A DNA stretch of 64,000 bases, from contig JAAZMZ010000050.1 of assembly GCA_012798535.1 (NCBI GenBank), positions 1-64,000 of the forward strand, in the 5' to 3' direction. This DNA is from Leptolinea sp. Its GTDB lineage: Bacteria; Chloroflexota; Anaerolineae; Anaerolineales; Anaerolineaceae. How positions within the stretch are numbered: position 1 is the first letter of the stretch; every line of letters begins with the position of its first letter. The translations under genes were made by a program, and so were the position numbers. Below, piece after piece: positions 1 through 64,000 of the stretch. The notes under the pieces were generated by a model that worked only from the letters and a program-made list of their open reading frames with translations, did no database searches and was not told the DNA's origin.

Positions 1-492
1 CATGCCCATTGCGGCAGCCCGCCGGGCAGTGGCAGATCCGATACGTCCAATCCCGACGACACCCAGCGTCTTGCCGTTTAATTCAACGCCTTCCAGTTCC
101 TTTTTCAACCATTTGGCGTTCTTCATGGCGGCATCCGCCCGGGGAATCTCGCGAGAGATGGCGAACATCAGACCAATGGCCAGTTCAGCTACCGCAAGAG
201 TGGTTGCCAGCGGTGAATTGACCACGATCACATTGTGGCTTTTTGCGGCAGCCAGATCAATATTATCCACACCAACTCCCGCCCGGCCGACCACTTTCAA
301 CCTGCCAGCGGCATCGAACACGGCCGGGATGACCTTTGTCCGTCCGCGGACGATAATGGCGTCATATTCACCCGCCACTTTCAACAGATCTTCTGCTGAA
401 ATTCCCGGTTGATCGGTAACTTCAGCTTTTAAGCGCAAAATCTCCTTCCCATTTTCTTCCAAACCATCTGTCAACAATACTTTCCAGGTCAT
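1..492 (-). CDS. serA: D-3-phosphoglycerate dehydrogenase, N-terminal part (cut by window edge)
   Basis: This enzyme oxidises 3-phosphoglycerate with NAD+ in the first step of serine synthesis in the cytoplasm. Only the first 164 codons lie in the window, and the frame stays open to base 1. The start at 492 is an ATG with an AGGAGGG ribosome site about six bases upstream. Visible are the substrate-domain motif GRAGVGVDNID (residues 69-79) and the Rossmann dinucleotide motif GIGRIG (147-152), both typical of the 2-hydroxyacid dehydrogenase family. A start MTWKVLLTDGL and the spacing between these motifs fit SerA better than glyoxylate reductases, but the C-terminal ACT domains that would settle this lie outside. 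Confidence 0.87.
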   Translation of the reverse strand, partial: MTWKVLLTDGLEENGKEILRLKAEVTDQPGISAEDLLKVAGEYDAIIVRGRTKVIPAVFDAAGRLKVVGRAGVGVDNIDLAAAKSHNVIVVNSPLATTLAVAELAIGLMFAISREIPRADAAMKNAKWLKKELEGVELNGKTLGVVGIGRIGSATARRAAAMGM

Positions 493-591
493 GGCTGTTC
501 CCTCCTCGCGTAATTGATTTTCCTTTGGTGTTTCAGATAATTCTACCGCAAGTGACCTGCAGATTTCCACACTCAGAGTAAAATCAAGCCC

Positions 592-1164
592 ATGTTTCCG
601 TTGAACTACAATCCACGCATGCTGGACAGCGAGCCAATGATACGCTGCCAATTACACGAATGCCAGGCTGCATGCTGTCTTTATGGTGTCTGGATTGATT
701 GGGCGGAAGCGCAAAAGATAAAGCAATTCGCCGCGTTGATCATACCGGAGATGCTAATCGACTGGCGGGATCCGAATACCTGGTTCGACGGACGTCAAGA
801 CCTGGACAGGCACGCCCCTACCGGGAAGGTGATTCACAGCCGGGTGGTGGAAAATCCAAGACACTATGGCGGATCAGCCTGCGTATTTCTGCGTGGCGAT
901 CATAAATGTGCCCTGCAGACGGCAGCATTACGCTCCGGCAGGCACCCGTGGGATTTCAAACCGTTCTATTGCATCCTGCATCCCCTGGATCTGGATGAAA
1001 ACGGCCGGATCACACTGGATGAGACCGGCCTTCTTCTGGATGAACCCGGCTCTTGCCTGCGGCCATCTAAAATCAAGATACCTCTGGCGGTCACATTCGA
1101 ACCGGAACTGCGGTATTTATTAGGAGAGGAAGCCTACCAGAAACTAATGTTACTCGTGACGTAG
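592..1164 (+). CDS. DUF3109-like cysteine-cluster protein
   Basis: A 190-residue cytoplasmic protein with no signal peptide. The cysteines are arranged as in DUF3109/YkgJ-type metal-binding proteins: CQLHECQAACC near residues 19-29, then a C-x8-C pair (ACVFLRGDHKCALQ), then FKPFYCILHP and GSCLRP. Families with this pattern are thought to hold a zinc or iron-sulfur centre, but their function is not known. The last 15 bases overlap convergently with the end of the ABC permease gene on the other strand. No good ribosome site precedes the ATG at 592, so a start a few codons away is possible. The DUF3109 assignment rests on motif resemblance only. Confidence 0.5.
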   Translation: MFPLNYNPRMLDSEPMIRCQLHECQAACCLYGVWIDWAEAQKIKQFAALIIPEMLIDWRDPNTWFDGRQDLDRHAPTGKVIHSRVVENPRHYGGSACVFLRGDHKCALQTAALRSGRHPWDFKPFYCILHPLDLDENGRITLDETGLLLDEPGSCLRPSKIKIPLAVTFEPELRYLLGEEAYQKLMLLVT

Positions 1165-2376
1165 AGCCTCGACCGGCTGTAAACCGGCTGCCCGATTGGC
1201 CGGATAAATTCCGAAGAATAACCCGACGGCCGTCGAGAAAATGGTGGCCAGAAGAATGGCGTTCATACCTACCACAGGTGTGAAAACCGTGCCCGAAGCG
1301 GCGGCAACTTTTTCTACAATGAACGCGATCAACCAGCCCAGACCGATTCCGATGATTCCACCGAAAAGGCTCAGGAGCGAGGATTCGACAAGGAACTGGA
1401 TCAAAATATCCGATTTCTTTGCGCCCAGTGCTTTCCGCAGACCGATCTCACGGGTGCGTTCTGTGACCGATACCAGCATGATGTTCATGATCCCGATACC
1501 ACCAACCAGCAGTGATATAGCCGCAATGCCACCCAGGAAGATGGTCAACACATTAGTGATGGAACTGACCATACTCACCGCGGATTGCTGGGAGATTACC
1601 TGAAAATCGTCTTCCCCGGCGCGGGTGCGGTGCCGGGTACGCAGAATGTTAGATATTTCTTCCGTTGCCTGATTGACCGTCTCGGCGGAGGCAGCCTGCA
1701 CAACGATCATATCCACTGAATTGCGGGTACGGCGGATCATGCGGGCCTGTGCGGTAGTCAACGGGATCATAATCAGGTCATCCTGGCTGCCAAATGCCCC
1801 ACCGCCTTTCGGTTTCAAAACGCCGACAATACGGAATGGTTGTCCTTCAATGCGGATAGTCTCTCCAACCAGCGCTTCCCGCCGGTTGAACAATTTATCG
1901 GCCACATCCACACCGATCACTGCCACGGATGCCTGTCCTAATAAATGTTCTTCGGTGATTCCTGAACCTTCAAGGTATTCATAATTGCTGATCTTGATAT
2001 AACCGGGCGTAACGCCATCTACCGACGTGGATTTCTTTTCTTTCGCATAAGTGACCTGAAGCCGGTTGGAAAGAACCGGTTCCGATACCAGAACAGAAGG
2101 CGCCAGTGTGTCATCTTTCAATGCGGCAGCATCCAGCATAGTGAGCGGTTTGATATTGCGAATCTCAGCCTGCTGATTTCCGCTGGCCACAAAGATCAAA
2201 TTGGTCCCCAATCCGCTGATGGTGCTCGTGATGTAGGTTTGAGCGCCTTCGCCGATGGCCAGCATGGCGATAACCGCCGCCACACCGATGACAATTCCAA
2301 GAATCGTCAGACCGGAACGGAGTTTATTGGCACTTAATGTTTCCATTGCCTCGAGAAATGACTCTGCAATATTCAT
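1150..2376 (-). CDS. MacB/FtsX-type ABC transporter permease
   Basis: A 408-residue membrane subunit of a type VII (MacB/LolC-like) ABC transporter. One membrane segment lies near residues 20-45, followed by an extracytoplasmic MacB_PCD-type domain of roughly 230 residues, then three membrane segments in the last 125 residues (starting around TIFLGGIAAISLLVGGIGIMN shortened: GGIGIMNIMLVSVTERTREI is the family's signature cytoplasmic loop with the TERTREIGLRKALGA motif). It is the last gene of a five-gene minus-strand operon and its ATG overlaps the ATPase stop by one base (TGATG). Such permeases move lipoproteins, peptides or antimicrobial compounds mechanically with an adaptor protein. The substrate cannot be read from sequence. 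Confidence 0.88.
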   Translation of the reverse strand: MNIAESFLEAMETLSANKLRSGLTILGIVIGVAAVIAMLAIGEGAQTYITSTISGLGTNLIFVASGNQQAEIRNIKPLTMLDAAALKDDTLAPSVLVSEPVLSNRLQVTYAKEKKSTSVDGVTPGYIKISNYEYLEGSGITEEHLLGQASVAVIGVDVADKLFNRREALVGETIRIEGQPFRIVGVLKPKGGGAFGSQDDLIMIPLTTAQARMIRRTRNSVDMIVVQAASAETVNQATEEISNILRTRHRTRAGEDDFQVISQQSAVSMVSSITNVLTIFLGGIAAISLLVGGIGIMNIMLVSVTERTREIGLRKALGAKKSDILIQFLVESSLLSLFGGIIGIGLGWLIAFIVEKVAAASGTVFTPVVGMNAILLATIFSTAVGLFFGIYPANRAAGLQPVEALRHE

Positions 2377-3053
2377 CAGCTCTCCACGATCAAACCATCT
2401 TTAACCCGGATAATGCGTTGGGTTTGATTGCCAACCGCGGAATCATGGGTCACAATGATCACAGTCACGCCATCTTCACGGTTAAGTTTCAACAACAGAT
2501 CCATGATCTCTTTCCCTGATTTTGAATCCAGGTTTCCTGTTGGTTCGTCTGCCATAATAATGGCAGGGTTGTTCACCAAAGCCCGGGCAATCGCCACGCG
2601 TTGTTGTTGACCACCCGAAAGCTCGAATGGTTTATGATGTAAGCGGTTACCCAGTCCCACTATATCCAGGGCTTTTCTTGCCATATCAGCCCGCTCCGAG
2701 CCCACTCCGGCATATCTTAATGGCAGTTCCACATTAGTCATAGCCGTCGCACGCGACAGGAGATTGAAACTTTGAAAAATGAAACCAACTTTGCGGTTGC
2801 GGATCAATGCTAATTGATCATCATTTAGATCGGAGACTTTCTCTCCGTCCAGAAAATAATCACCATCCGTCGGGCGGTCCAGACAACCAAGGATATTCAT
2901 CAAGGTGGATTTCCCGGAACCGGAAGGTCCCATGATCGCCACAATTTCTCCACGATCTACCGTGATGGAAACGCCGTTCAGGGCGCGCACTTCCACTTCA
3001 CCCATCTGATATATCTTGGTGATTTCCTCAGTAAGAATTACATGATCGGCCAT
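2376..3053 (-). CDS. MacB/LolD-type ABC transporter ATPase
   Basis: A 225-residue nucleotide-binding subunit that powers the adjoining FtsX-type permease. Walker A (GPSGSGKST), the Q-loop region (FIFQSFNLLSRATAMTNVELP, family-typical), the signature LSGGQQQRVAIARAL and Walker B (IIMADEPTGNLD) are all intact. The phrase PTGNLDSKSGKEIMDLL is characteristic of the MacB/LolD/FtsE group. It sits between the second adaptor gene (22 bases upstream) and the permease (one-base overlap), so the three proteins are very likely made together as one exporter. Confidence 0.92.
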   Translation of the reverse strand: MADHVILTEEITKIYQMGEVEVRALNGVSITVDRGEIVAIMGPSGSGKSTLMNILGCLDRPTDGDYFLDGEKVSDLNDDQLALIRNRKVGFIFQSFNLLSRATAMTNVELPLRYAGVGSERADMARKALDIVGLGNRLHHKPFELSGGQQQRVAIARALVNNPAIIMADEPTGNLDSKSGKEIMDLLLKLNREDGVTVIIVTHDSAVGNQTQRIIRVKDGLIVES

Positions 3054-3075
3054 ACATGAACCCGTGTTTCTATCC

Positions 3076-4476
3076 TCAGTCCACGAACATATTCATGGTG
3101 GGCGGATTGAGAATGATCAAGTCACCTTCTTTCACATCACCGGAAATGATCTGGCTGGTCGTATCAGAGCTGGCGCCAATGGTGATATCCACGGGCATTG
3201 GCATATTGTTTTTCAGCACATATACTACCCGTTTTCCTTCTTTCATCCGGACACAGCTATTGGGAACAACCAGAATGTCGTCTATCTGATTCACCACAAT
3301 ATTGATGGCGGAGGTCATTCCCGGTTTAACACTGGCATCCGCGTCTGAGATTTCGACAGTCACGGTGAAGTTCACCACACCCTGTACGGCAGTGCCGACA
3401 CTACCGACTTCGGTTACAACTGCGTTGTAAGTTTTCTCCGGGATGGCATCAAATGTCATGGTGGCTTTTTGTCCAACCTTAATGGAATTGATATCCACTT
3501 CCGTAATCTCGACATCTGCGTAGAGATGTGAAAGGTCATCGATCCGGAAGCCGGTAGTCGTCATGGATACCTGGTCACCAACCTTGGATTTGACATCCGT
3601 AATCGTACCGGCAAAAGGCGCTTCAATGTAGGCCATTTTCAGTGTGGCCTCAGTGGCTGCCACTTTAGCTTTGGCTGCCGCGATATCTTCGGGATCGGCT
3701 CCGGCTTTCAGACGATCATATTCGCGCTGCGCGTCTTTGACTTTCGATTCGGCTAGCGCTAGATTGGCGTCGATCTCCGCCTGTTCCAGTTCATCGGGAT
3801 AACTCTTGGCATAGTTGTAGTTTGCCAGGGCGGTTTCGATTTTTTGTTGGGCAGCAGAGTATTTGGCTGTGGCCGCCGCTCTGATGGGATTATCTTCCGC
3901 CATATACCGCGTCCCATCATAATCGGATTTTAGATCTTCCAATTCTTCCTTCGCCAGGACGTAATTGGCATAGGCCGAATCGATGACACTCTGATCCGCT
4001 TTGGTGAATTTTTTGCTCTCCCGTTTTTCTTTGGCATCATCCAGGTTTTTCAAGGCAACGGCTAACGCCTGTTCGGCCTGGGAGGTCGACAGGCTGGATT
4101 TCTCAAGGTTTTCCAAATTGCGTTTGGCTGTAACCAGTTCTGCCTGCGCCAGTATGATTTGTTGTGAAAGTGATGTCTGTGCCAGTTCTGCCAGGCGGGT
4201 ATTTTTAGTGACAAGATCACCGACTTTCACGAAAATTGAATCAACCGTTCCTGTCGTCTGCCAGTTAAGGACGGCGGTCTGTTTCGCGCGGACAGTTCCT
4301 GTTGCCCCGACAGTAGCCGTTAGAGAACCACGTGCTAGCGGTTCGGTCTTGTACATGGAATTGGCGGTTGTCTGGGTTTTCTGTACTTGCCTAATAACAA
4401 GAAATGCTCCTGCCAGTAGCAATACAAAAACAACAGGAATCCAGATTTTTTTATGAGAAAAGAACTTCTTGAGCAT
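3076..4476 (-). CDS. HlyD/MacA-family membrane fusion (adaptor) protein
   Basis: A 466-residue adaptor anchored by one N-terminal membrane segment (about residues 12-29). It shows the usual order: a split lipoyl-like half (VGDLVTKNTRLAELAQTSL), a long alpha-helical hairpin rich in A, E, K and Q (about 110-280), the second lipoyl half (IEAPFAGTITDVKSKVGDQV), then beta-barrel and membrane-proximal domains. It has an excellent ribosome site, AAGGAGG, overlapping the stop codon of the upstream sortase-fusion gene. In MacAB systems the adaptor stimulates the ATPase and receives substrate outside the membrane. No TolC-like partner is encoded nearby, as expected for a single-membrane cell. Confidence 0.87.
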   Translation of the reverse strand: MLKKFFSHKKIWIPVVFVLLLAGAFLVIRQVQKTQTTANSMYKTEPLARGSLTATVGATGTVRAKQTAVLNWQTTGTVDSIFVKVGDLVTKNTRLAELAQTSLSQQIILAQAELVTAKRNLENLEKSSLSTSQAEQALAVALKNLDDAKEKRESKKFTKADQSVIDSAYANYVLAKEELEDLKSDYDGTRYMAEDNPIRAAATAKYSAAQQKIETALANYNYAKSYPDELEQAEIDANLALAESKVKDAQREYDRLKAGADPEDIAAAKAKVAATEATLKMAYIEAPFAGTITDVKSKVGDQVSMTTTGFRIDDLSHLYADVEITEVDINSIKVGQKATMTFDAIPEKTYNAVVTEVGSVGTAVQGVVNFTVTVEISDADASVKPGMTSAINIVVNQIDDILVVPNSCVRMKEGKRVVYVLKNNMPMPVDITIGASSDTTSQIISGDVKEGDLIILNPPTMNMFVD

Positions 4477-4486
4477 TGCTGCCTCC

Positions 4487-6484
4487 TTAACTTTCCGGAA
4501 TGACTTCTACCAGCGCCGCGCGGATCACTGTCCGCCATAAATATTCCCCGCTGGCTTCATCAAACCCCTGACAGGTGATCAATGTGATCCAGCTTCCTTC
4601 TTCATGGCGAAAAGCGCTGCGGTCATCCGGTGTGACGCGTTCGACGGAGCGAACACGGTATATATATGAATTTCCCCAGGCATGGATTTCGATGGGGTCG
4701 TCAAATTTCAGGCTGGATAGATTGGCAAAGGGCCCGGGTTTCCCGTTGGGAAGAGAGACATGAGCTGTGATCACTGAGTTGCCATCATACGTGGGAAAAG
4801 CAGTTCCCTGCAGATACCCGGCCTGATTCCATAACCAGGTCAAATCCCATCCTTTATTGCTGGGGAGCACTCCGACCACATCTGTTTGAACACGCAAGTT
4901 CGGAATCGACAGACGAATTCCGTTCATGTCCTGGTACTGTCGTTCTATGGGTTGTGGTTTTATGGCAGTTATCCGATTTGGTGCGAACCCGGTAGCCGGC
5001 ATGAAGAAATTACCGTCCACCTTCCATATCTCCGCTCCGATTTTTCCATCCGTTGCACTGAAGAAAAGAGTTCTATCAATCGCAGCAAAACTATGCGGAT
5101 TCGATGTCCGCCAACCACTGTACAGATCTGCCACGCGGATGGTGGTGTATTCTTCATATGGTGGTTCGCTCATATAAAGTTCCCGTCCATAGACGCCGTC
5201 ATCTGCGGTGAAGAAAAGTGTGGTACCGATCGCTGTCAATTGCCGGGGATCAGAAGCTCCCTTTCCTTCGCTGATGTCTGCAACAATGTTTGTGTGGTCG
5301 GCATCATAGGGAGGGACGCTTTTCCATAATTCTGTCCCGGCGATTCCCTCATTGGCGGTAAAGAAGAGAGTGGTGCCAACCGCTGTCAGATTGCGTGGAT
5401 TGGAACTTCCAAAACCGTCAAAGATATCATCCACAATGAATGTAGAGGTTGGCTCGTAGGGCGGCTTTGAGATGTATAACTCATTTCCGCTATAACCGAT
5501 ATTCCCTGAAAAGAACACATAGGAACCGATAGCGGTGATCCAATCCGGCTGAGTGTCATTGATGGTATAGATGAGCAGGTTCTCCGGTGGATCGCCGATG
5601 ATATCTGTCACCCGCACGGCTCCGCCGTAGGGCGGTTCCAGTTTATACAGTTCATGCCCCGATTCGCCATCATTGGCAGAAAAGAAAATCGTGTTATCCA
5701 CGAGGGTTAGATCATATACTTCCGCATCGCCATTTTTGGCGATATTCGTGCATTTAATGGCTGTCCCCGGGGTGTATTCCGGATCGCTTCGCCAGATTTC
5801 TGTTCCGGTGGAATCACCGGCGATATAGAACAGCATCCAGCCCAGACGGGTTAATTCGCGTGGATTTGATCCGTGGGCGCCCGGCCAGATATCAGCAACC
5901 AGATCAATGGACTGATAGGGAGGAGACGTGCGGAAAATCTCGCGGCCGTGCTGTCCATCATCTGCCGTGAAGAAAACAGCATTGCCGATCATCACAAAAT
6001 TGGCCGGATCAGAATCCCCGTTCTCGTTCAGATCGGCGACACGGCGGGTGGAAGAGGCGTTGTAAGGTGGTTCAGAAACCCACAATTCAATGCCGGCGTC
6101 ATCTTTTGCGCTGAAAAAGACCAGATTTCCAAATCCTTTGATGTATTTGACATCCGAACTGAGATAACCAGGGTTGATATCCTTTACCAGTTCGGCCTTT
6201 GTATAAGGGGAAGGAAGTTTCCAGAGCTCGCGGCCGTAATTCCCATCCACGGCGCTGAAGAACAGGGTAGTGCCAACAAAGGTGAGGTATTCCGGTGAAG
6301 AGCTGCTGGAGCCTTTCCAGAGATCTATCACATTCGCCGGAGGAGTGTCGCTATCCTTTACCATCGGCGGAGCTGCCGTGACGGTGTTCGCGGGTATGAA
6401 GGATGCCAGCAGCATTAACAGCACTAAATTGCAGAAGAGTCGTTTCTTCAGGGCAATGCGGGGTAATCTGATCATCTGTCTCAT
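4487..6484 (-). CDS. Secreted ELW-repeat protein with C-terminal sortase domain
   Basis: A 665-residue protein with a signal peptide (hydrophobic residues 18-30, likely cleavage after VTAA near 38). Residues 55-490 hold nine imperfect repeats of about 48 residues; the conserved core reads like GTTLFFTADDGVYGRELY followed by SEPPY, resembling the ELWxxDGT propeller-type repeats. After the repeats comes MPATG (495-499) and then a sortase fold (about 505-662) with the expected triad: His575 in TAHVSLPNG, Cys638 in TLITC and Arg651, the same Cys-to-Arg spacing of 13 as SrtA (C184-R197). There is no C-terminal membrane anchor. It lies between two adaptor genes; its ATGA start overlaps the upstream stop by four bases, so it is translated as part of the exporter operon. 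Sortase assignment is firm on motifs; the role of the repeats is unknown. Confidence 0.78.
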   Translation of the reverse strand: MRQMIRLPRIALKKRLFCNLVLLMLLASFIPANTVTAAPPMVKDSDTPPANVIDLWKGSSSSSPEYLTFVGTTLFFSAVDGNYGRELWKLPSPYTKAELVKDINPGYLSSDVKYIKGFGNLVFFSAKDDAGIELWVSEPPYNASSTRRVADLNENGDSDPANFVMIGNAVFFTADDGQHGREIFRTSPPYQSIDLVADIWPGAHGSNPRELTRLGWMLFYIAGDSTGTEIWRSDPEYTPGTAIKCTNIAKNGDAEVYDLTLVDNTIFFSANDGESGHELYKLEPPYGGAVRVTDIIGDPPENLLIYTINDTQPDWITAIGSYVFFSGNIGYSGNELYISKPPYEPTSTFIVDDIFDGFGSSNPRNLTAVGTTLFFTANEGIAGTELWKSVPPYDADHTNIVADISEGKGASDPRQLTAIGTTLFFTADDGVYGRELYMSEPPYEEYTTIRVADLYSGWRTSNPHSFAAIDRTLFFSATDGKIGAEIWKVDGNFFMPATGFAPNRITAIKPQPIERQYQDMNGIRLSIPNLRVQTDVVGVLPSNKGWDLTWLWNQAGYLQGTAFPTYDGNSVITAHVSLPNGKPGPFANLSSLKFDDPIEIHAWGNSYIYRVRSVERVTPDDRSAFRHEEGSWITLITCQGFDEASGEYLWRTVIRAALVEVIPES

Positions 6485-7887
6485 TTTCCCGCGCCCTGAG
6501 ATGCCATTACCTGGGGATTGGTCACCAGCGCATCGCCTTCATGCAGATCACCGGATTTCAATTCACTATACATATCTGATATTAAACCAAGTTCCACCGG
6601 TATTTGTTGGACTTTATTTTCACGAAAAACGTATACTGAGTATTCTTTCTTTTTGGCCTGTAATGCGCTATTGGGAATAAGGATGACATTTTCCACCTTT
6701 TCCACCTCGATGGATGAGGCGGCTGTCATTCCCGGTTTGATGGAAGCATCTGGATCCGTGATTTCGCAGGTTACTGTGTAGTAGATATTATCCTGATCAT
6801 CCTGGTTGATCTTACCGATCTCTGAAACAACTCCCTCGAAGGACTTTCCCGGTATGGCATCAAAAGAGAAAGTGACTGCCTTACCCGGTTTGATTTTGTT
6901 GATATCCACTTCTGAGACCGAAATATCCAGGAACATGTGTGAAGAATCGATCAGAGTGAGAGCTTTATCTCCCGATTTGACAACGTCGCCTTCAAGCAAT
7001 CGTGAATCGATGACGGTTGCTGCGATCGGTGCCGTAATTCTGGTGAGGTTGATCTGTGCCTGCAGGGCATCCACATTGGATTGTGCGGCGGCCAGATCGT
7101 CAGGATCGGGTTTATTTTTTACCCTGTCCCAATTTCTCCGTGCATCTGCCAGCTTCGATTCAGCCACTTTTAATTCTGTATCCGCGATCTTGATGTCTTC
7201 AGGTAAAGGTTTATTTTGTGCATACTGGAAATTCCACAGCGCCCAATCGTAATTCTTTCTGGCAAGGGAAAGCTGGGCGGTGATCTGCGCTCTGTTTACA
7301 TCATCTTCCGGTTGATCCTGGACAAAGGCAAAAACCTCTTCCATTTTTTTCAGGTTAGATTTTGCCTGAAGATAGGATGCTTCTGCCGCCATGAGATTTG
7401 TATCGCTGGCATTGCGTTGATTCATCAATTCCCGTTTGTCCCGGGCTTTATCAACCTCGATCTCGGCTTTTGCCAGGTCTTCTTTGGCCTGAGTACGCTT
7501 TTGATCTGAAATATTTAGATCATTTAGGGCTCTCTGTGCAGCAGGCAGTTCTTCAATGGCCTGCAAAATCGAAGATTCCAGTGAAGTCTGGTCCAATTCC
7601 ACAAGCACGTCACCGGCTTTAACCGTATCATTATTCTTGACGTGAATGTTGCCTATGATTCCTCCGGTCATCCAGTTGAGTGTGACAAGCTGGTTTGGCC
7701 GCACCTTGCCTGTGGATCCGACCCGAGTGGTCAATGTACCCCGGGTGACCGGGGTTGTGGTCACACCCTCGGGAAGCGGCGATCGAGAAGATTGACGATA
7801 CTTGTTAACAAAAAAAATACCGCCGGCAACAAGCAGCAAAAGTAGAAGAACGATGTAAACGCCAACCTTTAGTCTTTTTGATTTCAC
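6481..7887 (-). CDS. HlyD/MacA-family adaptor protein (first gene of operon)
   Basis: A 468-residue adaptor with a GTG start, an N-terminal membrane anchor (about residues 8-28), a lipoyl half (VKNNDTVKAGDVLVELDQTS), a long helical hairpin (about 105-275), the second lipoyl half (RITAPIAATVIDSRLLEGDV) and a C-terminal beta-barrel region with PGMTAASSIEVE. It is a clear paralogue of the other adaptor in the same operon, sharing the LNWMTGGI/LNWQTTGT and EVDINKIKPGK/EVDINSIKVGQ segments. It is the first gene of the operon and overlaps the sortase-fusion gene by four bases. Having two adaptors for one ATPase and one permease is unusual; they may form a mixed ring or serve different steps. Confidence 0.85.
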   Translation of the reverse strand: MKSKRLKVGVYIVLLLLLLVAGGIFFVNKYRQSSRSPLPEGVTTTPVTRGTLTTRVGSTGKVRPNQLVTLNWMTGGIIGNIHVKNNDTVKAGDVLVELDQTSLESSILQAIEELPAAQRALNDLNISDQKRTQAKEDLAKAEIEVDKARDKRELMNQRNASDTNLMAAEASYLQAKSNLKKMEEVFAFVQDQPEDDVNRAQITAQLSLARKNYDWALWNFQYAQNKPLPEDIKIADTELKVAESKLADARRNWDRVKNKPDPDDLAAAQSNVDALQAQINLTRITAPIAATVIDSRLLEGDVVKSGDKALTLIDSSHMFLDISVSEVDINKIKPGKAVTFSFDAIPGKSFEGVVSEIGKINQDDQDNIYYTVTCEITDPDASIKPGMTAASSIEVEKVENVILIPNSALQAKKKEYSVYVFRENKVQQIPVELGLISDMYSELKSGDLHEGDALVTNPQVMASQGAGK

Positions 7888-7991
7888 GAAGATTGTATCC
7901 CAAGGAAATATCGATTTCCGAATTTTTGATGTTTATCAGAACAATTGAACGTTATGGAAACTATTATAATCATATCTAAATTGAGGCTTGA

Positions 7992-9320
7992 GTGTATAAC
8001 CGGTACTTACAAAACTTTTACAATTCATATAACTTTACAGGTTATTTAAAGAATATACGTATCTGCTTTCGGATAGGTTTCAACTTTTTGCTGGGTATTT
8101 TATTAATATCTTCAGCAACGATAGAAATCCACGAATACCCGGAAAAGGTGCGACAATTCACCCATACCATTGAGTTTGACTACGTAGAATGGACACTGGA
8201 CGCGATCTGGCAGAAGATGCTGCAATCCGCCGTCAGCCTGGAAGATTACCTGCCCGCCAAGCAGCCGTCGGAAATCATTAAAAAATCTATGACGACACAG
8301 GCACAGATCACACAGTTGCAGGCGGAACTTTCCTTATTGTTCTCAGATCCAAATATCCAAAATAAGACGACCGCCATGGCGCCGGTCCAACAGCAATTGG
8401 ATCAAATGATGAAAAACAAAAGCCAGCTTGCGCCCCTGGTGGAATCGTCCTTGCAGAAGCAGGTCGGCGCAATCTTGGTAGAAAATGGATTTACAGTCCT
8501 CGGGCAGCCATTTCCACCGGTGTTGTACCATTCGACTCCGCTTCCCATGGCATTGATTGTCTCACCACGGGACAAAATCCAACAGGATGCCAATATTTCA
8601 CTGCTGTCTGATATGTCAGCCGGTGACATGGCTGCCCTGGAAGATCGTGTGATGCATGATCTGGATGTTTCTGCCCTGGTGGTACCGGTCGGAGGCGTGG
8701 GAGTGTATCCAACCATGGTTATGGCGACTTCGGATCTTTCGTATCTGGTAGAAACGATCGCCCATGAATGGACGCATAACTTCCTGACCCTCAGACCTTT
8801 GGGGATCAATTACGATATCAACGCTGAATTACGAACCATCAATGAAACAACGGCTTCCATCGTTGGAAATGAGATCGGTCAACAGGTCATCCGCAGGTAT
8901 TATCCAGAGCTTTTGCCATCAGAACAACCGCAGGAAGAGAAGAATGAGGATTCTCCCAAAGGAACTCTGGTCGAGCAGGAAGCCTTCAATTACAGGAAAG
9001 AAATGCATACCACCCGTGTTCAGGTGGATGAATTTCTGGCGGCCGGCAAGATCGATGAAGCCGAAAAGTATATGGAAGTCAGGCGACAGTTCTTCTGGGA
9101 AAATGGATATCCCATTCGTCGATTGAACCAGGCGTATTTTGCCTTCTACGGTGCGTATGCTGATACGCCGGGTGGAGCAGCCGGAAAAGATCCAATAGGT
9201 CCGCAGGTACGGGCTTTCCGCAGTCAATCTCGTAGTTTATCCGAGTTCCTGGAAAAGATCTCCTGGATTACCAGTTTCGAACAGTTGAAATCCATGGTGA
9301 CCGAACAACCGGCCGAATAA
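7992..9320 (+). CDS. Membrane-anchored HEXXH putative zinc metallopeptidase
   Basis: A 442-residue protein, not of a family I can name. A membrane segment lies at about residues 27-46, so most of the chain should be outside the cytoplasm. The zinc-peptidase motif HEWTH is at 258-262 in the context VETIAHEWTHNFL, followed by INETTASIVGNEIG about 24-37 residues later, which could supply the third glutamate ligand as in gluzincins. A glutamate/lysine-rich stretch precedes a helical C-terminal region. The start is a GTG at 7992 with GAGG five bases upstream; no clear ATG alternative keeps the membrane segment. It faces away from the adaptor operon, from which it is separated by about 100 bases. 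Confidence 0.6.
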   Translation: MYNRYLQNFYNSYNFTGYLKNIRICFRIGFNFLLGILLISSATIEIHEYPEKVRQFTHTIEFDYVEWTLDAIWQKMLQSAVSLEDYLPAKQPSEIIKKSMTTQAQITQLQAELSLLFSDPNIQNKTTAMAPVQQQLDQMMKNKSQLAPLVESSLQKQVGAILVENGFTVLGQPFPPVLYHSTPLPMALIVSPRDKIQQDANISLLSDMSAGDMAALEDRVMHDLDVSALVVPVGGVGVYPTMVMATSDLSYLVETIAHEWTHNFLTLRPLGINYDINAELRTINETTASIVGNEIGQQVIRRYYPELLPSEQPQEEKNEDSPKGTLVEQEAFNYRKEMHTTRVQVDEFLAAGKIDEAEKYMEVRRQFFWENGYPIRRLNQAYFAFYGAYADTPGGAAGKDPIGPQVRAFRSQSRSLSEFLEKISWITSFEQLKSMVTEQPAE

Positions 9321-9324
9321 CGAC

Positions 9325-9735
9325 CTACATGTCATCATCCAATCCGGAAATTCCTGTATCCGCATTTCCGGAAAATGAATCCGATAGATCTGGCAGGTCA
9401 TGGTCGATCTGCTCGGGTGATTGCCCGTGATCCAACCTGTCCACCACCTCGTCAAATTCAGGCGGCATTTCTTCACCCAGTTCCGACCGCATCTGCCGCA
9501 TCATCTTTCCCAGAGCCTGCGGGTCATCATCAATCGCGTTGAGATTGGCCGGGTCTGAAAGACTCTGCATCCGGTCAGGAGTGGATCGCGACAGGCGGAT
9601 GTGCCCGATCTTGCGTTGAAGGTGAACGCTGCCGCAATATGGACATTCGATGCGTTTGTTTCCATACTCTTGATAGGTAAGAAATATATCGAATTTCTTT
9701 TTACAGTCAAGACAGCGATAATCGTAATTAGGCAT
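9325..9735 (-). CDS. FmdB-family zinc-ribbon protein
   Basis: A 136-residue cytoplasmic protein. The N-terminal 45 residues are the FmdB/CxxC_CXXC_SSSS zinc ribbon: MPNYDYRCLDCKKKFD, then ECPYCGSVHLQRKIG, with two CxxC pairs. The rest is acidic and low in structure (many D, E, P and M), ending DADTGISGLDDDM. FmdB proteins are annotated as putative regulators but have no settled function. The gene converges on the HEXXH gene with only four bases between stop codons. Confidence 0.82.
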   Translation of the reverse strand: MPNYDYRCLDCKKKFDIFLTYQEYGNKRIECPYCGSVHLQRKIGHIRLSRSTPDRMQSLSDPANLNAIDDDPQALGKMMRQMRSELGEEMPPEFDEVVDRLDHGQSPEQIDHDLPDLSDSFSGNADTGISGLDDDM

Positions 9736-9843
9736 GCTCTACTCTCACAGGTGAATCTCAATGGAATTGTCCATTTAACAGAATTATAAAATAAGTATGG
9801 TCAAACCTTATTCACGCCGGGATAGGAATACCCCGGCCGGCGG

Positions 9844-9849
9844 TATAAT
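9844..9849 (+). promoter_or_regulatory. TATAAT -10 element for gmk
   Basis: A perfect TATAAT within GGCGGTATAATGC. It would start transcription near 9856, leaving a leader of about 25 bases before the GTG at 9881. No good -35 hexamer is seen 16-18 bases upstream. The in-frame ATG that overlaps the hexamer (9848) is therefore unlikely to be the real start of gmk. Confidence 0.5.
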
Positions 9850-9880
9850 GCAGACAAAGCGGACGATCAAGGAGAAAATC

Positions 9881-10528
9881 GTGGAATTTGACTCCACAAC
9901 TTCATCTTTATCCAATATCCGGTTCGATGTGCTGCAGCCTTCACCGCTGTTGATTGTCATATCTGGTCCTTCAGGGGTTGGAAAAGACGCCGTATTAAAT
10001 GAGATGAAAGCCCGTTTGCTGCCGTTTCATTTTGTGGTGACCACTACCAGCCGGCCGCCTCGCCCGGGCGAAGTCGAAGGTGTGGACTACAACTTCGTCA
10101 CCCCGGATGCTTTCAAAAATATGATCGCCAACAACGAGATGATCGAATACGCCATGGTGTATCAAGACTACAAGGGTATTCCAAGGGAACAGGTGCGCCG
10201 GGCGCTGAAGAGCGGGAAAGATGTGGTTATGCGCCTGGATGTGCAGGGTGCCCGTCGTATCCGCGATCTTTTCCCTGAAGCTATCTTGATCTTCCTCGTC
10301 CCTTCTGACGCGAAGGAATGGTACCAGCGCCTTATCGATCGAAAAACAGAAACCCCCGAAAGCTTGAAGATCCGTATCGACATGGCTCTGAGTGAGCTTC
10401 AGCAGCTTGATATTTTTGATTACGTGGTGGTGAATGCTCAGAACCGCCTGCAAAAGGCGGTGGATGATATCGAAGCCATCATAAAAGTAGAACATTCACG
10501 CACCAGACCGCGAAAGATCACAGTGTGA
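9881..10528 (+). CDS. gmk: Guanylate kinase
   Basis: Phosphorylates GMP to GDP with ATP in the cytoplasm, a step needed for GTP and dGTP supply. The P-loop GPSGVGKD, the GMP-site segment TTTSRPPRPGEVEGVDY and the lid region all match the family. The GTG at 9881 is chosen because AAGGAG lies six bases before it and a TATAAT lies just upstream; an in-frame ATG at 9848 and another further up would overlap that promoter. From 9881 the protein has 215 residues, close to the usual 200-210 plus a short N-terminal tail. Its end overlaps the rhomboid gene by four bases (GTGA). Confidence 0.92.
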   Translation: MEFDSTTSSLSNIRFDVLQPSPLLIVISGPSGVGKDAVLNEMKARLLPFHFVVTTTSRPPRPGEVEGVDYNFVTPDAFKNMIANNEMIEYAMVYQDYKGIPREQVRRALKSGKDVVMRLDVQGARRIRDLFPEAILIFLVPSDAKEWYQRLIDRKTETPESLKIRIDMALSELQQLDIFDYVVVNAQNRLQKAVDDIEAIIKVEHSRTRPRKITV

Positions 10529-11325
10529 GCATGGATAATTTTGATAATCCCCGAAGCCCGGAACAGGAATCACCTTCCGGAGACTTGTATACTTCTGCAA
10601 CATCCGTTCCACCGGTAGCCAGACTTTCCATTCATCTGGAAGCGGAAAAACCTGACGTTACCTATATACTGCTGGGAATCACCATCGCCCTTTACCTGTT
10701 ACAGGTGGTTAGCGGTCTGCTGCTGGGATTTGATCTGCCCGCCACGCTGGGCGCGAAAGCCAATGAGTATATATTAAAAGGGCAGGTCTGGCGGTTGATT
10801 ACACCTGTGTTACTGCACGGCGGTTTGCTGCATATATTCTTTAATATGTACGCCCTTATCTCGATCGGCCGGGACATCGAATTGTATTACGGGCACTGGC
10901 GGTACCTGATCCTGTATCTTGTAGCCGGATTTGCTGGAAATGTGTTTTCCTTTCTTTTCACAGAAAGTTATTCGTATGGCGCCTCAACCGCGCTTTTTGG
11001 CCTGATTGCGGCAGAAGGTATTTTTATCTTTCAAAATCAGAAATTTTTCCGCAATTCGCGCGCCATGCTTCTGAACATTGCCGTGATTGTCTTCATCAAC
11101 CTGTTCATTGTCGGTTCGATCCCGAATATCGATAACTTCGGGCATCTGGGCGGCCTGGTCGGTGGAGCATTATTCGCCTGGTTTGCCGGGCCGGTCTGGG
11201 GACCACACGGAACCTTCCCCGAGATCGTGATCTCGGATGTTCGAGGAAAGAATCGCACACCCCCGGTTACTTTGGGAGTGTGCGGATTGTTCATTCTTCT
11301 GGCCGCGGTCAAATTCCTGCGCTAG
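10525..11325 (+). CDS. Rhomboid-family intramembrane serine protease
   Basis: A 266-residue polytopic membrane protein with about seven hydrophobic segments. The family's catalytic pair is visible: serine in SYGASTALFGLIAAE (GxS motif, written here as GAS) and histidine in NFGHLGGLVGG. The HGGLLHIFFNMYAL segment (loop/TM2 region) is also typical. The first 45 residues are a hydrophilic cytoplasmic tail. Translation is probably coupled to gmk: the GTG start at 10525 overlaps the gmk stop, with an ATG two codons later as the alternative. Substrates are unknown. The pairing with gmk probably only reflects cotranscription. Confidence 0.87.
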   Translation: MSMDNFDNPRSPEQESPSGDLYTSATSVPPVARLSIHLEAEKPDVTYILLGITIALYLLQVVSGLLLGFDLPATLGAKANEYILKGQVWRLITPVLLHGGLLHIFFNMYALISIGRDIELYYGHWRYLILYLVAGFAGNVFSFLFTESYSYGASTALFGLIAAEGIFIFQNQKFFRNSRAMLLNIAVIVFINLFIVGSIPNIDNFGHLGGLVGGALFAWFAGPVWGPHGTFPEIVISDVRGKNRTPPVTLGVCGLFILLAAVKFLR

Positions 11326-11327
11326 TC

Positions 11328-14300
11328 TTATTGCGATCGTAAGGCTGCTTTCAGGCGTCCCCATAGTTTGATCAATGCGGTGAGCAATGGGATCAAACCC
11401 GCTCCGCACACCAGTGGAAGGGGTGAAAAGGGCGCTTCCTGATCATATTTCAGACTGTAGATGGAATGCGTTCCGGCCAGTTGATCATTGGCAGCCCGAG
11501 CGCGGATTATGTAGGTGGCGCTGGATTCCGGAGTGAAAAAGAGGGTTGTCTCAGACATCAAATCATCTGGAACGGCTTCGTCTGTCATAGCCTTTCCTGT
11601 CAAATCGTAAATTTGCAGGGTGACGCCGGCGGCCAGCTCCGTCGGTTGGGCGGAGAAGACATACGGTTTTCCTCCCTGCAAGAGCATGACGCTCCAATCT
11701 TCATCTTTCAATCCGCAAAGGTTGTGCAATTGACCGCTGCCTGACTCTAGTGGAGTGGCTTCAGACGGCAGGTTATCTTTCGTTTCATATTTATCCGGCA
11801 CACAGGCATTTTCGATGATCGTTTTTACCTGCGCTTCTGCCGGAAATTCCTCGCTGCTGTTCGAAGTCACCGCCCGGATGCGGAAACCGTAAGCTGCGGC
11901 ATTCGCTCCGAAGAAACTGGCTTCGCGTAGATCCCCCGGCAGTGTTTCAGCCCAGGGCTGCCAGTCACTGCCGTTGACCTGATATTGGAGTTCAAAATGA
12001 TCAACCTTTTCATTTGAAATGGTTGCCCATTTAAGATTGACCAGCGTGCTTCCGTTTTCAGCCGACAGCGCATCCATGTGGGTGACCGGTGTGCTGCTAT
12101 TGCCGGAAAGAAGAACTACCTGGCTGTTGGCTGTGTTACCTGCCTGATCATAAGCCCGGGCGAAAACAGCAGCACCGGCCAGGTTACCGGCGTAGTCTGC
12201 CGGAATGCTTCCCGTCCAGCCGTCTGCGGCAGTTTCATCCAGCGCTACCTGTTCCGCCTTTTCCATTGATACACCGGCCGGCTGAACATAAAACTCAACC
12301 CGGCTGACCGGATCATTTCCATCCGATGCGTTTGCGGCGAGTTCAATGGGCAGAGACACGTTCCCCATGGTGCCCGCAGGTTTGGTCAATGTGATCATCG
12401 GTGGGGTTGTATCCTGGATCAATGATAGCCGGTAGTCGACGGCAGGATTCGAAACCCTGGAAGAAGGATCAGCTTCGATTTTCAGGAAATACGTTCCGGC
12501 TTGCGGCAGACTGGCGTTCAATTGAACAGAATTGCCGGATGCTTTTCCTGCGGCCAGAACGGTGGTACCGTCTGAAGAGAGCAGGGTGAGAGCGGGTTTC
12601 CAATCTGTGAGGGCTGACAGCTTACTGACAGCCGCGTTGAAGGATCGCGCTTCCGCCGTAGTGAAGCGGAAGAAGTCGATATCTCCGATTGGGCAGATTT
12701 GATTGTCGCTGCTGCCGGCCAGAGTCGTCTCGCGGGCTTTTTCCGCAGAACCATCATCCGCCGCTTCCGAGCAGACTCTGGTGGGATCGTCACTGATGCG
12801 GACAGCCGTTATCGCCCAACCCAGACCTTTGTTGTAGAGGGCATCCAGTGTATCGAAATGGAACCGGATGCGAATTTTCTTGCCAACATAGGTCGAAAGA
12901 TCAATGGGAGTCGACTCAACTGGTGTTGTACTACCGGGTTTGGCGGTGATCTGAGATACATCCTGGAAAGGCCCGCCATCGATTGAGATCTGCACCAGGC
13001 GAAGATCCCAGATAGCGCCACCTGATTCGGTGGATGTGGCATATCGGAAGGAAAGCTGTTGACCGGCGTATCCAATTGAAATTGGTGGAGAAGTCAGATC
13101 GCCGGATGCGGTTGAATTCTCTTTGCTGTATTCCGAATCGGTACCGAATATCCAGCCGGTCAAACTGTCTGTGCCGGATTTAAATCCTCCACGTTTCCAC
13201 AGGCCGGTGGATTTCCAACCTGTGGCATCTGTTTTGAAATCAGCCTCATACGGCGCGGTGATGGGACCGGTTGTATCAACAACTCCAGCCTTGACTGTGA
13301 ATGTACCGGTTGAGGTTTTCTCTCCGGCGCTGTTCCGGGCTGTCACTGACCAGGAATACGCTCCGGGTTTCAGGGTGCCCGGCGAATATGAAACGCCTCC
13401 CTGCCAGTCTTGAACAGCCTGATACCCATCCGGGCCTTTGACTTCGGCGTGGTAATCCATTGCGCCGCCAGCCGGCTGCCAGCTCAAGACCACCGAATCA
13501 TCGGCGGTCAAAGTGGCTCCGTCCGGTCCGGAAACTGTATTCAATTGAGGCGCGGCAGGCGCCGGCAAGACTCCCATAATCTTAATGGAAGATGTCCTGT
13601 TCGCGCCGATGATCAAACCATCCAAATTTTCTGCGGATGCCGTCAGCGACTGGCTGCGACCGGTGAAGTTTGGTTCATCAAAGAGTATGGCGCTCACCCC
13701 GCTGCCCAGTTGGATGGATTCCAGACTGTTGTCTCCAAAGGTGGTGAGGGTATTGAGGTCGGAATACTCACCAATATTGATCACCTCGCAATACCCCTGA
13801 TACGCCGGACTGTTGTACAATGCGGCCTGGTTTTCCGCCGGTGAACAGGCGGGCGGCATAATGGGGCAGGTGAATTTTTTATTAATGGATACTTCGGCCA
13901 CCGGTGTTGTGGTGCGGTTGCCGCCGTTATCCCAGATGTTCAAACCAATGGAAAGTGGTCCATCGGGAACACCGGCCGCGCACAGATCCAGATCTTCGAT
14001 GAAAGCCTCTGTCGTGATGGGCGCGCTGGCCGGCCGCCAGGTTCCATCATATTTAACCATGGGTTGAATTTTTGCTACACCAGATTCGTCCGATCCATAC
14101 CCGCTGATTTCGACTTTCGCGGAGGTCACCAGAGTATTGGAGGCAGGTGAATTTAGAATGCCGGTCGGCGGTGTGGAATCTCCATTGTTGGAGGTGTACT
14201 TATCATTCGGCATACACTGCGTACCGTAAGCCGGAAATGCTTTGGATTCCGAACAGGTGCGTGGACGCCCGCCGTTGACGGTTACATCATCAAAAACAAT

Positions 14301-15251
14301 ATCGACAGAATTTCCCCAGTAAGTGGTGGCATTGGTATGGACGTGGAAATGCAAATGCGGACCAGAACTGTAACCGGTATTATCCACGTTACCGATGAAT
14401 TGACCCTGATTGACCCAGGCGCCTCTTACCCGCAGCGCTTCGGGAATGGAGTTTTGCGATAGATGAAAGTAAACCTGATATGTGACGGGAGATGTCGAAT
14501 CGTCTTCAAGAACGATATAGTTCGCATTTTCATGGTTATTATCCGGGTACTTCCAGACGGCATATTTTACCCGGCCTGCTTTGGCCGCCATGATGGCGAA
14601 ATTCCCTCCGTCCGCAAAATCAAAAGCATACATACAGGATGACGGGCAAGATTTGTAGGTCAGAACATGTCCGATGCTCCCGGTGAGGAATTTGGTTGTT
14701 CCTTTCTTCCAGGGCAGACGGTAACCACGCAGAGGAGCGATATCTTTGGCAATCGCCTGGGGAGCGGACATGTATTGCTGTTTTATCTCATCATCGATCA
14801 TGGATGCCGGAATTTGTGCAAGAAGGGCGTTAAACCCGTCATCTGCCTGAACGGTCACACCCCAGGAATTATCCGACTGACGTTGAGCGATAGCCAATCC
14901 GGGTTCGGCTGGAACAAGGGTATCCGTGTCTTTATCATATAAGGCCAGCCAGAGCAGGGCTGTATTCTTGTCTTCGCTGTAGTTTACGTGTGTTATACCC
15001 ACCCGGTATATTAAATATGACAACACTTCCGTATGACGGTTTATCGCAACCTGTAAAGCTTGTTCCAACTGCGCGGTGGCCATATCCTTTGGCTGTGCAT
15101 ACTTCGGAAAAACCTGCGAGGCGTCTCTTTCTATATAAAGAACCTGATAAGCCAGATAAGCTGTACCAGCCGCCAGAATGAAAAAGACCGCCACAATGGT
15201 GGGAATTACCCAGCGCGGAAAACGCGAATCGTGATGATCAGTCTGTCTCAT
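11328..15251 (-). CDS. Large multidomain surface protein with LytM/M23 peptidase domain
   Basis: A protein of about 1307 residues with an N-terminal membrane anchor (about 13-35) and a hydrophobic C-terminal segment (about 1280-1297). An M23/LytM-type domain spans about 170-320, with GPHLHFHVH supplying His299, His301 and His303; the conserved upstream region AFDFADGG is visible. Further domains, judged by pattern: an Ig-like region (about 350-460), a beta/gamma-crystallin-like region (PAYQGYCEVINIGEY with LFDEPNFTGRSQSL), FN3-like (about 570-660), a concanavalin/jelly-roll-like region (about 680-840), a pre-peptidase C-terminal (PPC) domain (about 850-960), another Ig/FN3 pair, and a second PPC-like domain (about 1165-1270). 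M23 enzymes cut peptidoglycan cross-links or glycine-rich peptides. Start: ATG at 15251; a GTG three codons upstream is possible. Confidence 0.8.
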   Translation of the reverse strand: MRQTDHHDSRFPRWVIPTIVAVFFILAAGTAYLAYQVLYIERDASQVFPKYAQPKDMATAQLEQALQVAINRHTEVLSYLIYRVGITHVNYSEDKNTALLWLALYDKDTDTLVPAEPGLAIAQRQSDNSWGVTVQADDGFNALLAQIPASMIDDEIKQQYMSAPQAIAKDIAPLRGYRLPWKKGTTKFLTGSIGHVLTYKSCPSSCMYAFDFADGGNFAIMAAKAGRVKYAVWKYPDNNHENANYIVLEDDSTSPVTYQVYFHLSQNSIPEALRVRGAWVNQGQFIGNVDNTGYSSGPHLHFHVHTNATTYWGNSVDIVFDDVTVNGGRPRTCSESKAFPAYGTQCMPNDKYTSNNGDSTPPTGILNSPASNTLVTSAKVEISGYGSDESGVAKIQPMVKYDGTWRPASAPITTEAFIEDLDLCAAGVPDGPLSIGLNIWDNGGNRTTTPVAEVSINKKFTCPIMPPACSPAENQAALYNSPAYQGYCEVINIGEYSDLNTLTTFGDNSLESIQLGSGVSAILFDEPNFTGRSQSLTASAENLDGLIIGANRTSSIKIMGVLPAPAAPQLNTVSGPDGATLTADDSVVLSWQPAGGAMDYHAEVKGPDGYQAVQDWQGGVSYSPGTLKPGAYSWSVTARNSAGEKTSTGTFTVKAGVVDTTGPITAPYEADFKTDATGWKSTGLWKRGGFKSGTDSLTGWIFGTDSEYSKENSTASGDLTSPPISIGYAGQQLSFRYATSTESGGAIWDLRLVQISIDGGPFQDVSQITAKPGSTTPVESTPIDLSTYVGKKIRIRFHFDTLDALYNKGLGWAITAVRISDDPTRVCSEAADDGSAEKARETTLAGSSDNQICPIGDIDFFRFTTAEARSFNAAVSKLSALTDWKPALTLLSSDGTTVLAAGKASGNSVQLNASLPQAGTYFLKIEADPSSRVSNPAVDYRLSLIQDTTPPMITLTKPAGTMGNVSLPIELAANASDGNDPVSRVEFYVQPAGVSMEKAEQVALDETAADGWTGSIPADYAGNLAGAAVFARAYDQAGNTANSQVVLLSGNSSTPVTHMDALSAENGSTLVNLKWATISNEKVDHFELQYQVNGSDWQPWAETLPGDLREASFFGANAAAYGFRIRAVTSNSSEEFPAEAQVKTIIENACVPDKYETKDNLPSEATPLESGSGQLHNLCGLKDEDWSVMLLQGGKPYVFSAQPTELAAGVTLQIYDLTGKAMTDEAVPDDLMSETTLFFTPESSATYIIRARAANDQLAGTHSIYSLKYDQEAPFSPLPLVCGAGLIPLLTALIKLWGRLKAALRSQ

Positions 15252-15458
15252 AATTGGCACCGTTCAAAGACTAAGTATCTCCAGGTCGGGTGCAATTACC
15301 AGGCCAGCACATTTGTCCTCCGGATATATCTCCTGAATTTATTTATGACAAATTAACCCCAAATATTTCACGTTTGTACTATTATTTTTTATTAAACAAT
15401 AGAGAACCGCACCCTATTCAGGAAGCTGCACCAAACTAATGGGGAAGAAGAGGTAAAT

Positions 15459-16688
15459 TTGTCAGAACTTCTTGTCGGCCGGCAGCCCATCTTTAACCGA
15501 AATAAGGATGTGATCGGTTATGAACTGCTGTACCGCGCGCTGCAAACGGATAAAACCGCTAATATCACCAACGGAGATTATGCCACCACTCAGGTATTGT
15601 TGAACACTTTCTCTGAGATCGGTCTGGATAATATCGTTGGGAATGGTTTTGCCTTCATCAATTTCACCCGGAACTTTCTGGTTGGTAAATACCCCATTCA
15701 TCTGCCGCCTGAACGCATTGTCATTGAAGTACTCGAAGATATTTCGATAGACAACCATCTGGTCGATTCTCTCAGGTTCCTTAAATCAAGTGGTTACCAG
15801 ATAGCGCTGGATGATGTGGTTTCCGCCAGCCGGATAACCCCGGTGTTACGCAGCGGGCTAATCAATGTGGTCAAGATCGACCTACGCAACATTCGGCCGA
15901 TGCTGCTGGCGGATACAGTACAAACCTGCAAACAAAACGGTATGCTTTTACTGGCGGAGAAAGTGGAGACGCTGGAAGATTATGAACTATGCTTCCGGTT
16001 GGGATTTGATTTTTTCCAGGGGTATTACCTGTGCAAGCCGAACATAATCAAAGGCCGGCGGATGGAATCCTCGCGCCTGATTGTCATGCGTCTTCTGGCC
16101 CAGGTGACTGATCCTAAAGCAGATTTTTCGGCACTGGAGAGCCTGATCTCACAGGATGTCGGATTAAGTTACAAGCTGTTAAAACTGGTCAACTCTGGAT
16201 ATTACTCGCTGCCCACAACAGTCAAATCCATACGCCAGGCAATCTCGCTGATCGGGCTAAGTCAGCTGCGCGGATGGATGATGTTGATCATGATGTCAAC
16301 TGTGGAAGATAAACCCCATGAATTAACCAACATTGCCCTGCAGCGGGCAAAGATGTGCGAAATGATCGGAAAAGCGCTGGGTGAAGCGCAGGCGGAATCC
16401 TACTTCCTTACCGGTTTATTCTCTGTGCTGGATGCTATTATGGATATCCCCATGACAGAGGTGGTTGCCAGTATTCCGTTGACTGAGGAAGTCATTGTGG
16501 CATTAACTGAACACAAAGGGCAGATCGGGCTGGTTTTGAAGACTGTCCTGGCCATCGAACAAGGTGAATGGGAGCAGGTTATTAATTCAGGTATCCAGTC
16601 CGCCATCCTGCGCTCGATCTATTTTGAATCGATCAAGTGGGCGCATATTTTGACCGAAGAAGTGTACGGTCAATCAGCCAATTCCTGA
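15459..16688 (+). CDS. EAL-HDOD (YuxH-type) signalling protein with degenerate EAL domain
   Basis: A 409-residue cytoplasmic protein. Residues 1-205 form an EAL-like domain: the EAL signature is ELLYR, the metal-binding DDFGxG segment is replaced by LDDVVSASR, and AEKVET and QGYYLCKP correspond to AEGVET and QGYxxxKP. Residues 206-400 form an HDOD domain (ISQDVGLSYKLLKLVNSGYY, LIGLSQLRGWM). With the metal-ligand loop altered, c-di-GMP hydrolysis is doubtful and nucleotide binding or protein scaffolding is more likely. The TTG start has GAAGAGG just upstream. The stop codon abuts the esterase stop on the other strand in a shared TGATCA. Confidence 0.87.
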   Translation: MSELLVGRQPIFNRNKDVIGYELLYRALQTDKTANITNGDYATTQVLLNTFSEIGLDNIVGNGFAFINFTRNFLVGKYPIHLPPERIVIEVLEDISIDNHLVDSLRFLKSSGYQIALDDVVSASRITPVLRSGLINVVKIDLRNIRPMLLADTVQTCKQNGMLLLAEKVETLEDYELCFRLGFDFFQGYYLCKPNIIKGRRMESSRLIVMRLLAQVTDPKADFSALESLISQDVGLSYKLLKLVNSGYYSLPTTVKSIRQAISLIGLSQLRGWMMLIMMSTVEDKPHELTNIALQRAKMCEMIGKALGEAQAESYFLTGLFSVLDAIMDIPMTEVVASIPLTEEVIVALTEHKGQIGLVLKTVLAIEQGEWEQVINSGIQSAILRSIYFESIKWAHILTEEVYGQSANS

Positions 16689-17675
16689 TCATTGTCCTCG
16701 TAGCAGAGTCTGGACAAAGAATTCCACAACACTTCTGTCCAGGCTCGATATTTCCGGATCGATGGGATTTTCTCCCACCTGAACGAAAGCGTGATCGGCG
16801 TTGTGCACTTCGATCAGATCAACGCTGTTGCCCGTGTTTCGCAGGGCATCGAACAGCCATTGAGATTGTTCAAAGGGGACAATATGGTCGAGATTACCAT
16901 GAATAAGCAGAAAGGGAGGGGCATTTCTGTGCACATAACTGAGCGGACTGGCGGAGTTTAAACGCGGGTCGGTTTTCTCAATCACACCGAAGACCCGCGG
17001 CCAGATCTGCGTACCGTCATTTTCGAAAACCCTGGTAAGATCGCTAATTCCATACAGGCTGACTACTGCCTGAACATCCGGGGATTGGTCTGCAAACTCC
17101 GCAGAATCCCAGTCCTGATTCGTGCCTGCCAATCCCAGCAATGCCGCCAGATGCCCGCCGGCACTGTCTCCGATTGTTCCGATATGGTTACTTTGAATAT
17201 GATATTTGGAAGCATTCGCCCTCAAAAAGCGGATGGCACAGCGGGCATCTTCGATCTGCGCGGGAAAGGGATGGACGGGCGCCAGGCGGTAGTTGATGGC
17301 GACGATGAAAAATCCCCTAGCCTGCAATTCGAGGAAAGACGGCATGTAGAAGGCGGTTTCTTTATCCCCCTGCTGCCATGAACCGCCGTGAATGTAGACC
17401 ACCACCGGCCAGGGTGGCCGTATGGTTTCCGGAGGGTAATAGAGATCCATCTGTTGGGGAAGCCCATCCGGAGAGCAATAGGTGATGTCAGTTTCCACTT
17501 TCCCCGGCCTGGGTGGATCAACCGGCATGCCCGGTACGGTTGATGTTCCCGATGTCGTCTTAACCGGGAGAAGAGCGGCTGCCGGTGTTTCCTTCACCAT
17601 AGAACGGACTTCCACAGGTTGACAGGATACCAGGAAAATGAGCACCAACGGAAAAAACGGGACCAGGCGTCGCAT
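16689..17675 (-). CDS. Lipoprotein alpha/beta-hydrolase (esterase/lipase, HSL/BD-FAE-like)
   Basis: A 328-residue hydrolase. The start at 17675 gives a lipoprotein signal, MRRLVPFFPLVLIFLVSC, with the cysteine in the lipobox as the anchor. The body has the oxyanion motif HGGSW (in VVVYIHGGSWQQGDK), the nucleophile elbow GDSAGG, and a C-terminal Asp/His pair (LIHGNLDHIVP; HNADHAF). These features fit carboxylesterases acting on short acyl esters at the cell surface. The frame is open about 57 codons further upstream, but that part reads like the neighbouring gene remnant rather than a protein. Six bases separate the ATG from a TATAAT, so the message may be leaderless. Confidence 0.85.
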   Translation of the reverse strand: MRRLVPFFPLVLIFLVSCQPVEVRSMVKETPAAALLPVKTTSGTSTVPGMPVDPPRPGKVETDITYCSPDGLPQQMDLYYPPETIRPPWPVVVYIHGGSWQQGDKETAFYMPSFLELQARGFFIVAINYRLAPVHPFPAQIEDARCAIRFLRANASKYHIQSNHIGTIGDSAGGHLAALLGLAGTNQDWDSAEFADQSPDVQAVVSLYGISDLTRVFENDGTQIWPRVFGVIEKTDPRLNSASPLSYVHRNAPPFLLIHGNLDHIVPFEQSQWLFDALRNTGNSVDLIEVHNADHAFVQVGENPIDPEISSLDRSVVEFFVQTLLRGQ

Positions 17676-17681
17676 GCCACC

Positions 17682-17687
17682 ATTATA
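17682..17687 (-). promoter_or_regulatory. TATAAT -10 element for the esterase gene
   Basis: On the minus strand TATAAT is followed by GGTGGC and then ATG. A start of transcription 6-7 bases after the hexamer would fall on the ATG itself, predicting a leaderless message. No convincing -35 is seen. Confidence 0.35.
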
Positions 17688-18060
17688 GCCAGCAACGCCG
17701 CATCCCGCAGTATTCAATCGCACATATCCTGTTGCGGTTGGCCTGTTCCCACACACTGTATTTATCGGCCATCTCTGAGAAAGTAGCCCACCGGACCCGG
17801 CCTGAGGCAACCAGCGGATCGACCACGTCAGTGAAGAAGGACTCAATGACCGCGAAGGGATGCGCCGGCTGGCAGCGGAATTCCCCGGGGTAAACGGTGA
17901 AATGGAAGACTTTCAATTTCCCACTTTGCTGTTTCCAGAAAAGCCCGCAGGGATTGTGCCAGATACGTAAAATTGGCCTGATCGCCGCCGACTTCCTCCG
18001 ACCGGTTCATAGAAGTGAAATTCTCTTTTTCATGGTCATCTCCTTTCATAAACTTCATTC
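17683..18060 (-). pseudogene. Frameshifted C-terminal remnant of a hydrolase-like gene
   Basis: Two minus-strand reading frames join into one protein-like sequence if a single base is removed from the AAA run at 17925-17927. The upstream frame reads NRSEEVGGDQANFTYLAQ then LRAFLETA. The downstream frame continues SGKLKVFHFTVYPGEF and FFTDVVDPLVASGRVRW and runs to a stop just past 17683. The joined piece, about 110 residues, resembles the last part of a polysaccharide-deacetylase-like protein (weak judgement). No N-terminal catalytic part is present, so the gene is truncated as well as shifted. It overlaps the probable promoter of the esterase gene. Confidence 0.5.
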
Positions 18061-18106
18061 TATGGAGGAGATGTGAAACTCGCATTTCAACCACGTAAGC
18101 GGATAG

Positions 18107-18146
18107 AAAAAAACCGGTCCGAAGTCGATATCTGACAGGCCGGTTT
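18107..18146 (-). terminator. Rho-independent terminator of hpt-purA
   Basis: On the minus strand AAACCGG and CCGGTTT form a 7-bp stem (18140-18146 with 18111-18117), extended by further pairs after one mismatch, and are followed by a run of seven T (18113-18107). It lies 25 bases after the purA stop codon. Confidence 0.75.
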
Positions 18147-18171
18147 AATATCAGGCAGATGCGAATAATGA

Positions 18172-19470
18172 TTAATCCAGGCGGATGACCTGATCACGTT
18201 CTGGGCCGACGGAAATCATGCTGACATGCACACCGCTGAGCATCTCCAATTGGCGAATATAATCCTGAGCGGATTTCGGCAGGTCTTTCCACGCACGGAC
18301 GGCCGTGATGTTTTCCTTCCAGCCGGGAAGAGTCTCATAAACCGGCCGGGCGGCGTTCATCTGTTCGGGGAGCAGCCCCATGGGCAGAATTTCGCATTCT
18401 CTTCCGTCGAGTTTGTAGGATGTGCAGATATGGATCTCAGGTAGTCCGGATAAAATATCCAGCTTGGTGATGCACAATTCATTGACCCCGTTGATCATCA
18501 CGGCATAGCGCAGCAGAACCATATCCAGCCAGCCCACCCGGCGTGGTCTGCCGGTGGTCGTTCCGTATTCATCCCACGGATTGGCACCTGTTCCCCGCAG
18601 GCGGGCTGCCAGTTCACCGGACAGTTCGGTGGGAAATGGGCCTGCACCCACCCTTGTCTGAAATGCTTTAGTGATTCCAATAATGCGGTCCACCGGCATG
18701 ATGCCCAGTGCCAGTCCGCTGAAAATGCCGGTGGCGGTGGTATTCGAACTAGTCACAAAAGGATATGTGCCGTAATCCAGGTCAAGCAGGGTGCCCTGCG
18801 CGCCTTCGGCAAGAACCGTATCACCGCTACGTACGGCATCATGCAGCAGGGTGGTGGCATCCTGAATATACGGCGCCAGTTTGCTGGCGGCGGCCACCCA
18901 TTCTGCTGTCATGGATTCCACATCCAACGGCTCTTTATGAAAGAGCGATTGTAGCTGCCGATCCACGAGTTTAAAATGCTGTTTTACCTTAACTCGGAAG
19001 GATTCGGGTTCGAGGATCTCTCCGGCGCGCAGTCCGCGGCGGGCGGCTTTATCGATATAGGTCGGGCCAATCCCCCGGCCGGTGGTGCCAATGGCACCTT
19101 TTCCACGGGCTTCATCCTCTGCCTGGTCAAGCAGACGATGTGCGGGTGTGATCAGATGTGCCAGCGGTGAGATATATAACCGGCGCGGTGATAATTCGAT
19201 GCCGGATAGTTTGAGCGCGTTCATCTCGTCCAGCAGGGTGAGTGGATTGATCACCATACCGCCGCCCAGAATACCGATGGTGTGCGAATGGATGATGCCC
19301 GATGGGATCAGGTGCAGCTTGAATGTTTTCTTTCCGACCGTAACGGTGTGACCGGCGTTGTCACCTCCGTTGTATCGGCAGACGATAGCCGCATCCGCCG
19401 ACAGCAGGTCGACGACGCGTCCTTTGCCTTCATCCCCCCATTGCATACCGACAGCAATATGGATAGGCAT
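18172..19470 (-). CDS. purA: Adenylosuccinate synthetase
   Basis: Joins IMP and aspartate with GTP to form adenylosuccinate, the first step from IMP to AMP. The 432-residue length is normal. Family motifs: GMQWGDEGKGRVVDLL (GTP-binding loop), NGGDNAGHTV, GTTGRGIGPTYIDKAARRGLRA, VLAEGAQGTLLDLDYGTYPFVTSS and TTTGRPRRVGWLD. The ATG has AGGAGGAG about seven bases upstream. It lies 12 bases after hpt and ends at a strong terminator, so the two purine genes form one unit (salvage to IMP, then IMP to AMP). Confidence 0.97.
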   Translation of the reverse strand: MPIHIAVGMQWGDEGKGRVVDLLSADAAIVCRYNGGDNAGHTVTVGKKTFKLHLIPSGIIHSHTIGILGGGMVINPLTLLDEMNALKLSGIELSPRRLYISPLAHLITPAHRLLDQAEDEARGKGAIGTTGRGIGPTYIDKAARRGLRAGEILEPESFRVKVKQHFKLVDRQLQSLFHKEPLDVESMTAEWVAAASKLAPYIQDATTLLHDAVRSGDTVLAEGAQGTLLDLDYGTYPFVTSSNTTATGIFSGLALGIMPVDRIIGITKAFQTRVGAGPFPTELSGELAARLRGTGANPWDEYGTTTGRPRRVGWLDMVLLRYAVMINGVNELCITKLDILSGLPEIHICTSYKLDGRECEILPMGLLPEQMNAARPVYETLPGWKENITAVRAWKDLPKSAQDYIRQLEMLSGVHVSMISVGPERDQVIRLD

Positions 19471-19482
19471 GACAGACTCCTC

Positions 19483-20055
19483 CTATTTATGCTTGCTCTT
19501 CTCGTATTTCTTCGGATCGACCGAGGCGATATAGGGAAGGTTGCGTCCCTTCTCATCGATATCCAGTCCGTATCCCACCACAAACACATCCGGGATGGCG
19601 AAGCCCAGATAATCAATGGGAACGTCCACTTTATGGCGCTCCGCTTTATCCAGCAGTGCACAAATCTTCAGGCTGCGCGGATTGCGATCCAGCAGCAACT
19701 TGCGCACCGTATGAATGGTGAATCCGGTGTCCACAATATCATCGATCAGGATGACATCCCAACCGCTGATATTTGTCTTATGATCTGAATCGATGCGCAC
19801 AAATCCGCTGGTTTCCGCGCCCGCGTATGACGAAACAGACATGAAATCCATGGTCAGGGGCATTTGCACCTTACGCATCAGGTCGGTGATGAACATGACG
19901 CTACCGCGCAGCAAGCCCAGCAACAACAAGCGCTCGGAATCACGGTAATCGTTATGAATCTGGTTGCCAATAAAGGTGACACGCTTTTCTATTTCTTCCG
20001 GCGTGATGAGAACTTTACCGATGAAGTCATAGGGAAATTCTGACTCGGATGACAT
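19483..20055 (-). CDS. hpt: Hypoxanthine phosphoribosyltransferase
   Basis: Converts hypoxanthine or guanine plus PRPP to IMP or GMP. The 190-residue protein has the PRPP-binding motif VILIDDIVDTGFTIHTV and the flexible-loop region MSVSSYAGAETSG, with LLRGSVMFITDLMRK near the pyrophosphate loop. The C-terminal YLGFAIPDVFVVGYGLD is the purine-binding signature of bacterial HPRTs. The ribosome site GGAGAG is about six bases from the ATG. It is the first gene of a two-gene operon with purA. Confidence 0.94.
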   Translation of the reverse strand: MSSESEFPYDFIGKVLITPEEIEKRVTFIGNQIHNDYRDSERLLLLGLLRGSVMFITDLMRKVQMPLTMDFMSVSSYAGAETSGFVRIDSDHKTNISGWDVILIDDIVDTGFTIHTVRKLLLDRNPRSLKICALLDKAERHKVDVPIDYLGFAIPDVFVVGYGLDIDEKGRNLPYIASVDPKKYEKSKHK

Positions 20056-20356
20056 ACCTGTCTCTCCATTGGGGGAAAGGATAAGGGAAACAGGTCAATG
20101 ATACAGCATTTTTTTGGGAATGAGGAAATATCTTCAATGAATACCCATAATCATTTCTTGTTACCTGGAAGTTAAATCTTGTCTCTCTTGATTCGGAAAT
20201 TATTCTTGAATCTACAAAATGGAATATTTTGATTTATGAAGAAAGATGCATATTCTTTTCTATAAAAACAGAAACGATATCACCAAATATCCTCCAATCT
20301 GTTTCTTAACTATTAGAATTGGGTAGTACTATTTTTAAAATGAGGCATTTTTGGTT
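20056..20356. other. AT-rich intergenic region between hpt and the YfhO-like gene
   Basis: About 300 bases, noticeably richer in A and T than the region to the left, matching the composition of the gene that follows. It must carry the promoters of two divergent genes, but I see no convincing -35/-10 pair, repeat or RNA structure. Confidence 0.4.
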
Positions 20357-22900
20357 ATGATTTCTGAATTTCGAGATAAGAATTTTTATTTTTACTGTGC
20401 TCAAATTCTATGCGCCTGTTCCGGTTTTTATGCATATTTCTCCAATTCAAAATACTATTTCTCTACTTCACTTATACCGAAATTTGTCTTTTGTTTTCTG
20501 TTCTTAGCCGGAACAATTCCTATCATGTTAGCTGTAAAAGGAAAAATTACAGGCAAATGGAATATATTTAATAACACCTGTTTATTAAAAAAAAGAAAGT
20601 TGTCCATTTTTTGTTTTTTTACATTATTCTTAACAACCGCTTTAATTTTCAGCGCTCCTGAAGGAATAAAAACAACATACCGTCCTTTATATCTACGTTT
20701 TGAACCCGTTCTTATCTATTTTCTGAATGAAAGTATCATTTTATTGGTTACAAGATTCTTTTTACAGTTCATAGATTCTGGGTCGAGTTCTTTTAAAGAG
20801 TATGTATTATTTTTTTTACAAACATATATAATCCCGTTAGTTATATTTCTTTTTCCTTTCATTTTTTATTTTCCTCGCACCATTCCAATAAATGGCACCT
20901 TTATAGGAATAGGCAACGATTTTATTCCGATTACATACTCCCACAAAGTCTACCTTTTAGATTATTTGTCAAAATTTCAAATTCCCTTGTGGTCACCGGG
21001 TGAAGGTGCTGGATTTCCATTCTATTCAAGCCCTCACACGCAAACTTTTTATCCATTAAATGTATTGCTTTTATTCTTGTACAGGATAAATGGTGGATAT
21101 TCAGTCCTGGATCACCAACGATTTACCATCCTGGGAATAATGATTTTTGCGTTAGGTTTATATTTCTGGTTAAGCCAATTCAAATTTAAGAACAAGACTG
21201 TTATAGCTCTTTCGCTTATCATCTCATGTACATATAAACTGGCAGAACTTCAGCGTTACTCTCTGGCAACCCATTCAGTTGCCTGGTATCCCTGGCTGTT
21301 ATATGCACTTACTCTTATCTTTTCTCGAAATCGATATCGTGATTTAATTAAACCCTCGATTATTTTCTTTTTTTCACTGGTATTAATAATTACGGCAGGA
21401 TATCCGTATTATGTGTATTACTTGATATTTCTTTTTTCCCCAATTGTTGTATTACTTTTCTTCAATCATCATAAAGAATCTATATTTAAAGAACAAATAA
21501 TTGTCAAACCACTCAATTTATTATGTCTTACCTTATCCAGTGTGGCGGCATTGGTAATTACTGGGCCCTATTTACTAAAAATGTATCAGCTTATGAATCA
21601 GACAAGTGGCAGAAGCGGAAATTCCCTGGATTATGTTGCAGGTCACCCTTTCACTTTTATGGATACTCTTGGCTCATTAATTTTTCCTCCAACTGCTCAA
21701 GCAGAAGGTTGGTACTACTTCGGATTATTACTGATTGTAATACTTTGCTGGTTCCTTTCTAAAATGCTCTTCGATAGAAAATTCCTGGTAGAAACATTGT
21801 CGTCTGTAGAGAGAATTGTTGTCCTGATACTACTGATATCAATTATTTTTATTTGTTGGATAACATATGGTGTTAACAGCGAACTATTCGTTCTTTTATG
21901 GAAGTATTTTCCTTTATTTTCCAGTCTTCGAACCTGGGGAAGACTCAACATTGTTACCATACTACTGTTGACACCAATACTTGGTTTTGCGATTGAAACT
22001 TTTTATAAGCAATTGGAGATTTCCAGGAGGCCGAGTAAAGAATCTCTAAAAACATTATTGATAATTCTTGCAATTTGTTTAAGCATAACGAGTATTCAAA
22101 TTTATCTTAATGTAAATCGTTTATATGATCCATATTGGTTGAATTTTTTCTTTTACCTTTCCGGTTCCGAATGGTTTTATTGCATAAAGACTATTGCTGC
22201 TGGTGTCTTTTTAATTGCTTTACTCATAGTGTCAAAAAGGAAAATTCGAATTACATATACTCCTTTTGTTTCCAGCATAGTACTTTTTTCTCTTTTTGAT
22301 CTTTGGCCAGCTTCCTCTATTATGTGGAAAGGAACGGAATTCAATATGGCCGAAGACAAAAGAAAGATACTAAACATTTCTGAGACAATCATCCCCGAAT
22401 CATTTAAGTACAGTAGAACTGATGCAATGATGGCTGCTGATGTTGCATTAACGCCCAGGTATTTCGTCGGATATGCAGATGATTGGTATTTTGCACGATA
22501 TAAGGAGTTCTTTACCCATTACAAATATGAAACACAAGCCCGATCGGAGTTATTAGGACTTATGGAACCCAAGAAACTTTTTCTATCTACTTCGATTGAC
22601 TTCAGTAATATCTCCAGTTTTCTTCAAGATTCAAAGGCTTTCCCGGGACAGATTTCAACGATTTCTTATAATGGCGATTCGCTAGAGGTAAATATTGAAT
22701 CATCAAAAGAAGGCTTCTTTAGCTTCATTGATAACTGGGATCCTGATTGGATTGCATATGTCAATAAAAAACCTGAAAAAGTGGACCTGCTTTTTGGAAC
22801 ATTCAAGTCAGTCCGTATTCCAAAGGGGAATTCGAATGTAATCTTACAGTATTCCCCAAATTTCTCAATAATTACACCGACTATTCAAATTGCACGATAA
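20357..22900 (+). CDS. YfhO-like polytopic membrane protein (GT-C-like), AT-rich
   Basis: An 847-residue membrane protein with around twelve hydrophobic segments in its first 650 residues and a soluble C-terminal domain. The tail, with SKEGFFSFIDNWDPDWIAYV and a following VRIPKGNSNVILQY segment, is the typical ending of the YfhO family, which is involved in glycosylation or export of cell-envelope glycopolymers. The loop FQIPLWSPGEGAGFPFYSSP also fits GT-C-like enzymes. Base composition is far more AT-rich than all neighbours and the codons are mostly A/T-ending, which suggests acquisition from another genome. The ATG at 20357 is used; a TTG two codons upstream is the alternative. No operon partners. 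Confidence 0.72.
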   Translation: MISEFRDKNFYFYCAQILCACSGFYAYFSNSKYYFSTSLIPKFVFCFLFLAGTIPIMLAVKGKITGKWNIFNNTCLLKKRKLSIFCFFTLFLTTALIFSAPEGIKTTYRPLYLRFEPVLIYFLNESIILLVTRFFLQFIDSGSSSFKEYVLFFLQTYIIPLVIFLFPFIFYFPRTIPINGTFIGIGNDFIPITYSHKVYLLDYLSKFQIPLWSPGEGAGFPFYSSPHTQTFYPLNVLLLFLYRINGGYSVLDHQRFTILGIMIFALGLYFWLSQFKFKNKTVIALSLIISCTYKLAELQRYSLATHSVAWYPWLLYALTLIFSRNRYRDLIKPSIIFFFSLVLIITAGYPYYVYYLIFLFSPIVVLLFFNHHKESIFKEQIIVKPLNLLCLTLSSVAALVITGPYLLKMYQLMNQTSGRSGNSLDYVAGHPFTFMDTLGSLIFPPTAQAEGWYYFGLLLIVILCWFLSKMLFDRKFLVETLSSVERIVVLILLISIIFICWITYGVNSELFVLLWKYFPLFSSLRTWGRLNIVTILLLTPILGFAIETFYKQLEISRRPSKESLKTLLIILAICLSITSIQIYLNVNRLYDPYWLNFFFYLSGSEWFYCIKTIAAGVFLIALLIVSKRKIRITYTPFVSSIVLFSLFDLWPASSIMWKGTEFNMAEDKRKILNISETIIPESFKYSRTDAMMAADVALTPRYFVGYADDWYFARYKEFFTHYKYETQARSELLGLMEPKKLFLSTSIDFSNISSFLQDSKAFPGQISTISYNGDSLEVNIESSKEGFFSFIDNWDPDWIAYVNKKPEKVDLLFGTFKSVRIPKGNSNVILQYSPNFSIITPTIQIAR

Positions 22901-23255
22901 ATTTTCGCGAATCAACACTGGTAATTTGTGATTTTCCAATCTATCGCTCTGTTGAATGGGCTTAACTGAACAGGGTTTGAATTACTGGTGAAGCTTTTGG
23001 TATAGAAGTCTTTTTGAACTACATCCATCGGTCAACAGTCACGGATTCTTTATGCCTGGCGTAACCTGACTGTCATGAATCCAAAAAGTATTGAAACAGA
23101 TTTATCAAAGATATATAAATCATGGCAAGAAAAATCTAGACTTTCCGGGAACCCTCATACAAGAGCAGATACTGCCCGATAGAAGAGATGCCTGGAAATG
23201 ATTGAAAAGAATAATCTGTGTAAAAAAAGAATAATAATGAACTCGGCTTATCGTT
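22901..23255. other. Intergenic region with a possible gene remnant
   Basis: This 355-base stretch has no intact gene. One plus-strand frame stays open for roughly 50 codons (about 23030-23181) and reads QQSRILYAWRNLTVMNPKS and then KIYKSWQEKSRLSGNPHT before a stop. It looks more protein-like than random but has no start signal and no family I recognise. It could be debris of the event that brought in the AT-rich gene to its left. Confidence 0.3.
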
Positions 23256-24209
23256 TCATTCCTCAACAAGAGCGCAGCGAAAACTGAGGGCGTTGGAGAC
23301 CTCGATTGGCGATAGACCGCGGCGTACGAAGGTGCGGATTTGTGACATATCATCGCCCCATGAACCGCCGCGTATCACCCTTTCATAACCGTACTGGGGC
23401 CCGGTGGGATTTTTCTCCGGTGAGGTCAGGTAGTATTCTTCCTCATACCAGTCCGCCACCCATTCCCGGGCATTGCCGGCCATATCCAGCGCGCCGTACG
23501 GGCTGGCTCCGGCCGGATACACACCGACTTTTTTTGTGTCTCCCAGGGGTGTGTCAAAATTCAACAATTCTTTTGAAGGCGCCTGATCGCCCCAGGGGTA
23601 CAACCGGCCGTCGGTTCCGCGGGCAGCTTTTTCCCATTGAGCTTCAGTGGGCAGCTCCCGTCCAGCCCACCGGCAGTAAGCGCTGGCTTCGTTCCAGGGA
23701 ACGAAGAGCACCGGGTACTCGGCATAGCGTTCGTCGGTAAAGTAATTCAACCGATTATGTGAGTTGACCTCCTTTGGAGCCAGGCAGGCGCCGTCTGTGA
23801 CACATTTCGCGTACATGGCATTGGTTATTTCGGTCTGGTCGATCCAGAAGGCATCCAGGTAAATTGTATGCAGCGGATACACATTTTTGCTACTCTTGTC
23901 TGATCCCATCTGGAACGGACCGGCGGGAACATAGAGAAGCGCCATCCCGTCTTTTTCGGAGAGGCGTGTCGATCCAATTCCTGTTTCCGGTGTGCCCAAT
24001 AGGAGGGTTACTGTGGGTGTCACGGGTATCGGTGTGGTGGTCGGAGTGGATGTACGGGTTGGTTTTTCCGTGGGAGTGACAACCGGTTTCTGAGTCGAAT
24101 TGTCCGTTGGTTGTGCAATTTCTCCGGCGGAAGTCGGTTTTAGGGGCGAACAGCCAAGTAGAAGACAAAAGATCACTGATTGGGTGAAAGCCAGTTTGAA
24201 TTTCCTCAT
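23256..24209 (-). CDS. FGE-sulfatase-fold (SUMF1-like) lipoprotein lacking catalytic cysteines
   Basis: A 317-residue protein with a lipoprotein signal ending LLLGC (Cys20). A Thr/Pro-rich linker (about 30-70, repeated TPT/PT) precedes a SUMF1-like domain (about 80-315) with MALLYVPAGPFQMGSDKSS, PVLFVPWNEASAYCRWAGRE, LPTEAQWEKAARGTDGRLY and MAGNAREWVADW. The segment that carries the two active-site cysteines in true formylglycine-generating enzymes here reads GGSWGDDMSQIRTFVRRG, with neither cysteine. It is therefore probably a surface recognition or structural protein rather than a sulfatase activator. Confidence 0.85.
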   Translation of the reverse strand: MRKFKLAFTQSVIFCLLLGCSPLKPTSAGEIAQPTDNSTQKPVVTPTEKPTRTSTPTTTPIPVTPTVTLLLGTPETGIGSTRLSEKDGMALLYVPAGPFQMGSDKSSKNVYPLHTIYLDAFWIDQTEITNAMYAKCVTDGACLAPKEVNSHNRLNYFTDERYAEYPVLFVPWNEASAYCRWAGRELPTEAQWEKAARGTDGRLYPWGDQAPSKELLNFDTPLGDTKKVGVYPAGASPYGALDMAGNAREWVADWYEEEYYLTSPEKNPTGPQYGYERVIRGGSWGDDMSQIRTFVRRGLSPIEVSNALSFRCALVEE

Positions 24210-24471
24210 TATTCCTCCATTTGCCGATTAATAAATAATGAAGAATACATCACCCCTATCAAGATATTATAGAGATTTATCAGGTTTATGAAATGAAAGA
24301 TTCAAAAATCGAAGACATCCTACACGCGAAGTGCATGTACCAGCAAAACAGATGTCATGATAATTTTTAGTAATTCCTTTTGCGATGATGATTTTTTTCT
24401 GCAATAAAAACGATGAATGTAATGATTCTTAAGAAGGGTCTTTTCTGCCAGAGCTTTCAGGATTAATTATC

Positions 24472-25440
24472 TTAATCGGATGAAATGAGAAAGTCCGCCG
24501 TCACATGATCTGTTATTAATACATTTATCCATTTGCCTTTTAAGGCAGCCAGAATGGCTTCGTGTTTATCTCTTCCCGCCGCCACGGCTACGGCTCTGTC
24601 GACTTGCTTCAACTGGTCCAATCCCATTGATACCACCCGGCTGTTGATGGCGTGATCGACCTGTTTCCCATTTGCATCAAAAAAATGCAGCAAAATATTG
24701 CCAGTTGCTCCAACCCCCCTTAAGATCTTCAACTCTTCTTGAGAGAAGATATTACCGCTGGAGGTCAACAACCGTGCCGGCTGTAGGGGACCAATTCCGA
24801 CCAGCGCCATCGTTATATCGCCGAACATTTCCGTGGTCTCTTTGACATATTTATCATTCATGATGACGTTGTAGGCTGCCTGCGATCCGACGATTCCGGG
24901 AGCCGGTAGGAAGTAGGGGGTTCCATTAACAAGGCTGGCCAGTCTGCCTGTGAGGCGGTTGGCATGTATTTCCGCGGTTGGATTCCCCACTCCACCGAGA
25001 ATTTGAACGATTTTTACCCCTGATTTACCCGGAACCTGCTGCATCATATCCACCAGAGCGACCAGAGTCTCGCTCCAGGACGATATGCCAACAACATCAT
25101 TATTCTTGATTACGGTTTCCACATAATGCGCAGCTGCCGAACCGATTTCGCGCAACAGGATGCGTTGATTGTCGTCCTCACTTTCATTAGTGCAATCGGC
25201 GACGATCGCCTCCTTAAGGCCGAACTTTTGGATTAGTTGTTCCTCCAATTCGGTGTTAACCCCTTTAGGGATGTTAACGCTGATACGAATGATGCCTTCT
25301 TTGCGTGCGCTGTTTATCAAGCGAGAGACAGTGGCCTGTGAAATTCCAAGCCGATCTGCGATTTCACTCTGGCGCATATCATTTTCAAAATACAGACGTG
25401 CTGCTTTGGTCATTAACCGGAGTTCGTTGATAGTTTCCAT
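24472..25440 (-). CDS. SorC-family transcriptional regulator
   Basis: A 322-residue regulator with an N-terminal helix-turn-helix (about 20-45, QSEIADRLGISQATVSRLI) and a C-terminal sugar-binding domain of the SorC/DeoR-of-Bacillus type (VKIVQILGGVGNPTAEIHAN; LVGIGPLQP; GRDKHEAILAALKGKWINVL). Family members sense phosphorylated sugars or polyols and repress neighbouring catabolic operons. The gene is divergent from the binding-protein/dehydrogenase/kinase operon, its likely target. ATG 25440 is chosen by family length; the frame is open to 25617 but that part is unlike the family. A TTGAAA-16-TATATA promoter lies about 90 bases upstream. Confidence 0.9.
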   Translation of the reverse strand: METINELRLMTKAARLYFENDMRQSEIADRLGISQATVSRLINSARKEGIIRISVNIPKGVNTELEEQLIQKFGLKEAIVADCTNESEDDNQRILLREIGSAAAHYVETVIKNNDVVGISSWSETLVALVDMMQQVPGKSGVKIVQILGGVGNPTAEIHANRLTGRLASLVNGTPYFLPAPGIVGSQAAYNVIMNDKYVKETTEMFGDITMALVGIGPLQPARLLTSSGNIFSQEELKILRGVGATGNILLHFFDANGKQVDHAINSRVVSMGLDQLKQVDRAVAVAAGRDKHEAILAALKGKWINVLITDHVTADFLISSD

Positions 25441-25528
25441 ATCCGATCCATCAAGGAGAAAAAAGATTTGTCTTAATACATTGTCTGGTAGTAAAAATCC
25501 ACTCAGCGAAAAATCTAAATCAAATCTG

Positions 25529-25556
25529 TATATACCATCATTTGCATAAATTTCAA
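25529..25556 (-). promoter_or_regulatory. Promoter candidate for the SorC-family regulator
   Basis: On the minus strand, TTGAAA (25556-25551) is followed after 16 bases by TATATA (25534-25529). Transcription would begin near 25522, leaving about 80 bases before the ATG at 25440. Confidence 0.4.
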
Positions 25557-25563
25557 CACATGA

Positions 25564-25634
25564 ATAATTATACACATCTATTGACTCCATGCAAGGCAGT
25601 ATCCATAATGAATGCATTCTGATTGCATAATTAT
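25564..25634 (+). promoter_or_regulatory. Promoter candidate flanked by two ATAATTAT palindromes
   Basis: TTGACT (25581-25586), 17 bases, CATAAT (25604-25609): five of six matches in each hexamer. ATAATTAT occurs at 25564-25571 and again at 25627-25634, 63 bases apart, which is about six helical turns. This placement suits a tetrameric SorC-type regulator binding on both sides of the promoter. It reads toward the transporter operon. The palindromes are short and AT-rich, so chance is possible. Confidence 0.35.
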
Positions 25635-26002
25635 TTGATTAAGAATAAATATTGCCGATCGGGATGAGAAAAATATCGTTCTTTGGTTTACCAGTATTCC
25701 TGTTCATTCCCAATTATTTGTGTTTCCAGTTCTATAGGAATTAGCGGTATGTCCGGAATTGAAATTTCTCATTTTTTCTCCATGAGAGTATCAGATGCCC
25801 TGGATAGGTTTTATTGTTTCTTTTTCAAGCGAGAAAGATCATGGGCTCTTCAGTCCTATTGCTGGATTGGTTTGAAAGACAAGGTTCTACTGAAGGACGA
25901 GAAGATTTGAGAGAAAGGTGGTGATCTGGAAAGAGAATTACTCAACGTACAGCAACACCAGCTTATTTACCGTTCATGAAAATTAAACTATGAGGTGAAG
26001 GA

Positions 26003-27049
26003 ATGAAAAAATCGTTATTAGTGTCGGTGTCAGTTTTAGTGCTGTTTTCGATGTTGATGGGGTTTGCTCCGATGGCCTCCGCGCCGGTCGTGCCTGCCAA
26101 GACCGATAAAGCCATCACGATTGTGATCATCCCCAAATTGGTCCATGAATTCTACAATCTGGTACTTGACGGAGCCAATAAGGCCGTGAAAGAACTGGCC
26201 GCAGATGGAAAACAGGTAAACATTATCTGGAGCGCGCCGACCACAGCCGACAGCGCCGAACAGGCGAACAAGCTCGAAGCCGCCATTGCCATGAAACCGG
26301 ATGCCATTGCCATCTCCGTCATCGACGGTGAGCTGGTCAAACCCCTTATGGAACAGGCAAAAGCCCAGGGGATCAAGGTTATTGCTTTCGATACCGATTT
26401 TGAAGGTTCCCCGGCTGATTCCTTCGTTGGTTGCAGCCTCGATGCGCAAAAAGAGTCTGGCCGCCAGGCTGCCGATCTCCTCGTGAAATTGATCGGAAAA
26501 GACAAGGGAAAAATCGCCATGCTGACCGGCTCTCCGGACGCTGAAAACCACAAACTGTTCTCCGGTGGTTTCGCCGAAAGAATGGCGGCAAAATATCCCA
26601 ATTTCCAGATTGTTACCAAACAGGCTGACAATGATGATAAAGAAAAAGCCACGAGCTTGACCGAAAGCATCCTGGCCCAGTATCCTGACATCGACGGTAT
26701 CTTTGGTGGAGATGGTTCCGCCGGTACCGGCGCCGCTGTCGCCGTGAAATCCGCTGTTGAAGCCGGGCACGTCAAAGCCAATCAGGTCAAGATTGTTGAA
26801 TACGTTCTCATGAACGATTCAAAGCGCGCCATGGAAGAAGGGTATGTTCAGGGTCTTGTGGATTACCCCCCGTACCTGATCGGATACTATGTAACCATGT
26901 CAACCGCAGCCTTCTTCTTTGACGGCATTCCTCTACAGGATGTTCCGTTGGTGTTTGGAACTGTGACCAAAGACAACATGGCAAACTACCTGGACGAATA
27001 CGCAGCTGCGCGTGTCAAAGAAGGCATTGAATACTGGAAGAAGAAATAA
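26003..27049 (+). CDS. Ribose-type ABC transporter substrate-binding protein
   Basis: A 348-residue exported protein with a signal peptide ending ASA (about residue 27). The mature part is a periplasmic-binding-protein type 1 fold of the RbsB family (Peripla_BP_4): IVIIPKLVHEFYNLVLDGA, then KPDAIAISVIDGELVKPLM, KVIAFDTDFEGS and DIDGIFGGDGSAGTGAAVAV. Such proteins bind sugars, polyols or autoinducer-2. The sequence does not identify the ligand. GAGGTG precedes the ATG by five bases. It is the first gene of an eight-gene operon; a perfect stem-loop separates it from the ATPase gene, which often leads to higher levels of the binding protein. Confidence 0.9.
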   Translation: MKKSLLVSVSVLVLFSMLMGFAPMASAPVVPAKTDKAITIVIIPKLVHEFYNLVLDGANKAVKELAADGKQVNIIWSAPTTADSAEQANKLEAAIAMKPDAIAISVIDGELVKPLMEQAKAQGIKVIAFDTDFEGSPADSFVGCSLDAQKESGRQAADLLVKLIGKDKGKIAMLTGSPDAENHKLFSGGFAERMAAKYPNFQIVTKQADNDDKEKATSLTESILAQYPDIDGIFGGDGSAGTGAAVAVKSAVEAGHVKANQVKIVEYVLMNDSKRAMEEGYVQGLVDYPPYLIGYYVTMSTAAFFFDGIPLQDVPLVFGTVTKDNMANYLDEYAAARVKEGIEYWKKK

Positions 27050-27104
27050 TAGCTCCCTGTGTTTATCGGTGTTGGATGAATAATACCGGTATTTGAAGGA
27101 CAAA

Positions 27105-27141
27105 GCCGATACCATCTGCCAAGGGAGTAGATGGTATCGGC
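27105..27141 (+). repeat. Perfect 13-bp inverted repeat between binding-protein and ATPase genes
   Basis: GCCGATACCATCT (27105-27117) and AGATGGTATCGGC (27129-27141) are exact reverse complements around an 11-base loop. No T-run follows, so this is more likely an mRNA-stabilising or partial attenuation hairpin than a full terminator. It lies 56 bases after the binding-protein stop, and its right arm covers a possible ATG at 27131, so the ATPase start must lie downstream. Confidence 0.75.
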
Positions 27142-27181
27142 AAACAAAAAGATAACAAAGCCTGGAAGGAATTATCCACAA

Positions 27182-28672
27182 ATGGCGATTCCAAAACTTG
27201 AAATAAAAGGGATAAGCAAATCTTTTCCTGGTGTAAGAGCACTGATCGATGTCGATTTTGATTTGAATAATGGTGAAATTCATTCACTGGTTGGAGAAAA
27301 TGGTGCAGGAAAAAGCACCCTGATCAATGTGATCTCAGGGCAATTGAAACCTGAAAAAGGCGAAATCCTGCTGAATGGCGAAAAGGTCATTTTTAATGGT
27401 CCGGATGATGCTCTGGCACATGGGATTGGTCTGGTTCCTCAGGAATTAAATCTGATTCCTCTGCTTTCTGTCGCGGAGAATATATTTCTGGGGGTCAAGA
27501 AGATTAAACCGACATTTCCCTATGATATTGACTGGAAGGCAATAAACACACAGGCAGAAAACACTCTTGAAGCCTTGGGTGTTAAACTCGATGTCCAAGC
27601 TCCTGTAGGTACCATGAGCGTGGCGAACCAGCAACTGGTGCAGATAGCGCGAGCAATTGTATTGGGTGCTGATCTGCTCATTTTCGACGAACCTACCGCC
27701 TGTTTGACTATTAACGAAACTGAACGCCTGCTTAATTTGATTCAACAGTTCCGTGATGAAGGCAGAGCGATTATCTTCGTTTCTCACCATATGGACGAGG
27801 TGATCAAAATATCGAATCGCATTTCCATCATGCGCGACGGAATGATGATAGAGACCCTTGAACACGACGATTTCAGTTTCCAGAGAATGATCAAGGGAAT
27901 GGTGGGTAAGGAAGTAGAACAGAATCGAATCCTCCGAAAGAATGTTGATACTGCACCACTTCTTAAGGTATCTGGTCTGACACGTAAGAATGAGTTTTAC
28001 GACATCAGTTTTGATGTAAAAAAGGGTGAGATATTTGGAATTGCCGGCCTGGTCGGCGCAGGTAGAACAGAACTGGTAAGCAGCATATTTGGTGATCGCA
28101 AATTGGATGCCGGTACGGTTATCCTGGACGACAAAGTCATCAAAATCTCCAATCCTAAACAATCCATCGATCTGGGGATTGGTTATTTGCCGGAGGAGCG
28201 GCGAAATCTCGGCATATTGCCAAGTTTATCGATTTGTGAAAACCTGACGATTGTTTCCATTCAGAGATTATTCCGGCTGCTACCTATTGACCGTAAAAAA
28301 GAAAACGAGATCGTAAGGAACTATGTGCAAAAATTCCGCATCAAGCTTGCGGATACCGATGATTTCATCACCAAATTGTCGGGAGGCAATCAACAGAAGG
28401 TCATCCTCTCCCGGTGGATGGAAGTCGGTTCGAAGTTGTTGATCCTTGATGAGCCAACTCGAGGTATTGACGTGCTGGCCAAGGAAGAGATCCATCACTT
28501 GATGAGGGATTGTTCTGATGCCGGATTATCCATACTTGTTGTTTCTTCTGAAATGGAAGAGTTGATCAATATTTGCAGCCGCATTCTGATCATGCATGAA
28601 GGAAGAAGCAAAGGCATTGTTAATGCCAGTGAGATGAATCCAGAAAAAATTCTGAATATCGCACTGAGTTAA
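27182..28672 (+). CDS. Ribose-type ABC transporter ATPase (RbsA/MglA-like, two NBDs)
   Basis: A 496-residue ATPase with two nucleotide-binding halves. The first has an intact Walker A (GENGAGKST) and a Walker B (LLIFDEPTACLT). The second has the degenerate Walker A GLVGAGRTE usual for RbsA/MglA, with the signature LSGGNQQKVILSRWM and LLILDEPTRGIDV. The ATG at 27182 fits the family start (MAIPKLEIKGISKSFPGV); an upstream ATG at 27131 lies inside the hairpin. It drives the single permease encoded next. Confidence 0.9.
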   Translation: MAIPKLEIKGISKSFPGVRALIDVDFDLNNGEIHSLVGENGAGKSTLINVISGQLKPEKGEILLNGEKVIFNGPDDALAHGIGLVPQELNLIPLLSVAENIFLGVKKIKPTFPYDIDWKAINTQAENTLEALGVKLDVQAPVGTMSVANQQLVQIARAIVLGADLLIFDEPTACLTINETERLLNLIQQFRDEGRAIIFVSHHMDEVIKISNRISIMRDGMMIETLEHDDFSFQRMIKGMVGKEVEQNRILRKNVDTAPLLKVSGLTRKNEFYDISFDVKKGEIFGIAGLVGAGRTELVSSIFGDRKLDAGTVILDDKVIKISNPKQSIDLGIGYLPEERRNLGILPSLSICENLTIVSIQRLFRLLPIDRKKENEIVRNYVQKFRIKLADTDDFITKLSGGNQQKVILSRWMEVGSKLLILDEPTRGIDVLAKEEIHHLMRDCSDAGLSILVVSSEMEELINICSRILIMHEGRSKGIVNASEMNPEKILNIALS

Positions 28673-28699
28673 TCAGGTAGATTGTCGGAGGAATACGTA

Positions 28700-29698
28700 A
28701 TGAGTAATGAGACATTGGCAGGCAATATAAAACACTTTTCAAGATCGCGGTTGTTTTCCAATATCGCTCGATCAACAACAGCCTTTATTGCGCTGTTCAT
28801 CCTTGCATTTGGCGTCTTTCTTTCAATTTATTCCGAAAATTTCCTGACCTCCTACAATATCGGCATCATTCTTCGGCAGATGTCATTCTTCGGTATTGCC
28901 GCGCTGGGACAAACACTGGTACTGATCATCGGTGGAATTGATCTGTCTGTTGGATCAACAGCCGGTCTTTGTGGGATCATGTTCGCCTATTTTATGGTCA
29001 GAATGGGTATCAACCCTGTGATCAGTATTTTCCTAGCTTTGTTTATTGGCGGTTTGATCGGATACATCAATGGTTTGATCATAACAAAATTCAGGCTGGG
29101 ACCCTTTATTGTCACCCTGGGGATCAGCGGCATTTGCAGTGGTTTGATACTGGTCATTACGGAAGGGTCCACAATCTCCGGGATAAAAGGTAATGTGCTG
29201 TTCTTGGGTCAGGGGATGTTATCAGTTGTACCTGTTCCCATCCTGATCTTTGTGTTCATTGCTCTGGTATTAACCTACATATTGAAACGCACACCCTTTG
29301 GTAGAGAACTGTATGCCATTGGTGGGAATGTAGCCGCCGCCAGGCTGGTCGGGATCAAGACCGAACGCCGCATTCGCACGGTTTATCTGCTTTCCGGTGT
29401 TCTGGCTGCGTTTGGTGGTGTGTTGATGGCCTGCCGATACAACTCGGGCCAACCGACCATTGGCACATCCTGGGTGATGTCTTCCATCACGGCAGCAGTC
29501 ATTGGAGGCACCTCCATGCTGGGCGGTGTGGGCAGTATGTTCGGTACTATTGTCGGTACATTATTGATGACCGAACTCAGCAATTCAATTGTTGTTTTGA
29601 ACGTCTCACAATACTGGGAGCAGGTTATGACCGGCGGTGTGGTTCTGATTGCGGTCACTATCGATGCCATCCGCTCGCTTACGAGGAACACGAACTAA
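28700..29698 (+). CDS. Ribose-type ABC transporter permease (RbsC-like)
   Basis: A 332-residue membrane protein with eight to nine hydrophobic segments. Family motifs include LGQTLVLIIGGIDLSVGSTAGL and TPFGRELYAIGGNVAAARLVGI, the coupling-helix segment of BPD_transp_2 permeases, and GVLMACRYNSGQPTIG. A GGAGG site lies nine bases before the ATG at 28700. Only one permease gene is present, so it probably acts as a homodimer, as in the ribose system. Confidence 0.92.
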   Translation: MSNETLAGNIKHFSRSRLFSNIARSTTAFIALFILAFGVFLSIYSENFLTSYNIGIILRQMSFFGIAALGQTLVLIIGGIDLSVGSTAGLCGIMFAYFMVRMGINPVISIFLALFIGGLIGYINGLIITKFRLGPFIVTLGISGICSGLILVITEGSTISGIKGNVLFLGQGMLSVVPVPILIFVFIALVLTYILKRTPFGRELYAIGGNVAAARLVGIKTERRIRTVYLLSGVLAAFGGVLMACRYNSGQPTIGTSWVMSSITAAVIGGTSMLGGVGSMFGTIVGTLLMTELSNSIVVLNVSQYWEQVMTGGVVLIAVTIDAIRSLTRNTN

Positions 29699-29783
29699 TT
29701 TTAAAGGTAGATGAAGGCTGTGAATGACCGTTGTTTTCTATAAACAATGGTGGTTCAAAGTACCTAAATTTCAGGAGATCGCA

Positions 29784-30809
29784 ATGAATAAATCAGATAT
29801 CACCAGTGAGCAAATACTGGATATGTACCAGATCATGGTGAGAATTCGTGAATTTGAAAATCAGGCTATCGAACTGGCAAAAATGAATCTGACCCGGGCG
29901 GCCATTCACACATACAACGGAGAAGAAGCTATTGCGACCGGTGTGTGCGCCTGTTTGAAAGAGAATGACTATATTACGTCCACCCATCGCGGTCACGGCC
30001 ATTGCATTGCCAAAGGCGCTGATATGCGAAAAATGTATGCCGAACTGATGGGACGCGAAACCGGATACTGCAAGGGGCGTGGCGGATCCATGCATATCGC
30101 CGATGTCAAGATTGGTATTCTGGGAGCCAACGGAATTGTGGCCGGTGGCATTCCCATTTCGGTGGGTGCAGCTTTTGCCATCAAGCTGCAGAAGACTGAC
30201 AGCATCGTTGTCAGTTTCTTCGGAGATGGCGCGTCAAATGAAGGAGCATTTCATGAAGCTTTGAACATGGCCGCCGTAAAAAGGCTGCCGGTGGCTTTTG
30301 TCTGTGAGAACAATCATTATGGAATATCCATGAATGTTTCGCAGTCGACCAGCGTGGAAAGAATTTCGGATCGCGCAAAGGCCTATGGAATTAAAGGTTT
30401 GACCATCGATGGCAATGATGTGGTTGAAGTGTATACCAGCTTTGGCAAAATTGCCGAAGAGATCAGAAATGGCAGCGGACCGGTGCTTATTGAAATGGAA
30501 ACTTACCGCTTGAGCGGGCACTACTTTGGCGATAACGAGAATTATCGTTCAAAAGACGAAGTGGCTTCCTGGCGCGCCAAGGACCCCATTCAGAATTGTC
30601 GTGAGCAATTGATTAACCAGTATAGATGCCCAACCGAGTTATTGGACAACATCATCAAAGAAGAACGTGCTCATGTAATGGAAGCCTGTGAAACTGCTAA
30701 AAGCGATCCTGAGCCATCTCCCGCGGAATTATCCAAGGATCTATACGATCCCGATTTTAAGAAGATCGAATGGAGAGTCCGCACCAGCAATTCGAGCAGT
30801 GTTTTATAG
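29784..30809 (+). CDS. Thiamine-diphosphate dehydrogenase E1 alpha subunit (pyruvate/acetoin type)
   Basis: A 341-residue subunit of a 2-oxoacid or acetoin dehydrogenase complex. The thiamine-diphosphate motif runs from GDGASNEGAFHEALN to CENNHYG (GDG-x-NN pattern). STHRGHGHCIAKGADMRKMY and GRGGSMHI are the E1 alpha segments that contact substrate and beta subunit. The start at 29784 has CAGGAG about seven bases upstream; the frame is open 20 codons earlier without a ribosome site. The following gene is E1 beta, 18 bases away. Acetoin-type and pyruvate-type enzymes are close relatives, and sequence reading alone cannot decide between them. Confidence 0.9.
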   Translation: MNKSDITSEQILDMYQIMVRIREFENQAIELAKMNLTRAAIHTYNGEEAIATGVCACLKENDYITSTHRGHGHCIAKGADMRKMYAELMGRETGYCKGRGGSMHIADVKIGILGANGIVAGGIPISVGAAFAIKLQKTDSIVVSFFGDGASNEGAFHEALNMAAVKRLPVAFVCENNHYGISMNVSQSTSVERISDRAKAYGIKGLTIDGNDVVEVYTSFGKIAEEIRNGSGPVLIEMETYRLSGHYFGDNENYRSKDEVASWRAKDPIQNCREQLINQYRCPTELLDNIIKEERAHVMEACETAKSDPEPSPAELSKDLYDPDFKKIEWRVRTSNSSSVL

Positions 30810-30827
30810 ATAGGAAAGGTATAGAAG

Positions 30828-31796
30828 ATGAGAAAGATCTCTATGAGAGAAGCGGTCAATGAAGCCCTTCAAATTGCTTTCAACAGTGATGACTCAGTAT
30901 TCACAATGGGGGAAGATATTGCCGTCTATGGCGGACAACTACGATGTTCTTATAACCTTGTTGAGAACTACGGTCCTGAAAGAGTGATTGACACTCCTAT
31001 CTCTGAGACGGCGCTGGTAGGAGCAGGTGTGGGTGCCTCATTGCTGGGCATGCGTCCAATTATTGAAATCTCATACATAGATTTCATTGGCGTTTGCTTC
31101 GATCAGATCCTCAACCAGGCAGCCAAAATCCGTTATATCTACGGGGGATCCGTCAATTTGCCGCTGGTGATTCGGACGCAATGTGGAGCCGGACTTGGAA
31201 ACGGCGCGCAGCATTCACAATCGCTCGAAGCAATGCTGGCGCATATCCCTGGTATTCGGGTTGTAATGCCCTCGAATGCCTATGACGCCAAAGGCCTGCT
31301 GCTTCGTGCGATCCGAGATAACAATCCGGTCATCTTCATCGAGCATAAGGCGTTATATAAAGTCAAATGTGAAGTCCCTGAAGAGCCGTACGAATGTGAT
31401 TATTCCTGCGATATCAAACGAGCGGGAAAAGATGTGACCATCGTTTCGTATTCCGCGATGGTGAATCAGGCGCTTCTGGCAGCCGAACAACTGGCCGCCG
31501 AAGGAATCGATGCCGAGGTTATTGACGTACGCTCTCTCGAACCATTTGACGCGGATACGATCGTCAAATCGGCAAAAAAGACCGGACGGGTTGTGGTGGT
31601 CCATGAAGCTTGCAAAAAGGGCGGATTCGGCGCCGAAATCGCAGCGACGGTTCAAGAAATGGCTTTTGACAGTCTGAAGAAACCGGTCCGCCGCGTGGGC
31701 GCACCGTTCCTGCCTGTTCCCTTTGCACCCATTCTGGAGAAAAGTTTTCTACCTGATAAAGACGATGTTCTGGATGCCGTGCATGCCTGTTTCTAG
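30828..31796 (+). CDS. Thiamine-diphosphate dehydrogenase E1 beta subunit
   Basis: A 322-residue partner of the preceding E1 alpha gene; together they form the alpha2-beta2 E1 that decarboxylates or cleaves the substrate and passes the acyl group to lipoyl-lysine. Recognisable are TMGEDIAVYGG, VIDTPISETALVGAGVGASLLGMRP (TPP-binding half), GNGAQHSQSLEAMLAHIPGI and the C-terminal transketolase domain (EVIDVRSLEPFDADTIVKS). Length is normal. AGGAAAGG precedes the ATG. Confidence 0.92.
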   Translation: MRKISMREAVNEALQIAFNSDDSVFTMGEDIAVYGGQLRCSYNLVENYGPERVIDTPISETALVGAGVGASLLGMRPIIEISYIDFIGVCFDQILNQAAKIRYIYGGSVNLPLVIRTQCGAGLGNGAQHSQSLEAMLAHIPGIRVVMPSNAYDAKGLLLRAIRDNNPVIFIEHKALYKVKCEVPEEPYECDYSCDIKRAGKDVTIVSYSAMVNQALLAAEQLAAEGIDAEVIDVRSLEPFDADTIVKSAKKTGRVVVVHEACKKGGFGAEIAATVQEMAFDSLKKPVRRVGAPFLPVPFAPILEKSFLPDKDDVLDAVHACF

Positions 31797-31832
31797 GTAA
31801 AAGTTCACTCGAGAAATGAGGAGATTAATATC

Positions 31833-32075
31833 ATGAAAAAAGAAGTCATAATGCCAAAAATTGGACTGGACATGGACGAGGGTACGATCAGTTCATGGAT
31901 TGTCAAGGTTGGCGACAGGGTAAAGGAAGGCGATACCCTGGTCGAGATCGAGACCGACAAAGCCGTCACCGAAGTACAATCCACCATGAATGGAACCCTG
32001 GTTGAGATCGTGGCTAAAGAAGGTGATACGGTCGCGATCACCAAGACAATTGCCTGGATTGAAACTGATGACTGA
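31833..32075 (+). CDS. Stand-alone lipoyl carrier domain
   Basis: An 80-residue protein that consists only of a biotinyl/lipoyl domain. The modified lysine is Lys43 in IETDKAVTEV, the usual DK(A/V) turn. In ordinary complexes this domain is the N-terminus of E2; here it ends in a stop codon, and the catalytic E2 gene starts eight bases before that stop. ATGAGGAG lies 12-19 bases upstream of the ATG (31833). A free carrier resembles the glycine-cleavage H protein in concept but not in sequence. Confidence 0.88.
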   Translation: MKKEVIMPKIGLDMDEGTISSWIVKVGDRVKEGDTLVEIETDKAVTEVQSTMNGTLVEIVAKEGDTVAITKTIAWIETDD

Positions 32076-32718
32076 CCAGGTCCAAAAGCTAACGTCATTA
32101 CAGAAATCCATGGCTCGGCAGATGACGAAGAGTCTGGAAGCCCCCCAGTTCCAGCTCGCCACCGACGTGGACTGCACCCGGCTTCTCGAATTCAAAAAAC
32201 GTTCACCTTTCAAACCTTCCGTCACCACCATTCTTGCGAAACTGGTTGCGGATGAACTGGTGAAGTTCCCATTATTGAATTCATCATGGAATGAGGATGC
32301 CATCATATTGCATGAAGAAGTCAACCTGGGAATTGCGGTGGATACAAAAAGAGGTCTGCTGGTTCCCGTGATTCGAGATGCCAGCCAGAAAGACCTGCAG
32401 GAAATCCACAGAGGCATGGAACTGATCAAAGAGAAGCGCGAAAGCGGGAAGTTCAGCATGGACGACCTTGCGGATGCCACGTTCACAATTTCGAATCTCG
32501 GAGCATTCAACATTTCTTTCTTTTCGGCGATCGTAAATATGCCTCAGGTTGGTATTCTGGCGGTCTCAAAAATGACGGAAATGCCGGTGGTGCGATTCGG
32601 GCAAATCACCACGGCCAGCGTTATGAGGTTATGCTTAAGTATGGATCACCGGGTGGTGGATGGAGCATACGGTTCACGATTTATGTCAGAACTTGCGGCT
32701 TCCATTGAAAATCTTTAA
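32068..32718 (+). CDS. Catalytic core of dihydrolipoamide acyltransferase (E2) without lipoyl or subunit-binding domain
   Basis: A 216-residue 2-oxoacid dehydrogenase acyltransferase core that moves the acyl group from lipoamide to CoA. It begins almost at the catalytic domain (SLQKSMARQMTKSLEAPQ) and has the active-site motif DHRVVDG (His194, Asp198) plus ATFTISNLGAFNISFFSAI. The usual peripheral-subunit-binding domain and flexible linkers are missing. The ATG at 32068 overlaps the lipoyl-carrier stop (ATGACTGA), without a ribosome site of its own, pointing to translational coupling. No E3 (dihydrolipoamide dehydrogenase) gene lies in the window. Confidence 0.88.
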   Translation: MTDQVQKLTSLQKSMARQMTKSLEAPQFQLATDVDCTRLLEFKKRSPFKPSVTTILAKLVADELVKFPLLNSSWNEDAIILHEEVNLGIAVDTKRGLLVPVIRDASQKDLQEIHRGMELIKEKRESGKFSMDDLADATFTISNLGAFNISFFSAIVNMPQVGILAVSKMTEMPVVRFGQITTASVMRLCLSMDHRVVDGAYGSRFMSELAASIENL

Positions 32719-32756
32719 CGAGTTGGCTGAACATACAGTTGGAAAGGAACCTGAAA

Positions 32757-34232
32757 ATGGCAGATTATATTCTGGCTGTTGATCAAAGTACGACGACTAC
32801 CAAGGCGATCATTTTTGATAAACAGGCGCGCCTGATAGGCCGATATGATGTGAATCACCAGCAGATCTATCCCCGAAAAGGCTGGGTGGAACATGATCCG
32901 GTGGAGATTTACCATAACCTGATCGAAGCCGTTCGCCAGGTTCTCAAGAAAACCGGAATAAAAACCACAGACATCATCGCGCTCACCGTGACCAATCAGC
33001 GCGAGACAACCGTGATGTGGACGCCGGATGGAAAACCGGCCTATAACGCGGTGGTCTGGCAGTGCGCCCGGGGTGAGAGCATTGTGCGGCGGCCGGAGAT
33101 TGCTTCGGAAAGAGACTACATCACCACCGCGACAGGGCTTCAACTATCCCCCTATTTCTCCGCCGCCAAAGCCGCCTGGATTAAGGAGAATTGCGGCGTC
33201 TCCGGAAAACTTATGTTCGGCACCATGGATAGCTGGGTGATCTGGAATTTAACCGGGAAGCATGTCACCGATTATTCCAATGCGTCTCGTACACAATTGT
33301 TCAATATTCATAAACTGTGCTGGGATGAGATGATCATCCAATTGTTCGGCCTGCAAGATGTCGCCTTCCCCGAAGTGCATTCTTCGAATGAGGTGTTTGG
33401 AACCACCACGGTCGGTGGAATTTTCGAGACACCCATTCCGGTCGCGGGGGATATGGGCGATTCGCACGGCGCTTTATTCGCCCAGCAATGCTGGGAGACA
33501 GGCACCGGAAAATGCACTTTCGGCACCGGCGGATCGGTGATGATGAATATCGGCACCCGGCCACTCATGTCAAAGAATCGGATCGTCACATCCATAGCCT
33601 GGGGACTATCCGGTGTGGTTGAATATGTGTTTGAAGGCGTCATCATCTGCATGGGCGATACGATCAAGTGGCTGATTAATGAAGCCGGATTGATCAAAAA
33701 CAGTGCGGAATCACAGACCTTTTCCGAAATGGTGGATTCGTCCAATGGCGTCTATATGGTTCCGGCCTTCGATGGACTGGGCGCTCCCTACTGGGAATCC
33801 GAACTGAGCGCCATGATCTGCGGGCTGCACCGAAATTCCAATAAATACCATATTGTACGTGCCGGCGTGGAATCGATCGCCTACCAGATCCGCGACATTG
33901 TTGACCCGATGTTGAAAGATGCCGGTATCCCGTTGAAGGAACTGGGTGTGGACGGCGGGCCGACAAACAACGCCTTCCTGATGCAGTTCACCGCCGATAT
34001 TCTGAACACCCGGCTGGTCAGGAACAGCGTCGAAGAACTCTCCGCCCTGGGCGCGGCTTACGCGGGCGGCATGGCGGTCGGATTCTGGAAAGACCGCCGG
34101 GAACTCACTGCCCTGAAAAGGGTGACCGATGATGACTATGTCAGAAGGATGCCTGATGTGGAAGCTGAAAACCTGTACGACGGTTGGAAGAACGCCGTGA
34201 ATATGCTTATCCAGGGTTCGAAGAATTCGTAG
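32757..34232 (+). CDS. Glycerol-kinase-like FGGY carbohydrate kinase
   Basis: A 491-residue FGGY kinase closest by eye to glycerol kinase: VDQSTTTTKAIIFDK (DQGTT-like phosphate loop with Gly replaced by Ser), GWVEHDPVEIY, TVTNQRETTVMW, FGTMDSWVIWNLTGK, TDYSNASRTQLFNI and a C-terminal LGVDGGPTNNAFLMQ. It should phosphorylate glycerol or a related polyol or ketose. Its place as the last gene of a SorC-controlled, ribose-type importer operon suggests a substrate other than free glycerol. AAGGA lies nine bases before the ATG at 32757. A strong terminator follows. Confidence 0.82.
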   Translation: MADYILAVDQSTTTTKAIIFDKQARLIGRYDVNHQQIYPRKGWVEHDPVEIYHNLIEAVRQVLKKTGIKTTDIIALTVTNQRETTVMWTPDGKPAYNAVVWQCARGESIVRRPEIASERDYITTATGLQLSPYFSAAKAAWIKENCGVSGKLMFGTMDSWVIWNLTGKHVTDYSNASRTQLFNIHKLCWDEMIIQLFGLQDVAFPEVHSSNEVFGTTTVGGIFETPIPVAGDMGDSHGALFAQQCWETGTGKCTFGTGGSVMMNIGTRPLMSKNRIVTSIAWGLSGVVEYVFEGVIICMGDTIKWLINEAGLIKNSAESQTFSEMVDSSNGVYMVPAFDGLGAPYWESELSAMICGLHRNSNKYHIVRAGVESIAYQIRDIVDPMLKDAGIPLKELGVDGGPTNNAFLMQFTADILNTRLVRNSVEELSALGAAYAGGMAVGFWKDRRELTALKRVTDDDYVRRMPDVEAENLYDGWKNAVNMLIQGSKNS

Positions 34233-34266
34233 CCCTCCTGACATACACGAACATAGATGATAAAAG

Positions 34267-34298
34267 CCGCTCCGTATTGCTTCGGAGCGGTTTTTTTT
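34267..34298 (+). terminator. Rho-independent terminator of the transporter-dehydrogenase-kinase operon
   Basis: An 8-bp perfect stem, CCGCTCCG (34267-34274) with CGGAGCGG (34283-34290), an 8-base loop, then eight T. It lies 34 bases after the kinase stop codon. Confidence 0.92.
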
Positions 34299-34368
34299 AA
34301 ATCCAATTGATGTGAGTATCGCAGATAGGTATAAAGATCCGATATCTTCAGTATGACAAACTTCTCTG

Positions 34369-34442
34369 TGGGCGGAACAGGACTCGAACCTGCGACCACA
34401 TCGGTGTAAGCGATGTGCTCTAACCAACTGAGCTACCCGCCC
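34369..34442 (-). tRNA. tRNA-Val (anticodon TAC)
   Basis: On the minus strand 74 bases fold into a standard cloverleaf: acceptor GGGCGGG paired with the 3' end (last pair G-T), D-arm GCTCAGTTGGTTAGAGC, anticodon stem CATCG/CGATG around loop CTTACAC, and T-arm GGTTCGAGTCC. The anticodon TAC reads valine codons. The CCA end is not encoded. It stands alone with its own TATAAT. Confidence 0.95.
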
Positions 34443-34452
34443 GGGCGCTCCT

Positions 34453-34458
34453 ATTATA
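34453..34458 (-). promoter_or_regulatory. TATAAT -10 element for tRNA-Val
   Basis: On the minus strand GCGGTATAATAG lies ten bases upstream of the mature tRNA 5' end. The same GCGGTATAAT context occurs before gmk. Confidence 0.5.
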
Positions 34459-34493
34459 CCGCAGGTAACGCAGCGCTGAGAAAGATTTCTGTA

Positions 34494-35057
34494 TCAGCGT
34501 ACCCGGTTGATGGTACCGGCACGGCGCGGGGCGCGTTCTCCGAGGGTTTCGCAGCCGTACCCCAGCGCCAGCCCCAGCAGGGGAACATATCCTTCCGGGA
34601 TACCCAGTTCAACAAGGAAAGGCTTGCCGTCCGCGGCCAGCAGAGCGGTGCGGAAAGACACCAGATAGCAGCTTCCCAACCCCAGTGAATGGGCGGCCAG
34701 TGTCATGTTCTCCACGGCATTGGCGCAATCGGCCATGGCGTTGTTTTCGCCTCCCTCACCGGAGACGATGATCGCCATGGGTGATCCGCGGAAGCTGTCG
34801 TAGTTTGGATCTTCGGCCATTTTGCGGAATTTCTCATCCGGTGATTTCAAGAATATCTCCCGGTTTTTCGCAGAGATACGGTTCAACACATCGCGGTTGG
34901 TGACCACGGTGAAATGCCAGGTCTGTCCATTCTGCCGCGAAGGCGCAAATTGTCCGCATTTTAGAATGAGTTCGATCTTTTCTTCTTCCACCGGCCGGGA
35001 TTCATATTTCCGGATGCTGCGCCGGCTTAGAATAGTCTCAATGGTTGGATTTATCAC
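34494..35057 (-). CDS. Nitroreductase-family flavoprotein
   Basis: A 187-residue FMN-dependent oxidoreductase. The N-terminal FMN-contact segment RRSIRKYESRPVEEEKIELI is typical, followed by CGQFAPSRQNGQTWHF and AAHSLGLGSCYL. Family members reduce nitro compounds, quinones or enones with NAD(P)H, and the physiological substrate of this one cannot be read. Length is normal for the compact branch of the family. It lies alone, between the tRNA and the salvage operon, on the same strand. Confidence 0.9.
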   Translation of the reverse strand: MINPTIETILSRRSIRKYESRPVEEEKIELILKCGQFAPSRQNGQTWHFTVVTNRDVLNRISAKNREIFLKSPDEKFRKMAEDPNYDSFRGSPMAIIVSGEGGENNAMADCANAVENMTLAAHSLGLGSCYLVSFRTALLAADGKPFLVELGIPEGYVPLLGLALGYGCETLGERAPRRAGTINRVR

Positions 35058-35165
35058 AGGTCAGCTCCCTGAAGAATGAGATATACCTATTGTAGCCATC
35101 TGGCATGTGATTGTCGCCTGTCATTTTTGCAATATCACATGCATGCTATCTACACTCAGAAAAGG

Positions 35166-35828
35166 TCAGATATTTGTACGGGCTCCGGCTTTGGGGTGAT
35201 AAATATCTTCGCTGGTCTTCCAGATTCCCTGCAGTGCCAGGTCGATCTTCAGGCGGCGGGGATAGACATAAGCCGTGGATACCAAACCCAGTTTATGCAG
35301 CGCGACGGCGCGCATTTGCAGCGGGTCGACCAGGATGCATTCTTCCATATTCCGTCCGGCGGCGCGGGGAATGTAGTAGGCGATATCCGGGAGCATACGC
35401 TTCAGATGGAATGTCTCGGTGAAGATCAGGCGAACTGCTGGGAAGGCATCAGACACCTGCCAGCGGTCGATCAGTGTGTTGAACCAGGTTTGTGGAATAT
35501 CCACGAGCACCCGCGGATCATGTTCCGCAGCAATCTGCCTGTAAATATCAAAGAAGGGTTTGTTCAGAGAAGTACTCTGCAGAATGGAAGCCTGCAATCT
35601 GTCGGGATCTGAGGCTACCTGACAGATATCCACCGCTTTGCGGCAGAAAGCGTCTGCGTCAATATTTCCCACGGCCATTGCCTGTTGAAGTGACTCCACC
35701 TTTTCCCATAGTGTGGCTTTTTCTGCCGTGCTGATCTGCGGACGGAGGATGGTAACGACCTGAGCGGCTATGGATTCACAAAAAGCTCCATCGAACCAGA
35801 AGAGAATGGTCTGGAATTTTTTCGGCAT
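35166..35828 (-). CDS. Degenerate HAD-fold protein (nucleophile Asp replaced by Trp)
   Basis: A 220-residue protein that matches the HAD hydrolase fold only in outline. Motif I reads ILFWFDGAF where active enzymes have FDLDGTL: the nucleophile Asp is Trp11, while the acid/base Asp13 and Gly14 remain. The late motif EECILVDPLQMRAVALHKLG matches the motif IV region (usually VDD). A helical cap-like part separates them. Phosphatase activity is therefore unlikely. It is the last gene of a four-gene operon with mtnA, a RuBisCO-like protein and YjbQ, three bases after YjbQ, and has its own GGGAGAG ribosome site. The HAD assignment is an inference from pattern, moderately secure. Confidence 0.55.
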   Translation of the reverse strand: MPKKFQTILFWFDGAFCESIAAQVVTILRPQISTAEKATLWEKVESLQQAMAVGNIDADAFCRKAVDICQVASDPDRLQASILQSTSLNKPFFDIYRQIAAEHDPRVLVDIPQTWFNTLIDRWQVSDAFPAVRLIFTETFHLKRMLPDIAYYIPRAAGRNMEECILVDPLQMRAVALHKLGLVSTAYVYPRRLKIDLALQGIWKTSEDIYHPKAGARTNI

Positions 35829-35831
35829 GGT

Positions 35832-36251
35832 CTACTCTCCCATTACCTGTAAGACGATATAGCGCGGCAGGCTTTCCGATTGTCCATTGGTCACCATGAT
35901 CTCCTGGTGAGTACCCATCACCAGGCTGCCCTCATGGATGGGGATGACCACCGAAGTGGGCATGAAGGCGGCACGGACATGAGCTGAACCGTTAAAATCC
36001 AGTTCACGGCGGTGGTGAAGGTAAGTGCCGTTGAACGGCGCGATGGCTTCTAAAGCACGCTCTATATCCGCGATTATCCCCGATTCGTGTTCACCGATAA
36101 AAATCGAACCGGTTGTATGTTTGTAAAAGGCAGTCAACTGGCCTTCCTGTACGCCGGTTTCGACGACGAAGTCTGAAACCTGCCGGGTGATATTCTGTAA
36201 TGAGAAACCCGGGCCCGGGGTGATCTCTAGAGTTTTGGTATGAAATTTCAT
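35832..36251 (-). CDS. YjbQ/UPF0047 family protein
   Basis: A 139-residue cytoplasmic protein of the YjbQ (UPF0047) family: GLVEGQ-like VQEGQLTAFYKHTTGSIFIGEHE near the active site (His in YKHTTGSI), TYLHHRREL and a C-terminal IPIHEGSLVMGTHQEIMV. Members are annotated as secondary thiamine-phosphate synthases from weak in-vitro activity, and their real role is open. It sits 14 bases downstream of the RuBisCO-like gene and three bases from the degenerate HAD gene, so it is cotranscribed with methionine-salvage genes. Confidence 0.9.
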   Translation of the reverse strand: MKFHTKTLEITPGPGFSLQNITRQVSDFVVETGVQEGQLTAFYKHTTGSIFIGEHESGIIADIERALEAIAPFNGTYLHHRRELDFNGSAHVRAAFMPTSVVIPIHEGSLVMGTHQEIMVTNGQSESLPRYIVLQVMGE

Positions 36252-36265
36252 AGTTTCTCCGTAGA

Positions 36266-37405
36266 CTAGGCTTCAAATGATGAAAGGAGTCTTTGACAAT
36301 TTTCCACCAGATCCGGTCCAGCCTTATGCAATCCACCGCCCATCAGGTAGATCATATCGTTGTCGTATACCTTTTTCATTTCAGGTATTGTCTGCATAGT
36401 AATACCACCGCCCGCCACCGGAAAAGCAGGTTTGATCTTCCCCATCGAAACACTGGTCCCTGCTACAACAGCCAGGCAGTCTTCTCTGGTGTTGGCGAAG
36501 CGGCTGCCGAAATTTATGAAAATGCTCATATCCGCGCCGGCCAGTCTGGCTATTTGCCCGAACCAGGCATAGGTCGAAAAACCGGCTGTTGGTGAAACCA
36601 CATAGCAACCGGAGAAAGATGGATGGATCATGATGGGTAGATCAAGGGAATCATCTTCCGCCAACATGCGTACAGCATCCCAGCCGGTATGCGCCGGTAA
36701 GACCATCAGGCCGCGGCAGCCAATCTGTCTGGCATAATGTGCATTCTCCAGCAATTCATCCGCGCGGCCGGTGATGTTGGGCAGAAAGATGCTTTTTCGC
36801 CCGGTTTCGTGATTGGCTCTTTCAACCGCTTCCTGATTCCGTGAAATCCGTTCTTTGAATTGGGAGAACGCCTGGTTAGAAATACCGTGGTCGTCCTTGA
36901 TCAGGTCGATACCACCTCTGGCTACCTGATAACCCATATCGGCGAGTTCTTTATACGATAGTCCCATTGGTTTCAGAGCCGTGCAAAAGAGGGGACGGGT
37001 GGGAACACCCAGTAGTTCGCGCACGCCGGCGCGTCCGAAACGCGGACCGGAGAATCGCGTCGCGAGAGTGGGAAATAGATGGATGCGCTCTACTCGAATT
37101 CCCGGCATCAGGCTGATATTTCCCATCACCACATTTAGAAATTGGGCGATGGTGAAAGCCGTGATCTCGATGGCATAACTGATGATTACATGATAATGGT
37201 CTTGACCAACCGGCGTAATCTCTTCGATTTTGCCGACCACCTGGTCTTTGATCTCACCGTCCGGGAGAAGCTCATAGGGGAATTCAACTGTGTCCTCAAC
37301 AATGATCGCGGCGGCCAGTTGGTCAACATCGGCACGGGATCCAAAGAGACTGTATTCGACCGAAAAGCGCTCACCCGATAAGTTCAATCTTTGATTACCC
37401 TGCAT
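36266..37405 (-). CDS. RuBisCO-like protein (form IV), probable methionine-salvage enzyme
   Basis: A 379-residue member of the RuBisCO superfamily. The start at 37405 has AGGAG six bases upstream; the frame is open further but without a signal. Relative to true RuBisCO, Lys170-Asp171-Asp172 of the carbamate/metal motif are kept but the next residue is His173 (KDDH instead of KDDE). Lys145 is kept in TALKPMGLS where RuBisCO has KPK, so the second catalytic lysine is lost, and His261 stands in MIHPSF. GGGI (332-335) and GGGLH (356-360) form the phosphate loops. This is a form IV protein that cannot fix CO2; its neighbour mtnA points to an enolase or isomerase step on methylthioribulose-phosphate-type compounds. 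Confidence 0.87.
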   Translation of the reverse strand: MQGNQRLNLSGERFSVEYSLFGSRADVDQLAAAIIVEDTVEFPYELLPDGEIKDQVVGKIEEITPVGQDHYHVIISYAIEITAFTIAQFLNVVMGNISLMPGIRVERIHLFPTLATRFSGPRFGRAGVRELLGVPTRPLFCTALKPMGLSYKELADMGYQVARGGIDLIKDDHGISNQAFSQFKERISRNQEAVERANHETGRKSIFLPNITGRADELLENAHYARQIGCRGLMVLPAHTGWDAVRMLAEDDSLDLPIMIHPSFSGCYVVSPTAGFSTYAWFGQIARLAGADMSIFINFGSRFANTREDCLAVVAGTSVSMGKIKPAFPVAGGGITMQTIPEMKKVYDNDMIYLMGGGLHKAGPDLVENCQRLLSSFEA

Positions 37406-37436
37406 GAAATACTCCTGACCTGCGTAAACTACCAGG

Positions 37437-38558
37437 TTAAATATTTGAAAACTGCATCCGGCCTGTGGCTTTCTTACTGAATATTTCAACTAATGAAGGC
37501 TGGAATGGCGGGCGGGCTATGCCGTATTCTGTAATGATCGCCGTTATGAATTTGTTCTCCGTTACATCGAAGGCAGGATTAAAGACGTTCACATCTTTGG
37601 GTGCCATTGGCCTGGCATACCATTTATCGGTCACTTCTTCCGGTTTTCGCAGTTCGATGTGGATATCTTTCCCGGTCGGGCAATCCATATCGATGGTCGA
37701 TGTAGGGGCGCAAACATAGAAGGGAATACCATAATTCTTTGCGAGTATGGCCACACCCAGGGTCCCGATCTTATTAGCCGTATCTCCATTGGCTGCCACC
37801 CGATCACAGCCAACCAGCACAGCCTGCACCCATCCATTTGCCATCACAGTGGCCGCCATGTTGTCGCAAATCAGGGTGACATCCACACCGGCTCTATTCA
37901 GCTCGAAAGCTGTCAGGCGGGCGCCCTGTAGTAAAGGGCGGGTTTCATCGGCGAAGACCTTGAAGTTATAACCTCTTTCAGTTCCCAGGTAGATTGGAGC
38001 AGTGGCGGTACCATATTTGGCTGTTGCCAGTTGACCGGCGTTGCAATGAGTAAGGAGCCCGTCATTCGGACGCAGCAATGATAGGCCGTACTCACCTATA
38101 GATTTGCTCACCCGGATATCTTCTGCTTTGATCTCTTCCGCTTCTTTGAGCAGCAATTCCTTGATCTCGGATATGGATCTGCTGCGATTATTCCTAGCGC
38201 AGGCCTCCATCCGGTCCAATGCCCAGAAGAGATTAACGGCCGTAGGGCGCGATGAAGCCAGATACTCCTTGATCTTTTTTAATTCCTTATAAAAGGAATT
38301 AAAATCACAGGCGGCACTGCTTTTCAGCCCGAGATACATCCCATAGGCTGCCGCAATACCGATGGCGGGCGCACCCCGCACACGCAGTTCAGATATTGCT
38401 TCCCAGATTTCCTCTCGGGTTTTAAGGTGCAAGTAGGTAAATTCGTTGGGCAGCAGAGTCTGGTCGATGATCACCAGTGCGTCATTCCTGTCATCCAATT
38501 CAACGGTTTCAAAGTCCAGTGCTTTTTTGGTATCCATCCGTATTGAAGAATCCTTCAT
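37437..38558 (-). CDS. mtnA: S-methyl-5-thioribose-1-phosphate isomerase
   Basis: Isomerises methylthioribose 1-phosphate to the ribulose form in methionine salvage; relatives act on ribose 1,5-bisphosphate or 5-deoxyribose 1-phosphate. The 373-residue protein has the family's RVRGAPAIGIAAAYGMYLGL, the catalytic-cysteine motif LLTHCNAGQLAT, VGCDRVAANGDTANKIGT and FYVCAPTSTIDMD. Those four segments separate MtnA from eIF2B-type subunits. It opens the operon, with the RuBisCO-like gene starting 31 bases on. The ATG at 38558 is preceded by GGGG; an ATG seven codons later is possible. Confidence 0.93.
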   Translation of the reverse strand: MKDSSIRMDTKKALDFETVELDDRNDALVIIDQTLLPNEFTYLHLKTREEIWEAISELRVRGAPAIGIAAAYGMYLGLKSSAACDFNSFYKELKKIKEYLASSRPTAVNLFWALDRMEACARNNRSRSISEIKELLLKEAEEIKAEDIRVSKSIGEYGLSLLRPNDGLLTHCNAGQLATAKYGTATAPIYLGTERGYNFKVFADETRPLLQGARLTAFELNRAGVDVTLICDNMAATVMANGWVQAVLVGCDRVAANGDTANKIGTLGVAILAKNYGIPFYVCAPTSTIDMDCPTGKDIHIELRKPEEVTDKWYARPMAPKDVNVFNPAFDVTENKFITAIITEYGIARPPFQPSLVEIFSKKATGRMQFSNI

Positions 38559-38658
38559 AATCCCCGAAGGGAATAATGTAGAGCAAAGCTCTGATATCCA
38601 TAGATCATTTGTTAATCACAGTGACCAAGTATATCTAACTATTGGTGCCTGCGGCATG

Positions 38659-40167
38659 CTATCTGGGCCGGTAGAATACTCCCGAGGTTGTCTTGCGGTC
38701 CACCCGGTAGTTCCGGGCGATGGCAATCCGCATATTCTGGGTCATGGATCCGGATTTCAAGATATCCGGACTGTAATCCGCCTGTGACAGGTTATCTGAA
38801 AGAGGCCGGTTGAGCTGCACGATATCAAACTGGTGGGATTCAAAAATGAGCAGCAAGAGGTTTTCATCCGTTCTTCCGCGGAATGCCAGATCAGAGGAAG
38901 AAAGTGCATCCATTTCAAGTGGTTTATCGGCCAGAAAACATAGCAGGAGGTTCTCGCAATAAGCCCGCCCCGGATATTTTTGCAGGTAGGCTGCATCCTG
39001 CAGAAAACCGTTCTGAACCGAAGACAACAGGTTGAATGAGTTGGCGCGGGGAAGCCTTTCCGGGATATGAAAGAGCAGTAGGAACGTAAGCAGAGGAGCC
39101 AGGCACCAGACGGCGGCGCGATAGAAACCCGGGATTTGTTTAAATGTGGTCGGGATGCGGTTTACAGCCAGTCCCATTACCAGCCCCATGGCGGCAAACA
39201 GGTCGAATAACTGGCTGATCCCGCCAGGATTTCCGCCTGATAGGAGAATGCCAATGAGCAGTGCGGCTGCCAGATAAAACGCAAAGATTCGGGTTCGCTG
39301 TTCGAACACAGCCAGCAGAGCCGTCCACCCGGAAAGCAGCAGAAGGATGAGGAAGGGGAAATCCAGGCGGTTAACCTGATTGAGGAATCGCGAGATCGAA
39401 AAATCGCCTTTCAGAGGCAATTGATCCAATAGGATCTGATTAATTTGAAACGAGGTCAAGGCATTACCTATCAGAAAAAATACGGCTGTGGCACCTAACC
39501 AGATTATTCCTCTTTTCGGAGAGCGCAGCAGAATATCCAGGCAGACAGCCAGCAGGGCGGCAGCGGCGAACGGTGCTGTGAACAGCCCGATCATGAGAAG
39601 GAGTGAGGAGGCAATCAGTCCGAATCTTGTTTCCACATACTTCGCATAGATTAGTAGTCCGTAGAAGGAAAAAGCCAGTGCCAGCAGATGCGGATCATTC
39701 ATGCCGACATATTCAGGTGCATACCCGGCGATCAATGCCATAACGGCCAGACCACAAAATAGTCCGGCTTTCCAGCGGGTTCCTTTTGATCGCAGTATGC
39801 ATGCACCAAGACACGCCAGTGCTGCCAGAGAGAGCAGCGAAATGATCCGTCCGGTGATCAGGTAATTCCCCAGGATCTTGCCGGGAATTCCAACCAGGAA
39901 CAGGGAAACCGGTGGAATGTTCACCGGGGTGAGCGGATCGGCGACTGCACTGCCGTACATGAGCCGGTTTTCCGCCGCGTCCTGCTGGTGATAGGCATAC
40001 AGGCCTTCGTTATAGTTAATCTGGTAGGTGAAGCCCAGCCGCATCACCGGGTAGATAAGCAGACAGATCACACCGACAGCCAGCACGATCAGCCATAGGA
40101 GTAGACCGTCTTTTTGCGTGGGCGAAATGCGTATCGTCTGAAAGGATTCAATCCGCTGAGTCTGCAT
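38659..40167 (-). CDS. GT-C-type polytopic membrane protein (putative glycosyltransferase)
   Basis: A 502-residue membrane protein with about eleven hydrophobic segments and a soluble C-terminal part of roughly 110 residues. The first external loop, YQINYNEGLYAYHQQ followed by IPPVSLFLVGIPGK, resembles the GT39/ArnT-like loop that holds the catalytic acidic residue, and the charged LRSKGTRWKAGLF loop also fits. It may transfer a sugar or lipid-linked group at the outer face of the membrane. The family call is by pattern only. It reads in the same direction as mtnA, whose start lies 100 bases downstream of its stop. Confidence 0.6.
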   Translation of the reverse strand: MQTQRIESFQTIRISPTQKDGLLLWLIVLAVGVICLLIYPVMRLGFTYQINYNEGLYAYHQQDAAENRLMYGSAVADPLTPVNIPPVSLFLVGIPGKILGNYLITGRIISLLSLAALACLGACILRSKGTRWKAGLFCGLAVMALIAGYAPEYVGMNDPHLLALAFSFYGLLIYAKYVETRFGLIASSLLLMIGLFTAPFAAAALLAVCLDILLRSPKRGIIWLGATAVFFLIGNALTSFQINQILLDQLPLKGDFSISRFLNQVNRLDFPFLILLLLSGWTALLAVFEQRTRIFAFYLAAALLIGILLSGGNPGGISQLFDLFAAMGLVMGLAVNRIPTTFKQIPGFYRAAVWCLAPLLTFLLLFHIPERLPRANSFNLLSSVQNGFLQDAAYLQKYPGRAYCENLLLCFLADKPLEMDALSSSDLAFRGRTDENLLLLIFESHQFDIVQLNRPLSDNLSQADYSPDILKSGSMTQNMRIAIARNYRVDRKTTSGVFYRPR

Positions 40168-40316
40168 AAAGTTTTGAAATTTACTGGTGCTAAAACTGCG
40201 ATCAGTAATTTTTTTAATTGTATATCACACCTGTTAAGCAAACTTAATATTTGTCTGAATTTTTCATATCACATAAATACACTTCCAACGGCGGATATCA
40301 TTTTTTTTTAATTTCC

Positions 40317-40345
40317 TCGTCAAAAATATGTATGTGTGATATACT
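40317..40345 (+). promoter_or_regulatory. Promoter of the iron-transport operon
   Basis: TCGTCA (40317-40322; four matches to TTGACA), 17 bases, TATACT (40340-40345). Transcription would begin near 40352, inside the palindrome that follows, so a protein bound there would block initiation. Confidence 0.55.
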
Positions 40346-40347
40346 CC

Positions 40348-40377
40348 AGAAAAGATAAGGTGCGCCTTATCTTTTCT
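40348..40377 (+). promoter_or_regulatory. Palindromic operator of the DtxR-family regulator
   Basis: AGAAAAGATAAGG (40348-40360) and CCTTATCTTTTCT (40365-40377) are perfect reverse complements around TGCG. The site covers the predicted transcription start and ends 11 bases before the regulator gene. DtxR/IdeR/MntR proteins bind two-fold palindromes with AGG/CCT half-sites of this kind, so iron-dependent self-repression of the operon is the simple reading. As RNA it could also form a hairpin. Confidence 0.75.
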
Positions 40378-40388
40378 ATGAGGAGAAC

Positions 40389-41048
40389 TTGACCCAACCT
40401 TCCGCTTCCATTGAAGATTACCTGGGCGCGATCTACCGCCTGCATCCGGGAAACGACCGGCCTCTTCCCCTTGGTGAACTGCAGGAGCACTTCGGCTTCT
40501 CTCCCATATCCATTCATGAGATGATTCAAAAACTGGAACAACGTGGCCTGGTGGATTATCTGCCTTATAAGGGAGTGAGTCTTACAGAAAAAGGGTATAT
40601 CATGGCAGCCGCGCTGGTCAGGCGCCACCGTGTCTGGGAGTGCTTTCTTACCGATGCACTTCAGGTACCCATCGATGAAGCCCACGATCTGGCGGGCGAT
40701 CTGGAACATGCCGCCCCGGATTGGATTACAGAGCGGCTCTTCACCTATCTTCAGCAGCCGGAAGCCTGTCCACATGGAAACGCTATAGGCGAGCTGGCAG
40801 CGATCCCGGCCGAATTATCGATCGATCGGGGTGCAGTGGGCAAGGCTTACCTGATCACGCATATCTTTCCGGAAAACCGGGAATCCCTCCAGATGGCCCG
40901 TCGAACCGGTCTACTGCCCGGAGAGTCCATCCGGATCACTGGAAGAACCGATATCGAGACTACCATTGAGATCCGGAATCAACAAAAATCTTTTGTCTCA
41001 GAAGACCTGAACTGCTTCTGGGGGATGGAAATAACGGATGGAACATGA
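40389..41048 (+). CDS. DtxR-family metal-dependent transcriptional regulator
   Basis: A 219-residue metalloregulator. The N-terminal winged helix (about 5-65) includes LGELQEHFGFSPISIHEMIQ; the metal-binding and dimer domain (about 66-125) has RRHRVWECFL and DEAHDLAGDLEHA, the family's His/Glu ligands; a C-terminal FeoA/SH3-like domain (about 145-215) includes TGLLPGESIRI. It lies directly before feoB with an 11-base overlap, so it should sense Fe2+ and repress uptake. The TTG start follows AGGAG by three bases, which is short; no better start exists because the preceding ATG is out of frame. Confidence 0.9.
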   Translation: MTQPSASIEDYLGAIYRLHPGNDRPLPLGELQEHFGFSPISIHEMIQKLEQRGLVDYLPYKGVSLTEKGYIMAAALVRRHRVWECFLTDALQVPIDEAHDLAGDLEHAAPDWITERLFTYLQQPEACPHGNAIGELAAIPAELSIDRGAVGKAYLITHIFPENRESLQMARRTGLLPGESIRITGRTDIETTIEIRNQQKSFVSEDLNCFWGMEITDGT

Positions 41049-43287
41049 ATTTCAAAGATTGGCTGATCTTGAAGCCGGCCAACACGCCATGGTACGAAAA
41101 CTGGAAGGTGGTAAGAGTTTCGTATCCCGCCTGGCTGCCATGGGGTTCACACCCGGCGCGTCGCTTACTGTTGTCAGAAAATCCGGCAAAGGACCGGTAC
41201 TTATAAATCTGCGCGGTGCAAAGGTAGCGCTGGGAAATTTCGAAGCCCGTAAGGTCATTATCAGTGCCATCGAGCAGCCTGAAAACGAGAATGTAGAGGT
41301 TGAGACTGTAGAAAGCCCGGCGCGGAGTCTGGTGATAGCGTTAGCCGGGCAGCCAAATGTGGGGAAATCGACTGTCTTTAATTTTTTGACCGGATTAAAT
41401 CAACATGTGGGAAACTGGGCGGGAAAAACGGTCGACCTTAAGAGCGGCGGATTCACGGTTGGAGATACCAATATCACGCTGGTTGATCTCCCCGGCACTT
41501 ACAGCCTGACGGCCAGCTCTGAGGAAGAACGCCTTGCCCGAGATTTCATTCTGGAGGAAAGACCGGACCTGATGATCGTGGTAGTGGATGCCGCCAACCT
41601 GGAACGCAGCCTGTACTTGCTGGCGGAAATCCTTCTTTTGCCGGTGCCAGTTATTCTGGCGTTGAACATGATGGATGTAGCCGTGCAGGAGGGCATCCAG
41701 GTGGAGCCCGGAGTTCTGGAAAGCGCACTGGGTATTCCGGTGGCACCCATGTCGGCGGCGCATAATCAGGGGGTGGAAGCTCTGGAAATGGCCATCCATG
41801 CCTTCATCGATGGAAGGATGAAGTTCAACCCTAAAAAACCAACCATCTCAGACGAACATAAACATATCCTGGATGAAATCCAGAACAGGATCGCCGAAAA
41901 CGTCCCCAAAGGCTATCCACCTTCGTGGGTGGCGATGAAGCTGCTGGAAGGGGACGAAGTGCTGGTCAGTATGATGGAGAAACGTCTACCACCTGAGCAG
42001 TGGCAGAGGGTATCTAACCTGCTTTATGAGCATGAAGATGCCATTCTGGATATTGCCGGCGAACGCTACGAGTGGATCGCGCGGATGGTGCGGGCGGCAG
42101 TGGTTCAACCCCGATTAACCCGGGGGAGTTTTACCTCGCGTATCGATCAAGCGCTCACCCATCCTGTTTTTGGCACGTTATTCCTGGCGATTGTGCTGGG
42201 AGCCGTGTTCAGTGTGACTTACGCCATCGGTTCACCCTTGCAGTCTCTGCTGAGTGAATGGATAGAAGCTTTTGCAGAGTGGGTGCGCTCCTCTCTCTCC
42301 ACGATGCCTGCCTGGTTACCGCATCTCCTGGCGGATGGGATTCTTGGAGGGGTTGGACTGGTACTCACCTTTCTGCCTATCCTGGCAATTTTTTATACGG
42401 CACTGGGTTTGCTAGAAGACACCGGTTACATGGCGCGGATCGCCTATCTGACCGACCGCTGGATGCACCGACTTGGTCTGCATGGAAAGAGCTTCTTGCC
42501 CATATTGCTGGGATTCGGCTGCAATGTTCCGGCTGTCTTCGGCACACGGATCATAGAATCACGGCGCAGCCGTTTGTTGACCATTCTCTTGATCCCGTTG
42601 ATCCCTTGCACGGCACGCATGGCTGTGGTCACTGTATTGACTCCGATCTTCTTTCCGGAGCATTCCGCATTGATTGCCTGGGGATTGGTGGCCGGAAATA
42701 TCCTGCTGTTGATGATCCTGGGATTGGTTTTGCACAGTTATATCTTGAAAAATGACCATGTGGCTTTCATTATGGAATTGCCGCTTTATCATGTGCCCAA
42801 CATCAAAACCATCGGTATCTACGTCTGGCAGAACCTGATTGGTTTTCTGGAGAAAGCCGGAACGATCATTCTGGCCGGTTCACTGTTAGTCTGGGGGCTG
42901 TCCTACTTTCCAACCGGTGATGTGCTGAACAGCTACCTGTCGTATGTAGGCCGGCTGCTGGAACCGCTCGGCCGGTTGATGGGTCTCCCCTGGCCGGTCT
43001 TAATGGCTCTTCTCACCAGTATCGTGGCCAAAGAAAATACGATTGCCACTCTGGGAATTCTGTATGGCGATGTGGTCAAGAATCTGCCTTCCATAGTCTC
43101 CGCCCCCAGCGCACTGGCATTGCTGGCATTCCAGATGCTTTTCATTCCCTGTTTGGGAACCATATCTGCCATTCGTCAGGAGACAGGATCGCTAAAGTGG
43201 ACCGTTGTAAGCTCGATGATCATGCTGGTATTATCGGTGTTCTTCGGCGTGTTGATCTACCAGTTCGGTTTGATATTCTTGAGATGA
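41038..43287 (+). CDS. feoB: Ferrous iron transporter, FeoA-FeoB fusion
   Basis: A 749-residue Fe2+ uptake protein. Residues 1-78 are an FeoA (SH3-like) domain; in most bacteria this is a separate small protein. The G domain follows with G1 GQPNVGKS (104-111), G3 DLPG (150-153) and G4 in LALNMMD. The C-terminal part has Gate and core membrane segments, including DTGYMARIAYLTDRWM and LLGFGCNVPAVFGTRIIESR, the conserved cysteine loop. Translation is coupled to the regulator gene upstream (11-base overlap) and to feoC downstream (four-base overlap). Confidence 0.96.
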   Translation: MEHEFQRLADLEAGQHAMVRKLEGGKSFVSRLAAMGFTPGASLTVVRKSGKGPVLINLRGAKVALGNFEARKVIISAIEQPENENVEVETVESPARSLVIALAGQPNVGKSTVFNFLTGLNQHVGNWAGKTVDLKSGGFTVGDTNITLVDLPGTYSLTASSEEERLARDFILEERPDLMIVVVDAANLERSLYLLAEILLLPVPVILALNMMDVAVQEGIQVEPGVLESALGIPVAPMSAAHNQGVEALEMAIHAFIDGRMKFNPKKPTISDEHKHILDEIQNRIAENVPKGYPPSWVAMKLLEGDEVLVSMMEKRLPPEQWQRVSNLLYEHEDAILDIAGERYEWIARMVRAAVVQPRLTRGSFTSRIDQALTHPVFGTLFLAIVLGAVFSVTYAIGSPLQSLLSEWIEAFAEWVRSSLSTMPAWLPHLLADGILGGVGLVLTFLPILAIFYTALGLLEDTGYMARIAYLTDRWMHRLGLHGKSFLPILLGFGCNVPAVFGTRIIESRRSRLLTILLIPLIPCTARMAVVTVLTPIFFPEHSALIAWGLVAGNILLLMILGLVLHSYILKNDHVAFIMELPLYHVPNIKTIGIYVWQNLIGFLEKAGTIILAGSLLVWGLSYFPTGDVLNSYLSYVGRLLEPLGRLMGLPWPVLMALLTSIVAKENTIATLGILYGDVVKNLPSIVSAPSALALLAFQMLFIPCLGTISAIRQETGSLKWTVVSSMIMLVLSVFFGVLIYQFGLIFLR

Positions 43288-43544
43288 ACATACTGGAAAG
43301 TCTGTTAAGGGCGATCCATCTACGCCCTCTGGCCAGCATCGAGCAATTGAGCGAAGAATTGAACATCTCTCCCGCTCTGGCAGGAATGCTGGTTGCGGAT
43401 TTAACAAAAAAAGGGTATCTTAAGTCGTACGAAGATTGCCTGACTGTATGCGACCACTGTCCGGTTTCTTACGCTTGCGATAGGCAGGGTCATCCCAAAA
43501 TTTGGTCTTTGACTGACAAAGGACGGGAATTGGCCGGTAGATAA
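43284..43544 (+). CDS. feoC: FeoC-like winged-helix protein with four-cysteine motif
   Basis: An 86-residue protein with a winged helix (IEQLSEELNISPALAGMLVA) and a wing that carries Cys52, Cys56, Cys59 and Cys65 (C-x4-C-x2-C-x5-C). FeoC proteins with such cysteines can bind an iron-sulfur cluster and are thought to sense redox state or protect FeoB. The ATG overlaps the feoB stop by four bases (ATGA), which is the main reason for this start. Position, size and cysteines together support the name. Confidence 0.82.
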   Translation: MNILESLLRAIHLRPLASIEQLSEELNISPALAGMLVADLTKKGYLKSYEDCLTVCDHCPVSYACDRQGHPKIWSLTDKGRELAGR

Positions 43545-43568
43545 TCTTTGAAATTTATGGGTGATAAC

Positions 43569-44330
43569 ATGAAATTTGTGCGTTATAAACACGGCAATGA
43601 ACAACCTCGTTTCGGGTGGATATATCAGGATCGTGTCGGGCCTGTCGAAGGGGAACCTTTTGGTGAGTACCGCCGCCTTGAAGTGGACCTGCCGCTGGAG
43701 GATGTTCAGTTACTTGCGCCGATCTTGCCGGGGAAGATCATCTGTGTGGGCAGGAATTATATCGAGCATGCCCGCGAACACGATGCGCCCGTTCCGGAAT
43801 GGCCGATGCTTTTCATGAAGCCGCCCAGCAGTGTGATCGGGCCGAATGATCTTATCCACCTGCCGCCGCAATCCGAGCAGGTTGAGCATGAGGTGGAACT
43901 GGCTGTGGTGATGGGCAAGGATGCCCGCTGGGTGCAACCGGATGATGCCTTGAAATATGTATTTGGTTACACTCTAGGGAATGACGTAACCGCTCGCGAT
44001 CTGCAACGGCGCGACGGCCAGTGGACGCGCTCGAAAGGTTTCGATACCTTCTGCCCGCTGGGTCCCTGGATCGAAACCGACCTCGATCCGGCGGATGTTC
44101 TCCTGAGCTGCCGGGTGAACGGTGATATGCGCCAGATGTCTTCCACCCGTGAGATGGTCTTCACTGTGCAACAACTGGTGGCATTCATCAGTTCCATCAT
44201 GACGCTTAACCCCGGTGATGTGATCATGACCGGCACACCGGCCGGTGTGGGACCATTGGAGGAAGGTGACACGGTGGAATGTTCGGGTGAAGGAATCGGT
44301 ACGTTGTCCAATCGAATTGCCCACCGATAA
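43569..44330 (+). CDS. Fumarylacetoacetate hydrolase (FAH) family enzyme
   Basis: A 253-residue enzyme of the FAH superfamily, whose members hydrolyse or decarboxylate acylpyruvates and related diketo acids in the cytoplasm. Motifs: ICVGRNYIEHAREHDAPVPEWP, then EHEVELAVVMGK (metal-binding Glu-x-Glu), GYTLGNDVTARDLQRRDGQW, KGFDTFCPLGPW and VIMTGTPAGVGPLEEGD. The substrate cannot be told. It lies 24 bases after feoC on the same strand and may be cotranscribed with the iron genes; FAH enzymes use Mg2+ or Mn2+, so a link to iron is not obvious. A start seven codons upstream (TTG) is possible. Confidence 0.92.
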   Translation: MKFVRYKHGNEQPRFGWIYQDRVGPVEGEPFGEYRRLEVDLPLEDVQLLAPILPGKIICVGRNYIEHAREHDAPVPEWPMLFMKPPSSVIGPNDLIHLPPQSEQVEHEVELAVVMGKDARWVQPDDALKYVFGYTLGNDVTARDLQRRDGQWTRSKGFDTFCPLGPWIETDLDPADVLLSCRVNGDMRQMSSTREMVFTVQQLVAFISSIMTLNPGDVIMTGTPAGVGPLEEGDTVECSGEGIGTLSNRIAHR

Positions 44331-44458
44331 GCTGATTATTGCCGCAATGTCTTTCAACCAGATCCGTCCGGTTTCATCGAATCCTGAATGAGACTGCGGG
44401 TCTGGTTATGTTTAAGATTGGCAAAGATAGATTTAGAAATGAACCTGTCTTTTTGATA

Positions 44459-44486
44459 TTGACGATTTCCTTAATCGAATTAGAAT
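44459..44486 (+). promoter_or_regulatory. Promoter candidate for the zinc-ribbon membrane protein
   Basis: TTGACG (44459-44464), 16 bases, TAGAAT (44481-44486). It would leave a leader of about 130 bases before the predicted start codon. The rest of the gap 44331-44622 shows nothing further. Confidence 0.4.
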
Positions 44487-44622
44487 ACATTAATAACGTG
44501 TGTATTCGGGGGAATGAGGTCTGTCTTTCCTTCCTTCCGCACCTTTTCTGCTAAAACCAACCCTTCGTCCGACCTCTGTTGTTTTTACTGGAAAGTGACA
44601 ATTATTAAAAAGGCTGGTACGT

Positions 44623-45228
44623 TTGAGAAGATCGAATTCCCGGGACGGTTTCTGCAATCCTTTTGGATGCCTGCTTTTCCTTCTGGGGCTGGGTTTTCTG
44701 GCAACCGGGATCATCAGTGGAACAGTTGTGTCTGCCATCAACGAACTGCAATCGAATACCCCCAGTTCTTCTGAATCGATAAAAACCCTGGGGATCTGGG
44801 CGGCAGTCACATTCGGCTCACTGGGATTGGGACTCCTGGGTATCCGCAGTTATGGATTGCGAGATTCCGCCGTGGGTATCGGATTGATGTTTGTAGTGCT
44901 GGGATTGGCAGGCCTGGCAGTATATTACCTGGAGGTACAGATACCCGTATCTGGGAATGCTCTCTGGGAGACGGTGCGTTATCTGATAGACCTGACTGGA
45001 TCTCTGTTATACACATCACTGGCTTTTGGCGGCGCCGGCCTATTGTTGATCTTGATCACACTGTTGGTCGGCAGCGGGCATGATCCAGGGAAAAGGAAAT
45101 CCACCGGATACACCCAGGTGCTGGTCTGCCACCGCTGCGGGCATTCCAATCCCGTATGGTTGGCTTCTTGCGAAAAGTGCGGCGCGCAGATCCCCATGGC
45201 GGAAAACAACACGCCTATCGAATACTGA
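44623..45228 (+). CDS. Four-TM membrane protein with C-terminal zinc ribbon
   Basis: A 201-residue protein of unknown function. Four hydrophobic segments lie at about 14-38, 56-77, 82-104 and 125-152. The cytoplasmic tail ends in a zinc ribbon, CHRCGHSNPVWLASCEKCG, with two CxxC pairs. The start is uncertain: a TTG at 44623 gives the full first membrane segment, but no clear ribosome site is seen. Its TGA and the mfd stop codon on the other strand form one TGATCA with no gap. Confidence 0.6.
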   Translation: MRRSNSRDGFCNPFGCLLFLLGLGFLATGIISGTVVSAINELQSNTPSSSESIKTLGIWAAVTFGSLGLGLLGIRSYGLRDSAVGIGLMFVVLGLAGLAVYYLEVQIPVSGNALWETVRYLIDLTGSLLYTSLAFGGAGLLLILITLLVGSGHDPGKRKSTGYTQVLVCHRCGHSNPVWLASCEKCGAQIPMAENNTPIEY

Positions 45229-48200
45229 TCAGACCGTTTTCCATAGTCGGTTGATTTCGGTTAATGCCTCGATCAAAATTTTTTTCCAATTCTCTTCGTC
45301 TTGATCCATTGGCAGCCAGTATGAATTTTTGCCCGATCGTGATGGGACCGGAAGAGCGGGCAGATCGCGCGATAATGCTCCGTCTGGTAAGGGTGGAAAC
45401 CGCAATACAAGCTGGTCGTTTTCCACCGCGACAGAAGCCAATCCTGCGGATTCGGCGAGAACTTTCACCCGTAGCATAAATAAAAGGTTCCTTAACTGAT
45501 CCGGTAGCGGGCCAAAACGGTCGGTGAACTCGTCTGCCAGCGCCGGTATGTCCTCTTCCTCGCGGATATCCGCCAGGCGGCGGTAGAGCCGCAGGCGCAT
45601 TGTCTGGTCTTCCACGTAATCCAGAGGGATCCCCACTGAGAGCGGCAAATCAACAGCCACAGGCATTTGCACTTCGCGCATATTGAGCGTGTCTTCATCC
45701 AGCGCGGGCATACCTTCAGATTGACGCAGGGTGCGCACGGCGGAGGCCAGCATGCGGGTGTACAGATGAAACCCGACAGCAGCGATCACACCGTGCTGGC
45801 GGTTTCCCAGTATCTCTCCCGCCCCGCGCATTTCAAGATCGCGCATGGCGATGGAATATCCGGCTCCCAACTGGGTGTTCTCGGCAATCACCTCCAACCT
45901 TTCCTGTCCTTCGGGGGTGGGTGGTTTGCGGCGGTGGCGGAAAAAATAGGCATAGGCACGCTGCGCACCGCGTCCAACCCGTCCACGAAGCTGGTAGAGC
46001 TGCGCCAGACCGAAGGTGTCACCGCGATCTACGATTAATGTGTTGGCGTTGGGGATATCCAATCCAGATTCGATGATGGATGTGCATAGCAGGATGTCGA
46101 TCTCACCACGCGTGAATTGATCCATCACCCGCGCCAGTTCACCTTCAGGCATCTGCCCATGTGCCACCCCCACGCGGGCTTCGGGGACAAGCTGGTGTAG
46201 ATGGCTTTCCATGGCTTGAATGGTTTGAACACGGTTGTGCACGAAGAAGACCTGCCCTTCGCGATCCAGTTCGCGCATGATCGCCTGGCGCACCAGGCGC
46301 GGCGAATAGGGTCCGATGTGGGTGATGATTGGCAGGCGTTCTTCGGGAGGTGTGTTGATGGTCGAAATATCGCGTACACCGGTCAATGCCATATACAGTG
46401 TGCGCGGTATGGGGGTGGCAGTCAGGGTGAGCACATCAATTTCTGTGCGCAGTTTCTTGAAATGTTCCTTATGAGTTACACCAAAGCGTTGTTCTTCGTC
46501 GATGATTGCCAGTCCAAGGTTTTTAAATTCCACATCCTGAGATATCAAGCGGTGTGTGCCGATGATGATATCGATATCCCCATGCCACAGTTTCAGGATG
46601 ATATCATCCTGCTCTTTCGCAGAACGGAAGCGTGAGAGCATTTCGACGGATACCGGGAAAGCTGTCAGCCGCTGTCGGAAAGTCTCGTAATGCTGCTGTG
46701 CTAACACGGTGGTGGGAACCAGCACGGCCACCTGCTTTCCATCCATCACGGCCTTGAACGCAGCGCGCAGAGCTACTTCCGTCTTACCATAACCCACATC
46801 GCCGCATAGCAGGCGGTCCATGGGACGGCCTGCTTCCATATCTTTCTTTACCGAGCGGATGGCTGACATCTGGTCTCTGGTTTCGATATATGGAAAACTG
46901 GCTTCCAGTTCGTATTGCCAGGGGGTATCGCTGTGAAAGGCGTACCCTTTTGAAACCTGCCGCCGGGCATACAGGTCGAGCAATTCACGGGCTACCTGTT
47001 GAACAGCTTCACTGGCATGCTGCCGCGCGGAAGCCCATTCGGTGCCTCCCAGACGGGTGGGAGTGGGCGGTTCACCGCCCGGCCCGATATAGCGGCTGAG
47101 CCGGTCAGCCTGATGTACGGGGACAAATAACTGATCGCCGCTGTCATATTCGATGCACAGGTATTCACCGGTGGTTTCATCAATATTCCGCTTGACCAGC
47201 CCGATCAGTCGGCCGATCCCATAATCCATATGAACAACCCAGTCGCCGGCTTTCAGATCGGCGTATCCGGCTTCGGGTGCTTCGGCGGAAGGTTTGACCT
47301 GTCGGCGGGCCTGCGGACGTTCCCAGCCAAAGATCTCACTATCTGTGAGTAGGATCGCAGATTGATTTCCGATAGACATCATCCAGCCGTCGCTCAATGT
47401 CCCGTCGATGATCTCGGGTGATGCGGTGATTCCGGCTTCCTGCTGGCGCTCCCGCCAGAGGTCCCGCAGACGCGATGCCTGCCGGGATACGATCATCACA
47501 CGGGCGTTTTCTAAAAGCCGATCACCGATATATTCATTGAATGGTTTGAGCCGGCCGCCAAAACGTGGCCCGGGTTGGATGGATTCGCCGAAATATCCGG
47601 TTTCAGGGGCTGTGCTGCGGCCCAATTCCAACCAGACCTGTGCACTCAGCGTATCTTGAAGCTCAGACCAGGTCATATAAGGGACCGGATAGGATTCCGG
47701 CAGGACCCCTTCTTTGATCATTTCAGAACGCAGCTTTACGGCCTGTTCTTCGATATCGTTGGCGGCGTTTTGCACAGCCTGGAAATCATCCACCAGCACC
47801 AGGCTGCCGCGCGGCAGGTAATCCAGCAGGCTGGCGTGTGCAGGATGAACCAGAGGCAGATGATATTCATCCACTTCACCGCTTATACCGTTCTTTGCCG
47901 CCGCACCCGGTAGAACTTCACGTGCCGGGGTGATTTGCACCTTTTCCAGTTTGGCGATGGTGCGCTGCGATACTGGATCGAACTGACGCAGGGTATCGAT
48001 TTCGTCGCCGAAAAACTCGAACCGCACAGGGAATGGTTCTGCCGGAGGCCAGATATCCAGAATGCCACCGCGGCGTGAGAAATAACCCACTTCTAAAACG
48101 GTATCCGCGGATTGAAATCCGATTTCCACCCAGTGGCGCAGCAGATCATCGATGGATTGCCGGCTGCCAAGTTTGATTGTGCGCAATACTCTCAAAAAGT

Positions 48201-48615
48201 CGCGACGGGGCAGGGTGCGGGCCATTAATGCACGAACCGGTGCAAAGATCATCGGAGGGAAATCAGGTTTTTCCCCGCCGGGAAGGTGATAGGAAGCCAG
48301 TGATGCCAGCGTCTGCAAACGCTCCCGCCGGGTGATATTACCCCAGGCTGCCTGTTCGTAAAATAGGGGATTGGGCGCCGGGAAGGCCATCCGGTTGGCT
48401 GTTGGAAACCAAAACCTGAGCTCGTCGCCCATGGTAAAGGCGCGTTCCGACCGGTCGGTGATTATCAACACCGGTGTGTTCTGATCCTGCGCCAGAGCAG
48501 CCGTCACCGGCAGGCGCGCAGAACGGATCAATCCCAATCCTGGGATAGTCTCACCGGGCGACAGGGACGGTAAGATATCAGCATAGCCGGGCAGGCGGCG
48601 GATAAAATCGAGCAT
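45229..48615 (-). CDS. mfd: Transcription-repair coupling factor
   Basis: A 1128-residue ATP-driven translocase that removes stalled RNA polymerase and recruits UvrA to the lesion. The UvrB-homology region starts the protein; the polymerase-interacting domain includes [17 protein letters not shown]; the motor has Walker [20 protein letters not shown] and Walker [13 protein letters not shown], plus [18 protein letters not shown] and [18 protein letters not shown]. The C-terminal TRCF domain closes it. Length is in the usual range. It follows pth with one base between them. Confidence 0.97.
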
Positions 48616-48616
48616 G

Positions 48617-49237
48617 TTATTTCTTCTCGATGGAACCGTTATAGCGATTCATGGCTGTATCCAATCCGTCCCGCACGAACAACAGCGCAGCCTCGGCAGC
48701 AGCATCCAGTATTCTGTCCAACAAGGGTTGATCGGCAGATGAAAAGGGTTGCAGGACATAGTCTGAAGCTTCCATACGGCCGGGCGGCCGGCCGATACCC
48801 ACACGCAGGCGGGCAAAATCTTCGCTACCCAACCGGTCTATTGTCGAACCGAGGCCCTTCTGGCCACCGGAACCGCCGGATGGACGGATACGCAGGCTGC
48901 CAAAGGGGACATCCAGGTCATCATGGATCACCAGCAGATGTTCCAGGGGAATCTTATAAAAATGGAGCAATCCACTCACGGACTGACCGGAGAGGTTCAT
49001 ATAGGTTTGCGGTTTGGCCAGAATGATGCGGTGCCGTGTATCTTTGTAGACGGCCGTCAAAGCGTTGGCCTGCATCTTGCCGAGAAAAACATCCAGTTTA
49101 TTGCAGAGCCGGTCGATGGTCATAAAGCCTACATTGTGCCGGGTGCGCATGTAATCACGTCCCGGATTGCCAAAGCCGGCGATAAGGTACGTGATGAGAT
49201 CGGGTTCAGGTTGTGTTTTTCGAAGTAAACGGAACAT
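48617..49237 (-). CDS. pth: Peptidyl-tRNA hydrolase
   Basis: Releases tRNA from peptidyl-tRNAs that drop off the ribosome. Motifs: IAGFGNPGRDYMRTRHNVGFM (catalytic His in the HNVGF turn), KPQTYMNLSGQSV, VIHDDLDVPFGSLRIR and GGSGGQKGLGSTI. The 206-residue length includes a ten-residue extension before the usual start, but a later start would remove the GNPG motif. It is cotranscribed with mfd, a common pairing in bacteria. Confidence 0.95.
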   Translation of the reverse strand: MFRLLRKTQPEPDLITYLIAGFGNPGRDYMRTRHNVGFMTIDRLCNKLDVFLGKMQANALTAVYKDTRHRIILAKPQTYMNLSGQSVSGLLHFYKIPLEHLLVIHDDLDVPFGSLRIRPSGGSGGQKGLGSTIDRLGSEDFARLRVGIGRPPGRMEASDYVLQPFSSADQPLLDRILDAAAEAALLFVRDGLDTAMNRYNGSIEKK

Positions 49238-49253
49238 ACTATCAGTCCAATGA

Positions 49254-49892
49254 TCAGGAAAGTGATTTCTTTACGATCCAGTAAATAGCAAAAGCCAGGA
49301 AGAATCCCAGCCCGGCAATGCTACCGCGCAGCAGGCTGTTGGTCAGATCAGACCGGGTTAATTCTGCAGGGTTAGCTGTGAACGACGGCCGGGTGGGCAG
49401 CGGGGTTCGAGTGGGAAAGATCGTGGCTGTGGCTGATTGATATTCTGACACCGCTTCCGCTGCAGCCGGTGTGGGTGTTTCGACGTGCGAATAATTCCGC
49501 ACCCTGATTCCTGATACCATCACAGACTGACTGCTGCCATCCCCTGAAAAAACCGTAATTCGCAGGTCATAGTCGCCATCCGTGACAATGGAGGTATCCC
49601 ATTCCGCGATCTTTCCGGGATTAACCGGCTGGTCGGTTTCGGCAATAAAAAACCAGGTGTTCTTCGGGTCGTTGGTGTAGCGGAATTCTATCTCGGCACG
49701 TTGAAAATTGGCCAGTGCGGTGATCCCGTTGATCTCTACGCGGCCCTGCAGCGCTTCACCGCCGCGTGGTGAGATCACCACCGGTTTTTCTACCGGCGAT
49801 TGCGCGTAAACCGGAGTGAAGATCGCAAGCGGAATAATTAAGCAGATCAGAACTGTGACCCTTGGCATATGCATAGCTTTTAATTTTATCAT
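49254..49892 (-). CDS. Secreted Ig-like protein with C-terminal membrane anchor
   Basis: A 212-residue protein of unknown function. It has a signal peptide (hydrophobic 11-26, likely cleavage after VYAQ), an Ig/bacterial-Ig-like region about 35-140 (RGGEALQGRVEINGITA; IVTDGDYDLRITVFSGDGSS), a Thr/Pro-rich spacer (TIFPTRTPLPTRPSFT) and a final membrane helix (SIAGLGFFLAFAIYWIVKK). The architecture is of a surface protein held by a transmembrane anchor. ATG 49892 is used; several start codons lie close together. It precedes pth by 16 bases and may share its transcript. Confidence 0.65.
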   Translation of the reverse strand: MIKLKAMHMPRVTVLICLIIPLAIFTPVYAQSPVEKPVVISPRGGEALQGRVEINGITALANFQRAEIEFRYTNDPKNTWFFIAETDQPVNPGKIAEWDTSIVTDGDYDLRITVFSGDGSSQSVMVSGIRVRNYSHVETPTPAAAEAVSEYQSATATIFPTRTPLPTRPSFTANPAELTRSDLTNSLLRGSIAGLGFFLAFAIYWIVKKSLS

Positions 49893-50002
49893 TTTCTGGT
49901 TCAATTCCTGGTTTCAGACCCTGTCTTCTGATGAGGTCCTCTCCATTTGGCATGCTGCCAATTTTCGTAGAATGTTAGAAATTTTCACCATTGACAATGT
50001 GC

Positions 50003-50008
50003 TATAAT
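50003..50008 (+). promoter_or_regulatory. TATAAT -10 element upstream of a small membrane protein
   Basis: A perfect TATAAT ten bases before the ATG at 50019. A start near 50015 would give a leader of only about four bases with no room for a ribosome site. The TTGACA at 49991-49996 is only six bases away and cannot be its -35. Confidence 0.4.
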
Positions 50009-50018
50009 TTTTTTAGGT

Positions 50019-50465
50019 ATGAGCGACGAACCAGCTGAAGGATCATCCGGACCTATCACGGACGAAACCAGGATTGATGTAAATACCTCCCAGAAGAAGG
50101 TCATGATCTGGTTGGTGGTGGTTGTGATTCTGATACTGGCAGGTCTTGCAGCTGGGACAATTTTCCTTCTGCGCAGCGATGTGGATACCACCAGTCACAT
50201 TCGGGATATCTTCATCATTTTTATGGCGCTCGAGTCATTCATAATCGGTCTGGCCTTGATCATACTGATTGTGCAGCTTGCGACGCTGATAAATCTGCTG
50301 CAGAACGAGATCAAACCAATCTTGAATTCAACAAGCGAGACAGTGAACACGCTGCGTGGAACTGCAACTTTCTTAAGCAATAATCTGGCGGAACCGGTGA
50401 TCAAACTGAATGAGAGCGTAGCCGTTTTCCGAAAATTGCTGGATTTCCTTAAGATCTGGAAATAA
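50019..50465 (+). CDS. Small two-TM membrane protein
   Basis: A 148-residue protein of unknown function with a hydrophilic N-terminus (1-27), two membrane helices (about 28-51 and 64-92) and a helical C-terminal tail (NEIKPILNSTSETVNTLRGT and onward) with spaced hydrophobic residues. The tail resembles DUF948-type or methyl-accepting-like helices in style only. It precedes the YtxH-domain gene by 52 bases on the same strand, and in other bacteria DUF948 and YtxH proteins are often paired, so the two may act together in the envelope. Confidence 0.65.
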   Translation: MSDEPAEGSSGPITDETRIDVNTSQKKVMIWLVVVVILILAGLAAGTIFLLRSDVDTTSHIRDIFIIFMALESFIIGLALIILIVQLATLINLLQNEIKPILNSTSETVNTLRGTATFLSNNLAEPVIKLNESVAVFRKLLDFLKIWK

Positions 50466-50517
50466 TACTGGATGGTTTGAAAAACCGGTCCAACGATTCG
50501 TTGAAAGGAGAAAAAGA

Positions 50518-50856
50518 ATGTCAGATCATGATGAATTTGGTGCTTTTTTGGTGGGATTTGTGGTTGGTGGTCTGGCGGGTGCGGTAACCGCTCTTTTACT
50601 GGCTCCCCAATCGGGCGAAGAAACGCGAACCGTAATTAAAGAAAAAGCGATTGAATTGAAAGATATCGCGGCCGATTCCTATAATGAAGTATATGATAAA
50701 GCCGATGATCTCGTAAAAACGACCAAAGACAAGGCGGAAGATCTGGTAAAGGTAACCAGGGATAAAGCGGAAGAACTCTCTCGCAAAGGGCAGGTTGTTC
50801 TGGAAGAACAAAAAGGCAAAGTGCTGGGGAAGAAGGAAACAAAACCGGCTGCCTGA
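50518..50856 (+). CDS. YtxH-domain stress/envelope protein
   Basis: A 112-residue protein of the YtxH family: an N-terminal glycine-rich membrane helix (GAFLVGFVVGGLAGAVTALL) with the family phrase LLLAPQSGEETR, followed by a charged helical tail with near-heptad repeats of DLVK and DKAE. Such proteins are linked to general stress in Bacillus; function is otherwise unknown. AAAGGAG lies about seven bases before the ATG. A terminator follows. Confidence 0.88.
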   Translation: MSDHDEFGAFLVGFVVGGLAGAVTALLLAPQSGEETRTVIKEKAIELKDIAADSYNEVYDKADDLVKTTKDKAEDLVKVTRDKAEELSRKGQVVLEEQKGKVLGKKETKPAA

Positions 50857-50876
50857 TCCATTATGAGCAAGATCAA

Positions 50877-50907
50877 CCCCTGTCAGATTTGAACTGACAG
50901 GGGTTTT
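50877..50907 (+). terminator. Rho-independent terminator after the YtxH gene
   Basis: A 10-bp perfect stem, CCCCTGTCAG (50877-50886) with CTGACAGGGG (50894-50903), a 7-base loop, then TTTT. It lies between two convergent genes and could slow polymerase from both sides, but a T-run is present only on the plus strand. Confidence 0.82.
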
Positions 50908-50920
50908 GTTATCTACATAT

Positions 50921-52558
50921 TCAGCCGGCCAGTTCCCGCAATAGGCCGATACTTGCGGGTATCTGAATAACCAGATCGCTGGGCAGAATGGCGGCGGCAT
51001 CCACATCCTCCGCGGCGAGATCGCCGCAGTACCCGTGGATCCATACACCCAGTTGTGCGGCCGCCACAGGTTTCACTCCCTGAGCCAGGAAACCGGTGAT
51101 CAATCCCGCCAACAAATCACCACTACCCGCCCGGGCCAACGAAGGATTGGCGCAGGTCGACAGGTAGGCATGACCTTCCGGGGTGGCAATGACGGTCAGA
51201 GCGCCTTTGAGAATGACGATTTGATTCCACTGCCGGGCAAAAAGCAGAGCCAGATCCAACCGGCGTTCCTGGATTTCTTTAATGGACAGGCCGGTCAGAG
51301 CAGCCATCTCACCGGGGTGGGGGGTAAGAATGGAATTCGCCGGCAGTAATTTCCACCAGTCCTGAATATCTGCCAGGATACGCAGAGCATCCGCGTCGAT
51401 CACCAGCGGGGGAAAAGACAGGGAAGTCGGAGCTTTTGTTTCTCCGGTTGTGGATGGCACAAACCCGATATCCCCGGAGGTTCCTTTTGTCCCCTGGCGG
51501 CTGAACAACCGTCTGATGAAATGCCGGGTGGTTTCTTCGGTTTCCAACCCGGGCCCGATAAGCATAGCCGTCACCTTATTCAGATTCTTACGTAGGACAT
51601 CAACCGCCGATTCGTCAATTACTCCTGCTTCATGCGGCAGTAAAAGCCATGTGACTTCAGGAATCTGCCCGGCGATGGCAGTGTGGATCATACCGGGGAT
51701 GGCGGCACGTACCAGTCCGGCACCGCTGCGGTAGGCGGCTTCGGATGAAAGCAGCACAGCCCCGGTGTAATTTATCGAACCGGCTACGATCATGGCTGTG
51801 CCGAAGGTTCCCTTGTGTGCGTCAAGCGGCCGGCGGGGTAAGAGGCTGGCTACCTTGATCGGGGTGATGATCTCATGCAGGCCGTTCTCCCAACCGGGAA
51901 GACTCTTTTCAAAACCGATGGAAATGTTTACCAGGTTCCCACAATACTCAAAGGCCGGGAATGTCAATAAACCGGTTTTCACGGCGGCCATGCACAGGGT
52001 GTAGTCGCTATGCAAGACATCGGGAGACGTCTCCCCGGTGGAACAATCAATTCCACTTGGGCAGTCCACTGCCAGAATGACCGTCCCGGATTCGTATTTT
52101 CCCACGGTTTTCAGTGTCCCATGAATCGTGTCATCCATCGGCAGACGGGCACCGGTTCCCAGAATTCCATCCAGAATGAACTGCGTGGTAGAGCACCACT
52201 TTTTTAACGTCGCATATTTTGTGTCACCGGATTGTTTTTCCACATTGCCACCCGCTTCCTGATAGGCTGAAACCAGCGGATCATTCTCGGCGCGATCCTT
52301 GACCAGATAGGCTCTGGTCGTCCAACCCCTGGATTGCAGGATTTTTAACGCGATCAGGGCATCTCCACCATTGTTTCCGTTTCCTATCAAACCGAGAATG
52401 GTGCGGTCGGAGTCTTCTTCGAATTCCGAATAGAAACGGGCATCGATGAAATCAGCAATACCTGTACCGGCCAATTCCATCATTTTTTCATAGGTGTGTC
52501 CGAGATCACTGGCTTTCTTTTCCAGAACTCGCATTTGTTCAACAGTCGCAATTAACAT
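50921..52558 (-). CDS. nnr: Bifunctional NAD(P)H-hydrate epimerase / ADP-dependent dehydratase
   Basis: Repairs damaged NADHX and NADPHX. The 545-residue protein has an N-terminal YjeF_N epimerase domain (about 1-215; GLIGNGNNGGDALIAL, DGILGTG, VDCPSGIDCSTG) and a C-terminal YjeF_C dehydratase/ribokinase-fold domain (about 230-540; AHKGTFGTAMIVAGS, LTPHPGEMAALTG, SLARAGSGDLLAGLITGFLA). Both domains look intact. An insertion rich in S, T, G and P (around 360-385) is unusual but lies in a loop. The ATG follows AAGGAG-type sequence upstream. Confidence 0.96.
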   Translation of the reverse strand: MLIATVEQMRVLEKKASDLGHTYEKMMELAGTGIADFIDARFYSEFEEDSDRTILGLIGNGNNGGDALIALKILQSRGWTTRAYLVKDRAENDPLVSAYQEAGGNVEKQSGDTKYATLKKWCSTTQFILDGILGTGARLPMDDTIHGTLKTVGKYESGTVILAVDCPSGIDCSTGETSPDVLHSDYTLCMAAVKTGLLTFPAFEYCGNLVNISIGFEKSLPGWENGLHEIITPIKVASLLPRRPLDAHKGTFGTAMIVAGSINYTGAVLLSSEAAYRSGAGLVRAAIPGMIHTAIAGQIPEVTWLLLPHEAGVIDESAVDVLRKNLNKVTAMLIGPGLETEETTRHFIRRLFSRQGTKGTSGDIGFVPSTTGETKAPTSLSFPPLVIDADALRILADIQDWWKLLPANSILTPHPGEMAALTGLSIKEIQERRLDLALLFARQWNQIVILKGALTVIATPEGHAYLSTCANPSLARAGSGDLLAGLITGFLAQGVKPVAAAQLGVWIHGYCGDLAAEDVDAAAILPSDLVIQIPASIGLLRELAG

Positions 52559-52680
52559 AAGACTCCTTATCTTTGAAAACGAAAAGAGAAAATGACTATC
52601 CAGTGGATTTACGGTTAAAATTCTAACCGGGTTTTATAAGAAAGGTATATACCGTCTTCGATGGGATTGAAAAGCCACCC

Positions 52681-54234
52681 ATGAAAAAATACCTCTACTT
52701 CACCGTGTTCATCTCAGGATTAACCAGCCTGGCGGCAGAAATGGCCGCCTCCCGCCTGATGGGTAATTATTTTGGATCCAGCAACTTGGTATGGGCCAGT
52801 ATTATCGGTTTGATCCTGATCTATCTGACCGCCGGGAATTTTGTCGGAGGCAACTGGGCGGATCGTTCGCCGAAATTTGGCACCCTGTATCGCATTCTGG
52901 CATGGGCTGGATTCAGCATAGCTCTGGTCCCGGCCATCTCACGGCCAGTGCTGCGCTGGGCGGCTGACGCCTTCGATTCATTGCAAATGGGGGTTTTGTT
53001 CGGTTCCTTCACCGCGGTGATGATCCTGTTTGTTGTTCCCATTATCCTCATGGGAATGTCGTCTCCGTTTGCCATCCGGCTGGCCATTCAAGATAATCAG
53101 ACTTCCGGCAGTGTCTCGGGAAGGATTTATGCCATTTCCACGCTGGGTTCATTTATTGGCACATTCATCCCGGTCCTTCTGTTGATCCCGACTGTGGGGA
53201 CGTACCGCACTTTCTTGATCCACGGCGCAGTGCTGCTTATCTGCGCTCTGGCCGGTCTACGGCAGGCTGAAGGCTGGAAGCCGGTTCTCCGCCTGGCCTG
53301 GATGCCGGTGGTTGTTCTCGCCCTGTTCTTCACTGTCAATATCGGAAAAGACAAGAACAGTACCGGCATGATCTACGAGACGGAATCGGCTTACAACTAC
53401 ATTCAGGTTCTGGAACAGGATGGATACCACCTGCTGCGTTTGAATGAGGGGCAGGGAGTGCATTCCATGTATCACCCGGATGTATTGAATTATGCCGGTC
53501 CCTGGGAACAGGTGCTGGTGGCGCCTTTTTTCAATTCGTCACGGATAAACGTAGACGATGTGACCAGTCTGGCCATTGTGGGACTAGCAGCCGGAACGAC
53601 CGCCCGTCAAGCATCCGCCGTTTTTCCCAATATTTCCATAGATGGTTTTGAAATCGATCCGGTAATAGTAGATGTGGGCAACCGTTATTTTGGCATGCAT
53701 CTGCCCAATCTGACTGTTTATGTGCAGGATGGACGCTGGGGTCTGCAACATTCTCCAAGAAAATACCAGGTGATCAGTGTGGATGCCTACCGTCCACCGT
53801 ACATCCCCTGGCACCTGACCACGCGCGAGTTCTTTCAAACCGTGCATGATCACCTGACAGAAGATGGTGTAATGGTCATCAATATCGGCCGGGGGCCGGA
53901 CGACCGCCGCCTGATCAATTCTCTGGCGTCCACCATTCGTAAGGACTTCTCCTCTATTCACATTATGGATCTACCCGGCACGTTCAATTCCATTCTCTTC
54001 GCCTCAGTCGTGCCAACAACCGAGGCGGATCTGGCTGCCAATTATGACTCTCTATTGGCTTCTGCAGGTGTGAATCCACTACTGGTGGAAACCATGAACG
54101 TAACCCTTTCCAGCCTGCAACCCGATCCACCATCCGCGCAGATTTTCACCGATGACCTGGCACCGGTGGAAGGACTAACCAATGATATGATCGTGAAATT
54201 CCTGCTGGTCGGTGATATGGAGCTGCTTCAATGA
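52681..54234 (+). CDS. Fused spermidine-synthase-like membrane protein
   Basis: A 517-residue protein with six to seven membrane segments in the first 225 residues, followed by a spermidine-synthase-like methyltransferase-fold domain (about 230-500). The SpeE-type motifs are partly visible: YNYIQVLEQDGYHLLRLNEGQ, then LAIVGLAAGTTARQASAVFP, FEIDPVIVDVG and VISVDAYRPPYIPWHLTT. The glycine-rich loop GLAAGTT differs from the usual GGGDG. Fused proteins of this kind are common in Chloroflexota and their substrate is unknown, so polyamine synthesis should not be assumed. It overlaps the next gene by four bases. Confidence 0.85.
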   Translation: MKKYLYFTVFISGLTSLAAEMAASRLMGNYFGSSNLVWASIIGLILIYLTAGNFVGGNWADRSPKFGTLYRILAWAGFSIALVPAISRPVLRWAADAFDSLQMGVLFGSFTAVMILFVVPIILMGMSSPFAIRLAIQDNQTSGSVSGRIYAISTLGSFIGTFIPVLLLIPTVGTYRTFLIHGAVLLICALAGLRQAEGWKPVLRLAWMPVVVLALFFTVNIGKDKNSTGMIYETESAYNYIQVLEQDGYHLLRLNEGQGVHSMYHPDVLNYAGPWEQVLVAPFFNSSRINVDDVTSLAIVGLAAGTTARQASAVFPNISIDGFEIDPVIVDVGNRYFGMHLPNLTVYVQDGRWGLQHSPRKYQVISVDAYRPPYIPWHLTTREFFQTVHDHLTEDGVMVINIGRGPDDRRLINSLASTIRKDFSSIHIMDLPGTFNSILFASVVPTTEADLAANYDSLLASAGVNPLLVETMNVTLSSLQPDPPSAQIFTDDLAPVEGLTNDMIVKFLLVGDMELLQ

Positions 54235-54896
54235 CCCTTCCTCAAAAGATAACCACGTATAGCATCACCATTCTTGTACCCATTTTTCTACTGATGACAT
54301 CTATCCGACTGTTGTTGTTCCCTGTTTACACAATCCTTGAATACCAGCGGCCCGGTTTCCCGCCAGATACCTATGGTTTCACCCTGCAGGATCGGCTTAA
54401 GTGGAGTCAGGTATCCTTGGATTATCTAAGCAATGGAGCGGGGATTGAATTCCTGGCAGATCAGAAACTGGATGCCAGTACCCCCTTATACAATGAACGT
54501 GAATTAAGCCACATGCTGGATGTAAAAAAACTGGTGCAGTTGATGTTGATCATCTGGCCGTTGATCGGCATCTTCATTCTTGGAGCCGGTGTTCTGGCCA
54601 TGCGTGGAGGCTGGCTGCCGCATTTCTGGCAGGCCGTCAGCCGGGGCGGTTGGGCGGCGGTCGGTTTGATCCTTGCCATTCTGGTGGCGGTGATGGTCAG
54701 TTTCAATGCCCTGTTCACCGGATTTCACCGCATCTTCTTCAGCGGTGATACCTGGTTATTTCAGTATTCTGATACCCTGATCCGGCTCTTCCCGATGCCA
54801 TTCTGGCAGGATGCGTTCACGGTGATGGGCGCGTTGGTCCTGCTGGGAGGACTATTCCTCGGACTGTTTGGCAGGAAACAATCCTACGCGGGATAA
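54231..54896 (+). CDS. DUF1461 / TIGR01906 family membrane protein
   Basis: A 221-residue integral membrane protein with four hydrophobic segments (about 8-28, 100-122, 134-160, 195-215). Family phrases are LYNERELSHMLDVKKLV and FHRIFFSGDTWLFQYSDTLI followed by RLFPMPFWQD. The family has no known function; relatives in other phyla include lipoprotein intramolecular transacylase-type enzymes (Lit), so lipid handling is possible but not shown here. The start overlaps the preceding stop (ATGA), so the two proteins are translated together. Confidence 0.8.
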   Translation: MTLPQKITTYSITILVPIFLLMTSIRLLLFPVYTILEYQRPGFPPDTYGFTLQDRLKWSQVSLDYLSNGAGIEFLADQKLDASTPLYNERELSHMLDVKKLVQLMLIIWPLIGIFILGAGVLAMRGGWLPHFWQAVSRGGWAAVGLILAILVAVMVSFNALFTGFHRIFFSGDTWLFQYSDTLIRLFPMPFWQDAFTVMGALVLLGGLFLGLFGRKQSYAG

Positions 54897-54898
54897 CA

Positions 54899-54927
54899 AA
54901 AAATGACGGCACAAGGCCGTCATTTTT
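54899..54927 (+). terminator. Bidirectional rho-independent terminator
   Basis: A 12-bp stem, AAAAATGACGGC (54899-54910) with GCCGTCATTTTT (54916-54927), a 5-base loop, with an A-run on the left and a T-run on the right. It serves the DUF1461 gene and, on the other strand, apgM. Confidence 0.92.
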
Positions 54928-54953
54928 TGTTAGATTTACCTGTTCTGATGCGA

Positions 54954-56162
54954 TCAGGCTCCAAATTTGTTCAAGCGCAGAGCATGAGCGAGGGCTAAAG
55001 GCATGTTTTCGAGGGCAGGGAAGACCCCGAGGCCGCCGTGCATGCAGGCACGTTCGCCAAATTCCACTTCCGTATCCGGGCGGACGGAGGCCGGTGCCCA
55101 CAGCAGGTAGGGAACCGGGTGCCAGGAATGCGTCTTGAGTTTGGCCGGTGTGCTGTGATCACCGGTGATGATCAATACATCCGGTTTGAGGGCGATCAGT
55201 TCAGGAATGGCGGCATCCACACCTTCGATGACCTTGACCTTACCGTCGAAATTCCCATCCTCGCCGTTTGAATCGGTCTTTTTAATGTGAATGAAGAAGA
55301 AATCATATTCATTCCAGTGATCCGCCACCGCTTTGAACTCATCGGAAGGAGTCTCGCCTGAGAATTTGATCAGGTCCATGCCGACAAGCTGGGCGACACC
55401 GCGGTACATGGGATAAACGGCAACACAGGCGGCTCGCAGGTTATACAGTTCTTTGTATGTCGGCAATCCGGGATCAGTGGCAAAACCACGCAGGGTCAGG
55501 CCGTTGGCTTTCGGTTCATTCTTCAGGATTTTGTGAGCTTCCGTGATCCATTTGTTGAACAGATCAGCCGCTTTCTGAGCGGCCGCGTTCTTGGCAACTA
55601 CAGAAAGAGGAGCTGCTCCGGTGCGCTGAGGGTCGGTCTCTTCGAGGTCTGGTGACAGGCCTTCTCCGCGCATCACCACGGCGAAGCGGTATTCCTTGAC
55701 ATGTTTAACTTCGATTTCGACCCCCGGTATCTTTATAGTTTTCAATTTTTCACAGATGGGCAGGGCTTCTTCTGTAGGGATGCGGCCGGCCCGGCGGTCG
55801 CTGATCAGGCCGTTTGCGTCCAATGTGCAAAAATTGCCGCGCGCGGCTACGTCGCCTTTCTTTACTGTTACACCTACACCGAAGGCTTCCAGAACGCCGC
55901 GACCGACTTCGGTCTTGACCGGATCGATTCCGAACAGGCTCAGGTGAGCCGGACCGGAACCCGGGGTGATGCCCGCGCTGATGGGGCAGGATTGTCCCAG
56001 AATACCTTCTACGGCGAGTTTGTTCATATTGGGGGTCAGAGCGGTTTCCAGTTCGGTTTTGCCGCCCGGTTCCATGGGTAATCCGCCCAGTCCATCCATA
56101 ACCAGCAGGACGATCTTGGTGTTAACAGGTGCCAGGAGAGATTTCAAATCTTCAATTTGCAT
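54954..56162 (-). CDS. apgM: 2,3-bisphosphoglycerate-independent phosphoglycerate mutase, archaeal type
   Basis: Interconverts 3- and 2-phosphoglycerate in glycolysis. The 402-residue length and motifs match the archaeal-type (ApgM) branch of the alkaline-phosphatase superfamily: LLVMDGLGGLPMEPGGKTEL, then GITPGSGPAHLSLFGIDP, FFIHIKKTDSNGEDGNFDGK and VLIITGDHSTPAKLKTHSWH, which supply the metal ligands; the nucleophile serine lies in GSGPAHLS. AGAGGAG precedes the ATG by about seven bases. It stands alone between two terminator-bounded units. Confidence 0.95.
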   Translation of the reverse strand: MQIEDLKSLLAPVNTKIVLLVMDGLGGLPMEPGGKTELETALTPNMNKLAVEGILGQSCPISAGITPGSGPAHLSLFGIDPVKTEVGRGVLEAFGVGVTVKKGDVAARGNFCTLDANGLISDRRAGRIPTEEALPICEKLKTIKIPGVEIEVKHVKEYRFAVVMRGEGLSPDLEETDPQRTGAAPLSVVAKNAAAQKAADLFNKWITEAHKILKNEPKANGLTLRGFATDPGLPTYKELYNLRAACVAVYPMYRGVAQLVGMDLIKFSGETPSDEFKAVADHWNEYDFFFIHIKKTDSNGEDGNFDGKVKVIEGVDAAIPELIALKPDVLIITGDHSTPAKLKTHSWHPVPYLLWAPASVRPDTEVEFGERACMHGGLGVFPALENMPLALAHALRLNKFGA

Positions 56163-56257
56163 ATACGACTCCTCTTTGAGATTGGCCGTTACTATAAGAA
56201 ACAGCGCAAGAAGGTCTCTTGCGCTGCTTTAATGAATAGAGCCTTCAGAACAATATT

Positions 56258-57370
56258 TTACCGCACTGCAACCGGGTTTTCAGCATCCTTCGAGGGATCG
56301 AAGACGTGGATATTGTCCATATTGAAGACCAGTTTTACTTTATCGCCTATGGCAAAGCGGGTGCGCGGATCAACCCGCGCGACATAGTTATAGTTCCCGG
56401 TAACCAGGTAGAGGAAGACTTCGTTGCCCATCAATTCCACCACATCCACTTTGGCTTCTACCGTGGCGGGATTGATGTTGGCCGGAACAAATTCTGGATT
56501 GTGAATATCTTCCGGGCGGATGCCGAAAATGATGGATTTTCCATCATAGGGTAAAAATTTTTCTGTTCTATTCTTCGGGATTTTCAATGTAAGCCCATTC
56601 ATCTCAACCACTACATCTTTGTCTGCCTTGCGGATTTTGGCATCGAAGAAGTTCATGGCAGGTGAACCGATGAAACCAGCCACGAACAGATTCGCCGGAT
56701 GATCATAGAGTTCCTGTGGGGTATCCAGTTGCTGAAGAATACCCTTGTTCATAACCGCGATACGGCTGGCCATAGTCATAGCTTCCGTTTGATCATGGGT
56801 TACATAGATAAAGGTGGTTTGCAGACTCTGATGCAGTTTGCTGATCTGGGTACGGGTCTGCACCCTCAGTTTGGCATCCAGGTTGGAGAGAGGTTCGTCA
56901 AAGAGGAATACCTTGGGTTCGCGTACGATCGCCCGGCCGACGGCCACACGCTGTCGTTGCCCACCTGACAGTTCACGCGGACGGCGTTTCAACAATTGCT
57001 CCAGTCCGAGTATCTTGGCCGCTTCATTGACGCGGCGGTTGATCTCTTCTTTCTTTTCACCCCGTAGCTTCAAGCCGAATGCCATGTTATCAAACACAGT
57101 CATATGTGGATACAGGGCATAGGATTGAAACACCATGGCAATATCCCGATCCTTCGGAGGGGTGTCATTTACGCGGTTGTCGCCGATGAAAATGTCCCCA
57201 GAAGTTACGTCTTCCAGTCCTGCCAGGCAGCGCAGCGCGGTTGTCTTACCGCAGCCCGATGGACCCACCAGAACCAGGAATTCCTTATCTTCCACTGTGA
57301 TATCCAGATTGTTTAAAGCCGTAAAATCCCCAAATTTCTTGTAGACTTTGTCAAAACGAACGCCAGCCAT
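56258..57370 (-). CDS. Sugar ABC transporter ATPase, UgpC/MsmK/MalK type
   Basis: A 370-residue ATPase of carbohydrate importers (CUT1 class). Walker A GPSGCGKTT, signature LSGGQRQRVAVGRAIVREP, Walker B VFLFDEPLSNLDAK and switch histidine THDQTEAMTM are intact; the C-terminal third is the TOBE/MalK regulatory domain (IIFGIRPEDIHNPEF). No permease or binding protein lies next to it, so it probably serves several sugar importers encoded elsewhere, as MsmX does in Bacillus. GGAGGG lies nine bases before the ATG. Confidence 0.93.
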   Translation of the reverse strand: MAGVRFDKVYKKFGDFTALNNLDITVEDKEFLVLVGPSGCGKTTALRCLAGLEDVTSGDIFIGDNRVNDTPPKDRDIAMVFQSYALYPHMTVFDNMAFGLKLRGEKKEEINRRVNEAAKILGLEQLLKRRPRELSGGQRQRVAVGRAIVREPKVFLFDEPLSNLDAKLRVQTRTQISKLHQSLQTTFIYVTHDQTEAMTMASRIAVMNKGILQQLDTPQELYDHPANLFVAGFIGSPAMNFFDAKIRKADKDVVVEMNGLTLKIPKNRTEKFLPYDGKSIIFGIRPEDIHNPEFVPANINPATVEAKVDVVELMGNEVFLYLVTGNYNYVARVDPRTRFAIGDKVKLVFNMDNIHVFDPSKDAENPVAVR

Positions 57371-57525
57371 AATGCACCCTCCATTCGGAAAGAATATAGT
57401 GACTTAATTATACTCATCTGGAATGAAAGAACAAATACTATAATTCGGTGTAATTCAGGATGTTTTTCCGGTTTTATGATCGTTTTCAAATTTAGAATTA
57501 CAGAAAACCGCAAGGCTTTACGAAT

Positions 57526-58638
57526 TTAGGATTGGCGGATCAAAGAGTTATATTTAATCGTACCCAGAAGAAGCAGAAACTGAATGAATGCCGGGATGAT
57601 AGATGAAAACTGATCAAAATAGAAAAGCAGCGGTGTAAGAATGGTCAGAGAGAGCAGCAGTATGAAATAGATGCAATTCAACAATTTGGAAAGCAGAGGT
57701 TTAATCCGGAAAAACAGAACGGAGGCGCACAGGAACAATGCCAGTCCGGTTGCGGCCTGCAGTCCGATCAGCAATATGTAAAGCTCCAGAGAGACATTAC
57801 CCCGGATGAAATTGCCCGCGACCAGCGGCCTGATCAATTCGATCAATTGCGGCAGATTCCGGGATTGTAAAAGAATCCGTACCGACTCCGCCATGACCCA
57901 GATACTCCAGGCGATCAGTCCACCGACAACAAATGCCTGAATATAAAAGGGGGTGATCCATCTGTCGATGAATTGCTTGATCCGCATATACCAGGGAGAA
58001 GGCGCTTCTGGAACGAGAAACAAATCTTCATGCCTGAGGAATTCCTGCAGGTTTTTGCCCAACCGGGTGATATCCGGCCGATTCGAGGATTTGATCACCT
58101 GATCCAGATGGCTTTCAAGCTGTGTCTTTTCGCTGGGAGAGAGATCATTATCGAGCACTTCCTGCATTTCATCGAAGATCTGGTACAGGCTGGAGCGCGC
58201 ATCCTGCACGATAGGACGCCTGATTCGGATATAGATAAGGACAACCAGAAGGAAGAAACCGTAAATCACAGGAGCAGCCGGGGGGTAGAAATAATCATTC
58301 GTGCTGGTAATGAATTTCCCCACTTCATCGATAAAAAGACCGATCCCAATGCCGCTTCCGGCTGCGGAGAGTTTTAAGACCATCCTATTGGAGAAGATCA
58401 GGGGAAGCAGACAACTGGCAAAGAGAAATAATCCGCCCCACAGAACATGAGCAAAATGCAGTTCACCTCCCCCGATCTTTGGATAATTTGTGATATGCAG
58501 GAACAGGCGTGTTCCTGACACGGAAAACGCAAAACTAAGCATCAAGATGAGGATGTAATCTTCTGCCTGATCACGGCGAATCAGACGTCGTATGGGAGAG
58601 GCTACTGCTTTCATTTGAATCGAGAGTAATTCCTTCAT
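57526..58638 (-). CDS. Conserved polytopic membrane protein of unknown function
   Basis: A 370-residue protein with about eight hydrophobic segments: three to four in the first 145 residues, a charged cytoplasmic middle of about 85 residues (IFDEMQEVLDNDLSPSEKT), then four more. Distinctive conserved-looking phrases are YPKIGGGELHFAHVLWGG and GIGLFIDEVGKFITS followed by NDYFYPPAAPVIY. I do not recognise a characterised family. The acidic and glycine-rich loops between helices suggest an ion- or ligand-binding site. It stands alone with long gaps on both sides. Confidence 0.65.
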   Translation of the reverse strand: MKELLSIQMKAVASPIRRLIRRDQAEDYILILMLSFAFSVSGTRLFLHITNYPKIGGGELHFAHVLWGGLFLFASCLLPLIFSNRMVLKLSAAGSGIGIGLFIDEVGKFITSTNDYFYPPAAPVIYGFFLLVVLIYIRIRRPIVQDARSSLYQIFDEMQEVLDNDLSPSEKTQLESHLDQVIKSSNRPDITRLGKNLQEFLRHEDLFLVPEAPSPWYMRIKQFIDRWITPFYIQAFVVGGLIAWSIWVMAESVRILLQSRNLPQLIELIRPLVAGNFIRGNVSLELYILLIGLQAATGLALFLCASVLFFRIKPLLSKLLNCIYFILLLSLTILTPLLFYFDQFSSIIPAFIQFLLLLGTIKYNSLIRQS

Positions 58639-58908
58639 GAATCATAACAAGATTTAAGAGAAAATCACTAGACCACAGGAGCAGGAATCGGGTAGAATCA
58701 GGGTCACCCTTCCCAAAGCAGAATAGTGGGTTTTTCTCCGGACTGGCCGTTGTGAGTTGAGTATCTTCTTAAAATACGGATTTCTCAACCGGCAGTTGTA
58801 ATTTTGTATTCCTTTCTGAACAACCGGGTGGAACAGAGAAATTCCAGCAATAAAAAGGGCGGAGAATGTCCTTTCGCGGCCGGACTGGCATTAGCAAGGA
58901 TGAAAAAA

Positions 58909-59769
58909 ATGACTGAATCTGGATACACTCTGGGGGTTATGGTCCGTGAAGTTAAAAGGTCTTCATTCGAAGAATCTTTAGAAAGAATCCATGTGATGGG
59001 ATTTGAATGCGCCCAGATGAACTTAAGTGTTCTGGGAATGCCAACATTACCGGCGTCTTTTCCACCCGGTAAAGCCGGGGAAATTGGAGCCGCATTCTGG
59101 GCCTTCGGACTGAGTCACGCGGCGATTTCCGGAACATTTAACACGGCTCATCCGGATGCCGCTGTTCGAAAAGCCGGAATTGCGGGAATAAAGACTCTAT
59201 GCGAATCTGCCGACGAACTGGGAACCCAGATCATCACGTTGAGCACCGGCACACGCAATCCAGATCATTTATGGCAATATCATCCGGATAATGAATCGCC
59301 AGACGCATGGAAGATCATGGTATCCACCATGCGGTCTCTTACGCGGATCGCGGTGGCCAACTCTATTCTTCTGGCTTTTGAACCTGAAAGAAACAACATC
59401 GTGAATTCAGTGGATAAGGCCGTACGGCTGTTGGACGAAGTGGCCTCTGATAATTTGAAAGTAGTACTGGATCCGATCAACCTTTTATTTCCGGAAGATG
59501 TGAACCGGCAATCTGAAATCATCGGGGATGCTTTTTCCCGTCTGGGACCATACACAGTGCTTTTGCATATCAAAGATATTTCTGAGTCTGATTCGGAAAA
59601 GGGTGAGTTCGTATATGTTCCTATGGGCAAGGGGAAGCTCGATTCTACGGGTTTCTTTCGGGCTTTAAAAACCTCCGAATTTCAAGGTCCCATCATCACT
59701 CATCACCTGCCGGAAGAAGAAATGCCCGCCTGTCGTGAATTTATCGAGAATGCCCTGATGAAAGCGTGA
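58909..59769 (+). CDS. Sugar-phosphate isomerase/epimerase (AP-endonuclease-2-like TIM barrel)
   Basis: A 286-residue TIM-barrel protein of the Xyl-isomerase-like family. Metal-ligand segments are recognisable: LLAFEPERNNIVNS (Glu on strand 5), LKVVLDPINLLFPED (Asp), VLLHIKDI (His) and a C-terminal PIITHHLPEEEM. Members isomerise or epimerise ketoses or inosose-type compounds with Mn2+ or Mg2+; the substrate here is unknown. The ATG at 58909 has AAGGA eight bases upstream; an ATG three codons earlier has none. It precedes the GH13 gene by 105 bases and may share its role in sugar use. Confidence 0.83.
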   Translation: MTESGYTLGVMVREVKRSSFEESLERIHVMGFECAQMNLSVLGMPTLPASFPPGKAGEIGAAFWAFGLSHAAISGTFNTAHPDAAVRKAGIAGIKTLCESADELGTQIITLSTGTRNPDHLWQYHPDNESPDAWKIMVSTMRSLTRIAVANSILLAFEPERNNIVNSVDKAVRLLDEVASDNLKVVLDPINLLFPEDVNRQSEIIGDAFSRLGPYTVLLHIKDISESDSEKGEFVYVPMGKGKLDSTGFFRALKTSEFQGPIITHHLPEEEMPACREFIENALMKA

Positions 59770-59874
59770 GGTGCGAGAAAACTCCACTCCCAATGGAATG
59801 GGCGTATATTTCGACGCACCAGCTATGTCATACTGGATTGACCGGTTCGGAATAAATACAAACAGGAGAGATAA

Positions 59875-61494
59875 ATGGACAATCAGTCAGCACTCTGGTG
59901 GAAAAATGGAGTGATCTACCAGATTTATCCACGCAGTTTTCAGGATTCAAACGGGGATGGTATCGGTGATTTACAGGGGGTGATCAACCGCATGGATTAT
60001 CTGGCAAAGACTCTGGGAGTGGATGCTATCTGGTTGTCTCCTTTTTATCCATCACCGCAGGCGGATTTTGGGTATGATGTCAGCAATTACTGTGATGTAG
60101 ATCCGGTTTTCGGAGACCTGGCTACTTTTGATAAATTGCTGCGCGAAGCTCATGAACGCGGGATAAAAGTCATCATCGATATTGTTCCCAACCACACTTC
60201 CAACCAACATCCCTGGTTCATTGAGTCACGTTCCAACCGGGATAATCCAAAACGGGACTGGTACGTGTGGCGTGACGCGAAAGTGGATGGCACACCACCC
60301 AATAACTGGCTGGCCGTTTTTGGTGGATCATCCTGGGAATGGGATGAAAAGACCGGACAGTATTATTTGCATTCATTTCTCAAAGAACAACCTGATCTGA
60401 ATTGGCGAAATCCGGATGTGCAGAAAGCTATGTTCGATGTGTATCGTTTCTGGCTGGATCGAGGTGTGGATGGTTTTCGCATCGATGTGGCGCATTACAT
60501 CATGAAAGACCCGGAGTTGAAAGACAATCCGGTGAATCGGGATCCATCGAAAGGGGAACTGAAGCCGACCGGGGAATATGGCAAAATGCTGCACCTGTAT
60601 GACAAAGGCCACCCCGATGTGCATGGGATTTATCGTGAACTCCGTAGAATACTGAATTCCTATCAGCCGCCGCGGTATTCCGTGGGAGAAATCCACATAC
60701 TGGACTGGAAGGAATGGGCAACATACTATGGTCAGAACGATGATGAATTGCACATGCCGTTTAATTTTTCCTTACTGGTTACTCCGTGGAAAGCGCTTGC
60801 TCTGCGAAAGACCGTGGAAGCTGTGGAGTCCGTCACTCCACCCTGGGGTTGGCCGAATTATGTGCTGGGGAATCATGATGAACCACGTCTGGCCAGCCGT
60901 TTAGGTCTGCAGAAGGCCCGTCAGGCCGCCATGCTCTTATTGACCCTGCGTGGAACGCCCACACTGTACAACGGGGATGAATTTGGGCAGATGAATGTGA
61001 CAATTCCACTGGAAGAACAGAAAGATCCCTGGGGTAAGCGAGTTCCCGGGACCGGCCGCGATCAAAATCGCACTCCCAACCAGTGGACGCCGGGAACAAA
61101 TGCCGGTTTTACCGCGGAAGGCGCGATCCCCTGGCTCCCGCTGGCTGATAATTATCAGATGGTCAATATGCAGACAGAGCTGGATGATCCGGCGTCGTTC
61201 TTGAATCTTTACAGAAAACTGCTGGCCTTCCGCCGGCAATCGAACGCTTTGCGTGTTGGAAGATATGAGGCGATTGATCCTGTTCCGGAAGCTTGTTTTG
61301 CCTATCTGCGCCAGGCTGGCAATGAAACGATCATTATTGCGTTCAACATGAGTGACATCACCATGCGTCTCGATCTGCGCCGTTTTGGTAATATCGAGAT
61401 CATCATTTCCACGGAATTGAATCGTAATGGAACCATCGATGCCGCCCGCATCGATCTGTCTCCCTGGGAAGGCCTTGTCATGCGGATCATATGA
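59875..61494 (+). CDS. GH13 alpha-glucosidase (oligo-1,6-glucosidase type)
   Basis: A 539-residue glycoside hydrolase of family GH13, cytoplasmic (no signal peptide). The (beta/alpha)8 barrel shows IIDIVPNHTSNQHPWF (region I), DGFRIDVAHYI with nucleophile Asp204, SVGEIHI with acid/base Glu272 and LGNHDEPRLASR with Asp335. QIYPRSFQDSNGDGIGD is typical of the alpha-glucosidase/oligo-1,6-glucosidase and trehalose-6-phosphate hydrolase subfamilies. It should release glucose from short alpha-glucosides. CAGGAGAG precedes the ATG; its stop codon lies inside a terminator palindrome. Confidence 0.92.
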   Translation: MDNQSALWWKNGVIYQIYPRSFQDSNGDGIGDLQGVINRMDYLAKTLGVDAIWLSPFYPSPQADFGYDVSNYCDVDPVFGDLATFDKLLREAHERGIKVIIDIVPNHTSNQHPWFIESRSNRDNPKRDWYVWRDAKVDGTPPNNWLAVFGGSSWEWDEKTGQYYLHSFLKEQPDLNWRNPDVQKAMFDVYRFWLDRGVDGFRIDVAHYIMKDPELKDNPVNRDPSKGELKPTGEYGKMLHLYDKGHPDVHGIYRELRRILNSYQPPRYSVGEIHILDWKEWATYYGQNDDELHMPFNFSLLVTPWKALALRKTVEAVESVTPPWGWPNYVLGNHDEPRLASRLGLQKARQAAMLLLTLRGTPTLYNGDEFGQMNVTIPLEEQKDPWGKRVPGTGRDQNRTPNQWTPGTNAGFTAEGAIPWLPLADNYQMVNMQTELDDPASFLNLYRKLLAFRRQSNALRVGRYEAIDPVPEACFAYLRQAGNETIIIAFNMSDITMRLDLRRFGNIEIIISTELNRNGTIDAARIDLSPWEGLVMRII

Positions 61495-61508
61495 TCCGCA
61501 TGTTTTTT
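61479..61508 (+). terminator. Terminator palindrome overlapping the GH13 stop codon
   Basis: CATGCGGATCAT and ATGATCCGCATG (61479-61502) form a perfect 24-base palindrome followed by TTTTTT (61503-61508). The coding stop (61492-61494) lies within the right arm, so translating ribosomes could affect folding of the hairpin. Confidence 0.8.
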
Positions 61509-61527
61509 CCATTATTTACTCCGTCGG

Positions 61528-63129
61528 TTATTCCAGCCAGGCAGACTGATGCGCTGCCAGTTTGATGGTCTTCAAACCTTGCGGGATGGCGGTTCCGGTA
61601 AGCAGTTCCACCTTTGGGATGAACTGCAGGGCAGACGGCAGGGTGATATCAGTGCTGTTATCTCCAAGATTATGCAGGGCAATCAAGCGGTGCGTTTCAT
61701 CTCCCCGTATGACACACAGGGTAGCCGGGCTGGTGGTATCCAGAAATTGAACAGAGCTTTTTGCCAGGAATGGCCTTTCTTTTCTCAGCCGCACCAGGTG
61801 TTTCATGAAATTTAACAATGATTGCGGATCTTTCTGCTGATCGGCTACATTGATCTGTTCAGGTGCGTAGGGAGCGGCCGCAATCACAGGCGCATACAAT
61901 TGCCCGGCTTCCGAGAAACCGGCATTCTGTTGACTGGCTGACCACTGCATGGGGGTGCGTACACCGTTACGGTCAAAGAGGTCGATATTGTCACCCATGC
62001 CGATCTCGTCACCGTAATAGATAATGGGAGTTCCCGGCAGAGAATAAAGAATGGCATTGGCCTGGCGGATCTTTTCCGGGTCGTTATCCAGCAGCGGAGC
62101 CAGCCGGCGGCGGATACCCAGATTTAAGCGCATTTTGGGATCGGGCGCGTACTGCTGCCACATCCATTCGCGTTCCTCAGGAGTGACCATCTCAAGCGTC
62201 AATTCATCATGGTTGCGCAGGAAGGTGCACCACTGGCAGCCATCCGGAATGGCGGGCGTGTTCTCGATTGCCCAGCGGATAGGCGCTGGATCCCCTTTCT
62301 TCATGGCCATATAGATGCGCGGCATCAGTGGAAAGTGGAAAGCCATGGTAAATTCATCACCATTTCCGAAGTATTCTCGCACATCCACCGGCCACTGATT
62401 GGCCTCTGCCAGTAAAATCCGTCCTGGATATTCCATATCCAGAGTGCGGCGAATCTTCTTCAGATAGTTGTGGGTTACCGGCAGATTCTCGCAATTGGTG
62501 CCTTCCCGTTCAAAGAGGTAGGGTACGGCATCAGCGCGAAATCCATCCAAGCCGAGGCTAGCCCAGTATCGCATAGTATTCAGCATTTCTTCTTGAACAG
62601 CAGGATTGTCATAATTCAAATCCGGTTGAGAGGAATAAAACCTGTGCCAGTAGTATTCACCCACTTCCGGACAGTAAGCCCAATTGGATGGTTCCGTATC
62701 CAGAAATATGATACGGGCATCCGCGTATTCTTTACCGGTCTTGCTCCAGACATAATAATCTTTGAATGGAGATGATGGATCCTTTAACGCGGCCTGGAAC
62801 CAGGCATGCTGATCGGACGAGTGATTCAAAACCAGATCAGCCACCACATACATCTCACGCTTATGTGCTTCCTCCATTAATCTCTTGTAATCATCGATGG
62901 TGCCGAAATCCGGGTGGATATGCATGAAATCAGAAATGTCATAGCCATCGTCTTTGAGAGGAGAAGGATACATCGGCAGCAGCCAGATGCAGTCGACTCC
63001 CAGGTCCTTTAAATAATCCAGCTTCTCGATCACACCGGGAATATCACCTTTGCCATCCCCGTTGCTGTCACGAAAGGCGCGGACATAAAGCTCATAAAAA
63101 ATGGCATTCATAAACCAGTCTTTTTTCAT
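61528..63129 (-). CDS. treS: Trehalose synthase (maltose alpha-D-glucosyltransferase), GH13
   Basis: Interconverts maltose and trehalose in the cytoplasm. The 533-residue protein begins in the TreS manner (WFMNAIFYELYVRAFRDSNG; IEKLDYLKDLGVDCIWLLPMY) and has all three catalytic acids: Asp200 in DGFRADAVPYLFEREG, Glu242 in LLAEANQWP and Asp308 in LRNHDELTLEMV. The phrase LFEREGTNCENLP is a TreS signature absent from ordinary amylases. AAGGG precedes the ATG. It converges on the GH13 alpha-glucosidase gene; together they can feed maltose-type sugars into trehalose or glucose pools. Confidence 0.92.
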   Translation of the reverse strand: MKKDWFMNAIFYELYVRAFRDSNGDGKGDIPGVIEKLDYLKDLGVDCIWLLPMYPSPLKDDGYDISDFMHIHPDFGTIDDYKRLMEEAHKREMYVVADLVLNHSSDQHAWFQAALKDPSSPFKDYYVWSKTGKEYADARIIFLDTEPSNWAYCPEVGEYYWHRFYSSQPDLNYDNPAVQEEMLNTMRYWASLGLDGFRADAVPYLFEREGTNCENLPVTHNYLKKIRRTLDMEYPGRILLAEANQWPVDVREYFGNGDEFTMAFHFPLMPRIYMAMKKGDPAPIRWAIENTPAIPDGCQWCTFLRNHDELTLEMVTPEEREWMWQQYAPDPKMRLNLGIRRRLAPLLDNDPEKIRQANAILYSLPGTPIIYYGDEIGMGDNIDLFDRNGVRTPMQWSASQQNAGFSEAGQLYAPVIAAAPYAPEQINVADQQKDPQSLLNFMKHLVRLRKERPFLAKSSVQFLDTTSPATLCVIRGDETHRLIALHNLGDNSTDITLPSALQFIPKVELLTGTAIPQGLKTIKLAAHQSAWLE

Positions 63130-63161
63130 GCAGATTTCCCTTATTTAGAAATGGGTTATGA

Positions 63162-64000
63162 CTAGAATCCTTGATAGACAAATGATGCCGAGGGAACATT
63201 CATCCAGAGAACACTTAATACTATACATAAAAATACAAAGGCCAGAATGAAGGTTTGAACAGACCGGGGGAGCGAAGCCAGAGAATAAATATCGCCGTTC
63301 TTTTCCTGGGCAGAATCCAAAAGAATTGATACGAACAGGGCAATGATCGGCGCGACCAATTCCAGGGGACGAATGCGCATAACGCCGCCGCCAGCGAACA
63401 GAGAGAGCACAAATTTCCCGGAACCTTTTAAACCCGGGCAGGTAAAAAGTATCCAGGTGGGTAGAAGAAGAAGATATACTCGCAGAGAACCCAAAGCTTG
63501 CCGCCACTTTGGCAGATTCGCAGGCGGTAGGAATGATTTTTTTTGCGAAGCTGCATGGTCACATATTTGATAAAAACCATGCAGCAAACCCCAGCAGGTC
63601 AATGAAAGTGTGGCGTTATGCCAGAGTCCGCTGATCGTCATAGTCACCAGCGGCGGGATTAGCAGCCGTACCGGATTGTCAACAGGGATACCGCGGCGCA
63701 CAAAAATACGCTGCAATGGGAAAAAGATATAATCACGCAGCCAGAAGGACAGGCTCATATGCCAGCGATTCCAGAACTCCAGCATGGTACGCGAAAGAAA
63801 TGGCTGCTTGAAATTGGGTGAAAGTCTGATGCCGAACAACAGACTGATTCCACGTACCAGCGATGTGTAACCTGCAAAATCGTTGTAAAGCCAGAAACCG
63901 TACACCAGTAAGGCAATCCAACGATCAGAAACGGCAAATTCAAGCGGCCGGGCAAAAATCCCTTCAGGGATGAGCGTGAAAAACAGACTGGCCAGTACCA
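63162..64000 (-). CDS. MBOAT-family O-acyltransferase, C-terminal part (cut by window edge)
   Basis: The last 279 codons of a membrane-bound O-acyltransferase of the AlgI/DltB-like group; the frame is open to the window end. Typical segments are GFWLYNDFAGYTSLVRGISL, FNxPF-like FKQPFLSRTMLEFWNRWHMSLS and LWHNATLSLTCWGLLHGFY, where the family's active-site His lies in SGLWHNATL. Five to six membrane helices are seen. These enzymes acetylate or alanylate extracellular polysaccharides. The C-terminus extends after the usual end with a hydrophobic helix. A helper SGNH/AlgJ-like gene would be expected nearby but is not in the window. Confidence 0.87.
   Translation of the reverse strand, partial: VLASLFFTLIPEGIFARPLEFAVSDRWIALLVYGFWLYNDFAGYTSLVRGISLLFGIRLSPNFKQPFLSRTMLEFWNRWHMSLSFWLRDYIFFPLQRIFVRRGIPVDNPVRLLIPPLVTMTISGLWHNATLSLTCWGLLHGFYQICDHAASQKKSFLPPANLPKWRQALGSLRVYLLLLPTWILFTCPGLKGSGKFVLSLFAGGGVMRIRPLELVAPIIALFVSILLDSAQEKNGDIYSLASLPRSVQTFILAFVFLCIVLSVLWMNVPSASFVYQGF

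Follow-up and report, generated by a model that had tools for sequence, protein, structure and literature searches.

Sortase domains fused behind their own sorting-signal-like motif in proteins of Anaerolineales

The window analysed here, a 64,000-nucleotide stretch of Leptolinea sp. DNA from a contig belonging to a 3.5 Mb assembly, encodes a protein in which repeats, the sorting-signal-like motif MPATGF and a sortase domain follow one another in a single chain. Relatives share this architecture, with the motif co-conserved with the catalytic triad and a C-terminal hydrophobic segment nearly absent. We consider it probable, at about 60%, that these proteins are natural enzyme-plus-substrate chains, each cutting its own Thr-Gly bond and passing its ectodomain to a nucleophile on the cell surface.

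The open reading frame lies on the minus strand, the plus-strand frame being closed across the same stretch (Table 1). The initial annotation had read it as a signal peptide, nine ELW-type repeats, MPATG at residues 495-499 and a sortase with His575, Cys638 and Arg651, and all of these parts were recovered. The signal peptide is borne out by a hydrophobic stretch at residues 14-39 with an AxA-type site. The ELWxxDGT repeat profile TIGR04534 (NCBIfam) was passed with 252.8 bits against a cut-off of 65, and nine cores of the form xGxE[LI][WFY] start at residues 83, 130, 179, 226, 275, 332, 382, 432 and 482, spaced by 47-57 residues. MPATG is the single occurrence of [LIMVN]PxT[GA] in the chain. 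The region behind it matches the Pfam sortase family PF04203 over residues 525-659 (E 2.8e-19; 69.6 bits against a cut-off of 26.6) and passes the NCBIfam sortase profile TIGR01076 (40.4 bits against 39.35). By profile, triad and fold the protein is a sortase, for which transpeptidase activity is predicted. None of the NCBIfam cut-offs for sortase classes C, D, E, F and GN (140-166) was reached, the best class score being 48.5 bits in the window protein and 59.7 bits among ten relatives. A full-length structure model resolves the repeats into nine groups of ~3-4 strands each, and propeller proteins are among its best Foldseek matches, with low TM-scores; the ectodomain is probably a beta-propeller.

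Table 1. The ELW-repeat sortase gene, its parts and its neighbours, in window coordinates
Feature	Position	Strand	Basis
ELWxxDGT repeats + MPATGF + sortase, whole gene, 665 aa	4487..6484	-	ORF, Pfam, NCBIfam
Signal peptide, residues ~1-38	6371..6484	-	Hydrophobic stretch 14-39; AxA-type site by direct reading
Ectodomain, nine ELW-type repeats, residues ~50-490	5015..6337	-	TIGR04534, nine cores, nine strand groups, propeller matches
MPATGF, residues 495-500, sorting-signal-like motif within the chain	4985..5002	-	Conserved in 122 relatives
Linker, residues 501-523, family consensus APGxVTxLPxQPxxxxY	4916..4984	-	Column conservation; pLDDT 92 in 497-506
Sortase domain, residues ~524-663	4496..4915	-	PF04203 at 525-659; sortase folds Z 15-17.6
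Catalytic His575	4760..4762	-	Kept in 122/122
Catalytic Cys638	4571..4573	-	Kept in 122/122
Catalytic Arg651	4532..4534	-	Kept in 117/122
HlyD-type adaptor gene, overlaps ORF start	6481..7887	-	Pfam; synteny in Leptolinea-type genomes
Second HlyD-type adaptor gene	3076..4476	-	Pfam; synteny
MacB-type ABC ATPase	2376..3053	-	Pfam, NCBIfam; synteny
MacB-type permease	1150..2376	-	Pfam, NCBIfam; synteny

Conservation of the motif was assessed in 122 non-redundant relatives with a mean pairwise identity of 46%. Pro496 is kept in 117 of these, Gly499 and Phe500 in 120 each, and position 498 is Thr in 113, Ser in seven and Ala in one. Residue 497, the x of the motif, and the residues upstream of it vary. 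Most relatives carry [LI]PxTG where the window protein has MPATG. An initial set of 52 sequences gave the same picture: Thr498, Gly499 and Phe500 were invariant, Pro496 was present in 51 and the first position was Leu, Ile or Met in 50. The motif positions are thus about as conserved as the catalytic residues (Table 1) while their surroundings vary, and so, although a single motif could be chance, its conservation across the alignment is not. Indeed, [LI]PxTG occurs just 20 times in the remaining 171,317 residues of the relatives' chains. The initial annotation had asked whether the motif is conserved alongside the sortase; nearly all homologues whose sortase is intact retain it. The linker that follows is conserved as well, and the distance from the motif Thr to the catalytic Cys is near-constant (137-147 residues, mode 140). 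As read from these columns, motif and linker have the pattern of a sortase substrate with a conserved connection to its own domain. A motif as constant as the triad, with x free and Ser for Thr in seven, argues for self-sorting, as do the linker and the fixed spacing. One locus (L226:1901-2581, minus strand) carries motif and linker in tandem duplicate (LPSTGFRHGEVTQLPKQPAAPSLPSTGFRHGEVTQLPKQPAAKAY), either a real duplication or an assembly error.

Exceptions to the motif are few. Ser replaces Thr in L192, L163 and L196, for example, and L115 has the motif, with His in the Arg column and an Arg adjoining. In L168, L164 and L180 the motif's place is taken by ILVSGGFGF or a similar sequence and the catalytic Arg is lost, whereas L083, a sister of this lineage, has ILDTGF and retains the Arg. 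This joint decay of motif and catalytic Arg, which covers one or two lineages, is suggestive and speaks for self-sorting. L182 points the other way, having LPQAGF and yet an intact triad. We considered L113 and L114, the latter without motif and without Arg, as motif-less members and rejected both; L113 resembles a gene fragment and L114 a copy in decay. A distant 901-aa sortase fusion (L116:9125-11830, genome G176) has IPDTGY at about the motif's place.

The fusion is widespread in one group of bacteria. Among 396 genomes of the class, ~50 proteins align through the motif, nearly all with the same domain order, in reading frames of ~400 to 3,900 aa, some of them cut by contig ends. Searching the genomes of 84,980 species turned up 303 loci that encode relatives; of the 78 retained, nearly all are labelled Chloroflexota, one metagenome bin being labelled otherwise. 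The closest named relative of the C-terminal region is from Leptolinea tardivitalis (83% identity). Within Anaerolineales, matches at E up to 1e-20 are present in 128 of 201 genomes; the weaker of these matches may be other sortases, and about 100 genomes have one at E under 1e-40. The motif-bearing family forms one group in the tree with moderate support. Short matches were inspected as candidate stand-alone sortases bearing the motif and set aside: most are cut by contig ends, and the rest are short ORFs with an unclear start, so that no clear case emerged among those fetched.

Within the Anaerolineales sample the motif-sortase tail is often present in several copies per genome and sits on unrelated ectodomains that differ completely from one another (ELW repeats, DUF11 and related stalk domains, an ice-binding domain). 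An N-terminal hydrophobic segment was found in 60 of 71 complete members and a hydrophobic segment within the last 230 residues in just one. Judged from these sequences, the place of the usual hydrophobic tail is taken by the sortase domain. Both the recurrence of one tail on unrelated ectodomains and this distribution of hydrophobic segments favour self-sorting.

The gene itself is flanked by two HlyD-type genes, followed by the MacB-type ATPase and permease. The same order occurs in two Leptolinea genomes, and a third contig has the HlyD genes and ends before MacAB; near the ELW-sortase genes in Levilinea and other genomes the order was not found. With the linkage kept in Leptolinea-type genomes and not found near those other genes, we set aside a functional connection with the MacAB/HlyD operon, which is unlikely to explain the fusion. 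Elsewhere in the window (11328-15260, minus strand) lies a gene for a 1,310-aa protein that combines an M23 peptidase domain with Ig-like and PPC domains and has a hydrophobic segment at its C-terminus; it contains no LPXTG.

We modelled the C-terminal module (residues 487-665) with AlphaFold from an alignment of 78 sequences, obtaining a mean pLDDT of 93.2 and a pTM of 0.89. Block 497-506 is coil in this model, yet has an average pLDDT of 92. The model superimposes on solved sortases with Z-scores of 15-17.6. Alignments with class A and E sortases mostly begin at model residue 23-34, whereas those with class C sortases begin at model residue 1 (SrtC1 chain residues 36-37) and include the lid region; B. 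anthracis SrtA, which has an N-terminal extension, also aligns from model residue 3. The SrtC1 lid comprises residues 44-55 (PMC3166054), and an ungapped alignment over this stretch, which we assume, would put the motif (model residues 9-14) close to SrtC1 45-50. Placement of the motif segment where class C sortases align from the lid region on argues for self-sorting and, indirectly, against a fold in which Cys638 is buried away from the motif. The full-length model leaves residues 492-521 unplaced, which counts against self-sorting; this is probably because its alignment was shallow, with only eight rows.

The same superposition also fits a different role for the segment. LPxTGF could occupy the active site as a substrate-like lid, in the manner of the class C DP(W/F/Y) lid, and be displaced uncut by the real substrate. 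The SrtC1 lid lies at a similar distance ahead of the first strand (PMC3166054), class C enzymes align from residue 1 where lidless ones mostly start at 28-34, and the conservation of Phe500 and the linker extends past the pentapeptide. This last feature exceeds an ordinary sorting signal and would suit a lid too, and so weighs against self-sorting. But a precise sorting signal in which x is free and the scissile Thr-Gly is intact would be superfluous in a lid, the class C counterpart is DP(W/F/Y), and the short matches gave no clear stand-alone enzyme of the family bearing the motif. We regard a lid as the leading alternative, albeit an unlikely one.

The motif might instead be an ordinary sorting signal read by a separate membrane sortase, the fused domain doing something else. 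The window genome does encode such an enzyme, L001, with an N-terminal membrane segment, together with an ordinary LPETG protein (L203:979-1614, contig C93; 211 aa) that ends in LPETG, a hydrophobic segment and a basic tail and is the likely substrate of L001. L203 was the genuine case among the matches to the LPXTG-anchor profile TIGR01167 read in this genome and in G311, which are mostly membrane tails without LPXTG. Many stand-alone membrane sortases of the class (L001, L008, L012-L017, L020-L033) share a conserved LP[SG]GHxPP in the stretch that joins membrane anchor and sortase domain.

Genome G311 (97% complete) serves as a natural control. With matches admitted up to E 10, the genome still yields one sortase only, a 560-aa protein (L195:439-2118, the same protein in G311 as L077) in which an ice-binding domain (PF11999) and a Thr/Pro-rich linker are followed by LPETGF and the sortase; the best LPXTG-anchor match in the genome is a membrane tail without the motif. 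Unless another sortase lies in the missing 3%, the G311 motif, if processed, would be cut by its own kind, and a motif-bearing fusion as the only sortase argues for self-sorting. Moreover, a conserved linker into the fused domain is unexpected for a signal read in trans, and the protein lacks the hydrophobic tail by which ordinary signals are presented. Reading by a separate enzyme is accordingly quite improbable. Still more doubtful is a purely structural segment whose likeness to LPXTG has no function, which would fit its confident placement on the domain and a conserved stretch longer than the motif, but not the sortase-substrate pattern of fixed P, T/S, G and F around a free x, the Ser for Thr in seven or the loss of the motif together with the Arg in one lineage.

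Self-sorting would proceed as follows. The protein would be exported via Sec, and its C-terminal domain would be an active sortase. The LPxTGF-like segment ~140 residues before the catalytic Cys would serve as an internal sorting signal that the conserved linker holds along the enzyme and that, we infer, docks near the active site. Cys638, in the same chain or in a neighbouring copy, would attack the Thr498 carbonyl, releasing the sortase domain from Gly499 onward, and the resulting ectodomain-Thr acyl intermediate would be transferred to a cell-surface amine or to water. In a published sortase-substrate complex, the Ala208 CB is 3.2-3.4 A away from the Thr carbonyl C (PMC9520033). The sortase domain would thereby take the role that a hydrophobic, positively charged tail plays in ordinary LPXTG proteins. 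More generally, Anaerolineales may use, instead of the hydrophobic sorting tail, a sortase domain that acts once and is then discarded, each surface protein having an enzyme and a signal of its own and anchoring or releasing itself without a separate membrane sortase; we rate this at even odds. If the chain does cut itself, giant surface proteins may be attached with neither membrane sortase nor hydrophobic tail in a large group of bacteria that has received little study. The presence of the tail in about half or more of the sampled Anaerolineales genomes opens protein anchoring in Chloroflexota to direct testing, and the family offers new sortases with their substrates built in. We found no published account of a natural sortase fusion with an internal LPXTG, of Chloroflexi sortases or of LPXTG in Anaerolineae in a search that did not extend to most subscription journals and bioRxiv.

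The window protein resembles several known systems in part. With LPXTG cell-wall-anchored proteins (TIGR01167) it shares a signal peptide, a large ectodomain and an LPxTG-like motif near the C-terminus; those proteins end in a hydrophobic and basic tail, whereas here a sortase domain follows, and for want of the tail it is not an ordinary member of that group. Its ectodomain belongs with the ELWxxDGT repeat proteins (TIGR04534), the repeats being fused here to motif and sortase. The giant C-terminal sortase fusions of other Anaerolineae (L118-L122; for example, L119:1378-13263), of up to ~4,460 aa, likewise combine a large ectodomain, a C-terminal sortase and an intact triad, but have no LPxTG before the sortase domain. 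Hence, fused sortases need not carry the motif, and these fusions from other orders count against self-sorting.

The class C pilin sortase SrtC1 has the sortase fold in common with the window protein, and the N-terminal segment of the latter aligns in its lid region. The natural class C lid motif is DP(W/F/Y) (PMC3166054), whereas the segment of the window family is [LIM]PxTGF. Class C pilin sortases are membrane enzymes without a large ectodomain, and the window protein scores 48.5 bits against the NCBIfam class C cut-off of 160. A SrtC1 lid mutant deliberately given IPNTG, a Cys-to-Ala mutant, had a disordered motif (PMC3166054), which again counts against self-sorting; this engineered protein is without the linker of the window family.

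The nearest parallel to self-sorting is man-made. In engineered SrtA-LPETG fusions (BISOP), sortase and target sequence are joined in one chain, as in the window protein, and the chain cleaves itself between Thr and Gly (PMC2901362), so that a single chain is able to do so. BISOP uses an S. aureus-type SrtA in the order sortase-LPETG-target, whereas the window protein has an unclassified sortase with a conserved linker in the order target-LPxTGF-sortase. Self-cleavage of the window protein would mean that the kind of single-chain sortase fusion employed in biotechnology for self-cleaving tags also arose in nature.

Follow-up and report, generated by a model that had tools for sequence, protein, structure and literature searches.

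An operon in Leptolinea sp. encodes an E2 acyltransferase as two proteins, a free lipoyl carrier and a catalytic core, and neither contains the peripheral-subunit-binding domain. The locus lies within a 64,000-nucleotide stretch of DNA, the whole of which we refer to as the window. The E1alpha and E1beta genes adjoin the two E2 parts, and we think it somewhat more probable than otherwise that together these genes constitute a working system resembling 2-oxoacid or acetoin dehydrogenases, with a split E2, a mobile carrier, a lone core and an E3 that is encoded elsewhere, within an operon for sugar or polyol uptake. Because the same split is present in other bacteria and in archaea, we regard it as a genuine, if little-noticed, variant of a familiar enzyme machine.

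Structure of the split E2 locus

The features that define the split are as follows, with positions given in the window:

31819-31823, + strand, AGGAG, probable ribosome-binding site of the carrier gene, read in the sequence
31833-32075, + strand, free lipoyl carrier gene, 80 aa (PF00364, 76.2 bits)
32068-32718, + strand, E2 acyltransferase core gene, 216 aa, without lipoyl and binding domains (PF00198, 228.7 bits)
32068-32075, + strand, 8-base overlap of core start and carrier stop, ATGACTGA, read in the sequence
32644-32664, + strand, codons of the presumed catalytic motif DHRVVDG, core residues 193-199, read in the sequence and in an alignment

The first-pass annotation of this DNA had described an 80-residue lipoyl open reading frame (ORF) that ends in a stop, with an overlapping ATG opening a 216-residue core, and its coordinates are confirmed: the carrier ORF ends with the TGA at 32073-32075, and the core begins at the ATG at 32068 in a different frame. 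PF00364 matches carrier residues 3-75 over its cut-off, covering profile positions 1-72 of 73, and PF00198 matches core residues 3-215 against a cut-off of 23 bits, covering positions 4-226 of 232. The lipoyl lysine of the carrier is Lys43, located in the turn within the sequence ETDKA (codon 31959-31961), and the DHRVVDG of the core, an instance of the DHxxxDG signature that we take to be the E2 catalytic motif, is invariant across an alignment of eight. A clear AGGAG is found upstream of the carrier and no clear one upstream of the core, which, together with the overlap of the genes, suggests that the core may be translated by re-initiation behind the carrier.

Approximately seven residues separate the edges of the PF00364 and PF00198 domains, and there is therefore no space in which a linker, or the binding domain with its 36 positions, could fit. 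No match to PF02817 (E3_binding) was obtained at E<=1 in the carrier, core, E1alpha or E1beta, while the same search detected the genome's two fused E2s at 59.5 and 52.5 bits as a positive control. Likewise, PF00364 had no match in the core at E<=1, the lipoyl domain being located on the separate ORF. Across the window's own genome, PF02817 produced two matches, both in fused E2s, and both here and in the related genome G013 it occurs exclusively within long frames that also carry an E2 core. A purpose-built binding-domain profile, run over the window's frames of 40 aa or longer, found no free binding domain. Because the training set of this profile was 11 sequences drawn from the same loci, its matches to 65 of 66 fused frames (duplicate loci counted) are partly circular; the Pfam binding-domain tests are independent of it. 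The earlier claim that the peripheral-subunit-binding domain is absent is thus borne out, whereas the claim that a classical E2-centred complex is impossible narrows to one about the carrier and core alone, from which no classical tethered complex can be made because the binding domain is missing. The annotation further proposed transfer by a diffusing carrier; stable contacts made without this domain, or use of the genome's two fused E2s, would be alternatives.

The split is shared with a related genome

Among 61 genomes, comprising the window's own and 60 relatives, the closest match beyond the window is in G013, which belongs to another genus of the same family, with 47% identity in a 243-aa open frame. 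Here too the E2 is split, with a carrier at 6667-6909 of locus L043 and a 222-aa core starting from the ATG at 6902, and the overlap is again eight bases long, ATGAATGA as compared to ATGACTGA in the window. Between the two loci the carriers are 63% identical, the cores 46%, E1alpha 58% and E1beta 74%. An orthologue with one intact E2 gene, which the first-pass annotation had named as evidence against the split, was looked for, and the near orthologue proved to be split as well. For surveys with the core and with E1beta, 400 genomes were drawn from the order and, separately, 400 from the phylum, and the two draws overlap. The core clade is restricted to the window's genome and G013 in both draws (428.8 and 451.1 bits), the next-best genomes scoring 190.3 and 191.4 bits. 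At a limit of 1e-112, the same two genomes alone pass with the E1beta query in the order, and in the phylum they are joined by G410 (54% identity). No intact E2 orthologue was found in the two 400-genome draws, a comparison that the E2 of G410 stands outside. A scan of genome contigs yielded eight distant loci with no near orthologue among them, and a search of viral contigs found nothing.

The split E2 is real and not the product of a sequencing error, because G013 is split in the same way, again with the 8-base overlap, and chance is dismissed because carrier and core each match a full family and G013 repeats their arrangement. Some circumstances do speak for a sequencing or assembly error, or for the decaying pseudogene of an intact E2: the window is from a 95-contig assembly with 5.33% contamination, and the core of a related split operon in Aminobacter is truly broken before the motif. 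Set against these are the identical split and overlap in G013, the same gene order in complete isolate replicons, the lack of any binding-domain match among frames of 40 aa or longer in the window, and the match of carrier and core to whole families, so that error or decay is exceedingly improbable. Frameshift or decay was rejected as a candidate on the strength of the G013 orthologue and the isolate replicons.

Operon and genomic surroundings

The genes that accompany the split E2 are the following:

24472-25617, - strand, divergent transcriptional regulator, DeoR/LsrR-like, start codon uncertain (NF053881 233 bits, NF011947 147.6 bits, both below cut-offs)
26003-27049, + strand, substrate-binding protein of a sugar-type ABC importer (best NCBIfam RhaS, LsrB, below cut-off)
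27131-28672, + strand, ABC importer ATPase with two ATPase halves, arabinose/xylose/ribose type (NF008442 487.6 bits, below cut-off)
28682-29698, + strand, ABC importer permease, ribose type (NF007067 204.6 bits, below cut-off)
29784-30809, + strand, E1alpha, ThDP-dependent dehydrogenase (PF00676 281.5 bits; open from the ATG at 29724, start uncertain)
30828-31796, + strand, E1beta (NF006667 355.6 bits, above the cut-off of 321)
32757-34232, + strand, FGGY kinase, glycerol-kinase subfamily (NF000756 563.8 bits, above the cut-off of 498)

The two E1 genes next to the E2 parts were identified by Pfam (PF00676, PF02779 and PF02780). The FGGY kinase lies 38 bases behind the core, with its ORF open from the TTG at 32739, and scores 541.6 bits with the equivalog model TIGR01311, below the cut-off of 590.35. 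Among NCBIfam models, the carrier, core and E1alpha all fall below cut-offs, and E1beta and the kinase alone pass a subfamily model. The best full-length NCBIfam matches of the carrier are E2s; it matches the acetoin dehydrogenase E2 equivalog NF011457 at 88.4 bits against 307 and in the N-terminal part only, and the core has no match to this model. Promoter and terminator scans gave no more hits than in shuffles. A tRNA-Val (tac) lies on the opposite strand a short way past the kinase gene, at 34368-34442 (-). Overlapping MtnA-like and RuBisCO-like genes at 36266-38558 (-) are convergent with the split-E2 operon.

In G013, the same gene run also includes genes for a 2-hydroxyacid dehydrogenase, for a different FGGY kinase and, directly before E1alpha, for a RuBisCO-like protein. 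The RuBisCO-like proteins near the two loci are 32% identical and the FGGY kinases approximately 21% identical, and the common neighbours therefore do not settle the substrate.

The core and its oligomeric state

AlphaFold2 predicts the core with confidence (pLDDT 88.6, pTM 0.86), and the model aligns over 195 of 216 residues with the solved E2 core 6zzn (Z 28.8, rmsd 1.7); it also shares the fold of chloramphenicol acetyltransferase, which ranked 50 in the structure search. In the OdhA E2 trimer, neighbours exchange the N-terminal strand, and a C-terminal 3-10 helix joins E2 trimers, as described in the accessible part of that report (PMC10415282). The N-terminal strand corresponds to residues 4-7 of the core model, at lower confidence. 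The 3-10 helix has no clear counterpart in the core, where the motif is followed by 17 residues, the median for 62 fused cores being 22. A hydrophobic C-terminal end is present in one of 19 split cores and in 47 of 62 fused cores, a comparison made at the level of sequence among related rows and for a feature chosen after the tails had been seen. The core is likely a lone homotrimer, because its tail is short and, to judge by sequence, has no hydrophobic end of the kind seen in most of the fused E2s sampled.

E3, lipoylation and fused E2s elsewhere in the genome

The operon contains no E3, and the genome as a whole contains one, located beside a putative secA on contig C53 (584.2 bits against a cut-off of 408.8). 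The genome has one LplA-type lipoate ligase and no LipA over the cut-off, and lipoylation must therefore rest on salvage or on an unrecognised route. Lipoate may be salvaged; the organism is possibly a lipoate auxotroph, or possibly has an alternative lipoyl synthase. A 261-aa ORF on contig C82 (L052, 5003-5788) matches the C-terminal third of PF00198 alone, at 52.5 bits.

The genome also has two fused E2s in which lipoyl, binding and core domains are joined, each behind its own E1 genes, and the split parts could in principle borrow them, either with the core mixing into their particles or with their binding domains recruiting E1 and E3. This is improbable given that the core appears to be without the C-terminal segment that usually links trimers and is only ~36-37% identical to the two fused E2s, and that PF02817 is absent from Phaeobacter and Halobaculum plasmids with split operons, a search that covered the plasmids and not the chromosomes.

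Recurrence in other bacteria and in archaea

We ran tblastn on a plasmid collection and read the annotation beneath the matches. The order E1alpha, E1beta, "lipoyl domain-containing protein" and "2-oxo acid dehydrogenase subunit E2" (226-267 aa) is found in complete replicons. It occurs in the haloarchaea Halobaculum limi, H. roseum, H. lipolyticum and Natrialba magadii and also in Phaeobacter, Gemmobacter, Paracoccus seriniphilus, Roseibium and Sphingomonas, such that splits are found in isolates of haloarchaea and alphaproteobacteria. Eighteen distinct plasmid regions comprise 11 with carrier and core, one lone core (Sphingobium) and six fused E2s, numbers that are not a frequency, the regions having been chosen for a short annotated gene or a high-ranking match. 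All 14 loci that have both a carrier and a core retain the lipoyl lysine, and 19 of the 20 split cores retain DHxxxDG. In Aminobacter, E1beta and the carrier are followed by a core truncated before DHxxxDG; this truncated core (L106, 5956-6630, plasmid of Aminobacter niigataensis) has transposase genes nearby and appears to be decaying. An annotated lipoate-protein ligase gene lies directly behind the core at L100 3507-4205 (Phaeobacter inhibens plasmid), and hypothetical genes of similar size lie behind the core in Gemmobacter, Paracoccus seriniphilus and Roseibium.

The Shinella cluster consists of E1alpha, E1beta, an 80-aa carrier, a glycerol-3-phosphate-dehydrogenase-like gene, an aldolase and the core, along with a sugar-type importer, FGGY kinases, a sugar-binding regulator and lipA. 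This setting resembles that of the window, with a core that is just 34% identical. This locus (L104, 6879-12513, plasmid of Shinella sp. WSC3-e), where the dehydrogenase-like and aldolase genes part carrier and core within a sugar/polyol cluster, may hint at the substrate.

Within the window's order, G046 has a further set of E1alpha, E1beta, free carrier and core (L051). The core of this set (4429-5133) belongs to a second group of lone cores of 231-234 aa, along with L045 4781-5479, L046 4756-5457, L047 4905-5603, L048 4964-5668 and L055 42-737. At L045 and L046, two genes that read from sequence as amidohydrolase-like flank the core, with no carrier seen. The Sphingobium core (L109, 5998-6693, plasmid of Sphingobium sp. 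TomMM15) is annotated as a hypothetical protein and also has no carrier in sight, with E1alpha and E1beta genes 4 kb off on the other strand. In total, six lone cores (L045, L046, L047, L048, L055 and L109) have no free carrier in the stretch examined.

Stand-alone E2-like acyltransferases act in tetronate biosynthesis. Taken with the related lone cores that adjoin amidohydrolases and with the fold that the core has in common with chloramphenicol acetyltransferase (rank 50), they are what would be expected if the core passed the acyl group to an acceptor other than CoA, or if the carrier served another job. We consider this quite improbable for the window, where the catalytic motif and the full E2 domain are kept and where E1alpha, E1beta and the carrier are adjacent.

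Evolutionary origin

A quick tree was built from 56 cores, 20 split and 36 fused, in which the split rows include the lone cores without a carrier and the broken Aminobacter core. In this tree, the window and G013 cores pair with support of 100, the split or fused label needs four changes, of which at least three are forced by strongly supported branches, and the haloarchaeal splits are placed among fused haloarchaeal E2s. A single clade of all split cores was tried and is rejected (AU p 4.2e-5). Smaller groupings are compatible with the data, namely the window clade with the second lone-core group of the order (AU p 0.87) and the window clade with Shinella (AU p 0.82). Because one clade is rejected, changes are forced and the haloarchaeal splits fall among fused E2s, the state as reconstructed from these sequences has changed more than once, by fission or by fusion.

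Proposed mechanism

In the mechanism that we propose, E1alpha-E1beta would cleave the substrate with ThDP and reductively acylate the lipoyl-lysine of the 80-aa carrier, which as a free protein would then bring the acyl group to the small E2 core, probably a lone homotrimer. The core would hand the group to CoA, and the reduced carrier would be re-oxidised by the genome's E3, encoded elsewhere. Such a carrier would act like the glycine-cleavage H-protein rather than like an E2 arm, and would presumably be lipoylated by the LplA-type ligase of the genome. We infer that the system is active and that its carrier diffuses freely, and its role would be in the catabolism of an imported, phosphorylated polyol or sugar. 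Isolated lipoyl domains are E1 substrates, according to the available portion of PMC6270654, and therefore a free-carrier cycle from E1 to the core to E3 is chemically sound. Counting against this reading, isolated lipoyl domains bind E1 with low affinity, for which tethering is thought to compensate, as stated in the accessible text of PMC8421416. The lack of an E3 in the operon and of a LipA over the cut-off also counts against it, as do the two fused E2s, which could take part.

A rival reading is that E1, carrier and core would form a defined complex through direct non-covalent contacts that take the place of the missing binding domain, with the carrier docked. In both the window and G013, the genes for carrier and core remain adjacent and overlapping, as expected of partners, and there is a precedent in OdhA, whose E1 and E2 domains lie in one hexamer without the usual binding domain, as far as the accessible part of PMC10415282 describes it. 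However, Pfam shows no added domain on E1alpha, E1beta, the carrier or the core, and two other genes part carrier and core in Shinella; we regard a docked complex as rather unlikely.

Returning to the free carrier, a broader proposal is that the split systems are an untethered 2-oxoacid-dehydrogenase-like class, made up of E1, a diffusing carrier and a trimeric core, that evolved repeatedly in bacteria and archaea, and that the FGGY-linked members may cleave a phosphorylated keto-polyol into acyl-CoA and a sugar-phosphate aldehyde. FGGY kinases are located beside the split systems in the window, G013 and Shinella, and sugar-type importers in the window and Shinella. We know of no example of a phosphorylated keto-polyol being cleaved directly to these products, and we offer the proposal as a speculative one that is on balance doubtful.

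Comparison with known systems

Textbooks explain the size and shape of 2-oxoacid dehydrogenase complexes by substrate channelling on a tethered swinging arm. A natural separation of arm and core, without a binding domain and occurring more than once, provides a direct test of what the tether buys, with small separable parts (80 aa and ~220 aa) for reconstitution. In addition, split operons flag substrates that are perhaps other than pyruvate and so point to unknown catabolic routes.

Automatic annotation at NCBI already names both the carrier and the core proteins, and older work on Haloferax may mention lone lipoyl proteins. A survey of archaeal lipoylation recognises single-domain lipoyl proteins as a class, and the accessible part of its text notes no link to a split E2 (PMC3904984). 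We found no description in the open literature searched of the combination of E1, free carrier and lone E2 core. Each element has precedents, in free lipoyl carriers (GcvH, LbpA), in lipoyl domains that have been relocated and in trimeric E2s, and it is their combination as a class that seems to be undescribed.

The canonical E2 of 2-oxoacid and acetoin dehydrogenases has the same lipoyl and catalytic domain families, with E1alpha and E1beta adjacent. In contrast to its lipoyl, subunit-binding and catalytic domains in one chain, there are two proteins here, with no subunit-binding domain, no linker, a shorter C-terminus and no E3 gene in the operon. GcvH is likewise a small, free lipoyl carrier that serves several separate enzymes, and in this respect the carrier would work like it; however, the carrier is not GcvH by sequence (PF01597, 21.8 bits, below the cut-off of 22.2), and its partners are E1 and E2. 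In addition to the actinobacterial enzymes, an engineered Thermoplasma E2 trimer is reportedly another trimeric core. Actinobacterial AceF has a trimeric E2 core, and the core here is probably a lone trimer too, but the accessible account attributes the actinobacterial trimers to a C-terminal insertion (PMC10415282), whereas the core in this operon has a short C-terminus and also lacks lipoyl and binding domains. LbpA of sulfur oxidation is also a single lipoyl domain, with a dedicated ligase gene nearby as in Phaeobacter, but in the available part of its description it is GcvH-like and occurs with hdr-like genes (PMC6067878), while the carrier here is E2-lipoyl-like and occurs with E1 and an E2 core. 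Finally, lipoyl domains relocated to E3 or E1 also leave the E2 core apart from its lipoyl domain; in those cases, as the accessible part of the report has it, the domain has moved onto another subunit (PMC7873978), whereas here it is free.
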